Shown piece after piece: positions 1 through 64,000 of a stretch of DNA of 64,000 nucleotides. The translations under genes were made by a program, and so were the position numbers. The notes beneath the pieces were generated by a model, which saw only the letters and a list, made by a program, of their open reading frames with translations, ran no database searches and was not told where the DNA came from. Source of the stretch: Amphiura filiformis (taxonomy: Eukaryota > Echinodermata > Ophiuroidea > Amphilepidida > Amphiuridae); NCBI RefSeq assembly GCF_039555335.1, contig NC_092642.1, positions 21,483,812 to 21,547,811 on the forward strand, read 5' to 3'. Position 1 is the first letter of the stretch. Each line of letters starts with the position of its first letter.

Positions 1-1561
1 CTACCCACATATAGCTACATATCCAGGGCGGCAGCTGGAAGGAGTACCCATCATGCATTGCAGTATATCTGCTTGCTCCATAGCAAATGTATACAAAATA
101 AACAAGCCGCTTAGATATTGAGAGTTTAATATTGAAAGATTCACATTCACAATACTCTATCATGGGTAGTCGGTGTTATATGCACTTTCAGTTTCCCATG
201 CGTTTGAATGGGAATTATTTTGCCTACTCGCCACATGTTTAGGGAGCACATTTCTTCAATATTTTGACAAGTTGACATCAAATGTTCTATTCTATATTGT
301 TTGGCAATATTAGTCTTTTGCCAATAGTACATCCAAAGTTGTAATTTTGTGTTTTTGATCACAAAGATCGGATATTTTCATTCCCGATTCCAATTCTGCA
401 CTCTTCGCAAGGGTGGAGAATTCGGCAGAACTTTGACAATAATTTGCCTTTTTGGAAACTAAAATGCATTCGATCCTTAATTGTGTTTCAACCGAGTCTT
501 GATTTAGCAAGCACAATAAGGTGGGTACCAATTTTATATGATGAATTTTTAAGAAATTTTTCGAATATCTGACCTGCGCAAACCGTTATCATGATGACGG
601 TTAAGTGTGTATTTTCCATAGACAGACAAAATGGTGTGAGCCAGTCCTTAGCTTAGCTAGGTACGGTATGTATCGTAGTTGATGTAGGACTGGCGAGCGA
701 GTCTAATCATGGGTGATATTTTTTCAAACAAAAGTCTATCTTCTAAGTAATTGCAAGTTGAAGCATGGTAGGTATTATAGAAGGAGGTTCCACAGAAAAA
801 TCCTAATCCACTCAATAGGGTTAAGCCGATTACGCTATTCAACGCTAGTCATCACTTGAATGGATTTAATCAGTGCAGTCCCTCAAACACGGCCTTTGAT
901 GTTTATGATCGTTATGCGACAATATCGATCATCTATCTTAAAATTCAATTTAAACAGACCCCCAGGTGACCCCTACCGGAAATGGATGGTATTAGTGCCC
1001 TTTTGCATCGGTCACATGATCTTCGATTGCGTCATTGTGTTTCCGAGTTCAAGTTGATTTACTAGCGAAAACCTGATCGAATTCCCTCATTTCCTTCCAA
1101 AGTTACGGTGAATTTATGTATTTTTTCTGATCATGATTAGTAATACTGGCGGGTGTCTGCGGGACTTTTAAACCAGTGGAAATGATTTGGAAACGTTTTC
1201 CAAGACTGGCAATGATGTTTCTATGATCCGCCAAGCTTGGCCATAAGAAATATTGGCGTTATAAAATTACCGGAAGTAAATCGTTTTCCTTTGTTTATGG
1301 TCACGGCCACAATGCTTTGTGGGTAAAATGACGTCATTCTGCTTAGAAGTCACGATAACGGTGGTTCATAACCGGCCAAGCTCAATAGATAAGAAGCTTA
1401 GCAAATCGATAGTGCACCATTCATACCTGATTGCTCAGTATCGACTCATAACGATCATAGTACAAAGGGAACTGGGTTCGTGAATTCTCCTTCTATAATA
1501 CCTACCATGGTTGAAGTGTGGGATTTTGTGTATATTTTCTATCGCACAATAAGTTCTATAT
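1..1561. other. intergenic, little recognised
   Basis: A 23 bp perfect inverted repeat CATGGTAGGTATTATAGAAG (764-786; complement at 1487-1509) is the only structure seen. The short ORFs are not convincing. Confidence 0.5.
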
Positions 1562-2092
1562 AAATGGTACCGCATTGACATAGGACAAACGCACGGCGCA
1601 TGCGCGGACCGGGAACTTTGAACAAATCGGAAATGTCACTTTTTGATGTAAACAATGAGTTCGTACATGGAAACTATACTGAAATTTCAGCTTTTTACTG
1701 TCTATAAATAACGCGATCGGATGAAACTAACTTGACGAATATAATCACTACAGTCATGACTTTTATCAGCATTAATGGTTTGGCTTGGTTTGAAAAAATA
1801 ATATCGAAAAACATCGTTTTTCATTCCGCCTTCATGTCAAAAAAATGGACGTAAATTTCCTCATAATTTTAGTGTAAAAATGTTGCCAAAACCATGCCAG
1901 TGGCAAGCTGAGTTTTTCATTTTAGGACCTGAAACTCAGAAATAATGTTTGGAGTGGTGTTTTCTTATTAAAAAATTCTGAGACGGAGGATTGGTTCACT
2001 GAAAGTGAAGTTACAAAGCAAAATACGGGCCGGGCATGATTTTCCCAAAATGACCCGTATTTGCTCAGTGCACAGTAGGTAAGCTTAAAACG
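1562..2092 (+). repeat. left arm of a large inverted pair
   Basis: This ~530 bp segment runs from GGTACCGCATTGACATAGGA through GCGCATGCGC (NRF1-like) to GTAGGTAAGCTTAAAAC. Its inverted copy is at 7841-8337, with good overall identity. Confidence 0.88.
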
Positions 2093-2370
2093 TCTCGCAA
2101 ATTCAAAATGTATCTAAATGTAGTAGCTTGTAGTGAAGCTTCAAATATTATAAGGACCCTGTTTAATCATAGATTTTTTTTATTTACATGACTTTGCATC
2201 TTGCAAAATGTGAATAAATTCAGTGCATTTTACATTTTTCTCCATTTTCAATAGGTTTGAAGTCAAAAGTTTGCCTTCCTTCCTTCCTTCCGTTAAAGTG
2301 CAGACCACATATAGGCCTAGATATGGATAATCACACTATTTGAGTCTGGGCAGTCGGTCATTGGAGATAT

Positions 2371-2764
2371 GGCCCTTTACAATTAATTCTTAGTTTCCTG
2401 TTTCCCGCCCGTGTCCAAAACAAAAAAAAAATTGCAAAATATTTAATTATTTTATTTTTATTTTGGATTTTCTCTTTTAAAATAACTTTTAATAACTTTC
2501 ATTTGCTACTTTCTGACTTAGATCATATCAACTATAATGATGAATAAACAAAGAACATAACTGTACCATTACTTATGTATAAAATCAAACATAGTTGTGA
2601 AATAATTAAATGTATGTTCCTAATCAAAACGGGTTGATGTAGGTTGCGACCACTTGTTTTAATATAAAGAAAATAATAGATAATTAATAATTAATAATTA
2701 AAAGTCGCCTCATCCTTTGTTTTCAACCATGAAACAGGAAACTAAGAATCAGTTGTAAAGGGCC
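2371..2764. mobile_element. MITE with 34 bp TIRs
   Basis: GGCCCTTTACAATTAATTCT and on to CCTGTTTC is inverted at GAAACAGGAAACTAAGAATC..GTAAAGGGCC. The core is AT-rich. A related copy of the host sequence at 3047-3066 (GGAGATATTGTAGGCC) shows the empty site. Confidence 0.8.
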
Positions 2765-2779
2765 TGTAGGCCTATTTTA

Positions 2780-3220
2780 TATATGCGGGTCTGTATAATA
2801 ATTAATATGAGCCCTTGGATTGGGAGGGTAAAATTAGGGGAAAAGATTTTTGGCAAGCCTCCATTTCAATAAGTTTGAATGCCAAGTCTGCATCTTTGAG
2901 CCTGCGGGTCTGTACAATATAAATTATGAGCCCTCAGGAGGGTAAAATTGGAGGGTGGGGAGATTTTTGGCAAGCCGAGAAGGGGCATAAGCAATTTTTT
3001 CTCCATTTTCAATTAAGTTTGAATGGCATGTTTGCATCTTTGAGTCCTCGGAGATATTGTAGGCCTATGGTGTATTATATGAGCTATGTACAATAATTAT
3101 GAGCCCTCGGGAGGGTAAAATTGGGGGGGGGGGGTTAAGCGTTTAGCAAGCTGAGAAGGGGCACAAGCAATTTTTGGCAGGGGGTTGGGGGAGGGAAGCA
3201 ATTTTTGGCACATATTTACT
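2780..3220 (+). repeat. G-rich dispersed repeat, three degenerate tandem copies
   Basis: GTACAATAATTATGAGCCCT followed by GGGAGGGTAAAATT and TTTTTGGCAAGC recurs near 2790, 2910 and 3085. Inverted relatives are at 46860-47045 and 7100-7240. 3220-3720 carries further degenerate copies. Confidence 0.65.
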
Positions 3221-3939
3221 GGCACCTTTTGGAAAACACTTGCAGAAATATTAAATATGCAAATTTCCTGCTCGCTACACTCCCATCATATTCTAGCACA
3301 TTTAGGGGGCTATCATTTTCTTCGGAAGGGGGTCCCACATTTTTTTAAAAAAGGTCGGCGTTAATAAAATTACAACGGATACAACCACCTGTATTTCGGG
3401 AACAAAAATGAGCCCCCACAGCACACCACCATACACCTATCCCCTAAACAGGCTAAAATTGTATTGAAATCAGTCTTTTTGAATAAAATAAACACACTAT
3501 TTGTGGTCATCTTGTGACTCCCTACATTGTGGTCATCAAAAATTTTATGACCCCCCTATATTTGGGACCCCCTTCGAGGAATATGATAGCCTGTTTAAGT
3601 TTGCAAATTGGGCAGTGCAAATTGAGGGGGGGGGCTGCAAAGATTTTATTTTGGCAGGCTAAGATTGGGGGAAAGCAATGTTTGTTGGCATTCCAAAAGG
3701 GGGGAAGCAATTAAAAAAATTACCCCATACTTTATTGCACAGCCCCTTACACACAATTTTACAATTCCACTGATTCAATAAGGTGGACATGATTCAAGAA
3801 GCTTCAAGACAACAAGAGAAGGACAAAGTTAAAGTCACATGCATTGCCATATGACCACATTTAAACAAAGTGGCAGGATGATCCTCCATGCACTGCTTGG
3901 GAGACAAAACCCATGGATGCACCACAGCAATTTATAGGC
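3221..3939. other. intergenic with degenerate G-rich repeat
   Basis: Fragments of the GGCAGGC..GGGGGG family appear around 3590-3710. The open frames there are read through repeats on both strands. No gene. Confidence 0.5.
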
Positions 3940-4310
3940 CTAATGCTGGTTTTGTACCATGCTGCCGAGCGGTGTGGTCAGTGTTCGAAATAAGCACTTA
4001 TCCTCTTGTCCTCTTGTCCAAAAATCATGGGGACAACCATATCGAGCTATGTACTTATCCCCTGGACAACCACTATTTGGATTCTTTGCACTCAAAAACA
4101 TGACATATATTTTGTGGACAACCAAAATGTTTTGAGGACAAGCAGAATTCATGCTTTAGTTGTCCTCGGGACAACCTCCATATTTTCCTTATTTCGGACA
4201 TTGGGTGTGGTGCACACATAATGTAAGACAAATGGACACAATCAAGGCTCGTCATTGTTTGATATGTCTTGCCTCTGCGGCAAGCGGCATGACGTATGAA
4301 CCATTGACAA
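3940..4310. mobile_element. MITE related to 8386-8527, split by a hAT-like insertion
   Basis: The left end ATGCTGGTTTTGTACCATGC and the right end GCGGCAAGCGGCATGACGTA match the TIR family at 8386-8527 (CCGCTTGCCGC ends). A 225 bp element interrupts it. Confidence 0.6.
3979..4203. mobile_element. 225 bp hAT-like MITE
   Basis: CAGTGTTCGAAATAAG ends (right: CTTATTTCGGACATTG) are flanked by an exact 8 bp duplication GGTGTGGT (3971-3978, 4204-4211). The interior repeats GGACAACC/TTGTCC words. Confidence 0.88.
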
Positions 4311-5122
4311 GCCTTGATTGAAAGTCTGACAGTGGCATTACACTAGCAGTGTTGTAGAGGAGCTTGAGCCATGGACTTGGACTTGAAACTGGACTTAAGT
4401 AGTGTTGCCAAAACTTTTCAGCGTTAAGGGGTGGCAGACAGGCAGCGGTAAAGGAGTCTCAAGTAGCCTTTTTTTTAAGCTTCCAAAAAAACCATCCAAG
4501 TGCTGTCGTAGACTATACAGTTCTCTAGCTTTCTGCTCAAAATTTACTCCGCAATATAACAGGCACTACATATTATTGTTATCCTGCACTACAATTGGTT
4601 TGATAGCTTATTAATATGACATGATGAACTGAACAAGGGTCATGTGCTATTCACAGGGTCACAAGTCACACAATGAAACAAAGTTGCATTCAACATGGTA
4701 CCTGAGGGTTAAAACCAAGTAATAGCTAGTAATCATATGGGCTATTCCAGTTAAATTTCATACACCAGTACCCCCTATGGAAGACATGACCTTAATCTTC
4801 CACACAGGGAGTGTGAATTTCAAAAGGGGAACCCTAAATGGGTGACTACATTTGAAATCTACAATCCCTTTGTGGGAGCTTAAGGTCATATGTCCTCCAT
4901 GTGTACCGTATAGATTTGGTAATCCCAATGCAGTTTTGTTTGTCAGTTTTGAACACTAACTTTGTCCCACCCCTCAACATGGACTTGCCCCCCCCCAAAA
5001 AAACAACCAACCTCATCACCTGTAGGTTGGTGTATATTGGCCTGTAATAATTTTCACTACACTTGCCCAAGGTCCTGCCATGTTTCCAACACTCTTCAAT
5101 ATACCCCTGTCAGCAGTAAAGA
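4311..5122. other. intergenic, repeat fragments
   Basis: A stretch near 4740-4910 (CCAGTTAAATTTCATACACC; TCTTCCACACAGGGAGTGTG) resembles a dispersed MITE with loosely inverted halves. Nothing else is recognised. Confidence 0.4.
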
Positions 5123-5124
5123 TA

Positions 5125-5231
5125 CAGTGGCAACTCGTTTCACATGTTATTAGAACTGGATAACACAAACTCCTGATAACAAGAAGTAAAATTTGAATTC
5201 CGCACAACTTTGTGTTAATGAGTTTCCACTG
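5125..5231. mobile_element. 107 bp TA-flanked MITE
   Basis: CAGTGGCAACTCG and GAGTTTCCACTG inverted ends, with TA at both flanks. Confidence 0.7.
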
Positions 5232-5306
5232 TAGCATTAATTGGTAGTCCTCAATATGCCCCCCTCCCATCAGCAGCCAATCACAGGCGTGCACGGCTGC
5301 GATATT

Positions 5307-5444
5307 GCAGCGCGATGCTATAAAGTTGAACAAAATTCAACTCCATCGCGGACCAAAATTTCCACAGCGCGATGAGAATTTTTACCGCCAAGCTTGTAAA
5401 ACCCTGGCTCAGATTTCAGTGTTTATAGCATCGCATCGCGCTGT
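5307..5444. mobile_element. small foldback element (CAGCGCGATG ends)
   Basis: GCAGCGCGATGCTATAAA is inverted as TTTATAGCATCGCATCGCGC. A further CACAGCGCGATG lies inside. Confidence 0.55.
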
Positions 5445-6500
5445 GATGTGGAGTAAGAACCAGACTTTAATATGCACATGTAGGCAGTGAAAGGAAAATA
5501 CATTTTCAAAATTTCCCCCTGTCCCATCAATACATTAAAAAAAAAAAACTTAATTTTATTTTTTGTACTTCACTTGCACCACAAATATTTTGCGCAAAAG
5601 CTATGTGCTATGCTCTTTTTCCCCCATTGTTTTCTAGCAAAACAAGCTAAGCTAAGTACTACTGGGTGTGTTTTATGGGTGGGTGTATGTATGTATAACT
5701 TTTTTTTTTAAAGGGCCTGTACAAAAGGCACAGCATATAGTGCTACAGGTAAGTAAAAATAGTGTGGGCTACAACAAGAATTTCAATTCTTATTTACCTC
5801 ACTGTAGGGCTATGTGCTAAAATGGCTTTCACATACTTGTGTGTGTGAGTTTGAGATACAAATGTTGGGGGAGCTAGGGACATGTATATAGATAAACATA
5901 TTATGTTACACACACAAATACAAGAGTGCCTGGGACACAGACCACACCCAATTAAATTGAGGGGCAAAGTGTCTGCAAGCCAATCTGCTAATTCCAAGTT
6001 GGATCAGTGAAGGTTGGAGTACTACTGAGTTGGTGTAAAATTTTACATTGTATCCCTACAGGGTTAGCTTGATTCAATTGATTTAAATCATGATTTAAAT
6101 CATTTTCATGATTTAAAATCAAATGATTTTTTTAAGTCACTGATTTAATCAATTTCAGTTCATTTTTACCATTTTTGATCAATTTAAGTTAATTTCTTCC
6201 TTAAATTGACTGTTTTGCTATATAATCTTCTCACTTTTTGAGTACAATTAAATTACCAGTGCCTCTATCATGTCATTTTATCTATTGCTAAAAATTCATC
6301 TTCAAGGTGCAGAATTCAACAGGGGTTTTTTTCTGGAAATTTTTCCATGATTTGAAATTTTTTTTGAAATTTTCACATGTAAAAACATATTTACACCTGT
6401 AAAACAAACTACTGCAAAAAGTGAATATTTTGGGTTTTTACTGGGGGAAAGAGTGCTGACTGAGTGATTTTGCCTAAATGCCAAGTTGCTGTTCAAATTG
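5445..6500. other. intergenic, low-complexity
   Basis: Poly(A/T) runs occur at 5535 and 5700, with a GATTTAAATC-rich low-complexity stretch at 6075-6200. No gene supported. Confidence 0.5.
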
Positions 6501-6509
6501 AAAAATTTA

Positions 6510-6612
6510 AGGGTCTTTGGGTGACAGATCAAATGGAAAAATAGGGGGTCTTTGGGTGACAGGGCATGTGTTCGAAAACAAATACCGGTATGGGGTCTTT
6601 GGGTGACAGCGA
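6510..6612 (+). repeat. three copies of GGGTCTTTGGGTGACAG
   Basis: Copies at about 6510, 6546 and 6593 sit within a purine-rich dispersed repeat. Confidence 0.75.
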
Positions 6613-7553
6613 CGCTGAAAAAGGGGGTCTTAATAGCCCTACATACACATCACCTCCAAAGTTGGTGTGCCTCCCCTTCCCCGGGGCTCAGGGCCGGAGT
6701 TACCTTTTTTGGGCCCCTCACCGTAAGTTTTAAGGCACGCCAGTGTGATATCACACATCTTAATTCACCTGCCCGAGTGTGATTTATAGCACAGCTCAAA
6801 TTTTTTTAATTTCTTACAGACTACAGAGAGCAATTGAACAGCACACCCAATAGCCAAGCTGACAAGCCCACCTTAACATTTCTAGTAGAAGTGTGATTTG
6901 TAGCACGCCAAGCCTGTATAAATTTTCAAAACTCATTGCAACCCCTGATGATGTGCACTCAAGTGGTCAAGTTTTGGTTTCCATATAAGATTGAATGGCG
7001 TCGGAAAGATTTTCAGGAGGATGGGCATATATTTTGTTTCGATAGGACTACGCTATTTGAAGGGCCAGTGACAGTGTGCAAGAAACCGTCAACACAAGCA
7101 GAATCTGTGGCTGCTTGCCCCCCCCCCTCGGCCATGCCAAATATCTTTGCCCCCTTTTGACATGCCAAAACCTTCCCCCTTTTGTCGTGCAAAAAATCTT
7201 TGCCCCCCCTTACACATGCAAGATTTTGGGAACCTTAAATTGTCTTATCATAGTACGAGCGCAGTGAGCTGGAAATTTTGCATTTGAATGTGTTCCTAAT
7301 CCTAACCTTTTCCTACACTTTTTAGGGTGTAAGCCAAAATCGCTTGAACCCCCCCCATTTCGACCTGCCAAAAATGCTTGCCCACCTATTGGCCTGCCAA
7401 AAAATCTTCCCTATAATTCACCACCCCAGGCTAGGGGTGCAGTGCAATTTGGGGGACCTGGGCCTGGGCCCATCTGGCCCAATATTAACTGAATCCTGAG
7501 CTGCTGTACCAAAATACTGAACAGGTTTCAAATACTTCATAGCATCATTATAA
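6613..7553. other. intergenic, C-rich dispersed repeats
   Basis: 7100-7240 and 7340-7420 hold GCCAAAA..CTTGCCCCC words of the same family as 46860-47045. No gene. Confidence 0.5.
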
Positions 7554-7839
7554 GGACCGTTCACAAACACTTGTTATGGGGGACCTGATGCAAAATGGGG
7601 GCCCTTAAAACTTTTGACCCTCCTAAGGGGGGCCCTGAAAAACTTGACCACAAATGTTCCTGAGAAAATTGTGTTTTTCAAAATTTTTAAATGCCTTTCT
7701 ATGGGGTTGACCCATAATTTTCATATCAAAAAAAAAAAAGGGGGGGCTGACATTTTTGAGATCCGAAAGGGGGGGCAAAAATATTGTGATGAAATTTTTT
7801 TTGCACCAGGCCCCCTTGAACAAGTGTTGTGAACGGTCC
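7554..7839. mobile_element. MITE with GGACCGTTCACAA ends
   Basis: GGACCGTTCACAAACACTTG and the inverted GGACCGTTCACAACACTTGT match, followed by matching GGGGG..CTG.TGCAAAA. The mirrored ORFs on both strands are artefacts. Confidence 0.85.
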
Positions 7840-7840
7840 C

Positions 7841-8337
7841 ATACAGTTTTAAGCTTACCTGTACAATTGAAGGCAAATCATTGCCTGCCATATTTTGCTT
7901 TGTAACTTCACTTTCAGTGAACCAATCCTCCGTCTCAAAAGTTTTTAATAAGAAAACATCCCTCCAAACATTATTTCTAAGTTTCAGGTCTTAAAATGAA
8001 AAACTCAGCTTGCCATTGGCATGGATTTGGTAACATTTTTATACTAAAATTACGAGAAAATTTACGTTCATTTTTTTGACATGAAAGCGGCATGTAAAAC
8101 GATGTTTTTCGATATTATTTTGTCAAACCAAGCCAAACCATTAATGCTGATAAAAGTCATGACTGTAATGATTATATTCGTCAAGTTAGTTTCATCCGAT
8201 CGCGTTATTTATAGACAGTAAAAAGGTGAAATTTTCAGCATATAGTTTCCATGTACGAACTCTGTTTACATCAAATGTGACATTTCGGTTTGTTTAAAGA
8301 TCCCGGGCGCGCGCATGCTGTCGTACGTTTGTCCTAT
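7841..8337 (-). repeat. right arm of a large inverted pair
   Basis: This is the inverted copy of 1562-2092. Both arms read inward toward the 5.7 kb between them. A MITE (7554-7839) abuts its inner end. Confidence 0.88.
7859..7989 (-). other. exon-like open segment in right arm
   Basis: On the minus strand an open frame reads DLKLRNNVWRDVFLLK, TFETEDWFTESEVTKQ and NMAGNDLPSIVQ, ending at ACAG|GTAAGC. The left arm copy (1926-2039) follows TTTTCATTTTAG and reads the same frame (DLKLRNNVWSGVFLLK, ETEDWFTESEVTKQN) but hits TGA before the donor. I do not recognise the peptide. It could be an exon of a host gene or of a spliced transposase. Confidence 0.35.
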
Positions 8338-8385
8338 GTCTAGGTACCGCAAAGCATAATGGGATACTCCCTTCAGCTGCTTTAT

Positions 8386-8527
8386 GCTGGTTTCATACTA
8401 CCCTGCCGCTTGCCGCTGAGCGGCGTGGCGCATGCGTATTGCAGACAAACGGACACAATCAAGGCTTGTCATTGGTTGAAACGCCCTGCCGCTTGCCGCA
8501 GCGGCAAGCGGCAGGAAAGTATGCTGA
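8386..8527. mobile_element. short MITE with CCGCTTGCCGC inverted ends
   Basis: TGCTGGTTTCATACTACCCT + GCCGCTTGCCGC at the left mirrors GCGGCAAGCGGCAGGAAAGT + ATGCTGA at the right. The core holds GCGCATGCG. Confidence 0.7.
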
Positions 8528-9208
8528 AGGCTTCACCAGTTTACCTACAAAAACATGACCTACTGACTGTCTCACAGACACAGTCACGCTCTTGACGCTA
8601 GCAATTCCAGGCAAAAGTTGTCAATTATTTTTAATATATTAACATTTTACCAGATACAAATGTAAACTTAAACCCTGGAATCAGTGCACCGAACGTTCTG
8701 CAACTTGTGAACAAGTCTTCAAAGTAACATTCGGAATTTGTAGTATATGTAAACTTGTATATATTATAAGTAGGTAAGCTTATAATTTTAGAAATTACGG
8801 TACTTTTTGCGTGACAACCAGTACACGATCATGTCAGAAATTAATATTTTGTTCTGGGTCTGATTATTCGGACTACGTGACAACCACGAAAGCGTCTTTG
8901 ACAACGAGAAACTTGCACGGAGATTATGGGAAACTTAGCTGCTTTGTTGATTCAGTACAAAGGTTAACATGATCTGCAACAATATTTCTGAATAAAAAGT
9001 TACTTTACTTTGTTTATCAATACCACAAAACTTGCATTTCCAACAAATTCCGTGCTAATTCGCTCACTTCCACGGCTTCGCAGGCCCTCGCAGGTCTCCA
9101 TTAATCTCCATATATTAGTCAACACAAGAGGGCGCCAAACCAATCAATTAACGGACAGGTGGCATGAGACGCGTACATGTATGATTTCATTTCACTTTAT
9201 TCAGGATT
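8528..9208. other. intergenic, nothing recognised
   Basis: Ordinary AT-rich sequence. No convincing ORF or structure. Confidence 0.5.
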
Positions 9209-9377
9209 TAATGCCGGGCCCAGCTATTAACAATGATTAAAAAGGTAAAAAACAGAGAAACAGAAACGTGTAGGTGCGGAACGTGATTAGTCTGTAATAT
9301 CCTTCTGAACCTTCTGAAGTTGTAGTCAGCAGGGCGAAAACCGCAAATCGCTAACTATTTGGTGACCTGCAAGCTAG

Positions 9378-9541
9378 AAAGCCTTAATATACGATTTCCA
9401 TCAAATTTTAATTTTGTTATTCTTTATTCAAAATGTTGAAATAATAATAAAGTAAATAAAAATAAATCTTAAAGCCTTAATATACGATTTCCATCAAATT
9501 TTAATTTTGTTATTCTTTATTCAAAATGTTGAAATAATATT
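9378..9541. repeat. 93 bp tandem duplication
   Basis: AAAGCCTTAATATACGATTT begins at 9378 and again at 9471, with ~65-70 bp identical after each. Confidence 0.9.
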
Positions 9542-9662
9542 AGTAATAACTGCCGGAAAGGGTTGCTGTCCATTTTAAGCTGAAACAACCAGGTAGGCCT
9601 ACGGTAAAGTGAAAGAAATCCCACTGGTTATTTTGGCCATTTAACATGCAGTTCTATGGGAG

Positions 9663-9701
9663 GACATAAAGTCATAATAAAAAAAATTATGACTTTATGT
9701 C
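9663..9701. repeat. 16 bp perfect-stem hairpin
   Basis: GACATAAAGTCATAAT and ATTATGACTTTATGTC around a short A loop. Confidence 0.85.
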
Positions 9702-10895
9702 GAACGTTGCTCTGTTGACCTACAAAGACAAAAAATTTGGCCGATTCCATTTAGGTGCAAGTTGGGACATGTGTAAACATTAGGCAAAAAAAAAGGTGTT
9801 TGTTTACGTTTGCCCAGACACGACCGACCCAAAAAATTTAAAAAACAGCATACACTTTTTTTTTTTTTTTTTTTTTTTACAATGATATAAAAATAATGAA
9901 AACGCCAAATGACACTTGAAAGTTAATATTCCTGGCAATCACAGCTTTCATTTTTCCCATTTAGCCCTCCCCAACCATGCCAACAATATTTTGCCATCAA
10001 TCAACATCAATATAGAGAACCAAGCATGACAAGTAATATGGTCTGGGATTTTGTACTCCAGCCCGATTTTGTTATCCAAGTTAAACTTTATATGGTAAGG
10101 TTGAAATACATTCATACACTCCTATATATATCAAAGCAGCCAATCAGAAAAGTGGTAGAAGTATGCGGAGTACATTGATTGTGTATAGGCCTAATGTGCA
10201 ATCCGCTTACTATGCGCAGTGCTTTCGTACGCTATCGCATAGATTTTCCGGGCGGGTTGATGCTTTTATATTTGGTCCTATTTGCCAACATTTTTAGTGA
10301 TAGTTTTGTTATAAAAACAGCAAAAATCACATGTTTTTTTTTCTTCTCGGGTATGAAATACTACTCAAATATTGAACGCGTATTATTTGTTGCTTGAGAA
10401 AATTATACTAAATAATGCACTTGCGCTATACGCATCAACATCAGCGCGCATGTGCAATATTTTTGTCTAATTTCTCCCCCAATAAGTTATACACGATCAT
10501 TAACCTTTAATTAAAGTTGACACAAGTACAAAATGTAAGGCTGAATGTCGTATTCTCTTACCCCACTTGCTGCAACACATGTACAGATCTAAAAAAAAAA
10601 AAAAAAAAGGAAATCGACCTACCGACCCACTCCTTTCTACCCCATGTCTGGGCAAACAAATACTTTTTTTTTTTTTACAAATGAGCAAAAAAATCAGGTT
10701 TGAAAAAAATTAACCAATTTCATATTATAAGATCGTACATTGTGGCTTTAAAATGTCTGATCTGGACCACAAAATTACTGTGAGTTAGGCCTATATTCAA
10801 TAGATAGCAAAAACGCATGGATGTAACAAAATTATAGGCCTCAAAGAGAATATCGCAACACTTCAGAAATTTTAATTTGATGAGCACCACTATCA

Positions 10896-11390
10896 TCTTA
10901 CTATAAATAAGCTAATGTTGTATGTGGGTGTGTGAACGGAAAAGCTCCGTCAGTTTCGATCCAAATGTCGCCAAATTCATACGGGAGATCGATGAATATA
11001 CGGGAACGTGTTTAAACTTTATTTGGTTGAAAATGGTCAAGAAATGGTTGCAAAAACAGTGAAAATATGGGTAAAAACGGGGTTTTTGTTATGAAAATCG
11101 GTTGTCAGCCTACGCGGCACTGCAGCTGGCCGGCAGCGCGTCGGCGCCGCGTGCGTAATGCGCACTACACCAATGCGCGCGTAACGGCGCAGAGCCACGC
11201 AACTTGCGAAAAACGGAAAATCACAAGCTAAGCAGAAGAAACTAAAAAAGAAAATGTAAGAAGAGACAGATTTAGATAAATAAACTGTACCTTTTCAATG
11301 ATTCTACCTGTTCAGTAATTATTCCTGTTAGTGAACGCTCCCATTTACTCATCTAGCGGGGACCCGCGCGAAGCGCGGGTGTCCCGCTAG
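10896..11390 (+). mobile_element. non-autonomous Helitron
   Basis: Compared with other array units, 495 bp are inserted exactly between A and T of CTATCA|TAATAGT with no target duplication. The insert begins TCTTACTATA and ends CTAG, matching the Helitron 5' TC and 3' CTRR rules. A strong hairpin (11353-11390) lies at the 3' end and includes the terminal CTAG. No Rep/helicase is encoded. Confidence 0.85.
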
Positions 11391-13588
11391 TAATAGTAAA
11401 AACATCAATTTTTTTTGTTATAGTGATAAAAATAACAAAATGCGTTAAATTTGAGCGGTCTTCACTATATCTTCAGTAGCTAGCAAAAGCGCATGAATTC
11501 AAAATATGTTAGGAAAAGGCTCGCTGTAAACACGTTTTATGAGCAGAAATATAGTGATTGAAATTAACAAAATGTCACTTGTCTTACACATAATTTTTGA
11601 TCAATGATATTCTGACTTAGGATTGTGAACAAAAGTTTTCAATTATTGTCATTAGTCAATGTCAATGATATTGTTTTTCATGCTGGTTTTGCTATTTACT
11701 GCAGATTGATCGAATGGCGAGAACGATTGCGTATTGGTGCTACGCGATTTGCGCGCATCCGTTTTACGCTTCATATGACGTACTACGGACTAGGCCTGCA
11801 TCTTTTTCAAAATAATGTCGCAACACTCTGCAGGCCTTACTGCTTGAATGTTTTTACTTGATTTGATCTCTAGAAGATAGCACATGGAGCCCAAAATATC
11901 ACCATCAATTTAATTTAATTTAAGCTATCTTCAGAAGATAGCAAAAACACGAATTTACCATGATTTTTTAACAAAAGAAAATGTCGCAAGACATGCCGTA
12001 ATTTGCTCGATTTTGGTACCCGGTATCTATTGAGCTCATGCATTGGCTTACACGGTGAAGGTTAAAATTGAAATAGGCCTATCTCGAGAATTGAATACCG
12101 TATGACGCTGAAACAAACTTTGAAAAAAAAGCCATTAGATTTCTCTATCTGTTGTTTTTAATTTTATGTATCTGAATTCGTGTGTTTTTGCTATCAACTG
12201 CCGATAGCTCAAATTTAAATGCGTAGTTGGTTGTCGTCTTTGTCTGCTGAACGAGATACATTAGATTTCGCAATCAAAAAGTGCAACCCGTAAAATAGTC
12301 CCCATAAAACGTAGAAATGGAGCTAAGTTGTTTCATTTTCTCAGCCAACGTGTGTCTAAGATACGTTTCTTTGATGCTATATTAAACATGGGATGGTTTT
12401 TATAAAATTATGTGGAGAAATAGGCCTAATTGATTTCCAATCTGTTCTGGCCCACTAATCTCGCAAATCGTGTATCGATGTAAAATCTCAAATTGAGTTT
12501 TGACTACATGATGAAATAAAAATATAGAAAAGATAATGTAAAACATGGCTTCTAGATTAGAAAGAGATGATGAATCGGGATGATATGTAAAATGCTATCT
12601 TCAGTAGATAGCGACAAAGACTTTCCCAGCACTAGCTCGCTATGCGGGCATTAATAATTCGGCCTAATGCCGAGCTATTAAAAAAGGTAAAACACAGAGA
12701 AACATGTAGGTGCGGAACGTGATGAAATATCGCATTAAAATGTCTGATCGGGACTGATGTACTAGAAAGAAAAAAATCGCCACTACATGATGAAATAAAA
12801 ATATAGAAAAGATGATGTAAAACATGGCTTCTAGATTAGAAAGAGATGATGAATCGGGATGATATGTAAAATGCTATCTTCAGTAGATAGCGACAAAAAC
12901 AACAAAAATCAAAATTATACACTAAGACTTTCCCAGCACGAGCTCGCTATGCGGGCATTAAAAAAAATCGTAATTTGGCCTAATACCGAGCTATTAAAAA
13001 AAGGTAAAAAAGAAACCAGAGAAACATGTAGGTTCGGAACGTGATGAGTCTGTAATATCGCTTCTAATCGGGATTGATGTACTAGAAAGAAAAAATTCGC
13101 CGCTACATGATGAAATAAAAATATAGAAAGATAATGTAAAACATGGCTTCTAGAGATGATGAATCAGGATGAGATGTGAAATGCTATCTTCAGTAGATAG
13201 CGACAAAAACAACAAAAATCAAAATATACCCTAAGACATTTCCAGCACAAGCTCGCTATGCGGGCATTAAAAAATCGTAATTCGGCCTAATGCCGAGCTC
13301 TTAAAAAAGATTTAAAAAATAGAGAAACATGTAGGTGCGGAACATGATGAGTCAGTAATATTGCTTTAAAATGTCTGATCGGGACCACAGAATTACTGTG
13401 AATTAGGCCTATCTTCAATAGATAGCAAAAACACATGGATGTAACAAAATTACTTAAGAAATTTTAATTTGATCTTTACTAGATAGCACCACTATTTCAT
13501 CAGTAAAAACATCGATTTATTTCGTTATAGTGATAAAAAATAACAAAATGCATTAAATTTTAGCTATTTTCAGTAGATAGCAAACGCG

Positions 13589-16500
13589 CATGAATTCAAA
13601 ATATGTTAGGAAAAGACTCGCTGTAACGTTTTATGAGCAGAAATATTTTGATTGATTTGCTATTTACTGCCGATTTATCGAATGTCGCCAGCGATTGCGT
13701 ATAAAAAACAACGCGCGACGTTGGTGCCACGCGTTATGCGCGCATCCGTTTTACACTTCATATGACGTACGGACTAGGCCTACATCTTTTCAAAATAATG
13801 TCGCAACACTATGCAGGCCTAACTGCTTGAATGTTTTTACTTGACTTGATCTCCAGAAGATAGCACAATAAATGGAGACCAAAATTCCAACATCAATTTA
13901 ATTTAAGCTATCTTCAGAAGATAGTAAAAACACGAATTTACCATGTTTTTTTAACAAAAGAAAATATCGCAAGACATGCCGTAATTTGCTCGATTTTGGT
14001 ACCCGTTGTCTATTAAGCTCATGTATTCATTTACGCAGTAAATGTTAAAATTCAAATAGGGTAGGTGCAGGTAATATGGGACAGCAGGTAATATGGGACA
14101 CCTGTTTTCATTTTAACAAAAAGTAGCTTAGAGAAGGTAAACACTTTAAGTTGATTTGTTAAGTGTTTAGAGACATCAATTGTGCTTCTAGAAATGCAGT
14201 TTTGGAGTCTGTGTATCAAACTCTTGGAAATTAATGCCAAAAAGAGTGAAATTGCCCAAAAAATTATGTCGTTTTTTGGCCTGATATAAAATCAATGACG
14301 TCACATTTTATGATTGTGTATCCAAAACTCTGGTACTGAGGGGCATTTGTCATTTTTATGATCTTTAGGTGATGGGTTAAGCTTATCAGCAGGTAAAATT
14401 CCACTGACAAGTGGCACTTTCCTTTATAAATGATTATTTTCTCTGATTTTCAACTGAATGGGTGCAGGTAATATGGGACACATAGGAAATTGTGCATTGT
14501 CAATGCGAAAAGCAAAACTATTTAGAAAATTGAATTTTCTTGTAGAAATTTGCATTTAAAATTCAAAATCATGTAACAAAAATGTTTTTAGAACAAAAGA
14601 GTGATTTTCTGAACTTTTTGATTTTCACAATAGAGATAACACAGTGTCCCATATTACCTGCACATGCAGGTAATATGGGACACTTGACGATGACGTCATT
14701 TTGACGTCATAGCGTCCAAACAAACATAAAAACAAGGTAACATTGCCTGTTTTATTAATCTTAAAGGACAGGTTGTTCATCATAACAATCTCTTGTGGGC
14801 ATATCTTCTTTAGTTTTTATGCAAATAAGCTAAACGTCCTTAATGGTCCCATATTACCTGCAGGTACCCTATCTCAAGAACGGAATACCGTATGACGCTG
14901 AAACCAACTTTGAAACAAAACCATTAGATATCACTATCTGTTATTTTTAATTTGGTACATGTTGAATTCGTGTGTTTTTGCTATCAACTGGCGATAGCTC
15001 AAATTTAAATGCGTAGTTGGTTGTCGTCTTTATCTGCTGAACGAGATACATAAGTTTTCGCAATCAAAAGTGCAACCCGTAAAATAGTCCCCATAAAACG
15101 TAGAAATTGAGCTAAGTTGTTTCATTTTCTCAGCCAACGTGTGTCTAAGATACGTTTCTTTGATGCTATATTAAACATGGGATGGTTTTTATGAAATTAT
15201 GTGCAGAAATAAATGATTTCCAATCTGTTATGGCCCACTAATCGCGCAAATCATGTATCGATGTAAAATCTCAAATTGAGTTTTGACTACATGATGAAAT
15301 ATATAAATATATAGAGAAAATAATGTAAAACATAGCTTCTAGAGTAGAAAGAGGTGATGAATCGGGATGAGATGTGAAATAATATCTTCAGTAGATAGCG
15401 ATAAAAACATAACAAAAATCAAAATATACCCTAAGACTTTCCCAGCACGAGCTCAGTTTTGCGGGCATTTGAAAAAAATCGTAATTCGGCCTAATGCCGA
15501 GCTATTAAAAAAGGTAGAAAACAGAGAAACATGCAGGTGCGGAACATGATGAGTCTGTAATATCGCTTTAAAATGTCTGATCGGGACTAATGTACGGTAC
15601 TAGAAAGAAAAAATTCGCCGCTACATGATGAAATAAAAATATAGAAAAGATACTGTAAAACATGGCTTCTAGAGTAGAAAGAGATGATGAATCGGGATGA
15701 GATGTGAAATGCTATCTGCAGTATAGATAGCGACAAAAACATAACAAAATCAAAATATACCCTAAGACTTTCCCAGCACGAGCTCGCTATGCGGGCATTA
15801 AAAAAAAATCGTAATTTGGCCTAATACCGAGCTATTAAAAAAGGTAAAAAAGAAACCAGAGAAACATGTATAGGTTCGGAACGTGATGAGTCTGTAATAT
15901 CGCTTCTAATCGGGATTGATGTACTAGAAAGAAAAAATTCGCCGCTACATGATGAAATAAAAATATAGAAAGATAATGTAAAACATGGCTTCTAGAGATG
16001 ATGAATCGGGATGAGATGTGAAATGCTATCTTCAGTAGATAGCGACAAAACATAACACAAATCAACATAATATCCTAAGACATTTCCAGCACAAGCTCGC
16101 TATGCGGGCATTAAAAAAATCGTAATTCGGCCTAATGCCGAGCTCTTAAAAAAGATTAAAAAAATAGAGAAACATGTAGGTGCGGAACATGATGAGTCTG
16201 TAATATTGCTTTAAAATATCTGATCGGGACCACAGAATTACTGTGAATTAGGCCTATCTTCAATAGATAGCAAAAACACATGGATGTAACAAAATTGTAG
16301 GCCTACCGAAATACACTTAAGAAATTTTAATTTGATCTTTACTAGATAGCACCACTATTTCATCAGTAAAAACATCGATTTATTTCGTTATAGTGATAAA
16401 AAATAACAAAATGCATTAAATTTTAGCTATTTTCAGTAGATAGCAAACGCGCATGAATTCAAAATATGTTAGGAAAAGACTCGCTGTAACGTTTTATGAG

Positions 16501-19500
16501 CAGAAATATTTTGATTGATTTGCTATTTAGGCCTACTGCCGATTTATCGAATGTCGCCAGCGATTGCGTATAAAAAACAACGCGCGACGTTGGTGCCACG
16601 CGTTATGCGCGCATCCGTTTTACACTTCATATGACGTACGGACTAGGCCTACATCTTTTCAAAATAATGTCGCAACACTATGCAGGCCTAACTGCTTGAA
16701 TGTTTTTACTTGACTTGATCTCCAGAAGATAGCACAATAAATGGAGACCAAAATTCCAACATCAATTTAATTTAAGCTATCTTCAGAAGATAGTAAAAAC
16801 ACGAATTTGCCATGTTTTTTTAACAAAAGAAAATATCGCAAGACATGCCGTAATTTGCTCGATTTTGGTACCCGTTGTCTATTAAGCTCATGTATTCATT
16901 TACGCAGTAAATGTTAAAATTCAAATATCTCAAGAACGGAATACCGTATGACGCTGAAACCAACTTTGAAACAAAACCATTAGATATCACTATCTGTTAT
17001 TTTTTAATTTGGTACATGTTGAATTCGTGTGTTTTTGCTACCAACTGGCGATAGCTCAAATTTAAATGCGTAGTTGGTTGTCGTCTTTATCTGCTGAACG
17101 AGATACATAAGTTTTCGCAATCAAAAAGTGCAACCCGTAAAATAGTCCCCATAAAACGTAGAAATTGAGCTAAGTTGTTTCATTTTCTCAGCCAACGTGT
17201 GTCTAAGATACGTTTCTTTGATGCTATATTAAACATGGGATGGTTTTTATGAAATTATGTGCAGAAATAAATGATTTCCAATCTGTTATGGCCCACTAAT
17301 CGCGCAAATCATGTATCGATGTAAAATCTCAAATTGAGTTTTGACTACACGATGAAATATATAAATATATAGAGAAAATAATGTAAAACATAGCTTCTAG
17401 AGTAGAAAGAGGTGATGAATCGGGATGAGATGTGAAATAATATCTTCAGTAGATAGCGATAAAAACATAACAAAAATCAAAATATACCCTAAGACTTTCC
17501 CAGCACGAGCTCAGTTTTGCGGGCATTTGAAAAAAATCGTAATTCGGCCTAATGCCGAGCTATTAAAAAAGGTAGAAAACAGAGAAACATGCAGGTGCGG
17601 AACATGATGAGTCTGTAATATCGCTTTAAAATGTCTGATCGGGACTAATGTACGGTACTAGAAAGAAAAAATTCGCCGCTACATGATGAAATAAAAATAT
17701 AGAAAAGATACTGTAAAACATGGCTTCTAGAGTAGAAAGAGATGATGAATCGGGATGAGATGTGAAATGCTATCTGCAGTATAGATAGCGACAAAAACAT
17801 AACAAAAATCAAAATATACCCTAAGACTTTCCCAGCACGAGCTCGCTATGCGGGCATTAAAAAAAATCGTAATTTGGCCTAATACCGAGCTATTAAAAAA
17901 GGTAAAAAAGAAACCAGAGAAACATGTATAGGTTCGGAACGTGATGAGTCTGTAATATCGCTTCTAATCGGGATTGATGTACTAGAAAGAAAAAATTCGC
18001 CGCTACATGATGAAATAAAAATATAGAAAGATAATGTAAAACATGGCTTCTAGAGATGATGAATCGGGATGAGATGTGAAATGCTATCTTCAGTAGATAG
18101 CGACAAAACATAACACAAATCAACATAATATCCTAAGACATTTCCAGCACAAGCTCGCTATGCGGGCATTAAAAAAATCGTAATTCGGCCTAATGCCGAG
18201 CTCTTAAAAAAGATAAAAAAATAGAGAAACATGTAGGTGCGGAACATGATGAGTCTGTAATATTGCTTTAAAATGTCTGATCGGGACCACAGAATTACTG
18301 TGAATTAGGCCTATCTTCAATAGATAGCAAAAACACATGGATGTAACAAAATTGTAGGCCTACCGAAATACACTTAAGAAATTTTAATTTGATCTTTACT
18401 AGATAGCACCACTATTTCATCAGTAAAAACATCGATTTATTTCGTTATAGTGATAAAAAATAACAAAATGCATTAAATTTTAGCTATTTTCAGTAGATAG
18501 CAAACGCGCATGAATTCAAAATATGTTAGGAAAAGACTCGCTGTAACGTTTTATGAGCAGAAATATTTTGATTGATTTGCTATTTAGGCCTACTGCCGAT
18601 TTATCGAATGTCGCCAGCGATTGCGTATAAAAAACAACGCGCGACGTTGGTGCCACGCGTTATGCGCGCATCCGTTTTACACTTCATATGACGTACGGAC
18701 TAGGCCTACATCTTTTCAAAATAATGTCGCAACACTATGCAGGCCTAACTGCTTGAATGTTTTACTTGACTTGATCTCCAGAAGATAGCACAATAAATGG
18801 AGACCAAAATTCCAACATCAATTTAATTTAAGCTATCTTCAGAAGATAGTAAAAACACGAATTTGCCATGTTTTTTTAACAAAAGAAAATATCGCAAGAC
18901 ATGCCGTAATTTGCTCGATTTTGGTACCCGTTGTCTATTAAGCTCATGTATTCATTTACGCAGTAAATGTTAAAATTCAAATATCTCAAGAACGGAATAC
19001 CGTATGACGCTGAAACCAACTTTGAAACAAAACCATTAGATATCACTATCTGTTATTTTTAATTTGGTACATGTTGAATTCGTGTGTTTTTGCTACCAAC
19101 TGGCGATAGCTCAAATTTAAATGCGTAGTTGGTTGTCGTCTTTATCTGCTGAACGAGATACATAAGTTTTCGCAATCAAAAGTGCAACCCGTAAAATAGT
19201 CCCCATAAAACGTAGAAATTGAGCTAAGTTGTTTCATTTTCTCAGCCAACGTGTGTCTAAGATACGTTTCTTTGATGCTATATTAAACATGGGATGGTTT
19301 TTATGAAATTATGTGCAGAAATAAATGATTTCCAATCTGTTATGGCCCACTAATCGCGCAAATCATGTATCGATGTAAAATCTCAAATTGAGTTTTGACT
19401 ACATGATGAAATATATAAATATATAGAGAAAATAATGTAAAACATAGCTTCTAGAGTAGAAAGAGGTGATGAATCGGGATGAGATGTGAAATAATATCTT

Positions 19501-20560
19501 CAGTAGATAGCGATAAAAACATAACAAAAATCAAAATATACCCTAAGACTTTCCCAGCACGAGCTCAGTTTTGCGGGCATTTGAAAAAAATCGTAATTCG
19601 GCCTAATGCCGAGCTATTAAAAAAGGTAGAAAACAGAGAAACATGCAGGTGCGGAACATGATGAGTCTGTAATATCGCTTTAAAATGTCTGATCGGGACT
19701 AATGTACGGTACTAGAAAGAAAAAATTCGCCGCTACATGATGAAATAAAAATATAGAAAAGATACTGTAAAACATGGCTTCTAGAGTAGAAAGAGATGAT
19801 GAATCGGGATGAGATGTGAAATGCTATCTGCAGTATAGATAGCGACAAAAACATAACAAAAATCAAAATATACCCTAAGACTTTCCCAGCACGAGCTCGC
19901 TATGCCGACATTAAAAAAAATCGTAATTTGGCCTAATACCGAGCTATTAAAAAAGGTAAAAAAGAAACCAGAGAAACATGTAGGTTCGGAACGTGATGAG
20001 TCTGTAATATCGCTTCTAATCGGGATTGATGTACTAGAAAGAAAAAATTCGCCGCTACATGATGAAATAAAAATATAGAAAGATAATGTAAAACATGGCT
20101 TCTAGAGATGATGAATCGGGATGAGATGTGAAATGCTATCTTCAGTAGATAGCGACAAAACATAACACAAATCAACATAATATCCTAAGACATTTCCAGC
20201 ACAAGCTCGCTATGCGGGCATTAAAAAAATCGTAATTCGGCCTAATGCCGAGCTCTTAAAAAAGATAAAAAAAATAGAGAAACATGTAGGTGCGGAACAT
20301 GATGAGTCTGTAATATTGCTTTAAAATGTCTGATCAGGACCACAGAATTACTGTGAATTAGGCCTATCTTCAATAGATAGCAAAAACACATGGATGTAAC
20401 AAAATTGTAGGCCTACCGAAATACACTTAAGAAATTTTAATTTGATCTTTACTAGATAGCACCACTATTTCATCAGTAAAAACATCGATTTATTTCGTTA
20501 TAGTGATAAAAATAACAAAATGCATTAAATTTTAGCTATTTTCAGTAGATAGCAAACGCG
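13589..20560. repeat. homogeneous block of ~2.05 kb units
   Basis: Units starting at 13589, 16452 and 18509 are nearly identical (period ~2050-2057 once the 811 bp insertion is subtracted). Shared private variants include GTACGGTACTAG at 15593, repeated at the equivalent places near 17653 and 19707. This points to recent unequal exchange or amplification. Confidence 0.9.
14059..14869. mobile_element. 811 bp TA-flanked TIR element with six internal motifs
   Basis: The element is inserted in an array unit at AAATA|TCTC with a TA duplication. Its ends GGGTAGGTGCAGGTAATATG and the inverted GGGTACCTGCAGGTAATATG match. The 17-mer GCAGGTAATATGGGACA occurs at 14067, 14084, 14464, 14645 (inverted), 14666 and 14845 (inverted, one mismatch). 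There is no transposase, so it must be mobilised in trans. Confidence 0.9.
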
Positions 20561-22617
20561 CATGAATTCAAAATATGTTAGGAAAAGACTCGCTGTAACG
20601 TTTTATGAGCAGAAATATTTTGATTGATTTGCTATTTACTGCCGATTTATCGAATGTCGCCAGCGATTGCGTATAAAAAACAACGCGCGACTTTGGTGCC
20701 ACGCGTTATGCGCGCATCCGTTTTACACTTCATATGACGTACGGACTAGGCTTACATCTTTTCAAAATAATGTCACAACACTATGCAGGCCTAACTGCTT
20801 GAATGTTTTTACTTGACTTGATCTCCAGAAGATAGCACAATAAATGGAGACCAAAATTCCAACATCAATTTAATTTAAGCTATCTTCAGAAGATAGTAAA
20901 AACACGAATTTACCATGTTTTTTTAACAAAAGAAAATATCGCAAGACATGCCGTAATTTGCTCGATTTTTGTACCCGTTGTCTATTAAGCTCATGTATTC
21001 ATTTACACAGTAAATGTTAAAATTCAAATATCTCAAGAACGGAATACCGTATGGCGCTGAAACCAACTTTAAAACAAAGCCATAAGATTTCCCTATCTGT
21101 TGTTTTTAATTTGGTGTATCTGAATTCGTGTGTTTTTGCTATCAACTGCCGATAGCTCAAATTTAAATGCGTAGTTGGTTGTCGTCTTTGTCTGCTGAAC
21201 GAGATACATTAGATTTCGCAATCAAAAAGTGCAACCCGTAAAATAGTCCCTATAAAACGTAGAAATTGAGCTAAGTTGTTTCATTTTCTCAGCCAACGTG
21301 TGTCTAAGATACGTTTCTTTGATGCTATATTAAACATGGGATGGTTTTTATAAAATTATGTGGAGAAATAAATGATTTCCAATCTGTTCTGGCCCACTAA
21401 TCGCGCAAATCATGTATCGATGTAAAATCTCAAATTGAGTTTAGACTACATGATGAAATAAAAGTATAGAAAAGATAATGTAAAACATGGCTTCTAGATT
21501 AGAAAGAGATGATGAATCGGGATGATATGTAAAATGCTATCTTCAGTAGATAGCGACAAAAACAACAAAAATCAAAATATACCCTAAGACTTTCCCAGCA
21601 CTAGCTCGCTATGCGAGCATTAATAATTCGGCCTAATGCCGAGCTATTAAAAAAGGTAAAAACAGAGAAACATGTAGGTGCGGAACATGACGAGTCTGTA
21701 ATATCGCATTAAAATGTCTGATCGGGACTGATGTACTAGAAAGAAAAAATTCGCCGCTACATGATGAAATAAAAATATAGAAAAGATGATGTAAAACAGC
21801 TTCTAGAGTAGAAAGAGATGATGAATCGGGATGAGATGTGAAATGCTATCTTCAGTAGATAGCGACAAAAACATAACAGAAATCAAAATATACCCTAAGA
21901 CTTTCCCAGTACGAGCTCACTGTGCGGGCATTTAAAAAATCGTAAGTCGGCCTAATGCCGAGCTATTAAAAAAGGTAAAAAAACAGAGAAACACGTAGGT
22001 GCGGAACGTGATGAGTCTGTAATATCGCATTAAAATGTCTGATCTGGACCACAAAATTACTGTGAATTAGGCCTATAGGCCTAGGCCCTATTCAATAGAT
22101 AGAAAAAACGCATGGATGTAACAACATTATAGGCCTACCGAAAGAGAATATCGCAACACTTCAGAAATTTTAATTTGATCTTTAGCTATCATAATAGTAA
22201 AAACATCAATTTTTTTGTTATAGTGATAAAAATAACAAAATGCGTTAAATTTGAGCGGTCTTCACTATATCTTCAGTAGCTAGCAAAAGCGCATGAATTC
22301 AAAATATGTTAGGAAAAGGCTCGCTGTAAACACGTTTTATGAGCAGAAATATAGTGATTGAAATTAACAAAATGTTGTCTTACACAATTTTTGATCAATG
22401 ATATTCTGACTTAGGATTGTGAACAAAAGTTTTCAATTATTGTCATTAGTCAATGGTATTGTTTTGTTTCTCATGCTGGTTTTGCTATTTACTGCAGATT
22501 GATCGAATGGCGCGAGCGATTGCGTATTGGTGCTACGCGATATGCGCGCATCCGTTTTACGCTTCATATGACGTACTACGGACTAGGCCTGCATCTTTTT
22601 CAAAATAATGTCGCAAC

Positions 22618-22926
22618 CCCAGACAAACAAGAACCTAGACCTATAACTTTGGTTAGCGTAGTGAAGTCAACACTGCTTAGCAACGATTTTGATAAGGACG
22701 CAACCCGGACGCAAACAAGCAGACATGTTCGCGTCTACAGAACACGTTGCATTTGACGCGGGCGATAACGGCGCAGCAATCACGCAAACGATCGCGTTTT
22801 TCGTTCCAGACATGAACGCTTATTTCTCCGCGTCCGACCACCCGACCAAAATCACCTTGGATACGTGGCTTCACCTACTGCCACGGTTAGGGATGGGCAG
22901 TTACAGGTCTAGGTGGTATGTCTATG
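22618..22926. mobile_element. 309 bp hAT-like MITE
   Basis: It interrupts an array unit with a perfect 8 bp duplication GTCGCAAC (22610-22617, 22927-22934). Its ends share an imperfect inverted repeat around AGACA..ACCTAGACCT..TAAC. It is markedly GC- and CpG-richer than the array. Confidence 0.8.
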
Positions 22927-24742
22927 GTCGCAACACTCTGCAGGCCTTACTGCTTGAATGTTTTTACTTGATTTGATCTCTAGAAGATAGCACATGGAGA
23001 CCAAAATATCACCATCAATTTAATTTAATTTAAGCTATCTTCAGAAGATAGCAAAAACACGAATTTACCATGATTTTTTAACAAAAGAAAATATCGCAAG
23101 ACATGCCGTAATTTGATCGATTTTGGTACCCGGTATCTATTGAGCTCATGCATTGACTTACACGGTGAAGGTTAAAATTGAAATATCTCGAGAATTGAAT
23201 ACCGTATGACGCTGAAACAAACTTTGAAAAAAAAACCATTAGATTTCTCTATCTGTTGTTTTTATTTTGGTGTATCTGAATTCGTGTGTTTTTGCTATCA
23301 ACTGCCGATAGCTCAAATTTAAATGCGTAGTTGGTTGTCGTCTTTGTCTGCTGAACGAGATACATTAGATTTCGCAATCAAAAAGTGCAACCCGTAAAAT
23401 AGTCCCCATAAAACATAGAAATTGAGCTAAGTTGTTTCATTTTCTCAGCCAACGTGTGTCTAAGATACGTTTCTTTGATGCTATATTAAACATGGGATGG
23501 TTTTTATGAAATTATGTGCAGAAATAAATGATTTCCAATTGTTCTGGCGGACTAATCGAGCAAATCATGTATCGATGTAAAATCTCAAATTGAGTTTTGA
23601 CTACATGATGAAATATATAAAATATATAGAGAAAATAATGTAAAACATGGCTTCTAGAGTAGAAAGAGGTGATGAATCGGGATGAGATGTGAAATAATAT
23701 CTTCAGTAGATAGCGATAAAAACATAACAAAAATCAAAATATACCCTAAGACTTTCCCAGCACGAGCTCGGTTTTGCGGGCATTTGAAAAAAAATCGTAA
23801 TTCGGCCTAATGCCGAGCTATTAAAAAAGGTAGAAAACAGAGAAACATGTAGGTGCGGAACATGATGAGTCTGTAATATCGCTTTAAAATGTCTGATCGG
23901 GACTAATGTACTAGAAAGAAAAAAATCGCCGCTACATGATGAAATAAAAATATAGAAAAGATACTGTAAAACATGGCTTCTAGAGTAGAAAGAGATGATG
24001 AATCGGGATGAGATGTGAAATGCTATCTTCAGTAGATAGCGACAAAAACATAACAAAAATCAAAATATACCCTAAGACTTTCCCAGCACGAGCTCGCTAT
24101 GCGGGCATTAAAAAAAATTGGCCCAATACCGAGCTATTGAAAAAGGTAAAAAACAGAGAAACATGTAGGTTCGGAACGTGATGAGTCTGTAATATCGCTG
24201 CACTAGAAAGAAAAAATTCGCCGCTACATGATGAAATAAAAATATAGAAAAGATACTGTAAAACATGGCTTCTAGAGTAGAAAGAGATGATGAATCGGGA
24301 TGAGATGTGAAATGCTATCTTCAGTAGATAGCGACAAAAACATAACACAAATCAACATATATCCTAAGACTTTTCCAGCACAAGCTCGCTATGCGGACAT
24401 TAAAAAAAAATCGTCATTCGGCCTAATGCCGAGCTCTTAAAAAAGATTTTAAAAAATAGAGAAACATGTAGGTGCGGAACATGATGAGTCTGTAATATTG
24501 CTTTAAAATGTCTGATCGGGACCACAGAATTACTGTGAATTAGGCCTATCTTCAATAGATAGCAAAAACACATGGATGTAAGAAAATTGTAGGCCTACCG
24601 AAATACACTTAAGAAATTTTAATTTGATCTTTAGTAGATAGCACCACTATCTCAACAGTAAAAACATCGATTTATTTCGTTATAGTGATAAAAATAACAA
24701 AATGCATTAAATTTTAGCTATTTTCAGTAGATAGCAAACGCG

Positions 24743-27700
24743 CATGAATTCAAAATATGTTAGGAAAAGACTCGCTGTAAACACATTTTATGAGCAGAAA
24801 TATTTTGATTGATTTGCTATTTACTGCAGATTTATCGAATGTCGCAAGCGATTGCGTATAAAAAACAACGTGCTATATTAAACATGGGGGATGGTTTTTA
24901 TAAAATTATGTGGAGAAATAAATGATTTCCAATCTGTTATGGGCCACTAATCGCGCAAATCATGTATCGATGTAAAATCTCAAATTGAGTTTTGACTACA
25001 TGATGAAATAAAAATATAGAAAAGATAATGTAAAACATGGCTTCTCGATTAGAAAGAGATGATGAATCGGGATGATATGTAAAATGCTATCTTCAGTACA
25101 TAGCGACAAAAACATAACAAAAATCAAAATATACCCTAAGACTTTCCCAGCACTAGCTCGCTATGCGGGCATTAATAATTCGGCCTAATGCCGAGCTATT
25201 AAAAAAGGTAAAAAACAGAGAAACATGTAGGTGCGGAACGTGATGAGTCTGTAATATCGCATTAAAATGTCTGATCGGGACTGATGTACTAGAAAGAAAA
25301 AATTCGCTGCTACATGATGAAATAAAAATATAGAAAAGATAATGTAAAACATAGCTTCTAGAGTAGAAAGAGATGATGAATCGGGATGAGATGTGAAATG
25401 CTATCTTCAGTAGATAGCGACAAAAACATAACAGAAATCAAAATATACCCTAAGACCTTCCCAGTACGAGCTCATTCTGCGGGCATTTAAAAAATCGTAA
25501 GTCGGCCTAATGCCGAGCTATTAAAAAAGGTAAAAAAACAGAGAAACACGTAGGTGGGGAACGTGATGAGTCTGTAAATCGCATTAAAATGTCTGATCTG
25601 GACCACAAACTTACTGTGAGTTAGGCCTATATTCAATAGACTTTCCCAGCACTAGCTCGCTATGCGGGCATTAATAATTCGGCCTAATGCCGAGCTATTA
25701 AAAAAGGTAACAAACAGAGAAACATGTAGGTGCGGAACGTGATGAGTCTGTAATATCGCATTAAAATGTCTGATCGGGACTGATGTACTAGAAAGAAAAA
25801 ATTCGCCGCTACATGATGAAATAAAAATATAGAAAAGATGATGTAAAACATAGCTTCTAGATTAGAAAGAGATGATGAATCGGGATGAGATGTGAAATGC
25901 TATCTTCAGTAGATAGCGACAAAAACATAACAGAAATCAAAATATACCTTAAGACTTTCCCAGTACGAGCTCACTGTGCGGGCATTAAAAAAAATCGTAA
26001 GTCGGCCTAATGCCGAGCTATTATTAAAAAGGTAAAAAACAGAGAAGCACGTAGGTGCGGAGCGTGATGAGTCTGTAATATCGCATTAAAATGTCTGATC
26101 TGGACCACAAAATTACTGTGAGTTAGGCCTATATTCAATAGATAGCAAAAACGCATGGATGTAACAAAATTATAGGCCTACCGAAAGAGAATATCGCAAC
26201 ACTTTAGAAATTTTAATTTGATCTTTAGTAGATAGCACCACTATCATAACAGTAAAAACATCAATTTTTCTGTTATTGTGATAAAAATAACAAAATGCGT
26301 TAAATTTGAGCGATCTTCACTATCTTCAGTAGCTAGCAAAAGCGCATGAATTCAAAATATGTTAGGAAAAGGCTCGCTGTAAACACGTTTTATGAGCAGA
26401 AATATAGTGATTGAAATTAACAAAATGTTGTCTTACACAATTTTTGATCAATAATATTCTGACTTAGGATTGTGAACAAAAGTTTTCAATTATTGTCATT
26501 AGTCAATGGTATTGTTTTGTTTCTCATGCTGGTTTTGCTATTTACTGCAGATTGATCGAATGGCGCGAGCGATTGCGTATTGGTGCTACGCGATATGCGC
26601 GCATCCGTTTTACGCTTCATATGACGTACGGACTAGGCCTGCATCTTTTTCAAAATAATGTCGCAACACTCTGCAGGCCTTACTGCTTGAATGTTTTTAC
26701 TTGATTTGATCTCTAGAAGATAGCACATGGAGACCAAAATATCACAATCAATTTAATTTAATTCAAGCTATCTTCAGAAGATAGCAAAAACACGAATTTA
26801 CCATGATTTTTTAACAAAAGAAAATGTCGCAAGACATGCCGTAATTTGCTCGATTTTGGTACCCGGTATCTATTGAGCTCATGCATTGACTTACACGGTG
26901 AAGGTTAAAATTGAAATATCTCAAGAATTGAATACCGTATGACGCTGAAACAAAATTTGAAAAAAAAACGCCATTAGATTTCTCTATCTGTTGTTTTAAA
27001 TTTGGTGTATCTGTATTCGAGTGTTTTTGCTATCAACTGCCGATAGCTCAAATTTAAATGCGTAGTTGGTTGTCGTCTTTGTCTGCTGAACGAGATACAT
27101 TAGATTTCGCAATCAAAAAGTGCAACCCGTAAAATAGTCCCCATAAAACGTAGAAATTGAGCTAAGTTGTTTCATTTTCTCAGCCAACGTGTGTCTGAGA
27201 CACGTTTCTTTGATGCTATATTAAACATGGGATGCTTTTTATGAAATTATATGGAGAAATAAATGATTTCCAATCTGTTCTGGCCCACTAATCGCGCAAA
27301 TCATGTATCGATGTAAAATCTCAAATTGAGTTTTGACTACATGAAGAAATAAAAATATAGAAAAGATAATGTAAAACATGGCTTCTAGATTAGAAAGAGA
27401 TGATGAATCGGGATGATATGTAAAATGCTATCTTCAGTAGATAGCGACAAAAACATAACAAAAATCAAAATATACCCTAAGACTTTCCCAGCACTAGCTC
27501 GCTATGCGGGCATTAATAATTCGGCCTAATGCCGAGCTATTAAAATAGGTAAAAAACAGAGAAACATGTAGGTGCGGAACGTGATGAGTCTGTAATATCG
27601 CATTAAAATGTCTGATCGGGACTGATGTACTAGAAAGAAAAAATTCACCGCTACATGATGAAATAAAAATATAGAAAAGATGATGTAAAACATAGCTTCT

Positions 27701-29580
27701 AGAGTAGAAAGAGATGATGAATCGGATGAGATGTGAAATGCTATCTTCAGTAGATAGCGACAAAAACATAACAGAAATCAAAATATACCCTAAGACTTTC
27801 CCAGTACGAGCTCACTGTGCGGGCATTAAAAAAAATCGTAAGTCGGCCTAATGCCGAGCTATTAAATAAGGTAAAAAAACAGAGAAGCACGTAGGTGCGG
27901 AGCGTGATGAGTCTGTAATATCGCATTAAAATGTCTGATCTGGACCACAAAATTACTGTGAGTTAGGCCTATATTCAATAGATAGCAAAAACGCATGGAT
28001 GTAACAAAATTATAGGCCTACCGAAAGAGAATATCGCAACACTTTAGAAATTTTAATTTGATCTTTAGTAGATAGCACCACTATCATAACAGTAAAAACA
28101 TCAATTTTTCTGTTATTGTGATAAAAATAACAAAATGCGTTAAATTTGAGCGATCTTCACTATCTTCAGTAGCTAGCAAAAGCGCATGAATTCAAAATAT
28201 GTTAGGAAAAGGCTCGCTGTAAACACGTTTTATGAGCAGAAATATAGTGATTGAAATTAACAAAATGTTGTCTTACACAATTTTTGATCAATAATATTCT
28301 GACTTAGGATTGTGAACAAAAGTTTTCAATTATTGTCATTAGTCAATGGTATTGTTTTGTTTCTCATGCTGGTTTTGCTATTTACTGCAGATTGATCGAA
28401 TGGCGCGAGCGATTGCGTATTGGTGCTACGCGATATGCGCGCATCCGTTTTACGCTTCATATGACGTACGGACTAGGCCTGCATCTTTTTCAAAATAATG
28501 TCGCAACACTCTGCAGGCCTTACTGCTTGAATGTTTTTACTTGATTTGATCTCTAGAAGATAGCACATGGAGACCAAAATATCACAATCAATTTAATTTA
28601 ATTTAAGCTATCTTCAGAAGATAGCAAAAACACGAATTTACCATGATTTTTTAACAAAAGAAAATGTCGCAAGACATGCCGTAATTTGCTCGATTTTGGT
28701 ACCCGGTATCTATTGAGCTCATGCATTGACTTACACGGTGAAGGTTAAAATTGAAATATCTCAAGAATTGAATACCGTATGACGCTGAAACAAACTTTGA
28801 AAAAAAAACGCCATTAGATTTCTCTATCTGTTGTTTTAAATTTGGTGTATCTGTATTCGAGTGTTTTTGCTATCAACTGCCGATAGCTCAAATTTAAATG
28901 CGTAGTTGGTTGTCGTCTTTGTCTGCTGAACGAGATACATTAGATTTCGCAATCGAAAAGTGCAACCCGTAAAATAGTCCCCATAAAACGTAGAAATTGA
29001 GCTAAGTTGTTTCATTTTCTCAGCCAACGTGTGTCTGAGACACGTTTCTTTGATGTTATATTAAACATGGGATGCTTTTTATGAAATTATATGGAGAAAT
29101 AAATGATTTCCAATCTGTTCTGGCCCACTAATCGCGCAAATCATGTATCGATGTAAAATCTCAAATTGAGTTTTGACTACATGAAGAAATAAAAATATAG
29201 AAAAGATGATGTAAAACATAGCTTCTAGAGTAGAAAGAGATGATGAATCGGGATGAGATGTGAAATGCTATCTTCAGTAGATAGCGACAAAAACATAACA
29301 GAAATGAAAATATACCCTAAGACTTTCCCAGTACGAGCTCACTGTGCGGGCATTAAAAAAAATCGTAAGTCGGCCTAATGCCGAGCTATTAAAAAAGGTA
29401 AAAAAACAGAGAAGCACGTAGGTGCGGAGCGTGATGAGTCTGTAATATCGCATTAAAATGTCTGATCTGGACCACAAAATTACTGTGAGTTAGGCCTATA
29501 TTCAATAGATAGCAAAAACGCATGGATGTAACAAAATTATAGGCCTACCGAAAGAGAATATCGTAACACTTTAGAAATTT
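24743..29580. repeat. second homogeneous block, ~1.84 kb units
   Basis: Units at 26345 and 28185 are 1840 bp apart and nearly identical. They share variants such as GTAGGTGCGGAGCGTG and GTATTCGAGTG that are absent from the 13-20 kb block. Hybrid junctions flank it (24870, 25640, 29581). Confidence 0.85.
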
Positions 29581-29740
29581 TAAATGATTTCCAATCTGTT
29601 CTGGCCCACTAATCGCGCAAATCATGTATCGATGTAAAATCTCAAATTGAGTTTTGACTACATGATGAAATAAAAATATAGAAAAGATAATGTAAAACAT
29701 GGCTTCTAGATTAGAAAGAGATGATGAATCGGGATGATAT

Positions 29741-30096
29741 TAGTGCTGTAATCGATAAGCTTTCTGGGTATCGATATGTCGGGAGGCAAACATCCGACAT
29801 GTCGATACTATTATCGATACTCACGCAGTTTGAAACACGGATTTGAGTTTACCAATTTTATTATCAGTAAGTTCCAGAAACAAGTTAACAACAAGTGTAT
29901 TGAAGCCTAACAGCTAAAACTACATGGATCATGCATCAAACAAACGAAAGCGGTATTGCAAATCCGCAATTTTACATGACTTTGGCAATGTGTGCCATGT
30001 CGTTTGTGTATCGATACTGACATTGAGTGTTTCGACATGTCGGAAGTCTATGTATTTTCCGACTATCGATACTTACGACAATCGATTACAGCACTA
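29741..30096. mobile_element. 356 bp hAT-like MITE
   Basis: It has inverted ends TAGTGCTGTAATCGATAAG / ATCGATTACAGCACTA and a 7 bp duplication ATGATAT at both sides of the insertion in an array unit. The interior repeats TATCGAT and CGACATGTCG. Confidence 0.8.
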
Positions 30097-30257
30097 ATGA
30101 TATGTAAAATGCTATCTTCAGTAGATAGCGACAAAAACATAACAAAAATCAAAATATACCCTTAGACTTTCCCAGCACTAGCTCGCTATGCGGGCATTAA
30201 TAATTCGGCCTAATGCCGAGCTATTAAAAAAGGTAAAAAACAGAGAAACATGTAGGT

Positions 30258-32688
30258 GGTCGAATCCAACGAAAAGTGTACACGGCATGTTCAGGGCCAT
30301 AACTTAAAAGTATTAATCAATTGGCATTCGTTTTTGTATTGTGTTTATTCGCCTTGATCATACGCTTCGCGCCATATATAATAAGACCCCTTCTGTGAAA
30401 AACTTAGACACAGAGACCCAAAACATGCTATTTTTACCCATTTTTTCAAAATATTTCTTAAAGTATTTTTAAAAACATCTAAATCAGTTATGAAAAGAAG
30501 TCGTTGGATTGAATCTAAATTGATTTCCTGAAAGGTGAGTATTCAAAGATTGCCTGTTCAATTTTTCACATATTTGTACATAATTATGAATTTTTTGTGA
30601 TAATTTTTTGAGTGGTATATTTTTTACATTACCTACGAATACAATTTTTCATAGCACTAGATATATCTTTAAAAAATGGAAATCACTAATAAATGCACAA
30701 TTGATACAAGCTTTGATATGTCCAATGCTGAAATGCATTGCATTCGGACATCTTTATTATTGTGTTTAGCTGCCAGAAATTCTAAATGGCACAAAGGTAG
30801 GTTTGGTAAAAAATATGCATTACCTCCGAATATATGTTAAAAGCTGTGTCATTTCCACACAGTGAGAGAATAGTAAACAATAGTTAAGCAATAGGTGCAG
30901 GGTAATACACTCTTTATTTCTACCAAGTTTCAATAGCCTGCGTTTAAATATTTCTGAGATGTCAACAATAAAAGCAAGTATTCGTAGGTAAATTTCGGTA
31001 ACCGAATGTTACCTACGAATACAATTTGACATCATGACAGTATTGTGAAACACCGCCATTCATGCCAATGCCCATATTGGTACATAACGAAGGCCTTTAT
31101 GTTTGCTATCAAATCATATGTCAATGAAAGTTGCGAATTCACATACATGCCCACCATGCAAAAGTGAATACGGCTTAATTGTTGAAAAATATGTACTGAA
31201 ATAGGCGACGGTCTGCTCATTTGAAAGAAAAATCAGATTCAAAGAAGATTAGAAGGGATAAATACTTGAATTTGTCAACTGTCATGTGTGCTTCATTTTA
31301 AATGTTTACCGACCTTCTGGTTTCTGAGTAATTTGTGTCCAAATTGATTTATTCGAAGGTAACTTTTGACGTTTTCGCTAAGGTTACCTACGAATACCAT
31401 GGAAAAAAACGACTGTTCTCATTGTCTCATGATCTAGACAACACAGTGATGGACCCTGGTATAAAGCTAATTGTAGTTGCCCTCAAACGAAAGGCCACAA
31501 GACGTAACTGACTCCAAGGTGGACTTCACAAGTCTGCAATAACGGTTTTAAGCGATTTGTGTGCAATTAAGCAAATTAAAGTCATTTTAGTGCCTTTGTT
31601 TCTTACTTCAATCCTCTTTCAACCGCTGTGAACCGACATTATTAATACATGATAGGGTCTAAAGTATCAATAAACGTACATAAAGAAACTAATACATTCA
31701 AAGTGCTTTATAAAATGAAGTTTTGATTGCGATATCCACCAAAAGTCGAATTCTTACCTACAAATACTGAAATGTTACTTACGAATACAGCATAATAAAT
31801 GACATGTGTAATGAAGTGCCCCAACCAATGGAAATTAATTGTCAAAACTTTAAGCGGTACCCCAGGACACTATTATTACCCATATACGGATTCATTCAAC
31901 AATTATTTATTATGTAAAATTGCTGATTAACTACTTGTATATCAAAATAAAGTGGTCAAAATCTTGCTAAAAGCATCAAAAAAATTTTGAACTAAGGTAA
32001 TAGCATTTATTCATTTGGACGTACCATCTGAAAGAGATCTAAAAACTACCATTTTATTAATTCATTACTATAATAGCAAAATTTAAACCTCTAAACTCAA
32101 TATAGATGTTGTTAAATCGCTCATGTTACCTACGAATACCCGGGTTTCTTCACCTTTTCATTGTATAAAGCGTTAGGTGTATGCGTATAATTCCTAATAT
32201 TCTTGAAAACATATATCCTACTCGTTCTTATACAATGTGTAAATTGATTCATACTCATTTGATAAATAAAATACAGAAACTGACCTAAACTTCATTTTCA
32301 AAAATAAACTAGCATAAATTGACTAAGATCATATTGATCGCTTTATAAAAATAAAAACAAATATTTTCTGGTTGAGCTAGCATTTTCCTGACACCCTGCG
32401 GTCTACATTACACGAAAAAAGGCGTTAATGGGAATATTCCATTTGTTTTAGGTTGATTAGTATTGCGATAGTGAAAGCATCCTAGTGGTATTCGTAGGTA
32501 ACATTGGGTTTTGATATCACATTTACTATCACACGTCCTGGATTTATTTTTCAAGATTAGTAATGGCACTTTTGGTTCCTATAAGGCCAATATGTCATCA
32601 ATCAATGGGCAAAAGGAAAAAATTGTGGAGACATTTTTATTTCGGACTTTTATTTTTGGCCCGTGGACACTTTTAGTTGGATTCGACC
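30258..32688. mobile_element. 2.4 kb TIR element with ten TTACCTACGAATAC motifs
   Basis: The ends GGTCGAATCCAACGAAAAGT and inverted GGTCGAATCCAACTAAAAGT match over ~30 bp. A 4 bp AGGT duplication flanks the insertion in the array. The 14-mer TTACCTACGAATAC, or a 1-2 base variant, is at 30629, 30820, 30978 (inv), 31009, 31349 (inv), 31384, 31754, 31775, 32126 and 32488 (inv). I see no protein-coding domain. Confidence 0.85.
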
Positions 32689-35600
32689 AGGTGCGGAACG
32701 TGATGAGTCTGTAATATCGCATTAAAATGTCTGATCGGGACTGATGTACTAGAAAGAAAAAATTCGCCGCTACATGATGAAATAAAAATATAGAAAAGAT
32801 GATGTAAAACATAGCTTCTAGAGTAGAAAGAGATGATGAATCGGGATGAGATGTGAAATGCTATCTTCAGTAGATAGCGACAAAAACATAACAGAAATCA
32901 AAATATACCCTAAGACTTTCCCAGTACGAGCTCACTGTGCGGGCATTAAAAAAAATCGTAAGTCGGCCTAATGCCGAGCTGTTAAAAAAGGTAAAAAAAC
33001 AGAGAAGCACGTAGGTGCGGAGCGTGATGAGTCTGTAATATCGCATTAAAATGTCTGATCTGGACCACAAAATTACTGTGAGTTAGGCCTATATTCAATA
33101 GATAGCAAAAACGCATGGATGTAACAAAATTATAGGCCTACCGAAAGAGAATATCGCAACACTTTAGAAATTTTAATTTGATCTTTAGTAGATAGCACCA
33201 CTATCATAACAGTAAAAACATCAATTTTTCTGTTATTGTGATAAAAATAACAAAATGCGTTAAATTTGAGCGATCTTCACTATCTTCAGTAGCTAGCAAA
33301 AGCGCTTGAATTCAAAATATGTTAGGAAAAGGCTCGCTGTAAACACGTTTTATGAGCAGAAATATAGTGATTGAAATTAACAAAATGTTGTCTTACACAA
33401 TTTTTGATCAATAATATTCTGACTTAGGATTGTGAACAAAAGTTTTCAATTATTGTCATTAGTCAATGGTATTGTTTTGTTTCTCATGCTGGTTTTGCTA
33501 TTTAGATCGATTGATTGATCGAATGGCGCGAGCGATTGCGTATTGGTGCTACGCGATATGCGCGCATCCGTTTTACGCTTCATATGACGTACGGACTAGG
33601 CCTGCATCTTTTTCAAAATAATGTCGCAACACTCTGCAGGCCCTACTGCTTGATTGTTTTTACTTGATTTGATCTCTAGAAGATAGCACATGGAGACCAA
33701 AATATCACCATGAATTTAATTTAATTTAAGCTATCTTCAGAAGATAGCAAAAACACGAATTTACCATGATTTTTTAACAAAAGAAAATGTCGCAAGACAT
33801 GCCGTAATTTGCTCGATTTTGGTACCCGGTATCTATTGAGCTCATGCATTGACTTACACGGTGAAGGTTAAAATTGAAATATCTCGAGAATTGAATGCCG
33901 TATGACGCTGAAACAAACTTTGAAAAAAAGCCATTAGATTTCTACATCTGTTGTTTTTAATTTGGTGTATCTGAATTCGTGTGTTCTTGCTATCAACTAC
34001 CGAAAGAGAATATCGCAACACTTCAGAAATTTTAATTTGATCTTTAGTAGATAGCACCACTATCATAATAGTAAAAACATCAATGTTTTTGTTATAGTGA
34101 TAAAAATAACAAAATGCGTTAAATTTGAGCGATCTTCACTATATCTTCAGTAGCTAGCAAAAGCGCATGAATTCAAAATATGTTAGGAAAAGGCTCGCTG
34201 TAAACACGTTTTATGAGCAGAAATATAGTGATTGAAATTAACAAAATGTTATCTTACACAATTTTTGATCAATAATAATCTGACTTAGGATTGTGAACAA
34301 AAGTTTTCAATTATTGTCATTAGTCAATGGTAGGCCTATTGTTTTGTTTCTTATGCTGGTTTTGCAATTTACTACAGATTGATCGAATGGCGCGAGCGAT
34401 TGCGTATTGGTGCTACGCGATATGCGCGCATCCGTTTTACGCTCATATGACGTACGGACTAGGCCTGCATCTTTTTCAAAATAATGTCGCAACACTCTGC
34501 AGGCCTTACTGATTGAATGTTTTTACTTGATTTGATCTCTAGAAGATAGCACATGGAGACCAAAATATCACCATCAATTTAATTTAATTTAAGCTATCTT
34601 CAGAAGATAGCAAAAACACGAATTTACCATGATTTTTAACAAAAGAAAATGTCGCAAGACATGCCGTAATTTGCTCGATTTTGGTACCCGGTATCTATTG
34701 AGCTCATGCATTGACTTACACGGTGAAGGTTAAAATTGAAATATCTCGAGAATTGAATACCGTATGACGCTGAAACAATTTTGAAAAAAAGCCATTAGAT
34801 TTCTCCATCTGTTGTTTTTAATTTGGTGTATCTGAATTCGTGTGCTTTTGCTATCAACTGCCGATAGCTCAAATTTAAATGCGTAGTTGGTTGTCGTCTT
34901 TGTCTGCTGAACGAGATACATTAGATTTCGCAATCAAAAAGTGCAACCCTTAAAATAGTCCCCATAAAACGTAGAAATTGAGCTAAGGTGTTTCATTTTC
35001 TCAGCCAACGTGTGTCTAAGATACGTTTCTTTGATGCTATATTAAACATGGGATGGTTTTTATAAAATTATGTGGAGAAATAAATGATTTCCAATCTGTT
35101 CTGGCCCACTAATCGCGCAAATCATGTATCGATGTAAAATCTCAAATTGAGTTTTGACTACATGATGAAATAAAAATATAGAAAAGATAATGTAAAACAT
35201 GGCTTCTAGATTAGAAAGAGATGATGAATCGGGATGATATGTAAAATGCTATCTTCAGTAGATAGCGACAAAGACTTTCCCAGCACTAGCTCGCTATGCG
35301 GGCATTAATAATTCGGCCTAATGCCGAGCTATTAAAAAGGTGAAAAACAGAGAAACATGTAGGTGCGGAACGTGATGAGTCTGTAATATCGCATTAAAAT
35401 GTCTGATCGGGACTGATGTACTAGAAGGAAAAAATTCGCCGCTACATGATGAAATAAAAATATAGAAAAGATGATGTAAAACATAGCTTCTAGAGTAGAA
35501 AGAGATGATGAATCGGGATGAGATGTGAAATGCTATCTTCAGTAGATAGCGACAAAAACATAACAGAAATCAAAATATATACCCTAAGACGTTCCCAGTA

Positions 35601-36083
35601 CGAGCTCACTGTGCGGGCATTTAAAAATCGTAAGTCGGCCTAATGCCGAGCTATTAAAAAAGGTAAAAAAACAGAGAAACACGTAGGTGCGGAACGTGAT
35701 GAGTCTGTAATATCGCATTAAAATGTCTGATCTGGACCACAAAATTACTGTGAGTTAGGCCTATAGGCCCTATTCAATAGATAGCAAAAACGCATGGATG
35801 TAACAAAATTATAGGCCTACCGAAAGAGAATATCGCAACACTTCAGAAATTTTAATTTGATCTTTAGTAGATAGCACCACTATCATAATAGTAAAAACAT
35901 CAATTTTTTTGTTATAGTGATAAAAATAACAAAATGCGTTAAATTTGAGCGGTCTTCACTATATCTTCAGTAGCTAGCAAAAGCGCATGAATTCAAAATA
36001 TGTTAGTAAAAGGCTCGCTGTAAACACGTTTTATGAGCAGAAATATAGTGGTTGAAATTAACAAAATGTTGTCTTACACAATT

Positions 36084-36591
36084 AGAGAATAAATGGTAGG
36101 ATTTTGTCTTTTGCCTATACAATATCGTGTCATAATGGATGGGCTGGCCAATATTTTGAGTAGTGGATGCCGGCGCAGCCGGTATCCACTACGATAAAAA
36201 TATTGGCCAGCCCATCCATTATGACACGATATTGATAGGCAAAAGACAAAATCTATCATTTATTCTCATTCTTATTCAGTTTTTATGTAATTTTTGCGAG
36301 AAAAACTGCCTTGTTTCAGAAAAAAATAAAGTTACTTTTGTGAGGACATCCCCGTTGTTTTAAATGAACGAAACCATCACGAACATCTAAGCCGCCGAAT
36401 CGCGTTCTTAGTTCTCGCACGTGTATTACGCGAACGCATTATCGCGCGATCATTGAGGAGCAACAAGCGTGCCGCCGTTGCGTGGAGGCGCGCGCCCTGA
36501 CTAATATCACTATCAACTATTGTGAGATATTATACACCAAAAAACCAATCAAATTACGTGAATTCTTTACAAGACGCACTCATTGAATAAG
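36084..36591. mobile_element. ~508 bp insertion in an array unit
   Basis: The array sequence ACACAATTTTTGATC is split, with ATT at both junctions. The left part is a 183 bp near-perfect palindrome. The right part is CpG-rich with no recognisable coding sequence. Confidence 0.6.
36085..36267. repeat. 183 bp near-perfect palindrome
   Basis: The outer words GAGAATAAATG/CATTTATTCTC, then AATATCGTGTCATAATGGAT and its complement, then GGGCTGGCCAATATTTT and its complement, close on a CCGGCGCAGCCGG centre. Both strands give short ORFs that merely mirror each other. Confidence 0.9.
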
Positions 36592-39500
36592 AATTTTTGA
36601 TCAATGATATTCTGACTTAGGATTGTGAACAAAAGTTTTCAATTATTGTCATTAGTCAATGGTATTGTTTTGTTTCTCATGCTGGTTTTGCTATTTACTG
36701 CAGATTGATCGAATGGCGCGAGCGATTGCGTATTGGTGCTACGCGATATGCGCGCATCCGTTTTACGCTTCATATGACGTACTACGGACTAGGCCTGCAT
36801 CTTTTTCAAAATAATGTCGCAACACTCTGCAGGCCTTACTGCTTGATTGTTTTTACTTGATTTGATCTCTAGAAGATGGAGACCAAAATATCACCATCCA
36901 TTTAATTTAATTTAAGCTATCTTCAGAAGATAGCAAAAACACGAATTTACCATGATTTTTTAACAAAAGAAAATGTCGCAAGACATGCCGTAATTTGCTC
37001 GATTTTGGTACCCGGTATCTATTGAGCTCATGCATTGACTTACACGGTGAAGGTTAAAATTGAAATATCTCGAGAATTGAATACCGTATGACGCTGAAAC
37101 AAACTTTGAAAAAAAGCCATTAGATTTCTCTATCTGTTGTTTTTAATTTGGTGTATCTGAATTCGTGTGTATTTGCTATCAACTGCCGATAGCTCAAATT
37201 TAAATGCGTAGTTGGTTGTCGTCTTTGTCTGCTGAACGAGATACATTAGATTTCGCAATCAAAAAGTGCAACCCGTAAAATAGTCCCCATAAAACGTAGA
37301 AATTGAGCTAAGGTGTTTCATTTTCTCAGCCAACGTGTGTCTAAGATACGTTTCTTTGATGCTATATATATTAAACATGGGGGATGGTTTTTATAAAAAT
37401 TATGTGGAGAAATAAATGATTTCCAATCTGTTCTGGCCCACTAATCGCGCAAATCATGTATCGATGTAAAATCTCAAATTGAGTTTTGACTACATGATGA
37501 AATAAAAATATAGAAAAGATAATGTAAAACATGGCTTCTAGATTAGAAAGAGATGATGAATCGGGATGATATGTAAAATGCTATCTTCAGTAGATAGCGA
37601 CAAAGACTTTCCCAGCACTAGCTCGCTATGCGGGCATTAATAATTCGGCCTAATGCCGAGCTATTAAAAAGGTGAAAAACAGAGAAACATGTAGGTGCGG
37701 AACGTGATGAGTCTGTAATATCGCATTAAAATGTCTGAATGGGACTGATGTACTAGAAAGAAAAAATTCGCCGCTACATGATGAAATAAAAATATAGAAA
37801 AGATGATGTAAAACATAGCTTCTAGAGTAGAAAGAGATGATGAATCGGGATGAGATGTGAAATGCTATCTTCAGTAGATAGCGACAAAAACATAACAGAA
37901 ATCAAAATATATACCCTAAGACGTTCCCAGTACGAGCTCACTGTGCGGGCATTTAAAAAATCGTAAGTCGGCCTAATGCCGAGCTATTAAAAAAGGTAAA
38001 AAAACAGAGAAACACGTAGGTGCGGAACGTGATGGGTCTGTAATATCGCATTAAAATGTCTGATCTGGACCACAAAATTACTGTGAATTAGGCCTATAGG
38101 CCCTATTCAATAGATAGCAAAAACGCATGGATGTAACAAAATTATAGGCCTACCGAAAGAGAATATCGCAACACTTCAGAAATTTTAATTTGATCTTTAG
38201 TAGATAGCACCACTATCATAATAGTAAAAACATCAATTTTTTTGTTATAGTGATAAAAATAACAAAATGCGTTAAATTTGAGCGGTCTTCACTATAACTT
38301 CAGTAGCTAGCAAAAGCGCATGAATTCAAAATATGTTAGGAAAAGGCTCGCTGTAAACACGTTTTATGAGCAGAAATATAGTGATTGAAATTAACAAAAT
38401 GTTGTCTTACACACTTTTGATCAATGATATTCTGACTTAGGATTGTGAACAAAAGTTTTCAATTATTGTCATTAGTCAATGGTATTGTTTTGTTTCTCAT
38501 GCTGGTTTTGCTATTTACTGCAGATTGATCGAATGGCGCGAGCGATTGCGTACTGGTGCTACGCGATATGCGCGCATCCGTTTTACGCTTCATATGACGT
38601 ACTACGGACTAGGCCTGCATCTTTTTCAAAATAATGTCGCAACACTCTGCAGGCCTTACTGCTTGAATGTTTTTACTTGATTTGATCTCTAGAAGATGGA
38701 GACCAAAATATCACCATCAATTTAATTTAATTTAAGCTATCTTCAGAAGATAGAAAAAACACGAATATACCATGATTTTTTAACAAAAGAAAATGTCGCA
38801 AGACATGCCGTAATTTGCTCGATTTTGGTACCCGGTATCTATTGAGCTCATGCATTGACTTACACGGTGAAGGTTAAAATTGAAATATCTCGAGAATTGA
38901 ATACCGTATGACGCTGAAACAAACTTTGAAAAAAAGCCATTAGATTTCTCTATCTGTTGTTTTTATTTTGGTGTATCTGAATTCGTGTGTTTTTGCTATC
39001 AACTGCCGATAGCTCAAATTTAAATGCGTAGTTGGTTGTCGTCTTTGTCTGCTGAACGAGACACATTAGATTTCGCAATCAAAAAGTGCAACCCGTAAAA
39101 TAGTCCCCATAAAACGTAGAAATTGAGCTAAGTTGTTTCATTTTCTCAGCCAACGTGTGTCTAAAATACGTTTCTTTGATGCTATATTAAACATGGGGGA
39201 TGGTTTTTATAAAATTATGTGGAGAAATAAATGATTTCCAATCTGTTCTGGCCCACTAATCGCGCAAATCATGTATCGATGTAAAATCTCAAATTGAGTT
39301 TTGACTACATGATGAAATAAAAATATAGAAAAGATAATGTAAAACATGGCTTCTAGATTAGAAAGAGATGATGAATCGGGATGATATGTAAAATGCTATC
39401 TTCAGTAGATAGCGACAAAAACAACAAAAATCAAAATATACCCTAAGACTTTCCCACCACTAGCTCGCTATGCGGGCATTAATAATTCGGCCTAATGCCG

Positions 39501-39858
39501 AGCTATTAAAAAATGTAAAAAGCAGAGAAACATGTAGGTGCGGAACATGATGAGTCTGTAATATCGCATTAAAATGTCTGATCGGGACTGATGTACTAGA
39601 AAGAAAAAATTCGCCGCTACATGATGAAATAAAAATATAGAAAAGATGATGTAAAACATAGCTTCTAGAGTAGAAAGAGATGATGAATCGGGATGAGATG
39701 TGAAATGCTATCTTCAGTAGATAGCGACAAAAACATAACAGAAATCAAAATATACCCTAAGACTTTCCCAGTACGAGCTCACTGTGCGGGCATTTAAAAA
39801 ATCGTAAGTCTGCCTAATGCCGAGCTATTAAAAAAGTTAAAAAACAGAGAAACACGTA

Positions 39859-40426
39859 CCGTAAAATGGGGTAACTTTGGGCACTTTTCAGAGTTTTTAA
39901 ACCACTGCTTCCAAACAAAACCAATTATATTTCTAATTAACTCTTTTTTTGTGACATTAGGGTTCCCTTCTACACCTTGAAGTTGAAAAAAAAAATTAAA
40001 TAATTTTGTAACGGTGCCCTAGGGGTTAAAAATTACCTGACCAAAGTTACCCCGCCTTTGGGGCAACTTTGGTCACAGTATTACAATCCATGAAGGAAAT
40101 TTTTTTTTTAAATTGATCTATGCTGAATATGGGCAAGTTGTTGTTTTTGTGACATTTGACACTTGCAAAATTAATCAAACACACATCCTTGCTCACAAAT
40201 ATCGATTTTTATTTTTACTGAAAAAAAATGTAAAAAAACGATTTTTTTGCGTAAATTTCAAGGAAATTACACATGAGCGACTATTATTTCTTCCAAACAT
40301 ATTTCTTAACAAATTGACACCAAATATGACTAAAAACAATGCTGCTGTACGAAAATATGATCATTTAAAAAAATATATTTGACCGACCAAAGTTACCCCG
40401 CTGACTGAAGTTACCCCATTTTACGG
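39859..40426. mobile_element. 568 bp TA-flanked MITE, CCGTAAAATGGGGTAAC ends
   Basis: It is inserted in an array unit at ACACGTA|GGTGC with a TA duplication. The ends are CCGTAAAATGGGGTAACTT and its inverse. Internal copies of ACCAAAGTTACCCCG occur near 40040 and 40386, and GGGGCAACTTTGGT near 40059. The plus-strand ORF 40113-40382 is non-coding by appearance. Confidence 0.88.
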
Positions 40427-40927
40427 TAGGTGCGGAACGTGATGAGTCTGTAATATCGCATTAAAATGTCTGATCTGGACCACAAAATTACTGTGAGTTA
40501 GGCCTATAGGCCCTATTTAATAGATAGCAAAAACGCATGGATGTAACAAAATTATAGGCGGCCTACCGAAAGAGAATATCGCAACACTTCAGAAATTTTA
40601 ATTTGATCTTTAGTAGATAGCACCACTATCATAATAGTAACAACATCACATTTTTTGTTATAGTGATAAAAATAACAAAATGCGTTAAATTTGAGCGGTC
40701 TTCACTATATCTTTTTTTGTCATTATGTTTTTTTATTAGAAAGGAAAAAAAAAAAATAAAAAATAATCACAGAGAATTACAACAACAGCTTCATAAGTAT
40801 TAAAAAATACATATTATAAGATACTGCAGCATGTACATATAATAAATAGATACAGAGTCTATACAAGCAACAATATGGCATAACACTAGATGTACAAAAT
40901 GTATAACAAAGGACATGTACCGGTACA

Positions 40928-41960
40928 TTAAAATTCAAAGCACCACTTTTTAAAATGGTTACCTAATTTACCCTTTTTATAAGCAATGTCATATTCCACT
41001 TTACGTTTCATCAAAATGAAGTTTTTCAAAGCAGTAAAATTTGGGTTCACTTCCTGAAATCTACATCTGTAAATGTAGTATTTACTGCATAATATTAAAA
41101 AGGAAAGAAATTTGTCATTGGCAATACCAAACATAAGATCAAAACTATTAAATTGAATATCCAAATGAAGTTTGTCATTTATCAGGTTAAATAAATCATT
41201 CCAGATGAATTTAACTTTTTCACATTCACAAAAAACATGAACCACAGTTTCGGGAAATTTGTCACAAAAGAAACAAAGTGGGGAGTCTTTTCTCCCAATC
41301 TTGTGGAGAAAGCTGTTGAGAGCAATGGCCTTATGGAATAATTTAAAATAAAAAGATCTTAATTGAGTCTCAATAGTACATTTAAAATTCCGAGTATGAA
41401 TTTCTTCCCACTCCATATTCCCCTTATTACAAAAGTTTTCAAAGATATCTTCCCAGAAATTTTGAATTCTCTCAGGGGAGACTTATTTTCATAATACTGT
41501 AAGTGTAGGAGGGACCCTGAGGGCCAGTATTAAATTATTTGAGAAAATATCAAAGGTGTCAAAATCCTGGTCCTCAAAGTCATCCAGCATCCCACAATAA
41601 TGAACAATGCTATCCATTAACAGATCATATTTTCTCCTATCTCTGTATGGAATATCAAATTCAATTATTAAGTCGTCAAAAGATTTTAAAACTGGGGTGG
41701 GAAGATTATCATAAAGAACATCAGATAAAGTATGAATCCCTTTAGAATACCAAGAGTCATAATAAAAATACTGTTTTGACTTGGATCTAATATTCCTATT
41801 GAACCAAATACAAGTGCAATTCTGACTCCTCATTTCTCGGATCTCATAACCAAGGTCTTCAGTGGCTTTATCTCTAAATGCATACCACGATCTGATTGAA
41901 TCAGCAAGCTGCACATTCTTCAGTCGGGAAAGAATGGTTTCAGGTGCATAATCTTGATCA
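40928..41960 (-). pseudogene. LINE ORF2 C-terminal segment
   Basis: The minus-strand frame reads ILSRLKNVQLADSIRSWYAF and onward to PPTLTVL. Two in-frame stops (TGA, TAA) follow near 41482-41491, then the same frame continues as SPERIQNFWEDIF and MEWEEIHTRNFK to a Cys/His cluster (CFFCDKFPETVVHVFCEC) typical of the LINE C-terminal zinc motif. It ends at 40928. It is the 3' continuation of the RT segment, in opposite orientation. Confidence 0.85.
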
Positions 41961-43356
41961 ACCCCTCTCTAAAAATGAGATTTTTCAGACTATTTGTTCC
42001 ATGAATCACAATAAGTCTCCAGGGTACGATGGTTTACCTGTCGAATTTTATATAATTTTTTGGAATGACATTAGTGATATGCTTCTCAACTCCTTTAATT
42101 TTTCTTTTGAAAGTGGCCTCCTTAGTTTGTCTCAAAGAAATGGGGTTATTACTTTATTGCCAAAGAAAGATAAGGATCTGTTGGAAATTCAAAATTATAG
42201 GCCAATCTCACTTCTTACTGCTGATTACAAAATTATTGCTAAGACTATGGCTAACCGTTTAAAGAAATGTATTGGTAATTTGATCCATTCAGACCAATCT
42301 GGCTTTTTAAAAGGCAGAAGCATTGGTAATAACATTAGGCTACTTTTAGATGTAATTGATTTTACTGAGGCGAATGATATCCCTGCTGCTGTTATTTTAT
42401 TAGATATCCAAAAAGCATTTGATTCGGTCAGTCATGAGTTTCTCTTTAAAGTGTTGGATCATCTTAATTTTGGTGAAAGTTTTATCAAATGGGTTAAAAC
42501 TTTTTACTCTGCCAGGAAATCCTATATTATTAACAACGGCTTTCTTACAAAATCAGTTAATATGGAACGGGGCATTTTTTTTTTTTTCCGATTTCCCCAT
42601 ACCTTTTCCTTTGCGTTATGGAGACACTTGGGAGTGCAATTAGGATTAATCCCAATATTAAAGGTATTTTTGTCAACCAGAAAGAATTGAAAGTGTCCAT
42701 GCTTGCTGATGACACTACTTGTTACATTGATGGTTCAAAGGATTCATTTCAAAATTTATTTGATATTCTCAATATTTTTGGTAAATGTTCGGGTTGTAAT
42801 GTAAACTTGTCTAAATCCAAATCTATTTGGATAGGTTCCAAAAAAGGTAATCAAGAGTTCCCATTTCAAGATAAGGGGCTTTGCTGGGTTCATGACAAAT
42901 TCAGTTACCTTGGTATTAATTTTTCCCTCAATTTGAATTCGCTCTTTGAATTAAATTATAAGGTGAAATTAAAACAAATTGAACAAACCTTAAATTGTTG
43001 GAAAGCTAGAAGTTTGTCTCTCGTTGGGAAAATTTGTGTCATAAAATCTCTTTTGCTTCCACAGTTGTTGTATCTCTTTTCAGTGCTTTGTATTAAAATT
43101 CCAGAAACTTTTTTCAAAAATTTGAATAAATTATTTTTTAATTTCATCTGGAATGGGGGAAAAGACAGAGTAAAGAGAGATGTTTTATGTCTGGATTATG
43201 CTTTGGGTGGTTTACGTATGGTTAATGTAAAGTGTTTTGCGGTGGCTCAAAAATTGATTTGGGTAAAATATTTACTTGATGACAACTACGAGTGCATGTG
43301 GAAATCTCTTGAGTTATCTTTTCTTCAGAAATTTCATTGCGATGTTAAAATTCTTT
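41915..43356 (+). pseudogene. LINE reverse transcriptase segment (inverted part)
   Basis: The translation shows NKSPGYDGLPVEFY, NYRPISLLTADYKIIAKTMA, IHSDQSGFLKGRSIGNN, LLDIQKAFDSV (first catalytic Asp) and SMLADDTT (LADD box), followed by the thumb region ending at FHCDVKILW. It is split into two frames at a poly(T) run near 42572-42585 that replaces the codons expected between MERGI and the P-I-S-P-Y-L-F block. L1/Tx1-type by motif wording. Confidence 0.9.
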
Positions 43357-44410
43357 GGTCTTCACTATATCTTCAGTAGCTAGCAAAAGCGCATGAATTC
43401 AAAATATGTTAGGAAAAGGCTCGCTGTAAACACGTTTTATGAGCAGAAATATAGTGATTGAAATTAACAAAATGTTGTCTTACACAATTTTTGATCAATG
43501 ATATTCAGACTTAGGATTGTGAACAAAAGTTTTCAATTATTGTCATTAGTCAATGGTATTGTTTTGTTTCTCATGCTGGTTTTGCTATTTACTGCAGATT
43601 GATCGAATGGCGCGAGCGATTGCGTATTGGTGCTACGCGATATGCGCGCATCCGTTTTACGCTTCATATGACGTACTACATTCTGTGCGTACTACGGACT
43701 AGGCCTGCATCTTTTTCAAAATAATGTCGCAACACTCTGCAGGACTTACTGATAAAAATATAGAAAAGATAATGTAAAACATGGCTTCTAGATTAGAAAG
43801 AGATGATGAATCGGGATGATATGTAAAATGCTATCTTCAGTAGATAGCGACAAAAACAACAAAAATCAAAATATACCCTAAGACTTTCCCAGCACTAGCT
43901 CGCTATGCGAGCATTAATAATTCGGCCTAATGCCGAGCTATTAAAAAAGGTAAAAACAGAGAAACATGTAGGTGCGGAACGTGATGAGACTGTAATATCG
44001 CATTAAAATGTCTGATCGGGACTGATGTACTAGAAAGAATAAATTCGCCGCTACATGATGAAATAAAAATATAGAAAAGATGATGTAAAACATAGCTTCT
44101 AGAGTAGAAAGAGATGATGAATCGGGATGAGATGTGAAATGCTATCTTCAGTAGATAGCGACAAAAACAACAAAAATCAAAATATACCCTAAGACTTTCC
44201 CAGCACGAGCTCTCGCTATGCGGGCATTAAAACAATCGTAATTCGGCCTAATGCCGAGCTATTAAAAAAGGTTAAAAAACCAGAGAAACATGTAGGTGCG
44301 GAACGTGATGAGTCTGTAATATCGCTTTAAAATGTCTGATATAGAAAAGATGATGTAAAACATAGCTTCTAGAGTAGAAAGAGATGATGTGAGGGGCTTT
44401 TATCTAACAC

Positions 44411-44470
44411 ACGCGTCGCGTCACGTCACGTCACGTCACGTCACGTCGCGTCACGTCACGTCGCGTCACG
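44411..44470. repeat. (CGTCA)n minisatellite
   Basis: About eleven CGTCA/CGTCG pentamers lie immediately outside the right end of the big tandem array. The repeat creates many CRE-like TGACG half sites. Confidence 0.95.
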
Positions 44471-46448
44471 TTGAAATGTTATCAAAAGTTCATAATAAAT
44501 TATTAACTCCACAATTACCCTTATCTCCCTACGTGATAAATAGTCCGTGAAATAGTCCATGGAATTCCAGCTTTCATCAATGCCGCAAAGCACAGCAAAG
44601 CTTCAATGAATAAAATAATCGGGATTGCTGGAACTACTTTTAAACCACAGCCCGTATCCTAGTTTAGTGTAGCCTCTTTTGCAGGCGGTGCGTTTTCGCT
44701 TTTCTCAAACTATGAGTGTGATAAAAACACAAGTAGCCTGCGACGGAGGCTACGTACAGTGCGCACACCACTAAATAATGCTCCCACTGAAACACACGTG
44801 AAAATGGCCTATCAAAACAAAATAAGCTACCTCATTCGCGTGTTTCAGACTTATAAAACACGTTAGCCATTTTTGCAGAATCTGTGAGGTATATGATGCG
44901 GTATTATTTGGTCTTCTTTGATGGCGGTGTAAATAGCTGGTCTGGTCATATAATTCGCAGTAGGGGATATTTGCTCTCGTCTCGGTTGTCTTTTGCTCCC
45001 TTTTTGCATTTGGCAACAAATGTTGCCAAATGCTTTCTTTCACCCGCATTTCTTTCTTCTGGCAACATTTCAAATCGCTATAACATCCACATACTAAGTT
45101 GGATTTTAACCAAACTTGTTCAGAATGACCACTGACCACTCCCATTTATGGTTTGTAACCCAATTTGACCTTTGACCTTGATTATATAGTTGAAAATGTG
45201 ATTTTTTTCACACAAAAATACTAAGGCTTCTAGACGATTAAGCCGATTTCCACCAAAATATTTTAGAAGAATCCCTACCCATGCTTCATATAGGATGTAC
45301 ACAAATAAGGGGTCAAAGGTCATTTTTCTTCTTTCTGGCAACATTTCAAAATGAGTCTAGCGGGTTTTTAAAACAAAAAAGAGGAAGAGTTGCTTTTTAT
45401 CTCTTATGAATGATCGCAAAATTGGTGCAAATACAAATAAACTTAGGGCTGTTTTAGCGTATATCATAATCTATAATGTCTGGGGAAAAAAGACAAGGGC
45501 TTAGTTATTTTTGTTGTTCTGAGAGGTAGGCCCCCGGGACTGAGTAGGGCCCCTTTAAGTTAGGCTAGGTTTATATGTGATCACAAAACCTTCCATGATG
45601 TTTGGTTCTTTTAAGTGGATCGTAGGCCCCCGGGCGTAGGCCTATACCTATAGGCCCGTACGGTGTGTCCCGATTGACCACATTTTCCCTCGTGAAGCAT
45701 GAAGTGCCAAGTTCGATGGTGAAAGTCTAGGAGAAGTAGAGTAGAAAATGGATTTGTCAATCATAAGAATCTAAACGTTTTTTACTTCAACCTTGTAGAA
45801 AAAAAAATCTATTAAAGTTATATAGCCTAACAGTGGAAGTCCCGGGATAAAACCTTGTCAGCCATGAAAGATCATTTCTACCATCTACAGCCCAATGGAA
45901 TTCTCTACCTGCCCAAATTCCAGCCATTAGATCGAGGGCCAGCTTTAGCAGGGAGCTTAATCGCTTTCTGGGTGAATCTTCGTCAGCAGCTTCTAAATTA
46001 TTTATTTGTCTCTGCTGTTAATGCCCAGTTATGCCATGTCCGAAAATTTTTTTATAAAAAAAACAACAACAAAACTAAGTTCCGTCAACTTTCGCTTAGA
46101 AATAAAATAATGTTTGAGCAAGGTTGTTTTAATGATAATCCGCCATCGATTGTCAGTGACTCAATTTCATGGAGCGATAACATTTCAATCAAATCTATAT
46201 ATAAGGGCCTAATGCTCCCGCGATATCACATGTGTAAAAGCGTGTGCCAGCAGGTATGCAATGACGTAGGCTTATAATCCTATATTATTAGGCCGTCAGT
46301 TACATTATCAAAACACGATAAATCTATACTGCATTAGCAAAATAATTGCATAATAGGCTTTTATACCAACGAGTAATAACTCATTTAATTAGTAGGCCTA
46401 AACCAATCTGTTAGCAGACTAAATCATCGGACCAAATGGATTGTAGAG
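44471..46448. other. intergenic, no gene recognised
   Basis: This holds a small hairpin GTAGCCT..AGGCTAC at 44733-44753, a repeated TTCTGGCAACATTTCAAA word at 45057 and 45333, and TAGGCCTA octamers. A 140-codon plus-strand ORF (45855-46277) has no recognisable domain, and I do not call it a gene. Confidence 0.45.
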
Positions 46449-46771
46449 AGTGGCGGTGTGCCCCCCTCCCGCCGTTCGTCATGGCCGTCGGTTCATGATG
46501 TAAGGACGTCGGTAGACGGAAGGCGTTGGTGAAAAAAACTGGGTTAACAATAGATTATTTTTTACCCAGAGTGACAGAAAAAAGGGGAGAATACCGCCTA
46601 TTATCCATTTTATTATCCTTTTATTTATTTATTTTTTTGCTCTTCACTTTTTCAAACCATGCAAACATTTTTGGGTCAACAAATAACAACTTCCGTCGGC
46701 AAAAAATATTTCCGTCGGTACATTTACAAGTTGTGCCACCCCCCCGTTTCCAAACTCCTGGCTACGCCACT
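46449..46771. mobile_element. MITE with AGTGGCG...CGCCACT ends
   Basis: It opens AGTGGCGGTGTGCC and closes with CTGGCTACGCCACT, and is flanked by repeated GACCAAATGG words. It has pyrimidine- and CCGTCGG-rich content and is non-coding. Confidence 0.5.
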
Positions 46772-47063
46772 GTTTGTAGACCAAATGGTTTGTAGACCAA
46801 ATGGGTTATGGGTTATTAGACCAATTGAATGAGCCCCCCCTCCCGGGTGGTAAAATTTCCGAACGGCCGCCAAAAATCACTTACTCTCCCCCTCTCGGCC
46901 TGTCAAAAATCGCTTGCCTCCCCTCTCGGCCCACAAAAAACCTTTGCCCCCCGGCCCCTGCACATGCCAAATTTTTGGGATCCCAATTTGCAAACCTTAT
47001 ATGATCTTGTCCCCCCCATTACACCCACCTCCAGGGCTCATAATTATTGTACAGGTCTAACTA
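46772..47063. repeat. dispersed C-rich repeat (GCTTGCC..CTCTCGGCC)
   Basis: CTCGGCC..AAAAATCGCTTGCC, CACATGCCAAATTTTTGGGA and AGGGCTCATAATTATTGTAC are inverted relatives of the G-rich repeats at 2780-3220 and are shared with 7100-7240. Confidence 0.6.
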
Positions 47064-48012
47064 TATAGGTTTTCCCAGAGTATTTCGCACTTATATCATT
47101 CATATTCATAAATAGGACAGTTTAAATTCGTCCTAAAAAATCGAAGTCGCACAAACTCAAAAGCAATTTCATTATTCGGTCATTGAATTTCATATTTGTA
47201 TCAGTATATTTCACATTTGTATTCGTCAAATCTGTGGTCAATTTCGTCTCGCGTGGCGATGGTTTAGTAAACGTAAAAGCAATTTGGTCTTTTGTCATTC
47301 ATTTTAATACATATGTCATTTAGATTCGTCAGGTGCTAAATGGATATATTATATGCCTATTTTAAAGGACCGTGTTCGTTCGTTTTAGTTTATGTTGAAG
47401 TCCTTATTCTTAGTTGAAAAGGAAAACCTTAAATAATCATAAAATTAAATAAGAAAAAGAGTAACGTTAAGTGCTACAAATTTAAAACATGCTCATGCTC
47501 TTTAAATTAAGTCGTCTTACATGTTTATCATAAACATTCTTAGAAAAACCCGTTTTTGGCCAAATTTGTTACTTTTTTGAGTGAAATAAGACCTTAAATA
47601 AGAATTATTTTTTTATTACATGTTTTTTGTTGTTGTTGTTTTGTTTTAGTGCTTTTTATGTATATTGTTTCAGGACACAATCAAAATAAAAATGTCCTCT
47701 GCTCGTAGCACGAGTTTCCGTTTTTCAACAGTTGTCCCATACGTACAAAATTGGCAATAGGCCTACTAAGAGGATCTAGCCTTGAATGTTGGGTATTGAA
47801 ATTTAAAAAAAAGATTCCACACAAATGAGCTTTAAAGCTGGAGCATAAAGTGTGTAAACATGTAAAAGGATGTCTAAAAATGAAGCACCAGTTACAATGC
47901 AATTGCCTTAAAGGCCTTGTATGATAGGCCTATACCAAAGAAAGAAAGAACGACAGAACAGAATTACATGCAATAAAAACAATCCAGAATAACCCCCCCG
48001 CAAGTTGCTTAA

Positions 48013-48973
48013 GGCCCATTCTCAGATAAAGCGTCCAAGTTTGGGCTCAGGAATTGCAAAATGCCAACCACGAAGAATTCGTGAAAATCATTCAGAATCG
48101 TAAACTTTAATAGTTTCAGAACACAAAACAATGCATGGGTGATTTTTCAACAATACTTCATTTTTGAGCAATATTACTTGTACGCATTGGGGGTAACGTA
48201 TCAGTGGTAACGTATCTGTGAAGCCCTTTCCCACTTTTGTCTTAATCGTGCAAGTGTAAAAACTTACCGACTTAATACCCATACTTGATCAGTCATCACC
48301 CAATGTACTAAAGTCTAGTATGGTATTTGGCTTCATTTATCACAGCGTTTTTTCCGAGGGGAGTAGAATTTAGGTAACGTATCTGTGAACGCATGAACGT
48401 AACGTCAGGATTTTTTGCCATTAATAGACCTGATTTTTTACTTTGAAACCATTGTGTTATGTACCACATATATAATATAACTATAGAGCCTGCTTGATCC
48501 ATAACATATGGGAACATTCATATAGCCAGTTATTTTGACAGATTGTTATTCATTAGAAATATGGTAACGTATCTGTGAACAATTTTGGCGACATAGTCTC
48601 AAAGACCTGTTGGAAAAATTTAATAACTTGCGTTGTGATGTTTTATACTTTATAATTAGGGCATGATACCACTAATGAAAAGTACATATAATCCATTATT
48701 ATGCGCGCATGTTTAACGAACAGGGACACATTATACGGAACGTACCTTGGCTGGCGACATGGAGGAAAACAATGGACATGCATAATCAGCTTTATTGTTT
48801 TATACTTTCTAGGCATGTTACAACCTCCAGCCCCACACATTTTAGAAAGCAACTCCTAAGTATTAGTTATATTAATAAAAGTCATTTCTTTCTGACGAAA
48901 CAAGTCTGAATACGACTTGACACTATGGGCGACACAGATTTGGCTTTTTGGACACTTTATCGGAGAATGTGCC
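48013..48973. mobile_element. TTAA-flanked (piggyBac-type) element
   Basis: The element is flanked by TTAA at 48009-48012 and 48974-48977. The ends GGCCCATTCTCAGATAAAGC and its inverted partner (GGCACATTCTCCGATAAAGT) match over ~25 bp. Inside are four copies of GGTAACGTATCTGTGAA (48192 partial, 48206, 48373, 48563). No long ORF is present. Confidence 0.75.
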
Positions 48974-48977
48974 TTAA

Positions 48978-50178
48978 GGGGTACTACACCCATTGATTTT
49001 TTTTGCATTTTTTGCATTTTGTGAAGAAATTACAAAAAAAATTGGACAAAGTGGTATGCAAAATGAAGGGGCAAATCTTCTCGTTTTATTGGTGGTATCG
49101 GTATCAATGTAGCTTACATGCTTTTACAGATAGAAGCCAAAAGGAGGTACATCACTGATGATTTAAATTCACTTCATTTTGGAAAGCTTACTATCAACGG
49201 ATTTCGTTAAAATTTTGGATATGTGTTGCTAACACATTAGGGAAATAAAGTTGATATGTAAAATGGGAATAAGTGGTTCCTGATTTCTTTTATGACTTCA
49301 TGAACTTGGTGCTCCACAACTATCAAAAAAGGAACTGGTTAAAATGCTTCTATTTTCAATGTTGAGCTATATTTTGTATTTTTAACTTGCGACATTATTG
49401 CACTGAAACTTAATTAAGCCATAGGTAACAGGTTACAACAACCATACTACAGCAATGATGAAAAAATTGTATTTCTTGTCACCTATACAACCATATTGGG
49501 TAGTTTTCCGTAAGCTTAAGTTTTGTGATTTTGGTAACTATTTTATATTTATTTGTGAAATCCGTCTCAACTAGGCATTCTAAATTGTACTCACCATTTA
49601 CATCCCAAGGTATATTAGTATATCCACCATGCGCTTCTCGATATATATCCAGTTAAAGACAGAATATCAAAATTATGCCTCATATGATATCACAGACTCT
49701 CACATGTGTATTCAAAATTGATGCTTAAATTGACCTGAACCAATTGACCTATAACCTGACATACGGTGACCTAATAGCCTTTTCTTCTCCTAACAACTAA
49801 TGACTATGCATCCATTGTATAAGTGTTTATTTAATTTATTCAGTGTTATATCATGGTAGGTATTTTGCATGCACCACTATAGATTTTCTATAGAGAGTAT
49901 AACAAAGGATTTAATGTATTCTATTCATGTACCCTACTTGAACATTTTCAAAAGAATAAATTATGGTTTGTTATGAAACACAGATCTGAGTTACTAGGTT
50001 ACAGTAAACAAAAAATATATAGGGCTAAAATGACTTACTAAAATTGTTGAAATTCACTTTATATGTAGATATATTTTATAAGTTCAGGACATGAGGTGAT
50101 AAACATATATATGTACTTAATAAATTTGCAAGAAAAAAAAGAAGAGGGGTACTGATGAAAATCGGGGTATTATATCGC
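48978..50178. mobile_element. possible TTAA-flanked element
   Basis: The left end is TTAAGGGGTACTACACCC at 48974. A weaker inverted end GGGGTATTATATCGCCTTAA lies near 50163-50182. The left end matches the MITE family at 51611-51970. The partner end is uncertain. Confidence 0.4.
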
Positions 50179-50940
50179 CTTAATGCTCTGCGTGCTAGCC
50201 ATGCGCTTCAACGGAAAAAGTTGAAGTTTTGAAATATTTTCTCAAAATATCAAGAGCTATCTTAACAACTACTGAACCAATACTAGACTTGTTTGTACTC
50301 ATTTTAATGCATTTTTCATGCTGATTCCAAATATGGTCATGAAAATTTACATTTCTGAAATTTTTGAATTTTGAATTTTTTTTTTTAAACATGTCGTCTG
50401 CATGCAGTCGACACCCGCGTGAAGAGAGTTATATATGTTTTGGAATTATATCAATTTCAAGAATAATCTTTAACATGTTTATATTCATTTGTAACAATTT
50501 ATTGGATTAAAGAGGTAAAAAGAAATTAAAGCCTATGAGCTCAAAAGCATAAGTAAAAGATAAAATGTATTTTTAAATATTTAAAATTAAACAGACCAAA
50601 AAGAAACTCCAAGAATGAAAGCACGATTAACATGTATACACATTGCATATAGGCCTATATGAGACGAAATTAAATGAAACGATTATGAATTTCAATGACA
50701 AATGACGAATTTGCTTTGGCGATAGGGATCGCTACGTATTTTCAGACGAATTTGAGCTGCAATTTGACGAAAATCAAAGACACAAACACGAAATATAATG
50801 CTAACAAAGTTGAAATCTAATGGCACAATAGTGAAATTGAACTGGAGTTTCTGGCTTGAAGATTTTTCGGGACGAAATTGAAATGTCTTTTGTACGAAAA
50901 GCAATGACACAAGTGCGAAATACTCTGGGAAAACCTATAT

Positions 50941-51610
50941 TAATTTCCGTTGTAGGCTTCTTGCAATGTCTGATATAGTCTGGCCTATATATACCAATTA
51001 GGCCTAGGTTTAATGACTATAATTAATTGGTGAACGACATCAATGTATTTTATACATCAAATGTATTACTTAGGGCCTAAATATTTATTCTTTCATATCT
51101 ATTCAACAAATGGGGACATCTTAATTCATGTTTGACGAACAGGTAAAAGTTGCAAGAACTTCAAACGCGATTATAGGGCCTATCTCAAACTGGCCATTTT
51201 GTGATACGCCACGATTTCATCCGAGCGACAAATTATTATTGCACAAGGTGGCGATCAATTAGACACCGACTTCGTGCGAGTGATGTGTTCGTGACGCTCT
51301 GGTTTACGCAGTATGCAAGCCAACACGCTCACTTGTTGCGCGAACGCAATTACAAACAGTAAGCGTAGACGCGTTAACCATGTTTGCGTAAATGCGGCTC
51401 AAAAGTCGGAAACGTTCGTGATTTGTATATTTTTGCTGTAAAATAGTGATTTTCAAATGCCTGTAGATTTTTTTGCCCAGTGTGGATTTTGGTCGATTTT
51501 GGATATGTGATAGAATAATTGCAGCCACGTCTACCAGTACAAAAATTGTCGATTGAGGAATTAATTCCAGCAGACAGCCTTCCCAGAGCTCTCTCTCCCT
51601 CACTAATAGC
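50941..51610. other. intergenic, nothing recognised
   Basis: Unstructured sequence with a G+C-richer patch at 51230-51430. The short minus-strand ORF here (51304-51603) is not recognised. Confidence 0.45.
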
Positions 51611-51970
51611 CTGAAGGTTACACCCAGGGCCTTGATAAATTTGTGACTATTTTTGCATTTTTCTCAAAAACTAATAACACACTGGTAACAAAAGTTATGT
51701 ATATTATAGGGCAAGGAATCCAGGCAGTGACTCAAGACAAGCGGTACATTATTTATGATAAAAAAAGAGGTACTGTTAGAATATACCTCATTTCTTAGCA
51801 TATTTCTTAGCATATAACAACTTGTCTTGAATAACTGAAATTTCAATGAAGTAATTGGCTTTCTTGCCCCTATAATATACATATTTTTTGTTACCAGAGT
51901 GCTTTTTTTTTGTGGATAAAAATGCAAAATTAGTCACAAAATTTATCAGGGGGTGTAGTACCACCTTAAC
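51611..51970. mobile_element. MITE with ~100 bp arms, TTAA-type end
   Basis: The right end GGGGGTGTAGTACCACCTTA and the left end GGTTACACCCAGGGCC are inverted copies. The homology continues through TGATAAATTTGTGACTA, GGTAACAAAA and TATGTATATTATAGG. The TTAA at the right end suggests a piggyBac-type target. The left end is degenerate. Confidence 0.7.
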
Positions 51971-52114
51971 ACTGGTATATTTGTATTAAAAAAACTCAAA
52001 TACCATAAAAGTGGATTTTCACATTTATTTACACACTGTTCACATTCCAAGCAGTTACCATGCACTATATATTTCTTTTGAACATAGGTCAATGTAACAT
52101 AACCTATACATGCT

Positions 52115-52250
52115 CAATTTTATTGGGCAATATCAAAAACCCTAGATACAAAATCTACCATGGTCATGGTGCACTATTAATGACCATGTGCATAGCACAC
52201 ATTGGTATAGAGTTTGTATCTCGAGTCTTTGATATTGCCCAATAAAATTA
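52115..52250. repeat. 136 bp imperfect palindrome
   Basis: AATTTTATTGGGCAATATCA at the left is exactly inverted at the right (TGATATTGCCCAATAAAATT), and complementarity continues with mismatches through GATACAAA and CCATGGTCATGGTGCA towards the centre. It could be a MITE or a long hairpin transcript. Confidence 0.8.
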
Positions 52251-52767
52251 AATGTGTATTGGCTACATAAGGAAGTTTAGAATCGCCAATTTTAAAACAA
52301 AAAACAAGTAAAACAGACCAAAATTGACAAACCACAAAAAATTAAAATTCCATTTTTACAGTAACAGCTCTTTGCAAAAAAGCCCTAAGGCGCTGATCCA
52401 AATAAGACATTATAGTTAGATCTAAAATAAAATTTAAAAAAAAAAAAAAAAGTAAATAATAATCACATACTATACCGTTTTACTTTTTGTCATTAAATTT
52501 GTTTATTTGTCTCTTTCTTTCATTTTGCCCAGCACAATTATGAAAATAAACTACTGTAACGATTCGCCTAGTGGCGCACTTGGTCTCCTTTGCTTTGGGG
52601 TAAATATTATGTGCAAATAGTGAGCTCCTTCCTCTGAAATCCCAACAAGAATTAAGGTTCAGGGCCCTATTTGCGAGAAATTTTACGATTGTGAGAATTT
52701 TACGGGAGGGCACTTTTAGGTTGTGCCTAAAATTCCATTTATGTCAAGGGAGACCATAGCGCCATTA
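52251..52767. other. intergenic, nothing recognised
   Basis: AT-rich sequence with a poly(A) run near 52435-52452. No supported gene. Confidence 0.5.
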
Positions 52768-53375
52768 CGAGGGGGTATCCAAAAGTTTTTGACATCACCC
52801 AGAAGCGAAGGAGCTATATCGATCAAATTTTGGCAGTGTAATTACTGGTCCTTATGTACATTATGGTCCAAAAATGGTCTCATAAGTATGTTTACTTTTT
52901 TACAGGTGGTGCTAGATGGGCAGTAGGCGCATAACCTATGAAATGGTGAAAATTGAGGCACGCAGCGTGATTAAGTTCCTGCATGTGAAGGGTTAGGCCT
53001 ACAATGCTCAGAAAATCCATGATGAAATGAAACCTATCTACGGTGATGATTGCCCATCATATGGCACTGTTGCTTTTTGAAAAAAGAATTTCCAAACTGG
53101 CCACATGTCCCTCACAGATGAGCCAAGAAGTGGACGCGTCCATCACTTTTGGATGATGCGGCCACAGTGAAGAAATTCAAGAAAGTGGAGGATCTTATCA
53201 TGAAAAGGTTATGCGCCTACTGCCCATCTAACACCACCTGTAAAAAAAGTAAACATACTTATGAGACCATTTTTGGACCATAATGTACATAAGGACCAGT
53301 AATTACACTGACAAATTTTTATCGATATAGCTCTTTCGCTTCTTGGTGATGTCAAAAACTTTTGGATACCCCTCG
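52768..53375 (+). mobile_element. internally deleted mariner element
   Basis: The element is flanked by TA on both sides. Its ~170 bp terminal inverted repeats (52768-52938 and 53205-53375) start CGAGGGGGTATCCAAAAGTT. The centre keeps only the N-terminal third of a Mos1-type transposase. The inverted repeats are far longer than the usual ~30 bp because the right one includes a copy of the transposase start region, giving a foldback shape. Confidence 0.85.
52916..53201 (+). pseudogene. mariner transposase N-terminal fragment, broken
   Basis: From ATG 52916 it reads MGSRRITYEMVKIEARSVI and KFLHVKG, a stop, then AYNAQKIHDEMKPIYGDDC and PSYGTVAF, a second stop, then KKNFQTGHMSLTDEPRSGR. This is the helix-turn-helix region of mariner transposases. 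The first stop comes from a GGCCTA insertion at a TA (52994-53001). The second looks like TGG to TGA. A frameshift follows near 53145, after which the family-like LDDAATVKKF continues. The DDD catalytic domain is absent. Confidence 0.85.
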
Positions 53376-53377
53376 TA

Positions 53378-53711
53378 GGTGATTCTTTACGGTATTCTTA
53401 CTCTAGAGGATGTGAACACAGTTGCATTTGGTGTACTTATGTTTAAATACTTTATAAATTAACTGCCTAACATAGTCAACTGGTATTTTAGCACACATCC
53501 ATACTTTCACACCAGTCAAGACAAGTACACGTATATGTAAATAACCTTAACTAAATTATGAACAAAAAGAGCTTTTCTATTTGTACAACTTATCTTATTC
53601 TTTGGAATGAGTTGGATCAGGCTCAAAACAGTCAAAGCTATTACACATTTTTGCACACATTTTAAAACAAACCTATATCCAAATATAAATCACTTGTACT
53701 CAGTCATGATA
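53378..53711. other. intergenic, nothing recognised
   Basis: AT-rich sequence between a mariner relic and a MITE. No coding or structured signal seen. Confidence 0.5.
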
Positions 53712-54032
53712 AATGGTGTAGCTAGGGGTTGTGGTGCCAGGGGGCAAGGATACAGAATGGCACCCCTGTCCCTTCCCCACTCCCAATTCCTAAAATAATT
53801 GCACAAAATGTGCACAAATACTACTAATTTGGTTGTAATGAAGTTGAAAATTTTCAAATGTCTTCCAAATGTCAATTCATTTTGAAATGCATATGAAGCA
53901 CACAAAATGTTTGACTTTTTAACTTTCACTGCTTGGAGGGGGCGATACAGCACCCCCCTAAGATGACAATTTAGCCCCCTAAGATGGCACCTAGGGCATG
54001 ATGTGCCTCCCTGTCCCCTAGCTACACCACTG
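53712..54032. mobile_element. MITE with TGGTGTAGCTAGGGG ends
   Basis: TGGTGTAGCTAGGGG at the left is inverted as CCCCTAGCTACACCACTG at the right. The chance ORF across it (53690-54037, minus) is the element itself. Confidence 0.75.
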
Positions 54033-54255
54033 GTCATTATTCTTTAGTATGTTTTGTATCATGTTTCTCTTTCTTTTGTGTTTGAACACAAATAATCATA
54101 TGTGATGTGATCAAGCAAAATCAGTCAGAAATCAAAAAAAGCTTAGCAAATGCTTGTTGTGAGCCAATAAGAAACTGAAAATTGTATATGACCGACTTCA
54201 GACTGATTTTGCTTAGTCACACCACTGTAGCCTCACTGGCCTTGTCCTTCATAAT

Positions 54256-54642
54256 CCCAGGGGGGCCACTCAAGTATGATAGTGTATGCATGCGTGACCA
54301 AATTTTCTTTAAACCCCCCCTAAACGAGTTTTAACCTACCAGCAAATTTAGGCCCTTAATAAGGTAATTTAATATAAAATTTACCCCCTAATGAGTTTTT
54401 TGGCTAGTCAAAATGAAAAAATGTACCCTTTTTGGACACATAATTTACCAAAAATTTGAAAAGGTACCCTAAACAAGTTGTTCAGTTTCAGAAAACTACC
54501 CTTATTCTTGAAAATCAGTGTTTTTAGACCCTAAATGCGTCACTCACGTAACTAGCCTTGCCTAAAAAAAACACCCCCTTTTCCTATTTTTTTGGTCATG
54601 CATGCGTACAGACCATTTATGTGAGTGGCCGGGCCCCCAGGT
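54256..54642. mobile_element. MITE with ~45 bp TIRs
   Basis: The left end CCCAGGGGGGCCACTCAAGT matches the inverted right end (CCTGGGGGCCCGGCCACTCA). Homology continues to ATGCATGCGTGACCA and TGGTCATGCATGCGT. There is no coding content. Confidence 0.75.
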
Positions 54643-54710
54643 TCATAATATTTTCTTGTCCACAGTCCATGTTAGTATTTACTTTGATGCATTTGGTTTA
54701 CATTTTTATG

Positions 54711-54774
54711 GAATGAATGAATGAATGAATGAATGAATGAATGAATGAATGAATGAAATGAATGATAGAGGTTG
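54711..54774. repeat. (GAAT)n microsatellite
   Basis: About 13 near-perfect GAAT/ATGA tetranucleotide units. Confidence 0.95.
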
Positions 54775-55732
54775 GTGACTACATGTAGATATGATTTTGT
54801 TTTAGTTCAAATGAACACTCCTAGCTGCCATGTATTAAACAATGAGGATAAAGTTACATTGTATTATGTTTAGCATCGATCATCTCACATAACACACTGT
54901 ACCATCATTTTTCATGTAAAACAACTGAACCATCAGCCTCATTGTTCTACATAAAATAACTGTATCACCTGTGTCATGAGTGTGAAGCATGAGGAATAAC
55001 CTTTCTTTCGTTTTCAGGAATTAAGGCTAATTCATTGCAATATACCGAATGAATAAATAATATAAAGTGCTGAAACTTGAATGCAAATTGGGTAAATGGT
55101 GATTCGCAGCGAGTGATATTTAGTGTCTATGGCGAGTGTAAAATCGCTCGCTAGAAATTGAGTTTGGGCGTGCGGTGGCGAGCGAGAGCGATCGCTTGCC
55201 TCAAACGGCAAGGCCTGGTATGCCAGCATTTCAAGCGAACGCTACACCAGGGTGGAAAATGATATAGAATTACGTACTTCCATGTCCTTAGGACACCAAT
55301 ACACCCACCTAGACCAGGTGAGAGAAACCAAGAACAACATGACAAAGGAATACAACTACATGATGCTGAACATCAGGAACACAGCAGACCTGACCCAAGA
55401 GGGCAGGTGGCGAGTGGCATGATGGTCCAGCAAAACTGCTCAGCCGTATGGCATTTTCCATATACTCGTTAGTTTTGTGGGGTTCATTATCGAACCCCAT
55501 CGGTTTTAACTTGCATTTATATTATTTATTAACACAGGCCTATTTGTTTGTGATATTTCAAGCATTTTAAAATTTCAAAATAATCCCATTCAATTACACG
55601 GTTGACGATGGAAATTTACTGAATTTAGAGAATGCACAGCGCCCACCACCTGCAAGAAGGGTGACTCACAGCTAGGGGAGCGAAGTCAAAGTCAACAAAG
55701 TCAGCTGCAAGACACAGTCTAAAAACAATACC
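54764..55732. other. intergenic, nothing recognised
   Basis: This is the region downstream of PTS. A G+C-richer stretch at 55100-55440 has short open frames on the minus strand, but I recognise no domain in them. Confidence 0.5.
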
Positions 55733-55738
55733 TTTATT
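55733..55738 (-). promoter_or_regulatory. candidate PTS poly(A) signal
   Basis: AATAAA on the minus strand lies about 30 nt downstream of the PTS stop codon. If used it gives a very short 3' UTR. It is a perfect match in the right place, but no transcript evidence is available. Confidence 0.5.
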
Positions 55739-55767
55739 CTCAATTATGTTGTGAAGTTTCCTTTTTT

Positions 55768-55965
55768 TCACTCTCCTCTATAGAAAACAATATTTTTATC
55801 TGTCTCATGAATTTTAACTTCATACAATAAACTTGGATCTGGGAGAAGTTGTGTCATTTGGTCCCAGATATAAGTTGCCACATTTTCAGTCGTGCTGACG
55901 ATGTCTTTGAAATAGGGCACGTCCAGATCTATGTTCTTATGATCCAAGGTGTCCATGATGGCTTT
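55768..55965 (-). CDS. PTS: PTS terminal coding exon
   Basis: The exon starts after CCTTACAG and reads [19 protein letters not shown] and onward to FYRGE followed by TGA, 65 codons. It holds the D-H catalytic pair, the STTENVA signature and the ETD motif. From memory the human gene splits this stretch into two exons, so an intron appears to be absent here. Confidence 0.94.
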
Positions 55966-57895
55966 CTGTAAGGAAAGGATTAGGGAAATAGAAAAAGTAT
56001 TCAATAGTTAAAAATTGTCTACATACACCTACCCTAAAGTTTCACCCACACACACACACCCCCACACAACTTCCACACATATTATTGTTTCAGAAACATG
56101 ATTTCCCCAAAAAACACAATTTGAAAAAAGTCTTTGCCTTTCAATTTCTACTTTGGCATGAATTTAGCATGAATTATTAAAAATTGATATTTTTTTATAT
56201 CTATGACATTTATTAGCAGTTCTTGAAGTTAACATTATATATCTAATGATATGTACTTAAAGTGTATGTAGCTGGGAGAAAAAGCTGTCCATCATATAAC
56301 AATTTTTACCTTTCGAATTAAAATTATTAATTTTCAGGTGGTTTTGGGAAAAATTGCATTTCTTTTGATACAAAAAGTCAAAATTTTCAACTGATGGACA
56401 GCTTTTCCTCCCAGCTACCTACACTTTTTAAAGTACATATTCTATCATTAGATTGATACAATGTACCCCGAGGACTGTTAAATGTCAACAAATATCAATT
56501 TTTAATACTTTGCCCTAAAATTTGTATTACATTGCGAATTTTAAAAAAAATCAGAATTATTTGATATCAAAAGGACATTCCTTGTATTCAAAATGAAATT
56601 TGGTGTGTCTGGACAGTCTACTGTGCTCTCGGGACCCATACAAATATGTGAAAACGTTGCTATCTGAGCCCTTAATTGTGATTTCACTCCCTATATCTGC
56701 CTGTATGTATCTCAATTAGGGCTAGCTGGATCAGATTGTATCAAAAATGTAAGAAAGAGGCTACCTAACAATTTCACCTTATTTACTTACCTTCATATAT
56801 TCCTTGAGGTCAGTGATGTTTATAACCATTCCAGTAACAGGATCAACCTAGAAATAAAGCAAGATAAAGTACCGTATTCATTCCATTAACCGCCCAGGGC
56901 ACTTAACAAAGTCATTTTGGGTGGGAGCTTATTTTGTACATTGCTTACATAATTGAATATACAAACTAGAGCGGTTCTCGACTTGCGCGGTTCTCGACGC
57001 AAAGCGTCGGCCACAATGCCTCCACCTTGAGGCATATCATTTTAACCAGTGATGACCTCTGGGTGACCTTGGATGACCCTGGAATGATCTTTCTAAAAAT
57101 TTGACTCTAAATGTTGACTGTTCCCACCAAGTTTCATGCCCATACGACAGTTTTTAGTAACTTGACCTCAGATGACCCCAAAATGACCTTCCAAAATTTT
57201 GGCTCTAAATGTTGACTGTACTCACCCAGTTTCATGTCCATACGGCAGTTTTGCTAATTTGACCTCAGATGACCCTGCATGACCTCGGGTGACCTTGACC
57301 CACTGACCAATACAAACTTGTTCTGTCTAGGGTCAAGATGCACCCACCCACCAAGTTTGAGGAACGTATGCACCCCTAGTCTCCGAGAAAATGGTATTTT
57401 GCTTGTTACGCATAAATTATGCAAAGTAGGTACTTAATTACCATATTTTGTGCTGAAAATCTAATCAGGTCAAGAACCTCTGGCCCTGCTACTCCCCCCC
57501 AAGTGCGCCACTGTAACCCATACGGATCTCCAGATAATCTGTTCACAAGGTTTTTTTGCTTGATACGCATCAAATACGCATAAATTATGCAAATTAGGTA
57601 CTTAATTAGCATATTTTGCACTGAAAATCTAATCCGGTCGAGAACATCTGGCCACGCCACTTCCCACCAAGTTACGTCACTGTACCCCATACGGATCTCC
57701 AGATAATCTGTTCACAAGGTATTTTGCTTATTACGCATATTACGCATAAATTATGCAAATTAGGTACTTAATTACCATATTTTGCGGCGAAAATCTCCTA
57801 TAATTTGAAGACCCCCAATAACCATCCCTCCACCAACTTGCATCACTGTACGTCTTACCAGTTCTGAGAAATTGCACTCGCAAGCTCGGACGGAC

Positions 57896-57931
<36 letters not shown>

Positions 57932-60900
57932 GGACAACCAGGAAACATAATACCTCCGGTGGAGGCATAGAGGCATAAAAATGGCCCTAAATATTCAACC
58001 ATCATCATCAGTGTACCATATATTTCGGGCCATGATCCAGATTTGCATGGGTAGTTTGTTGTTAAATTATTGGGTGGGCGCTTATAGGGGCATGGGCGGT
58101 TAATGGAACAAATACGGTACATGTACCCGGGACGGTATAAACATTTGTATACATCTTATTCAGTGGGTGTGGCTTGTAATTATAAAGCCACACCCACTGA
58201 ATATGTGCCTGTGTATTAGCTTTTTGTAGTGGGTTGAGCTATATTGGTGTTGTTCTGTCTTTTGTGTTATTTGTCCTGCCTTGGACGGGTGCAACATCGG
58301 TTTTCTCTTCCCACGGCAAATAGTGTTGTTTTATAAATGCATTTCTGTTTGGCTTTATTTAATTGATTGCATCATTAATTGTTTAATTTTTGCTTCAACC
58401 ACTTGGCGTGTTTTTCTAGTGTCTCCGGTTCTCGCGGCCTGCTGCTTATGCGTTCTTTTTGCCTCTCCCCGCTCAACACTGCGGTAAAGCACGTCTGGTG
58501 GTGGTTATGATTTCGTTGTTCTCTGAATTAGCATTTATGCTGTGTTGTAATAATCTTGCTTGATTTTATCTTGTTTTGCTCTATTGGGCTTTTTAAATTT
58601 GTAGTATATCTTGTAGTTAAGGTTTTTTCTGTAAAGCGCATTGAGAAACTGTTTTGTTTGTAACGCGCTCTATAAGTGTTTATTATTATTATTATTATTA
58701 TTATAAAGAATACACATTAATTTTATTTGTCTTTGTGTGTACAATACAAGACGATAGTAGACATAGCTATTTAGTAGATATTAGCCAGCGTGCACTTCAT
58801 CACAGAACATGCTTGTTGAGGCGCGATTATTGCACGATGATCATATTGCATTGTAGGCATGGCTCGGAAAAGTGGGGAATTGGGGAAGCTCATTCCCAGG
58901 AAATGTTGGTGTTTGGAGGAAATTCTGGTATTTGGAGGAAATTGTGTCTTTTTGTATATAAAAACATGCTATAAATTGTGGGAAATTTAGCTAGCTTCCC
59001 GGGAAATTAACATTTTTTCGAGCCCTGATCGTAGCATCTATGAGTATGACATGATAGTAGATAGTAAAAACAACAATTCCTATCTTTTATTCTCTAAAAT
59101 GTTAGATATTTGAGAAAGCCTTCTTGATCAAGGTTTCCTGCAATATCACAAAACTTGTATTCAGTTTGTTTTCATATAATAAAGTTGATTTTGACACATT
59201 TTGTGATATTGATATTAGCAATATATACATATATACACTGAACTGACAAATGTATATTTGTGACATGATTAAGAGGAATGAGTCGCATGTCGAACCTGGT
59301 CGAAAATGAGTTTTACATAGGTTTGTAAAGACGACATTTAGAGCTTTCAGAAACTGAAAACCTCATGTTGATACGACTTTTCTTTGCAAATTTATCAATC
59401 GCTGAAAACAATAAAAAACAAAAGAATTTTAACACTTTCTTTGCCAATACCTCAAAATCAATATCAGCGACATCCGACTCATTTCCCTTGATCGTGTCAC
59501 ATTTATTTCTAAAAGAAATCAGTTTGGGGAAAATATTACAGGCGTATTAGCAAATACATTAACTTCCAACAAATAACAGAGAATCCTCACCTTTCCTTTT
59601 AAAGTTACTGTAACTGCAATGAAACAAGACATAGAAAGGTTACACAAATTAAAGCATATTGTAACATTTCCATGTATTTATTTTTCATAAAATGTTAGTT
59701 TTACTGTCAGAAGTGCCCTTTTAATTACGATCTCCACAACTGAGGTCAAGCAAAAAATATACTATTCAATTCCAGTGCCAATATCACCAATTCATGTCAT
59801 ATTCCATGCCAATTTGGCATTGCAAAAATAAAGAAACAAACTTTCAAAACACCCCCCCCCCTCCCCCCGCCTTCATCAATTCATACAAATTCTGAGGACG
59901 AGAACCAATAGATTAATTGTGCAGGCCTTACCTGTGTAATTATGACCATGACCATTAGGGTTGTTGCACTTTCCATAAATCTTCTTATTTTCTTCATCAG
60001 AAAGATGATTACTGCAACGAAATAAAATCAGGTAAAGAAAATAAATGTCAGGTAAGGCATTAAAATGATTTCAGATTGGGTCACAAATATTATTTAGAAC
60101 CTCTGCGACTTCCATGTACCGCTGGTTATTACATTGTCTTTGCAGTACATCTCTTTTACAGTAGCGGCACCAGGAATTTTTTTCTGGGGGCATTGAGGGG
60201 CAAAGTGAATTTCAGGGGGGTAAAATCAACATATTTGGCGCAAAATTACCGCAAAACGGTGAAATTTTTCTTAATTTTGGGTTTTTACTGGGGGCCAACA
60301 GGGGGGGCAAGAGTTCTGCCCCCTGTTGCTAATATTGTTTTTATGATATTGGCTAAAACAGTGTTCAAATTCTTTTGTTTTATATTGTTTTCAGCCAATT
60401 GATGAATTGCTCATAACTCGGTAACCAGATGTTTGATTTTGATGGGGTTTGCATCAAAATGTAGCATTTGTAAACTGCCAGAAAATGATGTAAACATTTT
60501 CTGAGAAATTACTGACATATGTGACTCATTCCAATTAATCATGTCACAATTGAATTTCACAGCCAGGACCATCTCCCTGAGTTTTATATATGGGTTATAC
60601 GACAAAATTAGCAGCAAGAAACTTAATTATTTAGGGGAATTTCAAACTAACACAATTTTAATCACCACTCACGGATCAAGACCACAACCTCTTGCACCAT
60701 AGATGATTGCCTTATCGATTGAGCTAACTTGATACGGTATCTAAACCTGTGTAACATTTTCAAGATGCAAAGCTCTCAGTACCGGCCAACAGATATCAGA
60801 CACAAGCTAATTATGTCGAAAACAAGGAGCGGTTTAGTTTCTGAAGAACCGGTGCACATTCAAAAGATGTAAATCTGCCATAAGTTCAAACCTCGATCAC

Positions 60901-61153
60901 TTGGATGAACATGGTGAATAGAAATGATGGACACGGTCGCTTACACAATACAAATTACTTTTTTGAAGCATGGAAGAAAGAGCTCTTTCTTCCATGTTTG
61001 AAGCATGATGAATAGCAATGTACTTGCTTACCTGTGCAGTCGATGACAAGCACTGATTTTCTCTACACGACTGAGATAAACTGTTCTTCCTTGCTTGCTA
61101 CCCATGCTATGCGCATGATTTGAGTGTTCCTCTTCATTCATTTTTCTGTCCAT
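55768..61153 (-). CDS. PTS: 6-pyruvoyl-tetrahydropterin synthase, 5 coding exons
   Basis: The enzyme converts 7,8-dihydroneopterin triphosphate to 6-pyruvoyl-tetrahydropterin, the second step of tetrahydrobiopterin synthesis, in the cytosol with bound zinc. Exons on the minus strand are 61153-61032, 60011-59932, 59613-59591, 56847-56791 and 55965-55768. All junctions are GT/AG and join in frame to give 159 residues, or 143 from the in-frame ATG at 61105, which is close to the human length of 145. Numbered from the longer start, the zinc histidines are H37, H62 and H64 (HRL and GHGH motifs). The catalytic Cys is C56 in GKCNNPNG, the Asp/His pair is D102-H103 in LDHKN, and the pterin-anchoring Glu is E148 in HETD. 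The block [13 protein letters not shown] is a family signature. The usual FSASHRL reads ISACHRL here, a mild oddity. An in-frame TGA lies upstream of the first ATG. Which ATG is used is unclear. Confidence 0.94.
55966..56790 (-). other. PTS intron 4
   Basis: This intron contains a foldback MITE (56175-56519) and a short CA-rich patch near 56045. Confidence 0.7.
56175..56519. mobile_element. foldback MITE
   Basis: The inverted arms are TAGCTGGGAGAAAAAGCTGT near 56268 and ACAGCTTTTCCTCCCAGCTA near 56399. Looser complementarity extends outward to TTATTAAAAATTGAT and ATCAATTTTTAATA. Confidence 0.75.
56791..56847 (-). CDS. PTS: PTS coding exon 4 (57 bp)
   Basis: The exon lies between TTATTTCTAG and AAG|GTAAGT. 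It reads [19 protein letters not shown], the family-typical stretch before the catalytic Asp/His helix, with both ends in phase 0. A TIR transposon (56872-58117) ends only ~22 bp upstream of its acceptor. Confidence 0.93.
56872..58117. mobile_element. TA-flanked TIR element with nested repeat
   Basis: CCGTATTCATTCCATTAACC at the left matches the inverted right end (CCGTATTTGTTCCATTAACC), and both ends are flanked by TA. This is a Tc1/mariner-type signature with CCG...CGG ends. The interior (57000-57970) is a different repeat, so the insertion is nested. Confidence 0.8.
57000..57970. repeat. nested repeat with ~165 bp internal tandem units and (GACA)n
   Basis: It opens with ACAATGCCTCCACC and closes with ATACCTCCGGTGGAGGCAT. 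TATGCAAATTAGGTACTTAA (with one substitution in the first copy) recurs at 57417, 57586 and 57749, spaced ~165 bp. A (GACA)n tract lies near 57895-57930. Chance ORFs across these units are not genes. Confidence 0.7.
58158..58202. repeat. 18 bp perfect-stem hairpin
   Basis: ATTCAGTGGGTGTGGCTT and its exact complement AAGCCACACCCACTGAAT are separated by 9 nt. Confidence 0.85.
58490..58703 (+). mobile_element. LINE/SINE 3' tail with (ATT)n
   Basis: TGTAAAGCGCATTGAG followed by AACGCGCTCTATAAGTGTTT and a (TTA)n run is the 3' tail typical of L2/CR1-type retroposons in marine invertebrates. The 5' boundary is uncertain. Confidence 0.6.
59591..59613 (-). CDS. PTS: PTS coding exon 3, 23 bp microexon
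   Basis: The exon lies between TTTCATTGCAG and AAG|GTGAGG. With the G left over from exon 2 it reads VTVTLKGK, the beta strand that follows HGHNY in this family. It joins exon 4 (VDPVTG) in phase 0. The acceptor, donor and both reading frames fit only if the exon is exactly 23 nt. Confidence 0.92.
59614..59931 (-). other. PTS intron 2
   Basis: A short AT-rich intron containing a C-rich run near 59850-59870. Nothing else recognised. Confidence 0.7.
59932..60011 (-). CDS. PTS: PTS coding exon 2 (80 bp)
   Basis: The exon is bounded by CGTTGCAG and CACAG|GTAAGG. It completes the split Ser codon, reads [18 protein letters not shown] and then NGHGHNYT, and ends with one base of a Val codon. It carries the catalytic Cys and two zinc-binding His residues. 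From memory, the human exon at this position is also 80 bp with the same phases. Confidence 0.93.
60159..60340 (+). repeat. dispersed repeat starting AGTAGCGGCACCAGG
   Basis: This G-rich stretch has a GGCACCAGGAATTTTTTTCT opening and a CCCCCTGTTG closing. It resembles the dispersed 'AGTGGCGG..CCAGG' type of MITE seen elsewhere in the window (46449-46771). Confidence 0.4.
60671..60741 (-). pseudogene. tRNA-like relic or tRNA-derived SINE head
   Basis: The minus strand reads AGTTAGCTCAATCGATAAGG (an A-box-like stretch), then about 30 nt on GGTCTTGATCC (a degenerate B box). The spacing fits a tRNA-derived pol III promoter, but the acceptor stem does not pair well, so it is not a functional tRNA gene. 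Confidence 0.4.
60969..60996. repeat. 28 bp perfect palindrome in PTS intron 1
   Basis: CATGGAAGAAAGAG followed by its exact complement CTCTTTCTTCCATG, 36-63 nt downstream of the PTS exon 1 donor on the minus strand. Confidence 0.85.
61032..61153 (-). CDS. PTS: PTS coding exon 1
   Basis: This exon encodes the N-terminus through ISACHRLH plus two bases (AG) of a split Ser codon, and ends at a CACAG|GTAAGC donor. There are two plausible in-frame starts, ATG at 61153 and ATG at 61105. The second begins [13 protein letters not shown] and gives a family-typical length. A possible acceptor (GGACCAG) sits just before the first ATG, so an extra upstream non-coding exon cannot be excluded. Confidence 0.88.
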
Positions 61154-61934
61154 TCTGGTCCCACAAAGGGGATTAGAAAGATGTCAGTAATTTTATATCA
61201 GCTATTATACACAATCCAGCTGCAAAAAAGCCTATAGGCTAAACTGAAAATTATTAAGATTTAAGCTTGCTCGAGAAACACTAGCCACGAATTTGCTCAC
61301 GGATGCATTACGTGTTAGAGAATATGCTCGAACAAATTTAAGCTTGAGTTAAAAATGCATGAATGCAATGTTACAACTGATTGAACATCTACAACCCAAA
61401 GTTGTTGCAAATCTAACTATACTGAAGGCTAATGCTATTAAAAAGCATTTTTAGCTGCTTCACTGCACCGAGCCTCTGAAACTTCATGCATAAAAGCATA
61501 ATTCTTGATAAAAGTCTATGATTTATGCATAGACCCTAAAAAGGAATGTCACCCAAATGAATTGATTGTTTACAAAACATACCCAAGGTCATTTAATTAC
61601 TATTCGAAGCTTGTCTCCCACTTAACTTGGGTTATTTTGAGCAGAATAAAAAGTCTTTTTAAAATAAATTAAAAGATGAAAACAGTCATCTTAAATATAA
61701 AACCTGTCAGAAAATTAATAATCAAATCAAATATTCAATCTTACCTGGCAAAGTTGGTGACAAATATATTTAATGACGCAAAAGAGTTGAATAATTTTTC
61801 CAGCATCTGTCAAGTCATTAGAAGTCATTGGGTTGTCGATACCAAATATTCCGGCCCAGCCGAAGATCTCAGCGCCGCAGATTTCTGCATTTTCACCTTT
61901 CCTGGTTCCTTCATTTATTCAAGTTGCATAATAA
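61154..61934. promoter_or_regulatory. PTS/MSTO1 divergent intergenic region
   Basis: This is the space between two head-to-head start codons and must contain both 5' UTRs and probably a shared promoter. I see no clear TATA box or GC-rich core; the sequence is AT-rich. An unrecognised plus-strand open frame runs from 61676 to 62056, but the MSTO1 frame inside it is a different one, so I treat it as a chance ORF. Confidence 0.45.
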
Positions 61935-62018
61935 ATGGCAGCCCCAACAAGAGAAGTCATTACATTGCAATGTGGACACTACTCCAATTTCGTTGGGACG
62001 CACATTTGGAATATACAG
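61935..62018 (+). CDS. MSTO1: Misato homologue, first coding exon (partial gene)
   Basis: ATG at 61935 opens 28 codons, MAAPTREVITLQCGHYSN then FVGTHIWNIQ, ending in phase 0 at ATACAG|GTAAGC. This matches the N-terminus of the Misato/DML1 family (human MAGGAREVLTLQLGHF..., from memory), which begins with a tubulin-like segment. Family members affect mitochondrial distribution and morphology, and in flies the mitotic spindle. I could not find exon 2 in the remaining ~2 kb, so the gene continues beyond 64000. It is divergent from PTS, with ~780 bp between the start codons. Confidence 0.85.
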
Positions 62019-62459
62019 GTAAGCTTAAAACATGCTCGAGAAATCTAAAATACTAGCGGTCACCCGTCTTTTATGCGTCGGAAATACACAACCAATACAA
62101 GATAAGACAGAACAGGCTTTTCCATACAGTGAACAATAAACAAGAAATGGAATCCAATGTTAACATTATCTGCACAAGCGACTGATAGCCTATCTTTAGT
62201 ATTGATGCTTTCAGCCTTTAAATGATAGCAAGAAATGGAAATCGCCCCAAAGGAAAGATTTTAATCGTCAAATTGATCGCCACATCTTATGGATTCACAT
62301 TATCCTCTGGCAGAAATGTCAAACTGTCAATTACAACGTCTACTAGTGGACTGGTTTTGAAATCCACTCTCATCAAACTAATCAAAACTGTAAACTAAAA
62401 TTTTATCGAAAAATCAAAAGAAGAAATACTAAATATTGCTTAGTTTCAATGATGCTTAC

Positions 62460-62557
62460 CGATCGAGTCGCCTTGATGGTGTATTTCCGATCATTTTGCA
62501 ACGTGGTTGAAAAATATTCCAAGACGCGAGTATCACCATTTTGCATGGCCCGGTAAC
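62460..62557 (-). other. weak candidate exon antisense to MSTO1 intron
   Basis: On the minus strand, TTATCCAG is followed by an ATG (62546) and 29 open codons reading MQNGDTRVLEYFSTTLQ and onward, ending at CGATCG|GTAAGC. Both splice signals are good, but the peptide is not recognised. It does not join PTS exon 1 in frame: splicing to GGACCAG would give a quick stop. It could be a 5' UTR exon or chance. Confidence 0.18.
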
Positions 62558-62908
62558 CTGGATAAAATTTAACACAATCTATCGTCCAATTAATCCTAGT
62601 TCACCTGAGTGATCATGTGGTTTGCCGAATGAAGCCGAATGAACGGTATCGGTGTCGGAACAAGGATTGTTACTTGTAAACAAATCGTTTCGCCGGTACG
62701 TTTCAAGAAATTAAATTTACGATCTTTTGATAATTAGTTAGGGATCGTTTTATTTTAACCTCTGGCATGAGAGATTGAAAATATGGGTTAAAGATAAGCC
62801 ACTCTGTGTTCTCATTTTGCAACCAAAATAAATAGGCTTCTCATAAAGCTTAAATTTGCGGGACATTATGCTGGCCATCTATGGATTTGAAACATGGCGG
62901 ATATACCA

Positions 62909-62943
62909 AGCACCCTCACTACGTTCGGGTCTGTGAGGGTGCT
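62909..62943. repeat. hairpin, 11 bp stem
   Basis: AGCACCCTCAC pairs perfectly with GTGAGGGTGCT around a 13 nt loop. It lies in MSTO1 intron 1 and may be a MITE core. Confidence 0.6.
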
Positions 62944-63287
62944 CGACCAGGCATACCCGTCTTTCGCGGTTCGTAAATAAATGCAATTTTCCAAATGCAT
63001 CACCACCCTCCTAGTTTTATTGCGAACAATTTTACCAACTCCTTAATTTATCAGCGATTGATCAGTCGTTTCATTTAATTCATTTTAATCAACTTCTTCC
63101 TTGTCCCCCCCATGACAGGGTGCATCAAAAGCCCCTCATGTCAACCATATTTTTTCTACCTAGAGTCAAACTGTGCCATTTAACTAGAAAATCATCCCCT
63201 CCAAATTTAAATTCAATCGGAGGTTGGGAAGGGGGTCCACCGTGAGCTTAAAGTTCGGACAGAGGCAACTAGTAAAAGTTCGGCCGG

Positions 63288-63610
63288 CAGCTATTGAATT
63301 ATACAGTTATACATACATGTATATTAATAGCTGCCTTTAGTGAATATTTTTATAGTACCTCATATCTCAGACAATACTCAATAAAATGCAAATCCATTTG
63401 AACTAAGCTATTTTCAGACATATTTGAGGTCATAATAATAGCTGCCATGTGCATGTTTCTCTATTTACTGCTGTTTCTGCATGGAAAATGGATCCATCAC
63501 ACGCTACAAGCTTAAAGTTTGTGTATGATAGGTGCGTTTAACTAAATGATAAATCAATCAGGCAGCTATTTAGTTTTCATTACTTTATACTGCACATCAC
63601 TGTGGCTGCC
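63288..63610. repeat. cluster of AGCTGCC motifs
   Basis: GGCAGCTATT or its complement AATAGCTGCC, or close variants, occurs near 63288, 63330, 63437, 63561 and 63604 in both orientations within AT-rich DNA. This resembles a small transposon with repeated motifs. Its boundaries are not resolved. Confidence 0.35.
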
Positions 63611-64000
63611 ATATGAATAACAATGTAATAAATTGCTTAATATTTATCAGTCCATATGATATGCTTTCTCAGATTAGGTGTCTGTTTTCTATCTTGCTCC
63701 ACCACTTGCAAGACATTTGATTATGTTCCTCACTCTGGGCAGTAGCTAGGATATCTGTATGAGTTTCACAACACTTTCTGCTGCATCATTTACCACATTG
63801 ACGGCTCTAACACTGCTACACAATATCAGTAAAGCTAATGCAGAATCACATTGAACAGCTTCCGCAAGGCACTGTGACAACAAAGCACCAGCTACTAAAG
63901 ATATGTGAATTTGTTGTATTTGCAACAATAATCTAAAGTTCCTGCTGGATAACATGCAGTGTTGCTTCTGCCCTGCCATGGAACGATCTTCAGTTGTACA

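Follow-up and report, generated by a model that had tools for sequence, protein, structure and literature searches.

The window (the whole 64-kb stretch of DNA that was analyzed) contains a tandem array, the elements E2, E3, and E4, a dead mariner-type remnant, and many copies of the palindromic octamer TAGGCCTA (Table 1). The octamer occurs 48 times, compared to a mean of 0.45 and a maximum of 2 in dinucleotide shuffles, none of which (0/100) reached 48, and the claim of a preliminary description that it is very common across the window was thus borne out. It ranks first among the palindromic octamers of the window, with the runner-up at 16 (array copies included). Between 9171 and 44600, in or adjoining the array, lie 37 of the 48 octamers, many of them duplicates; when array copies with the same flanks are merged, about 21 distinct loci remain by our own grouping. 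The array-free sequence (1-9170 and 44600-64000; 28,570 bases) holds 11 octamers, compared to 0.27, 0.28, 0.50, 1.18, and 5.9 expected under Markov orders 1 to 5, where the order 5 model already holds most of the TAGGCCTA word. In 60 order-3 simulations of this sequence, the mean was 0.52 and the maximum was 3. The single-end form TAGGTA/TACCTA was hardly enriched (17 versus 12.7). We also noted at least 120 loci in viral contigs where a pair of octamers falls within 46 bp, and several of those inspected were tandem repeats.

Table 1. Positions of octamers, nine-letter variants, empty sites, and elements in the window
Feature	Position	Strand	Remarks
Octamers without a paralogue	2312..2319; likewise 2767, 3060, 3935, 9594, 10186, 45637, 46393, 47758, 47925, 50650, 50999		
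Octamer common to array copies	10786..10793	.	13/13 other copies identical
TAGGCCTA scar	12074..12081	.	Same TA empty in 10/10 other copies; E2 fills one more
Empty TA homologous to the 12074/E2 site	16926..16927; also 18982, 21029, 23184, 26917, 28757, 33880, 34742, 37066, 38886		
TAGGCCTA scar	12421..12428	.	11/11 other copies empty; one neighboring substitution
Octamer locus varying by substitution	13775..13782	.	12 other copies compared
E2, 811 bp, nonautonomous	14059..14869	.	TA on both flanks; ends GGGTA[G/C][G/C]TGCAGGTAATATGGGAC
Octamer locus	16298..16305	.	10/12 other copies identical; one TAGGCCTC, one TAGGCGGCCTA
TAGGCCTA scar	16528..16535	.	13665, 20637, 24822 empty
Second copy of the 16528 scar	18585..18592	.	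Duplicated unit, same event
TAGGCCTA scar adjoining TAGGCCC scar	22076..22083	.	Clean 6-bp difference from 35764, 38097, 40507
TAGGCCTA scar	34331..34338	.	7/8 other copies empty
TAGGCCCTA	35764..35772	.	Gain of 7 bp at TA, as a 2+3 nt scar; event shared with 38097, 40507
E4, 567 bp, TA-targeting	39859..40425	.	CCGTAAAATGGGG ends; inside array, with empty sites
E3, about 3.9 kb	47066..50937	.	GGTTTTCCCAGAGT ends adjoining TA; target duplication either TA or TATA; no known empty site
TAGGGCCTA	51071..51079	.	Likely 3+2 nt scar; no paralogue
TAGGGCCTA	51174..51182	.	Likely 3+2 nt scar; no paralogue
Dead mariner-type remnant with long inverted repeats	52766..53377	+	Bears the coding test
Octamer in dead mariner transposase remnant	52994..53001	+	Codons TAG GCC added between GGT and TAC

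At five unrelated array loci, comparison of paralogous copies revealed a clean gain from TA to TAGGCCTA. Copies lacking the octamer differed by exactly 6 bp in 10/10, 11/11, 3/3, 7/8, and 3/13 cases at these loci, and GGCCTA was the sole insert that recurred at more than two of the 45 clusters of 4- to 12-bp indels. On alignment of the paralogues, the gains agree with the preliminary description, as clean additions of 6 bp at TA that recur at unrelated sites. Its comparison of TTTACTG at 13665 and 20637 with the octamer at 16528 and 18585 was confirmed, with 24822 also empty, and its comparison of 12421 with 15210 held as a clean 6-bp gain against 11/11 copies, next to a substitution (ATTG/AATG). 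For GGTATTG versus 34331, seven of the eight other copies are cleanly empty, and the remaining one, at 11661, shows a difference of another kind. The gain is not clean at every locus, given that the eight octamer loci with paralogues comprise five with the clean gain, one that is invariant, and two that vary otherwise. Neither 12074 nor 22076 was among the examples given previously; at 22076, the remaining 10 of the 13 other copies lack 13 bp. Fourteen of the 48 octamers had no comparable copy in the paralogue comparison; the left flank of one of them, at 25622, clearly places it in the 10786 family. Given that the 10786 octamer is identical across its copies, it is probably older than the array, and the octamer at 16298 probably predates the array as well. 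The 12 other copies of the 13775 locus mostly read TAGGCCTG (nine copies, with TAGGCTTA in one and the octamer itself in two), and the octamer may thus have arisen by substitution at this locus.

The nine-letter variants add a related class of sites. The site of TAGGCCCTA is empty at 10794, 26132, 27972, 29499, and 33092, and the TAGGCCC variant described previously was recovered at 35764 and additionally at 40507, with its second site located at 38097 rather than 38100. Outside the array, TAGGGCCTA occurs twice versus 0.16 expected. The middle letter of the variants (TAGGGCCTA/TAGGCCCTA) is G or C in all six cases (three loci by our grouping) and never A or T, as a GGG element end predicts. 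No strong target motif was found in the octamer flanks, and a weak R-TA-Y preference was seen in 34/48 half-sites from 24 loci (P = 0.003, uncorrected, for one of six positions examined).

One octamer lies within a transposase remnant, and the two extra codons that it brings are absent from 15/15 aligned mariner relatives (19 were found by protein search). The remnant serves as a presence/absence test that is independent of the array. The remnant matched no Pfam family at E values up to 1 and gave weak matches alone among PDB sequences (DegQ, 0.16; SETMAR, 0.2).

E2 has terminal inverted repeats that read GGGTA.. at both ends, with two mismatches in the first 14 bases, and contains a 17-bp motif in six places (five exact and one with one mismatch; four on the plus strand and two on the minus strand). 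Its target-site duplication is TA, given that the overlap was exactly 2 bp in ten empty-site pairings. The full element with GG...CC ends that the preliminary description asked for is present as E2, whose ends are GGG...CCC and whose TA is the one scarred at 12074 and empty in ten array copies. The chance of one insertion hitting any one of 5 to 9 scar loci among the 186 TAs per unit is 0.027 to 0.048. In a tree of array units, the E2 insertion and the 12074 scar fall in different clades (100/100; four-unit clade with E2), and they are separate events. Given that the filled and scarred copies lie on different branches, no excision was caught directly, and we infer the step from filled site to scar. 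E2 is the one clear GGG...CCC TA element in the window, compared to about 21 octamer loci.

Several assignments for E2 and other elements were considered and rejected. E2 is not an ISL2EU element, given that its duplication is TA in AAATATCT and not AT within AATT, nor a NuwaI element, given that its duplication is not CWG. Elements of the piggyBac and Kolobok types target TTAA, and the empty site of E2 is TTCAAATATCTC. The stretch at 769-1504 was dismissed as a second TA-GG...CC-TA element because its inverted repeat extends to CATGG, with GTTGAAG on both flanks; on our reading of its ends, it would be an element with a 7- to 8-bp duplication. E4 is a comparison element and not a source of the GGCC scars. 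No transposase for a GG-ended TA element was found in the 8 of 11 frames of at least 60 amino acids of E2 and E3 that were covered: there was no Pfam match (E values up to 0.1) in one 77-amino-acid frame of three in E2 and in seven of eight frames in E3. E2-derived patterns had no match in viral and prokaryotic contig collections, which are not meant for animal genomes, and a piece of E2 had no match in a literature search. An 18-base piece shared with one viral contig was taken as chance and not as a relative of E2, with no longer match there and 28 bases elsewhere. That contig, which is unannotated, reads like a viral structural gene. The titles and abstract openings of the literature matches listed included none that treats TAGGCCTA as a scar, and the available portions of a paper on pogo-like elements name no GGG-ended TA family (PMC7325037).

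We consider it probable (roughly 0.75) that TAGGCCTA is the end-joining scar of a TA-targeting, cut-and-paste transposon of the Tc1/mariner type with GG(G)...(C)CC ends. The earlier interpretation of the octamers as transposon excision scars is supported by the clean gains at TA, by E2 at a scarred TA, and by the coding test in the mariner remnant. Weighing against the end-joining reading are the different clades of E2 and the 12074 scar, the one clear element for about 21 octamer loci, the failure to find a transposase in the frames covered, the scarcely enriched single-end words, the flanks without a strong motif, the two of eight comparable loci that vary otherwise, and the missing mutated scars. 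In the scheme that we infer, which extends to such an element as the source of the scars, its superfamily, the 2-nt stagger, and the repair route, insertion of the element would duplicate TA. Upon excision, the transposase would make staggered cuts, at the element tip on one strand and two nucleotides further in on the other, which would leave both flanks with a 3' GG overhang. Since two GG overhangs are unable to pair, end joining would fill in both and turn TA into TA-GG-CC-TA. This palindromic gain of 6 bp would be the same whatever the flanks. If one end were cut three nucleotides in, the product would be TAGGGCCTA or TAGGCCCTA. The GG/CC footprint fits the GGG...CCC ends of E2, but E2 and the 12074 scar are separate events. 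One-mismatch forms of TAGGCCTA numbered 8 in the array-free sequence versus 7.5 expected, and a steady supply of scars predicts approximately 18.5 (P = 0.005). Given this lack of enrichment, most scars look young, and the missing old, mutated scars mean that a recent burst would be needed.

Other explanations were weighed against the same observations. The 6-bp unit could have been inserted as such, if a transposase or recombinase placed joined element ends (GG plus CC, with no interior) into TA. The product would be identical, and the ratio of about 21 octamer loci to 1 visible element is what such tiny insertions would give, but we regard this as unlikely, given that a full element with matching ends fills a scar site in another copy and that the 2+3 nt variants come naturally from variable cutting and repair. 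To our knowledge, the tiny insertion of joined element ends has no precedent. A host enzyme that repairs breaks at TA with a fixed filler, whether programmed or accidental and without any transposon, would account for the constant insert and for flanks without a strong motif. However, four core letters that never vary must come from some donor sequence, and an element with GG...CC ends and a TA target exists, such that this explanation seems quite improbable.

The excess of the exact word, with one-mismatch words not enriched, would also be expected of an iterated palindrome that owes its persistence or spread to selection, to methylation-linked repair, or to a protein that binds it, similar to HIP1. 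We find this hard to credit, given that a clean 6-bp insertion, rather than point changes, produced the octamer at five loci, that one octamer sits in a dead transposase gene, and that the substitutions at 13775 and 16298 indicate that the octamer is not strictly kept. Chance, or a count inflated by the tandem array, has in its favor the many duplicates among the octamers at 9171-44600, but it is refuted by the 11 octamers outside the array, where 0.3 to 1.2 are expected under orders 1 to 4, and by the five independent clean gains, and we assign it a negligible weight.

There is an even chance, in our estimation, that frequent and recent excision of one group of GGG...CCC TA transposons has made TAGGCCTA rank with the most over-represented words of the genome, with a density of about 0.4 per kb and in large excess over the intact elements. 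In that case, the octamer would record germline excisions across the genome in a form that can be counted, and in-frame stop codons (TAG GCC) or small insertions would continue to arise from the scars at the TAs that are hit. Cut-and-paste elements, once gone, leave few countable traces. With a uniform palindromic scar, a plain search for the word would suffice to count, date, and map excisions. Such a scar would make it possible to tell the excision rate apart from copy number and to see how much mutation, as 6-bp gains at TA, vanished elements bring to an animal genome. It would also explain an over-represented word that otherwise resembles a binding site.

Among known systems, HIP1 is a highly iterated, over-represented palindromic octamer of cyanobacteria. 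The window octamer is likewise an exact palindromic octamer in excess, but it differs in that it visibly arises from a 6-bp insertion at TA; a HIP-like word would not be made by insertion, and clean 6-bp gains were found at five loci. The Minos footprint is a 6-bp gain made up of TA and four letters from a single end. An equal net gain at TA is seen here, but the nine-letter variants better fit two plus three letters from both ends. Classic Tc1-type scars keep the overhang of one end alone. In the available portions of the report on the PHIS superfamily, NuwaI ends usually begin with GGG, and the target duplications are CWG for NuwaI and AT within AATT for ISL2EU (PMC4482050); the GGG start is common to NuwaI and E2, but these duplications differ from TA. 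As described in the accessible sections of the Tc1/mariner literature, these elements target and duplicate TA and leave footprints of 2 to 4 bp through end-joining repair of 3' overhangs, with a ZB footprint of 0 to 3 bp and a Sleeping Beauty footprint of TAG(T/A)CTA (PMC7913693, PMC7827188, PMC2874221). The footprint between the TAs is 4 bp (GGCC) at five loci here and, at a sixth, 5 bp, which slightly exceeds this range. The proposed window scar differs from Tc1/mariner footprints as described in those sections in that it would keep two letters per end as one uniform palindrome, and also in that it ranks with the most over-represented words in the window. Within the same scope, it resembles Tc1, Tc3, Sleeping Beauty, and ZB in the TA target, the TA duplication, the cut-and-paste mode, and the end-joined footprint.

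The tandem array extends over ~9,200-44,600 in units of ~2 kb, and nested sub-repeats of 310-330 bp occur within these units. The octamer TAGGCCTA had been described as very common, which was confirmed by the 48 copies found in 64,000 bases; across 100 dinucleotide shuffles the count averaged 0.45 and never exceeded 2. Many of the 48 are array duplicates. In the 28,570 non-array bases of the window we found 11 octamers (0.385 per kb, 11 in 28.6 kb), compared to 0.27-1.18 expected under Markov orders 1-4; the order 5 expectation was 5.9, from a model that already includes most of the octamer. TAGGCCTA was by far the most over-represented TA-NNNN-TA word in the non-array part (11 versus 0.28). 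The second-ranked word there was TAAGCTTA (5 versus 0.48 expected), perhaps the scar word of a different TA element with AG...CT ends. If the remaining genome resembles the window, several hundred thousand scars would be present per 1-Gb genome. The same pair of TAGGCCTA words, with starts 14 bases apart and similar flanks, was also seen in two loci of a viral contig collection, L086 (451-472) and L034 (1449-1470), where it is perhaps a binding site.

All-against-all alignment of the window gave 583 alignments. From these, 182 indels of 4-12 bp were extracted and grouped by length and flank into 45 clusters, with a single place able to yield several. Five clusters whose flanks are unrelated to one another (12074, 12421, 16528 [= 18585], 22076 and 34331) had GGCCTA as the inserted unit, while no other insert among the 45 occurred at more than two; those seen at two were simple AAAG, ATAT and AAAT units. 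TAGGCCC was gained at a sixth locus (35764 = 38097 = 40507). The suggestion in the preliminary description that the octamer is a clean 6-bp gain at TA between array units was thus borne out at five loci, but it did not extend to 10786, which is invariant, or to 13775 and 16298, which vary otherwise. Since variation at 13775 is by substitution, the octamer there may have arisen by point change. The comparison covers octamers with a comparable paralogous copy, leaving out 14. Rfam and tRNA searches of the window returned no matches.

Features of the window and state of octamer loci in other array copies
Feature	Position	Observation
Inverted-repeat element, 0.7 kb	769-1504	ends CATGGTAGGTATTATAGAAGGAG; 7-8 bp duplication (GTTGAAG)
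Insertion, 508 bp	36084-36591	in one array unit; AATT-like borders
Long hairpin	36085-36267	inside the 508-bp insertion
E4, second TA-targeting element	39859-40425	CCGTAAAATGGGG ends; in array, empty copies exist
LINE-type retrotransposon fragment	40709-43358	inserted in array unit; RVT_1, zf-RVT domains
E3, 3.9 kb	47066-50937	GGTTTTCCCAGAGT ends adjoining TA/TATA; sub-terminal inverted repeats
Octamer family	10786	identical in 13/13 other compared copies
Octamer	12074	empty TA in 10/10 other copies
Octamer	12421	clean gain vs 11/11 other copies; one adjacent substitution
Octamer	13775	TAGGCCTG in 9 other copies, TAGGCTTA in 1, identical in 2; substitution-type variation
Octamer family	16298	10 identical copies, one with substitution, one odd
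Octamer	16528	empty in 3/3 other copies, duplicate 18585 aside
Octamer	22076	exact 6-bp difference in 3/13 other copies; 13 bp missing in 10
Octamer	34331	clean gain vs 7/8 other copies

An independent coding comparison was available outside the array at 52994, where the octamer sits within a dead mariner transposase remnant whose sequence is unrelated to the array. The in-frame reading is GGT TAG GCC TAC AAT (KG-stop-A-YNAQ). Protein search found 19 relatives, 15 of which were aligned; the two extra residues were absent from all 15, and the following position was Y in 11, N in 3 and C in 1. With these residues absent from every aligned relative, this octamer is likewise TA plus GGCCTA, as in the array.

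An 811-bp element, E2, lies inside the array (14059-14869). Ten comparisons of E2 to empty units gave an overlap of exactly TA and GGG...CCC ends, and both ends read GGGTA[G/C][G/C]TGCAGGTAATATGGGAC. E2 contains a 17-bp motif in six copies, four in one orientation and two in the opposite one, with five of them exact and one carrying a single mismatch; these copies look like repeated transposase-binding sites. The same TA is filled by E2 in one unit, scarred at 12074 and empty in other copies. In a flank tree of 11 copies, the E2 copy fell within a four-unit clade (100/100) whose three other members are empty, and the 12074 copy lay apart; most simply, therefore, E2 inserted independently and the 12074 scar is a different event at the same TA. 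The earlier proposal that a TA-targeting GG...CC transposon leaves the octamer agrees with the ends and target of E2. The chance of one insertion striking a scar locus is 0.027-0.048 (186 TAs per unit, 5 to 9 scar loci), and the coincidence is suggestive, not proof. No transposase for a GG-ended TA element was found in the window, where 8 of the 11 E2 and E3 frames of at least 60 aa were searched, and no excision event was caught directly there.

The octamers are probably end-joining excision scars of Tc1/mariner-like elements. In Sleeping Beauty and mariner, initial nicking takes place three nucleotides within the element; 3' overhangs remain on the flanks, and end joining makes footprints of them (PMC7827188). 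Tc1/mariner footprints of 2-4 bp are reported (PMC7913693). For the octamer we infer a two-nucleotide stagger, by which ends starting GG would leave a GG overhang on each flank; these would be unable to pair, and fill-in of both would give TA-GG-CC-TA. One-letter variation in the cut would give TAGGGCCTA or TAGGCCCTA, of which six were found in the window (three loci by our grouping), compared to none of TAGGACCTA/TAGGTCCTA and TAGGGCCCTA. These counts point to source ends starting GGG, like E2. Single-end scars (TAGGTA/TACCTA) were barely enriched (17 versus 12.7). For E4, the expected two-ended scar TACCGGTA was found twice (6583 and 40918), once in the non-array part (0.15 expected). Pfam gave no matches in seven of eight E3 frames of at least 60 aa, and the ends of the 769-1504 element are presumably P-element-like.

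Under steady scar accumulation, one-letter-off words would be expected to roughly equal intact ones in number. We counted 8 outside the array, compared to 7.5 expected by chance and ~18.5 under steady supply (p = 0.005, based on 11 loci), and this lack of excess suggests, from those 11 loci, that the majority of scars are young or from a burst. Only TAGGGCTA/TAGCCCTA was elevated (4 versus 0.67); this word might alternatively represent a 3+1 scar. The octamers at 10786, 13775 and 16298 are probably older than the array, and activity would thus not have been exclusively recent.

Among the matches listed from open-licence PMC, titles and abstract openings held no uniform two-ended palindromic scar as a top over-represented genome word. 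Tc1/mariner footprints as such are textbook knowledge; the uniform, two-ended, palindromic form described here, one of the most over-represented words, comes from one 64-kb window.
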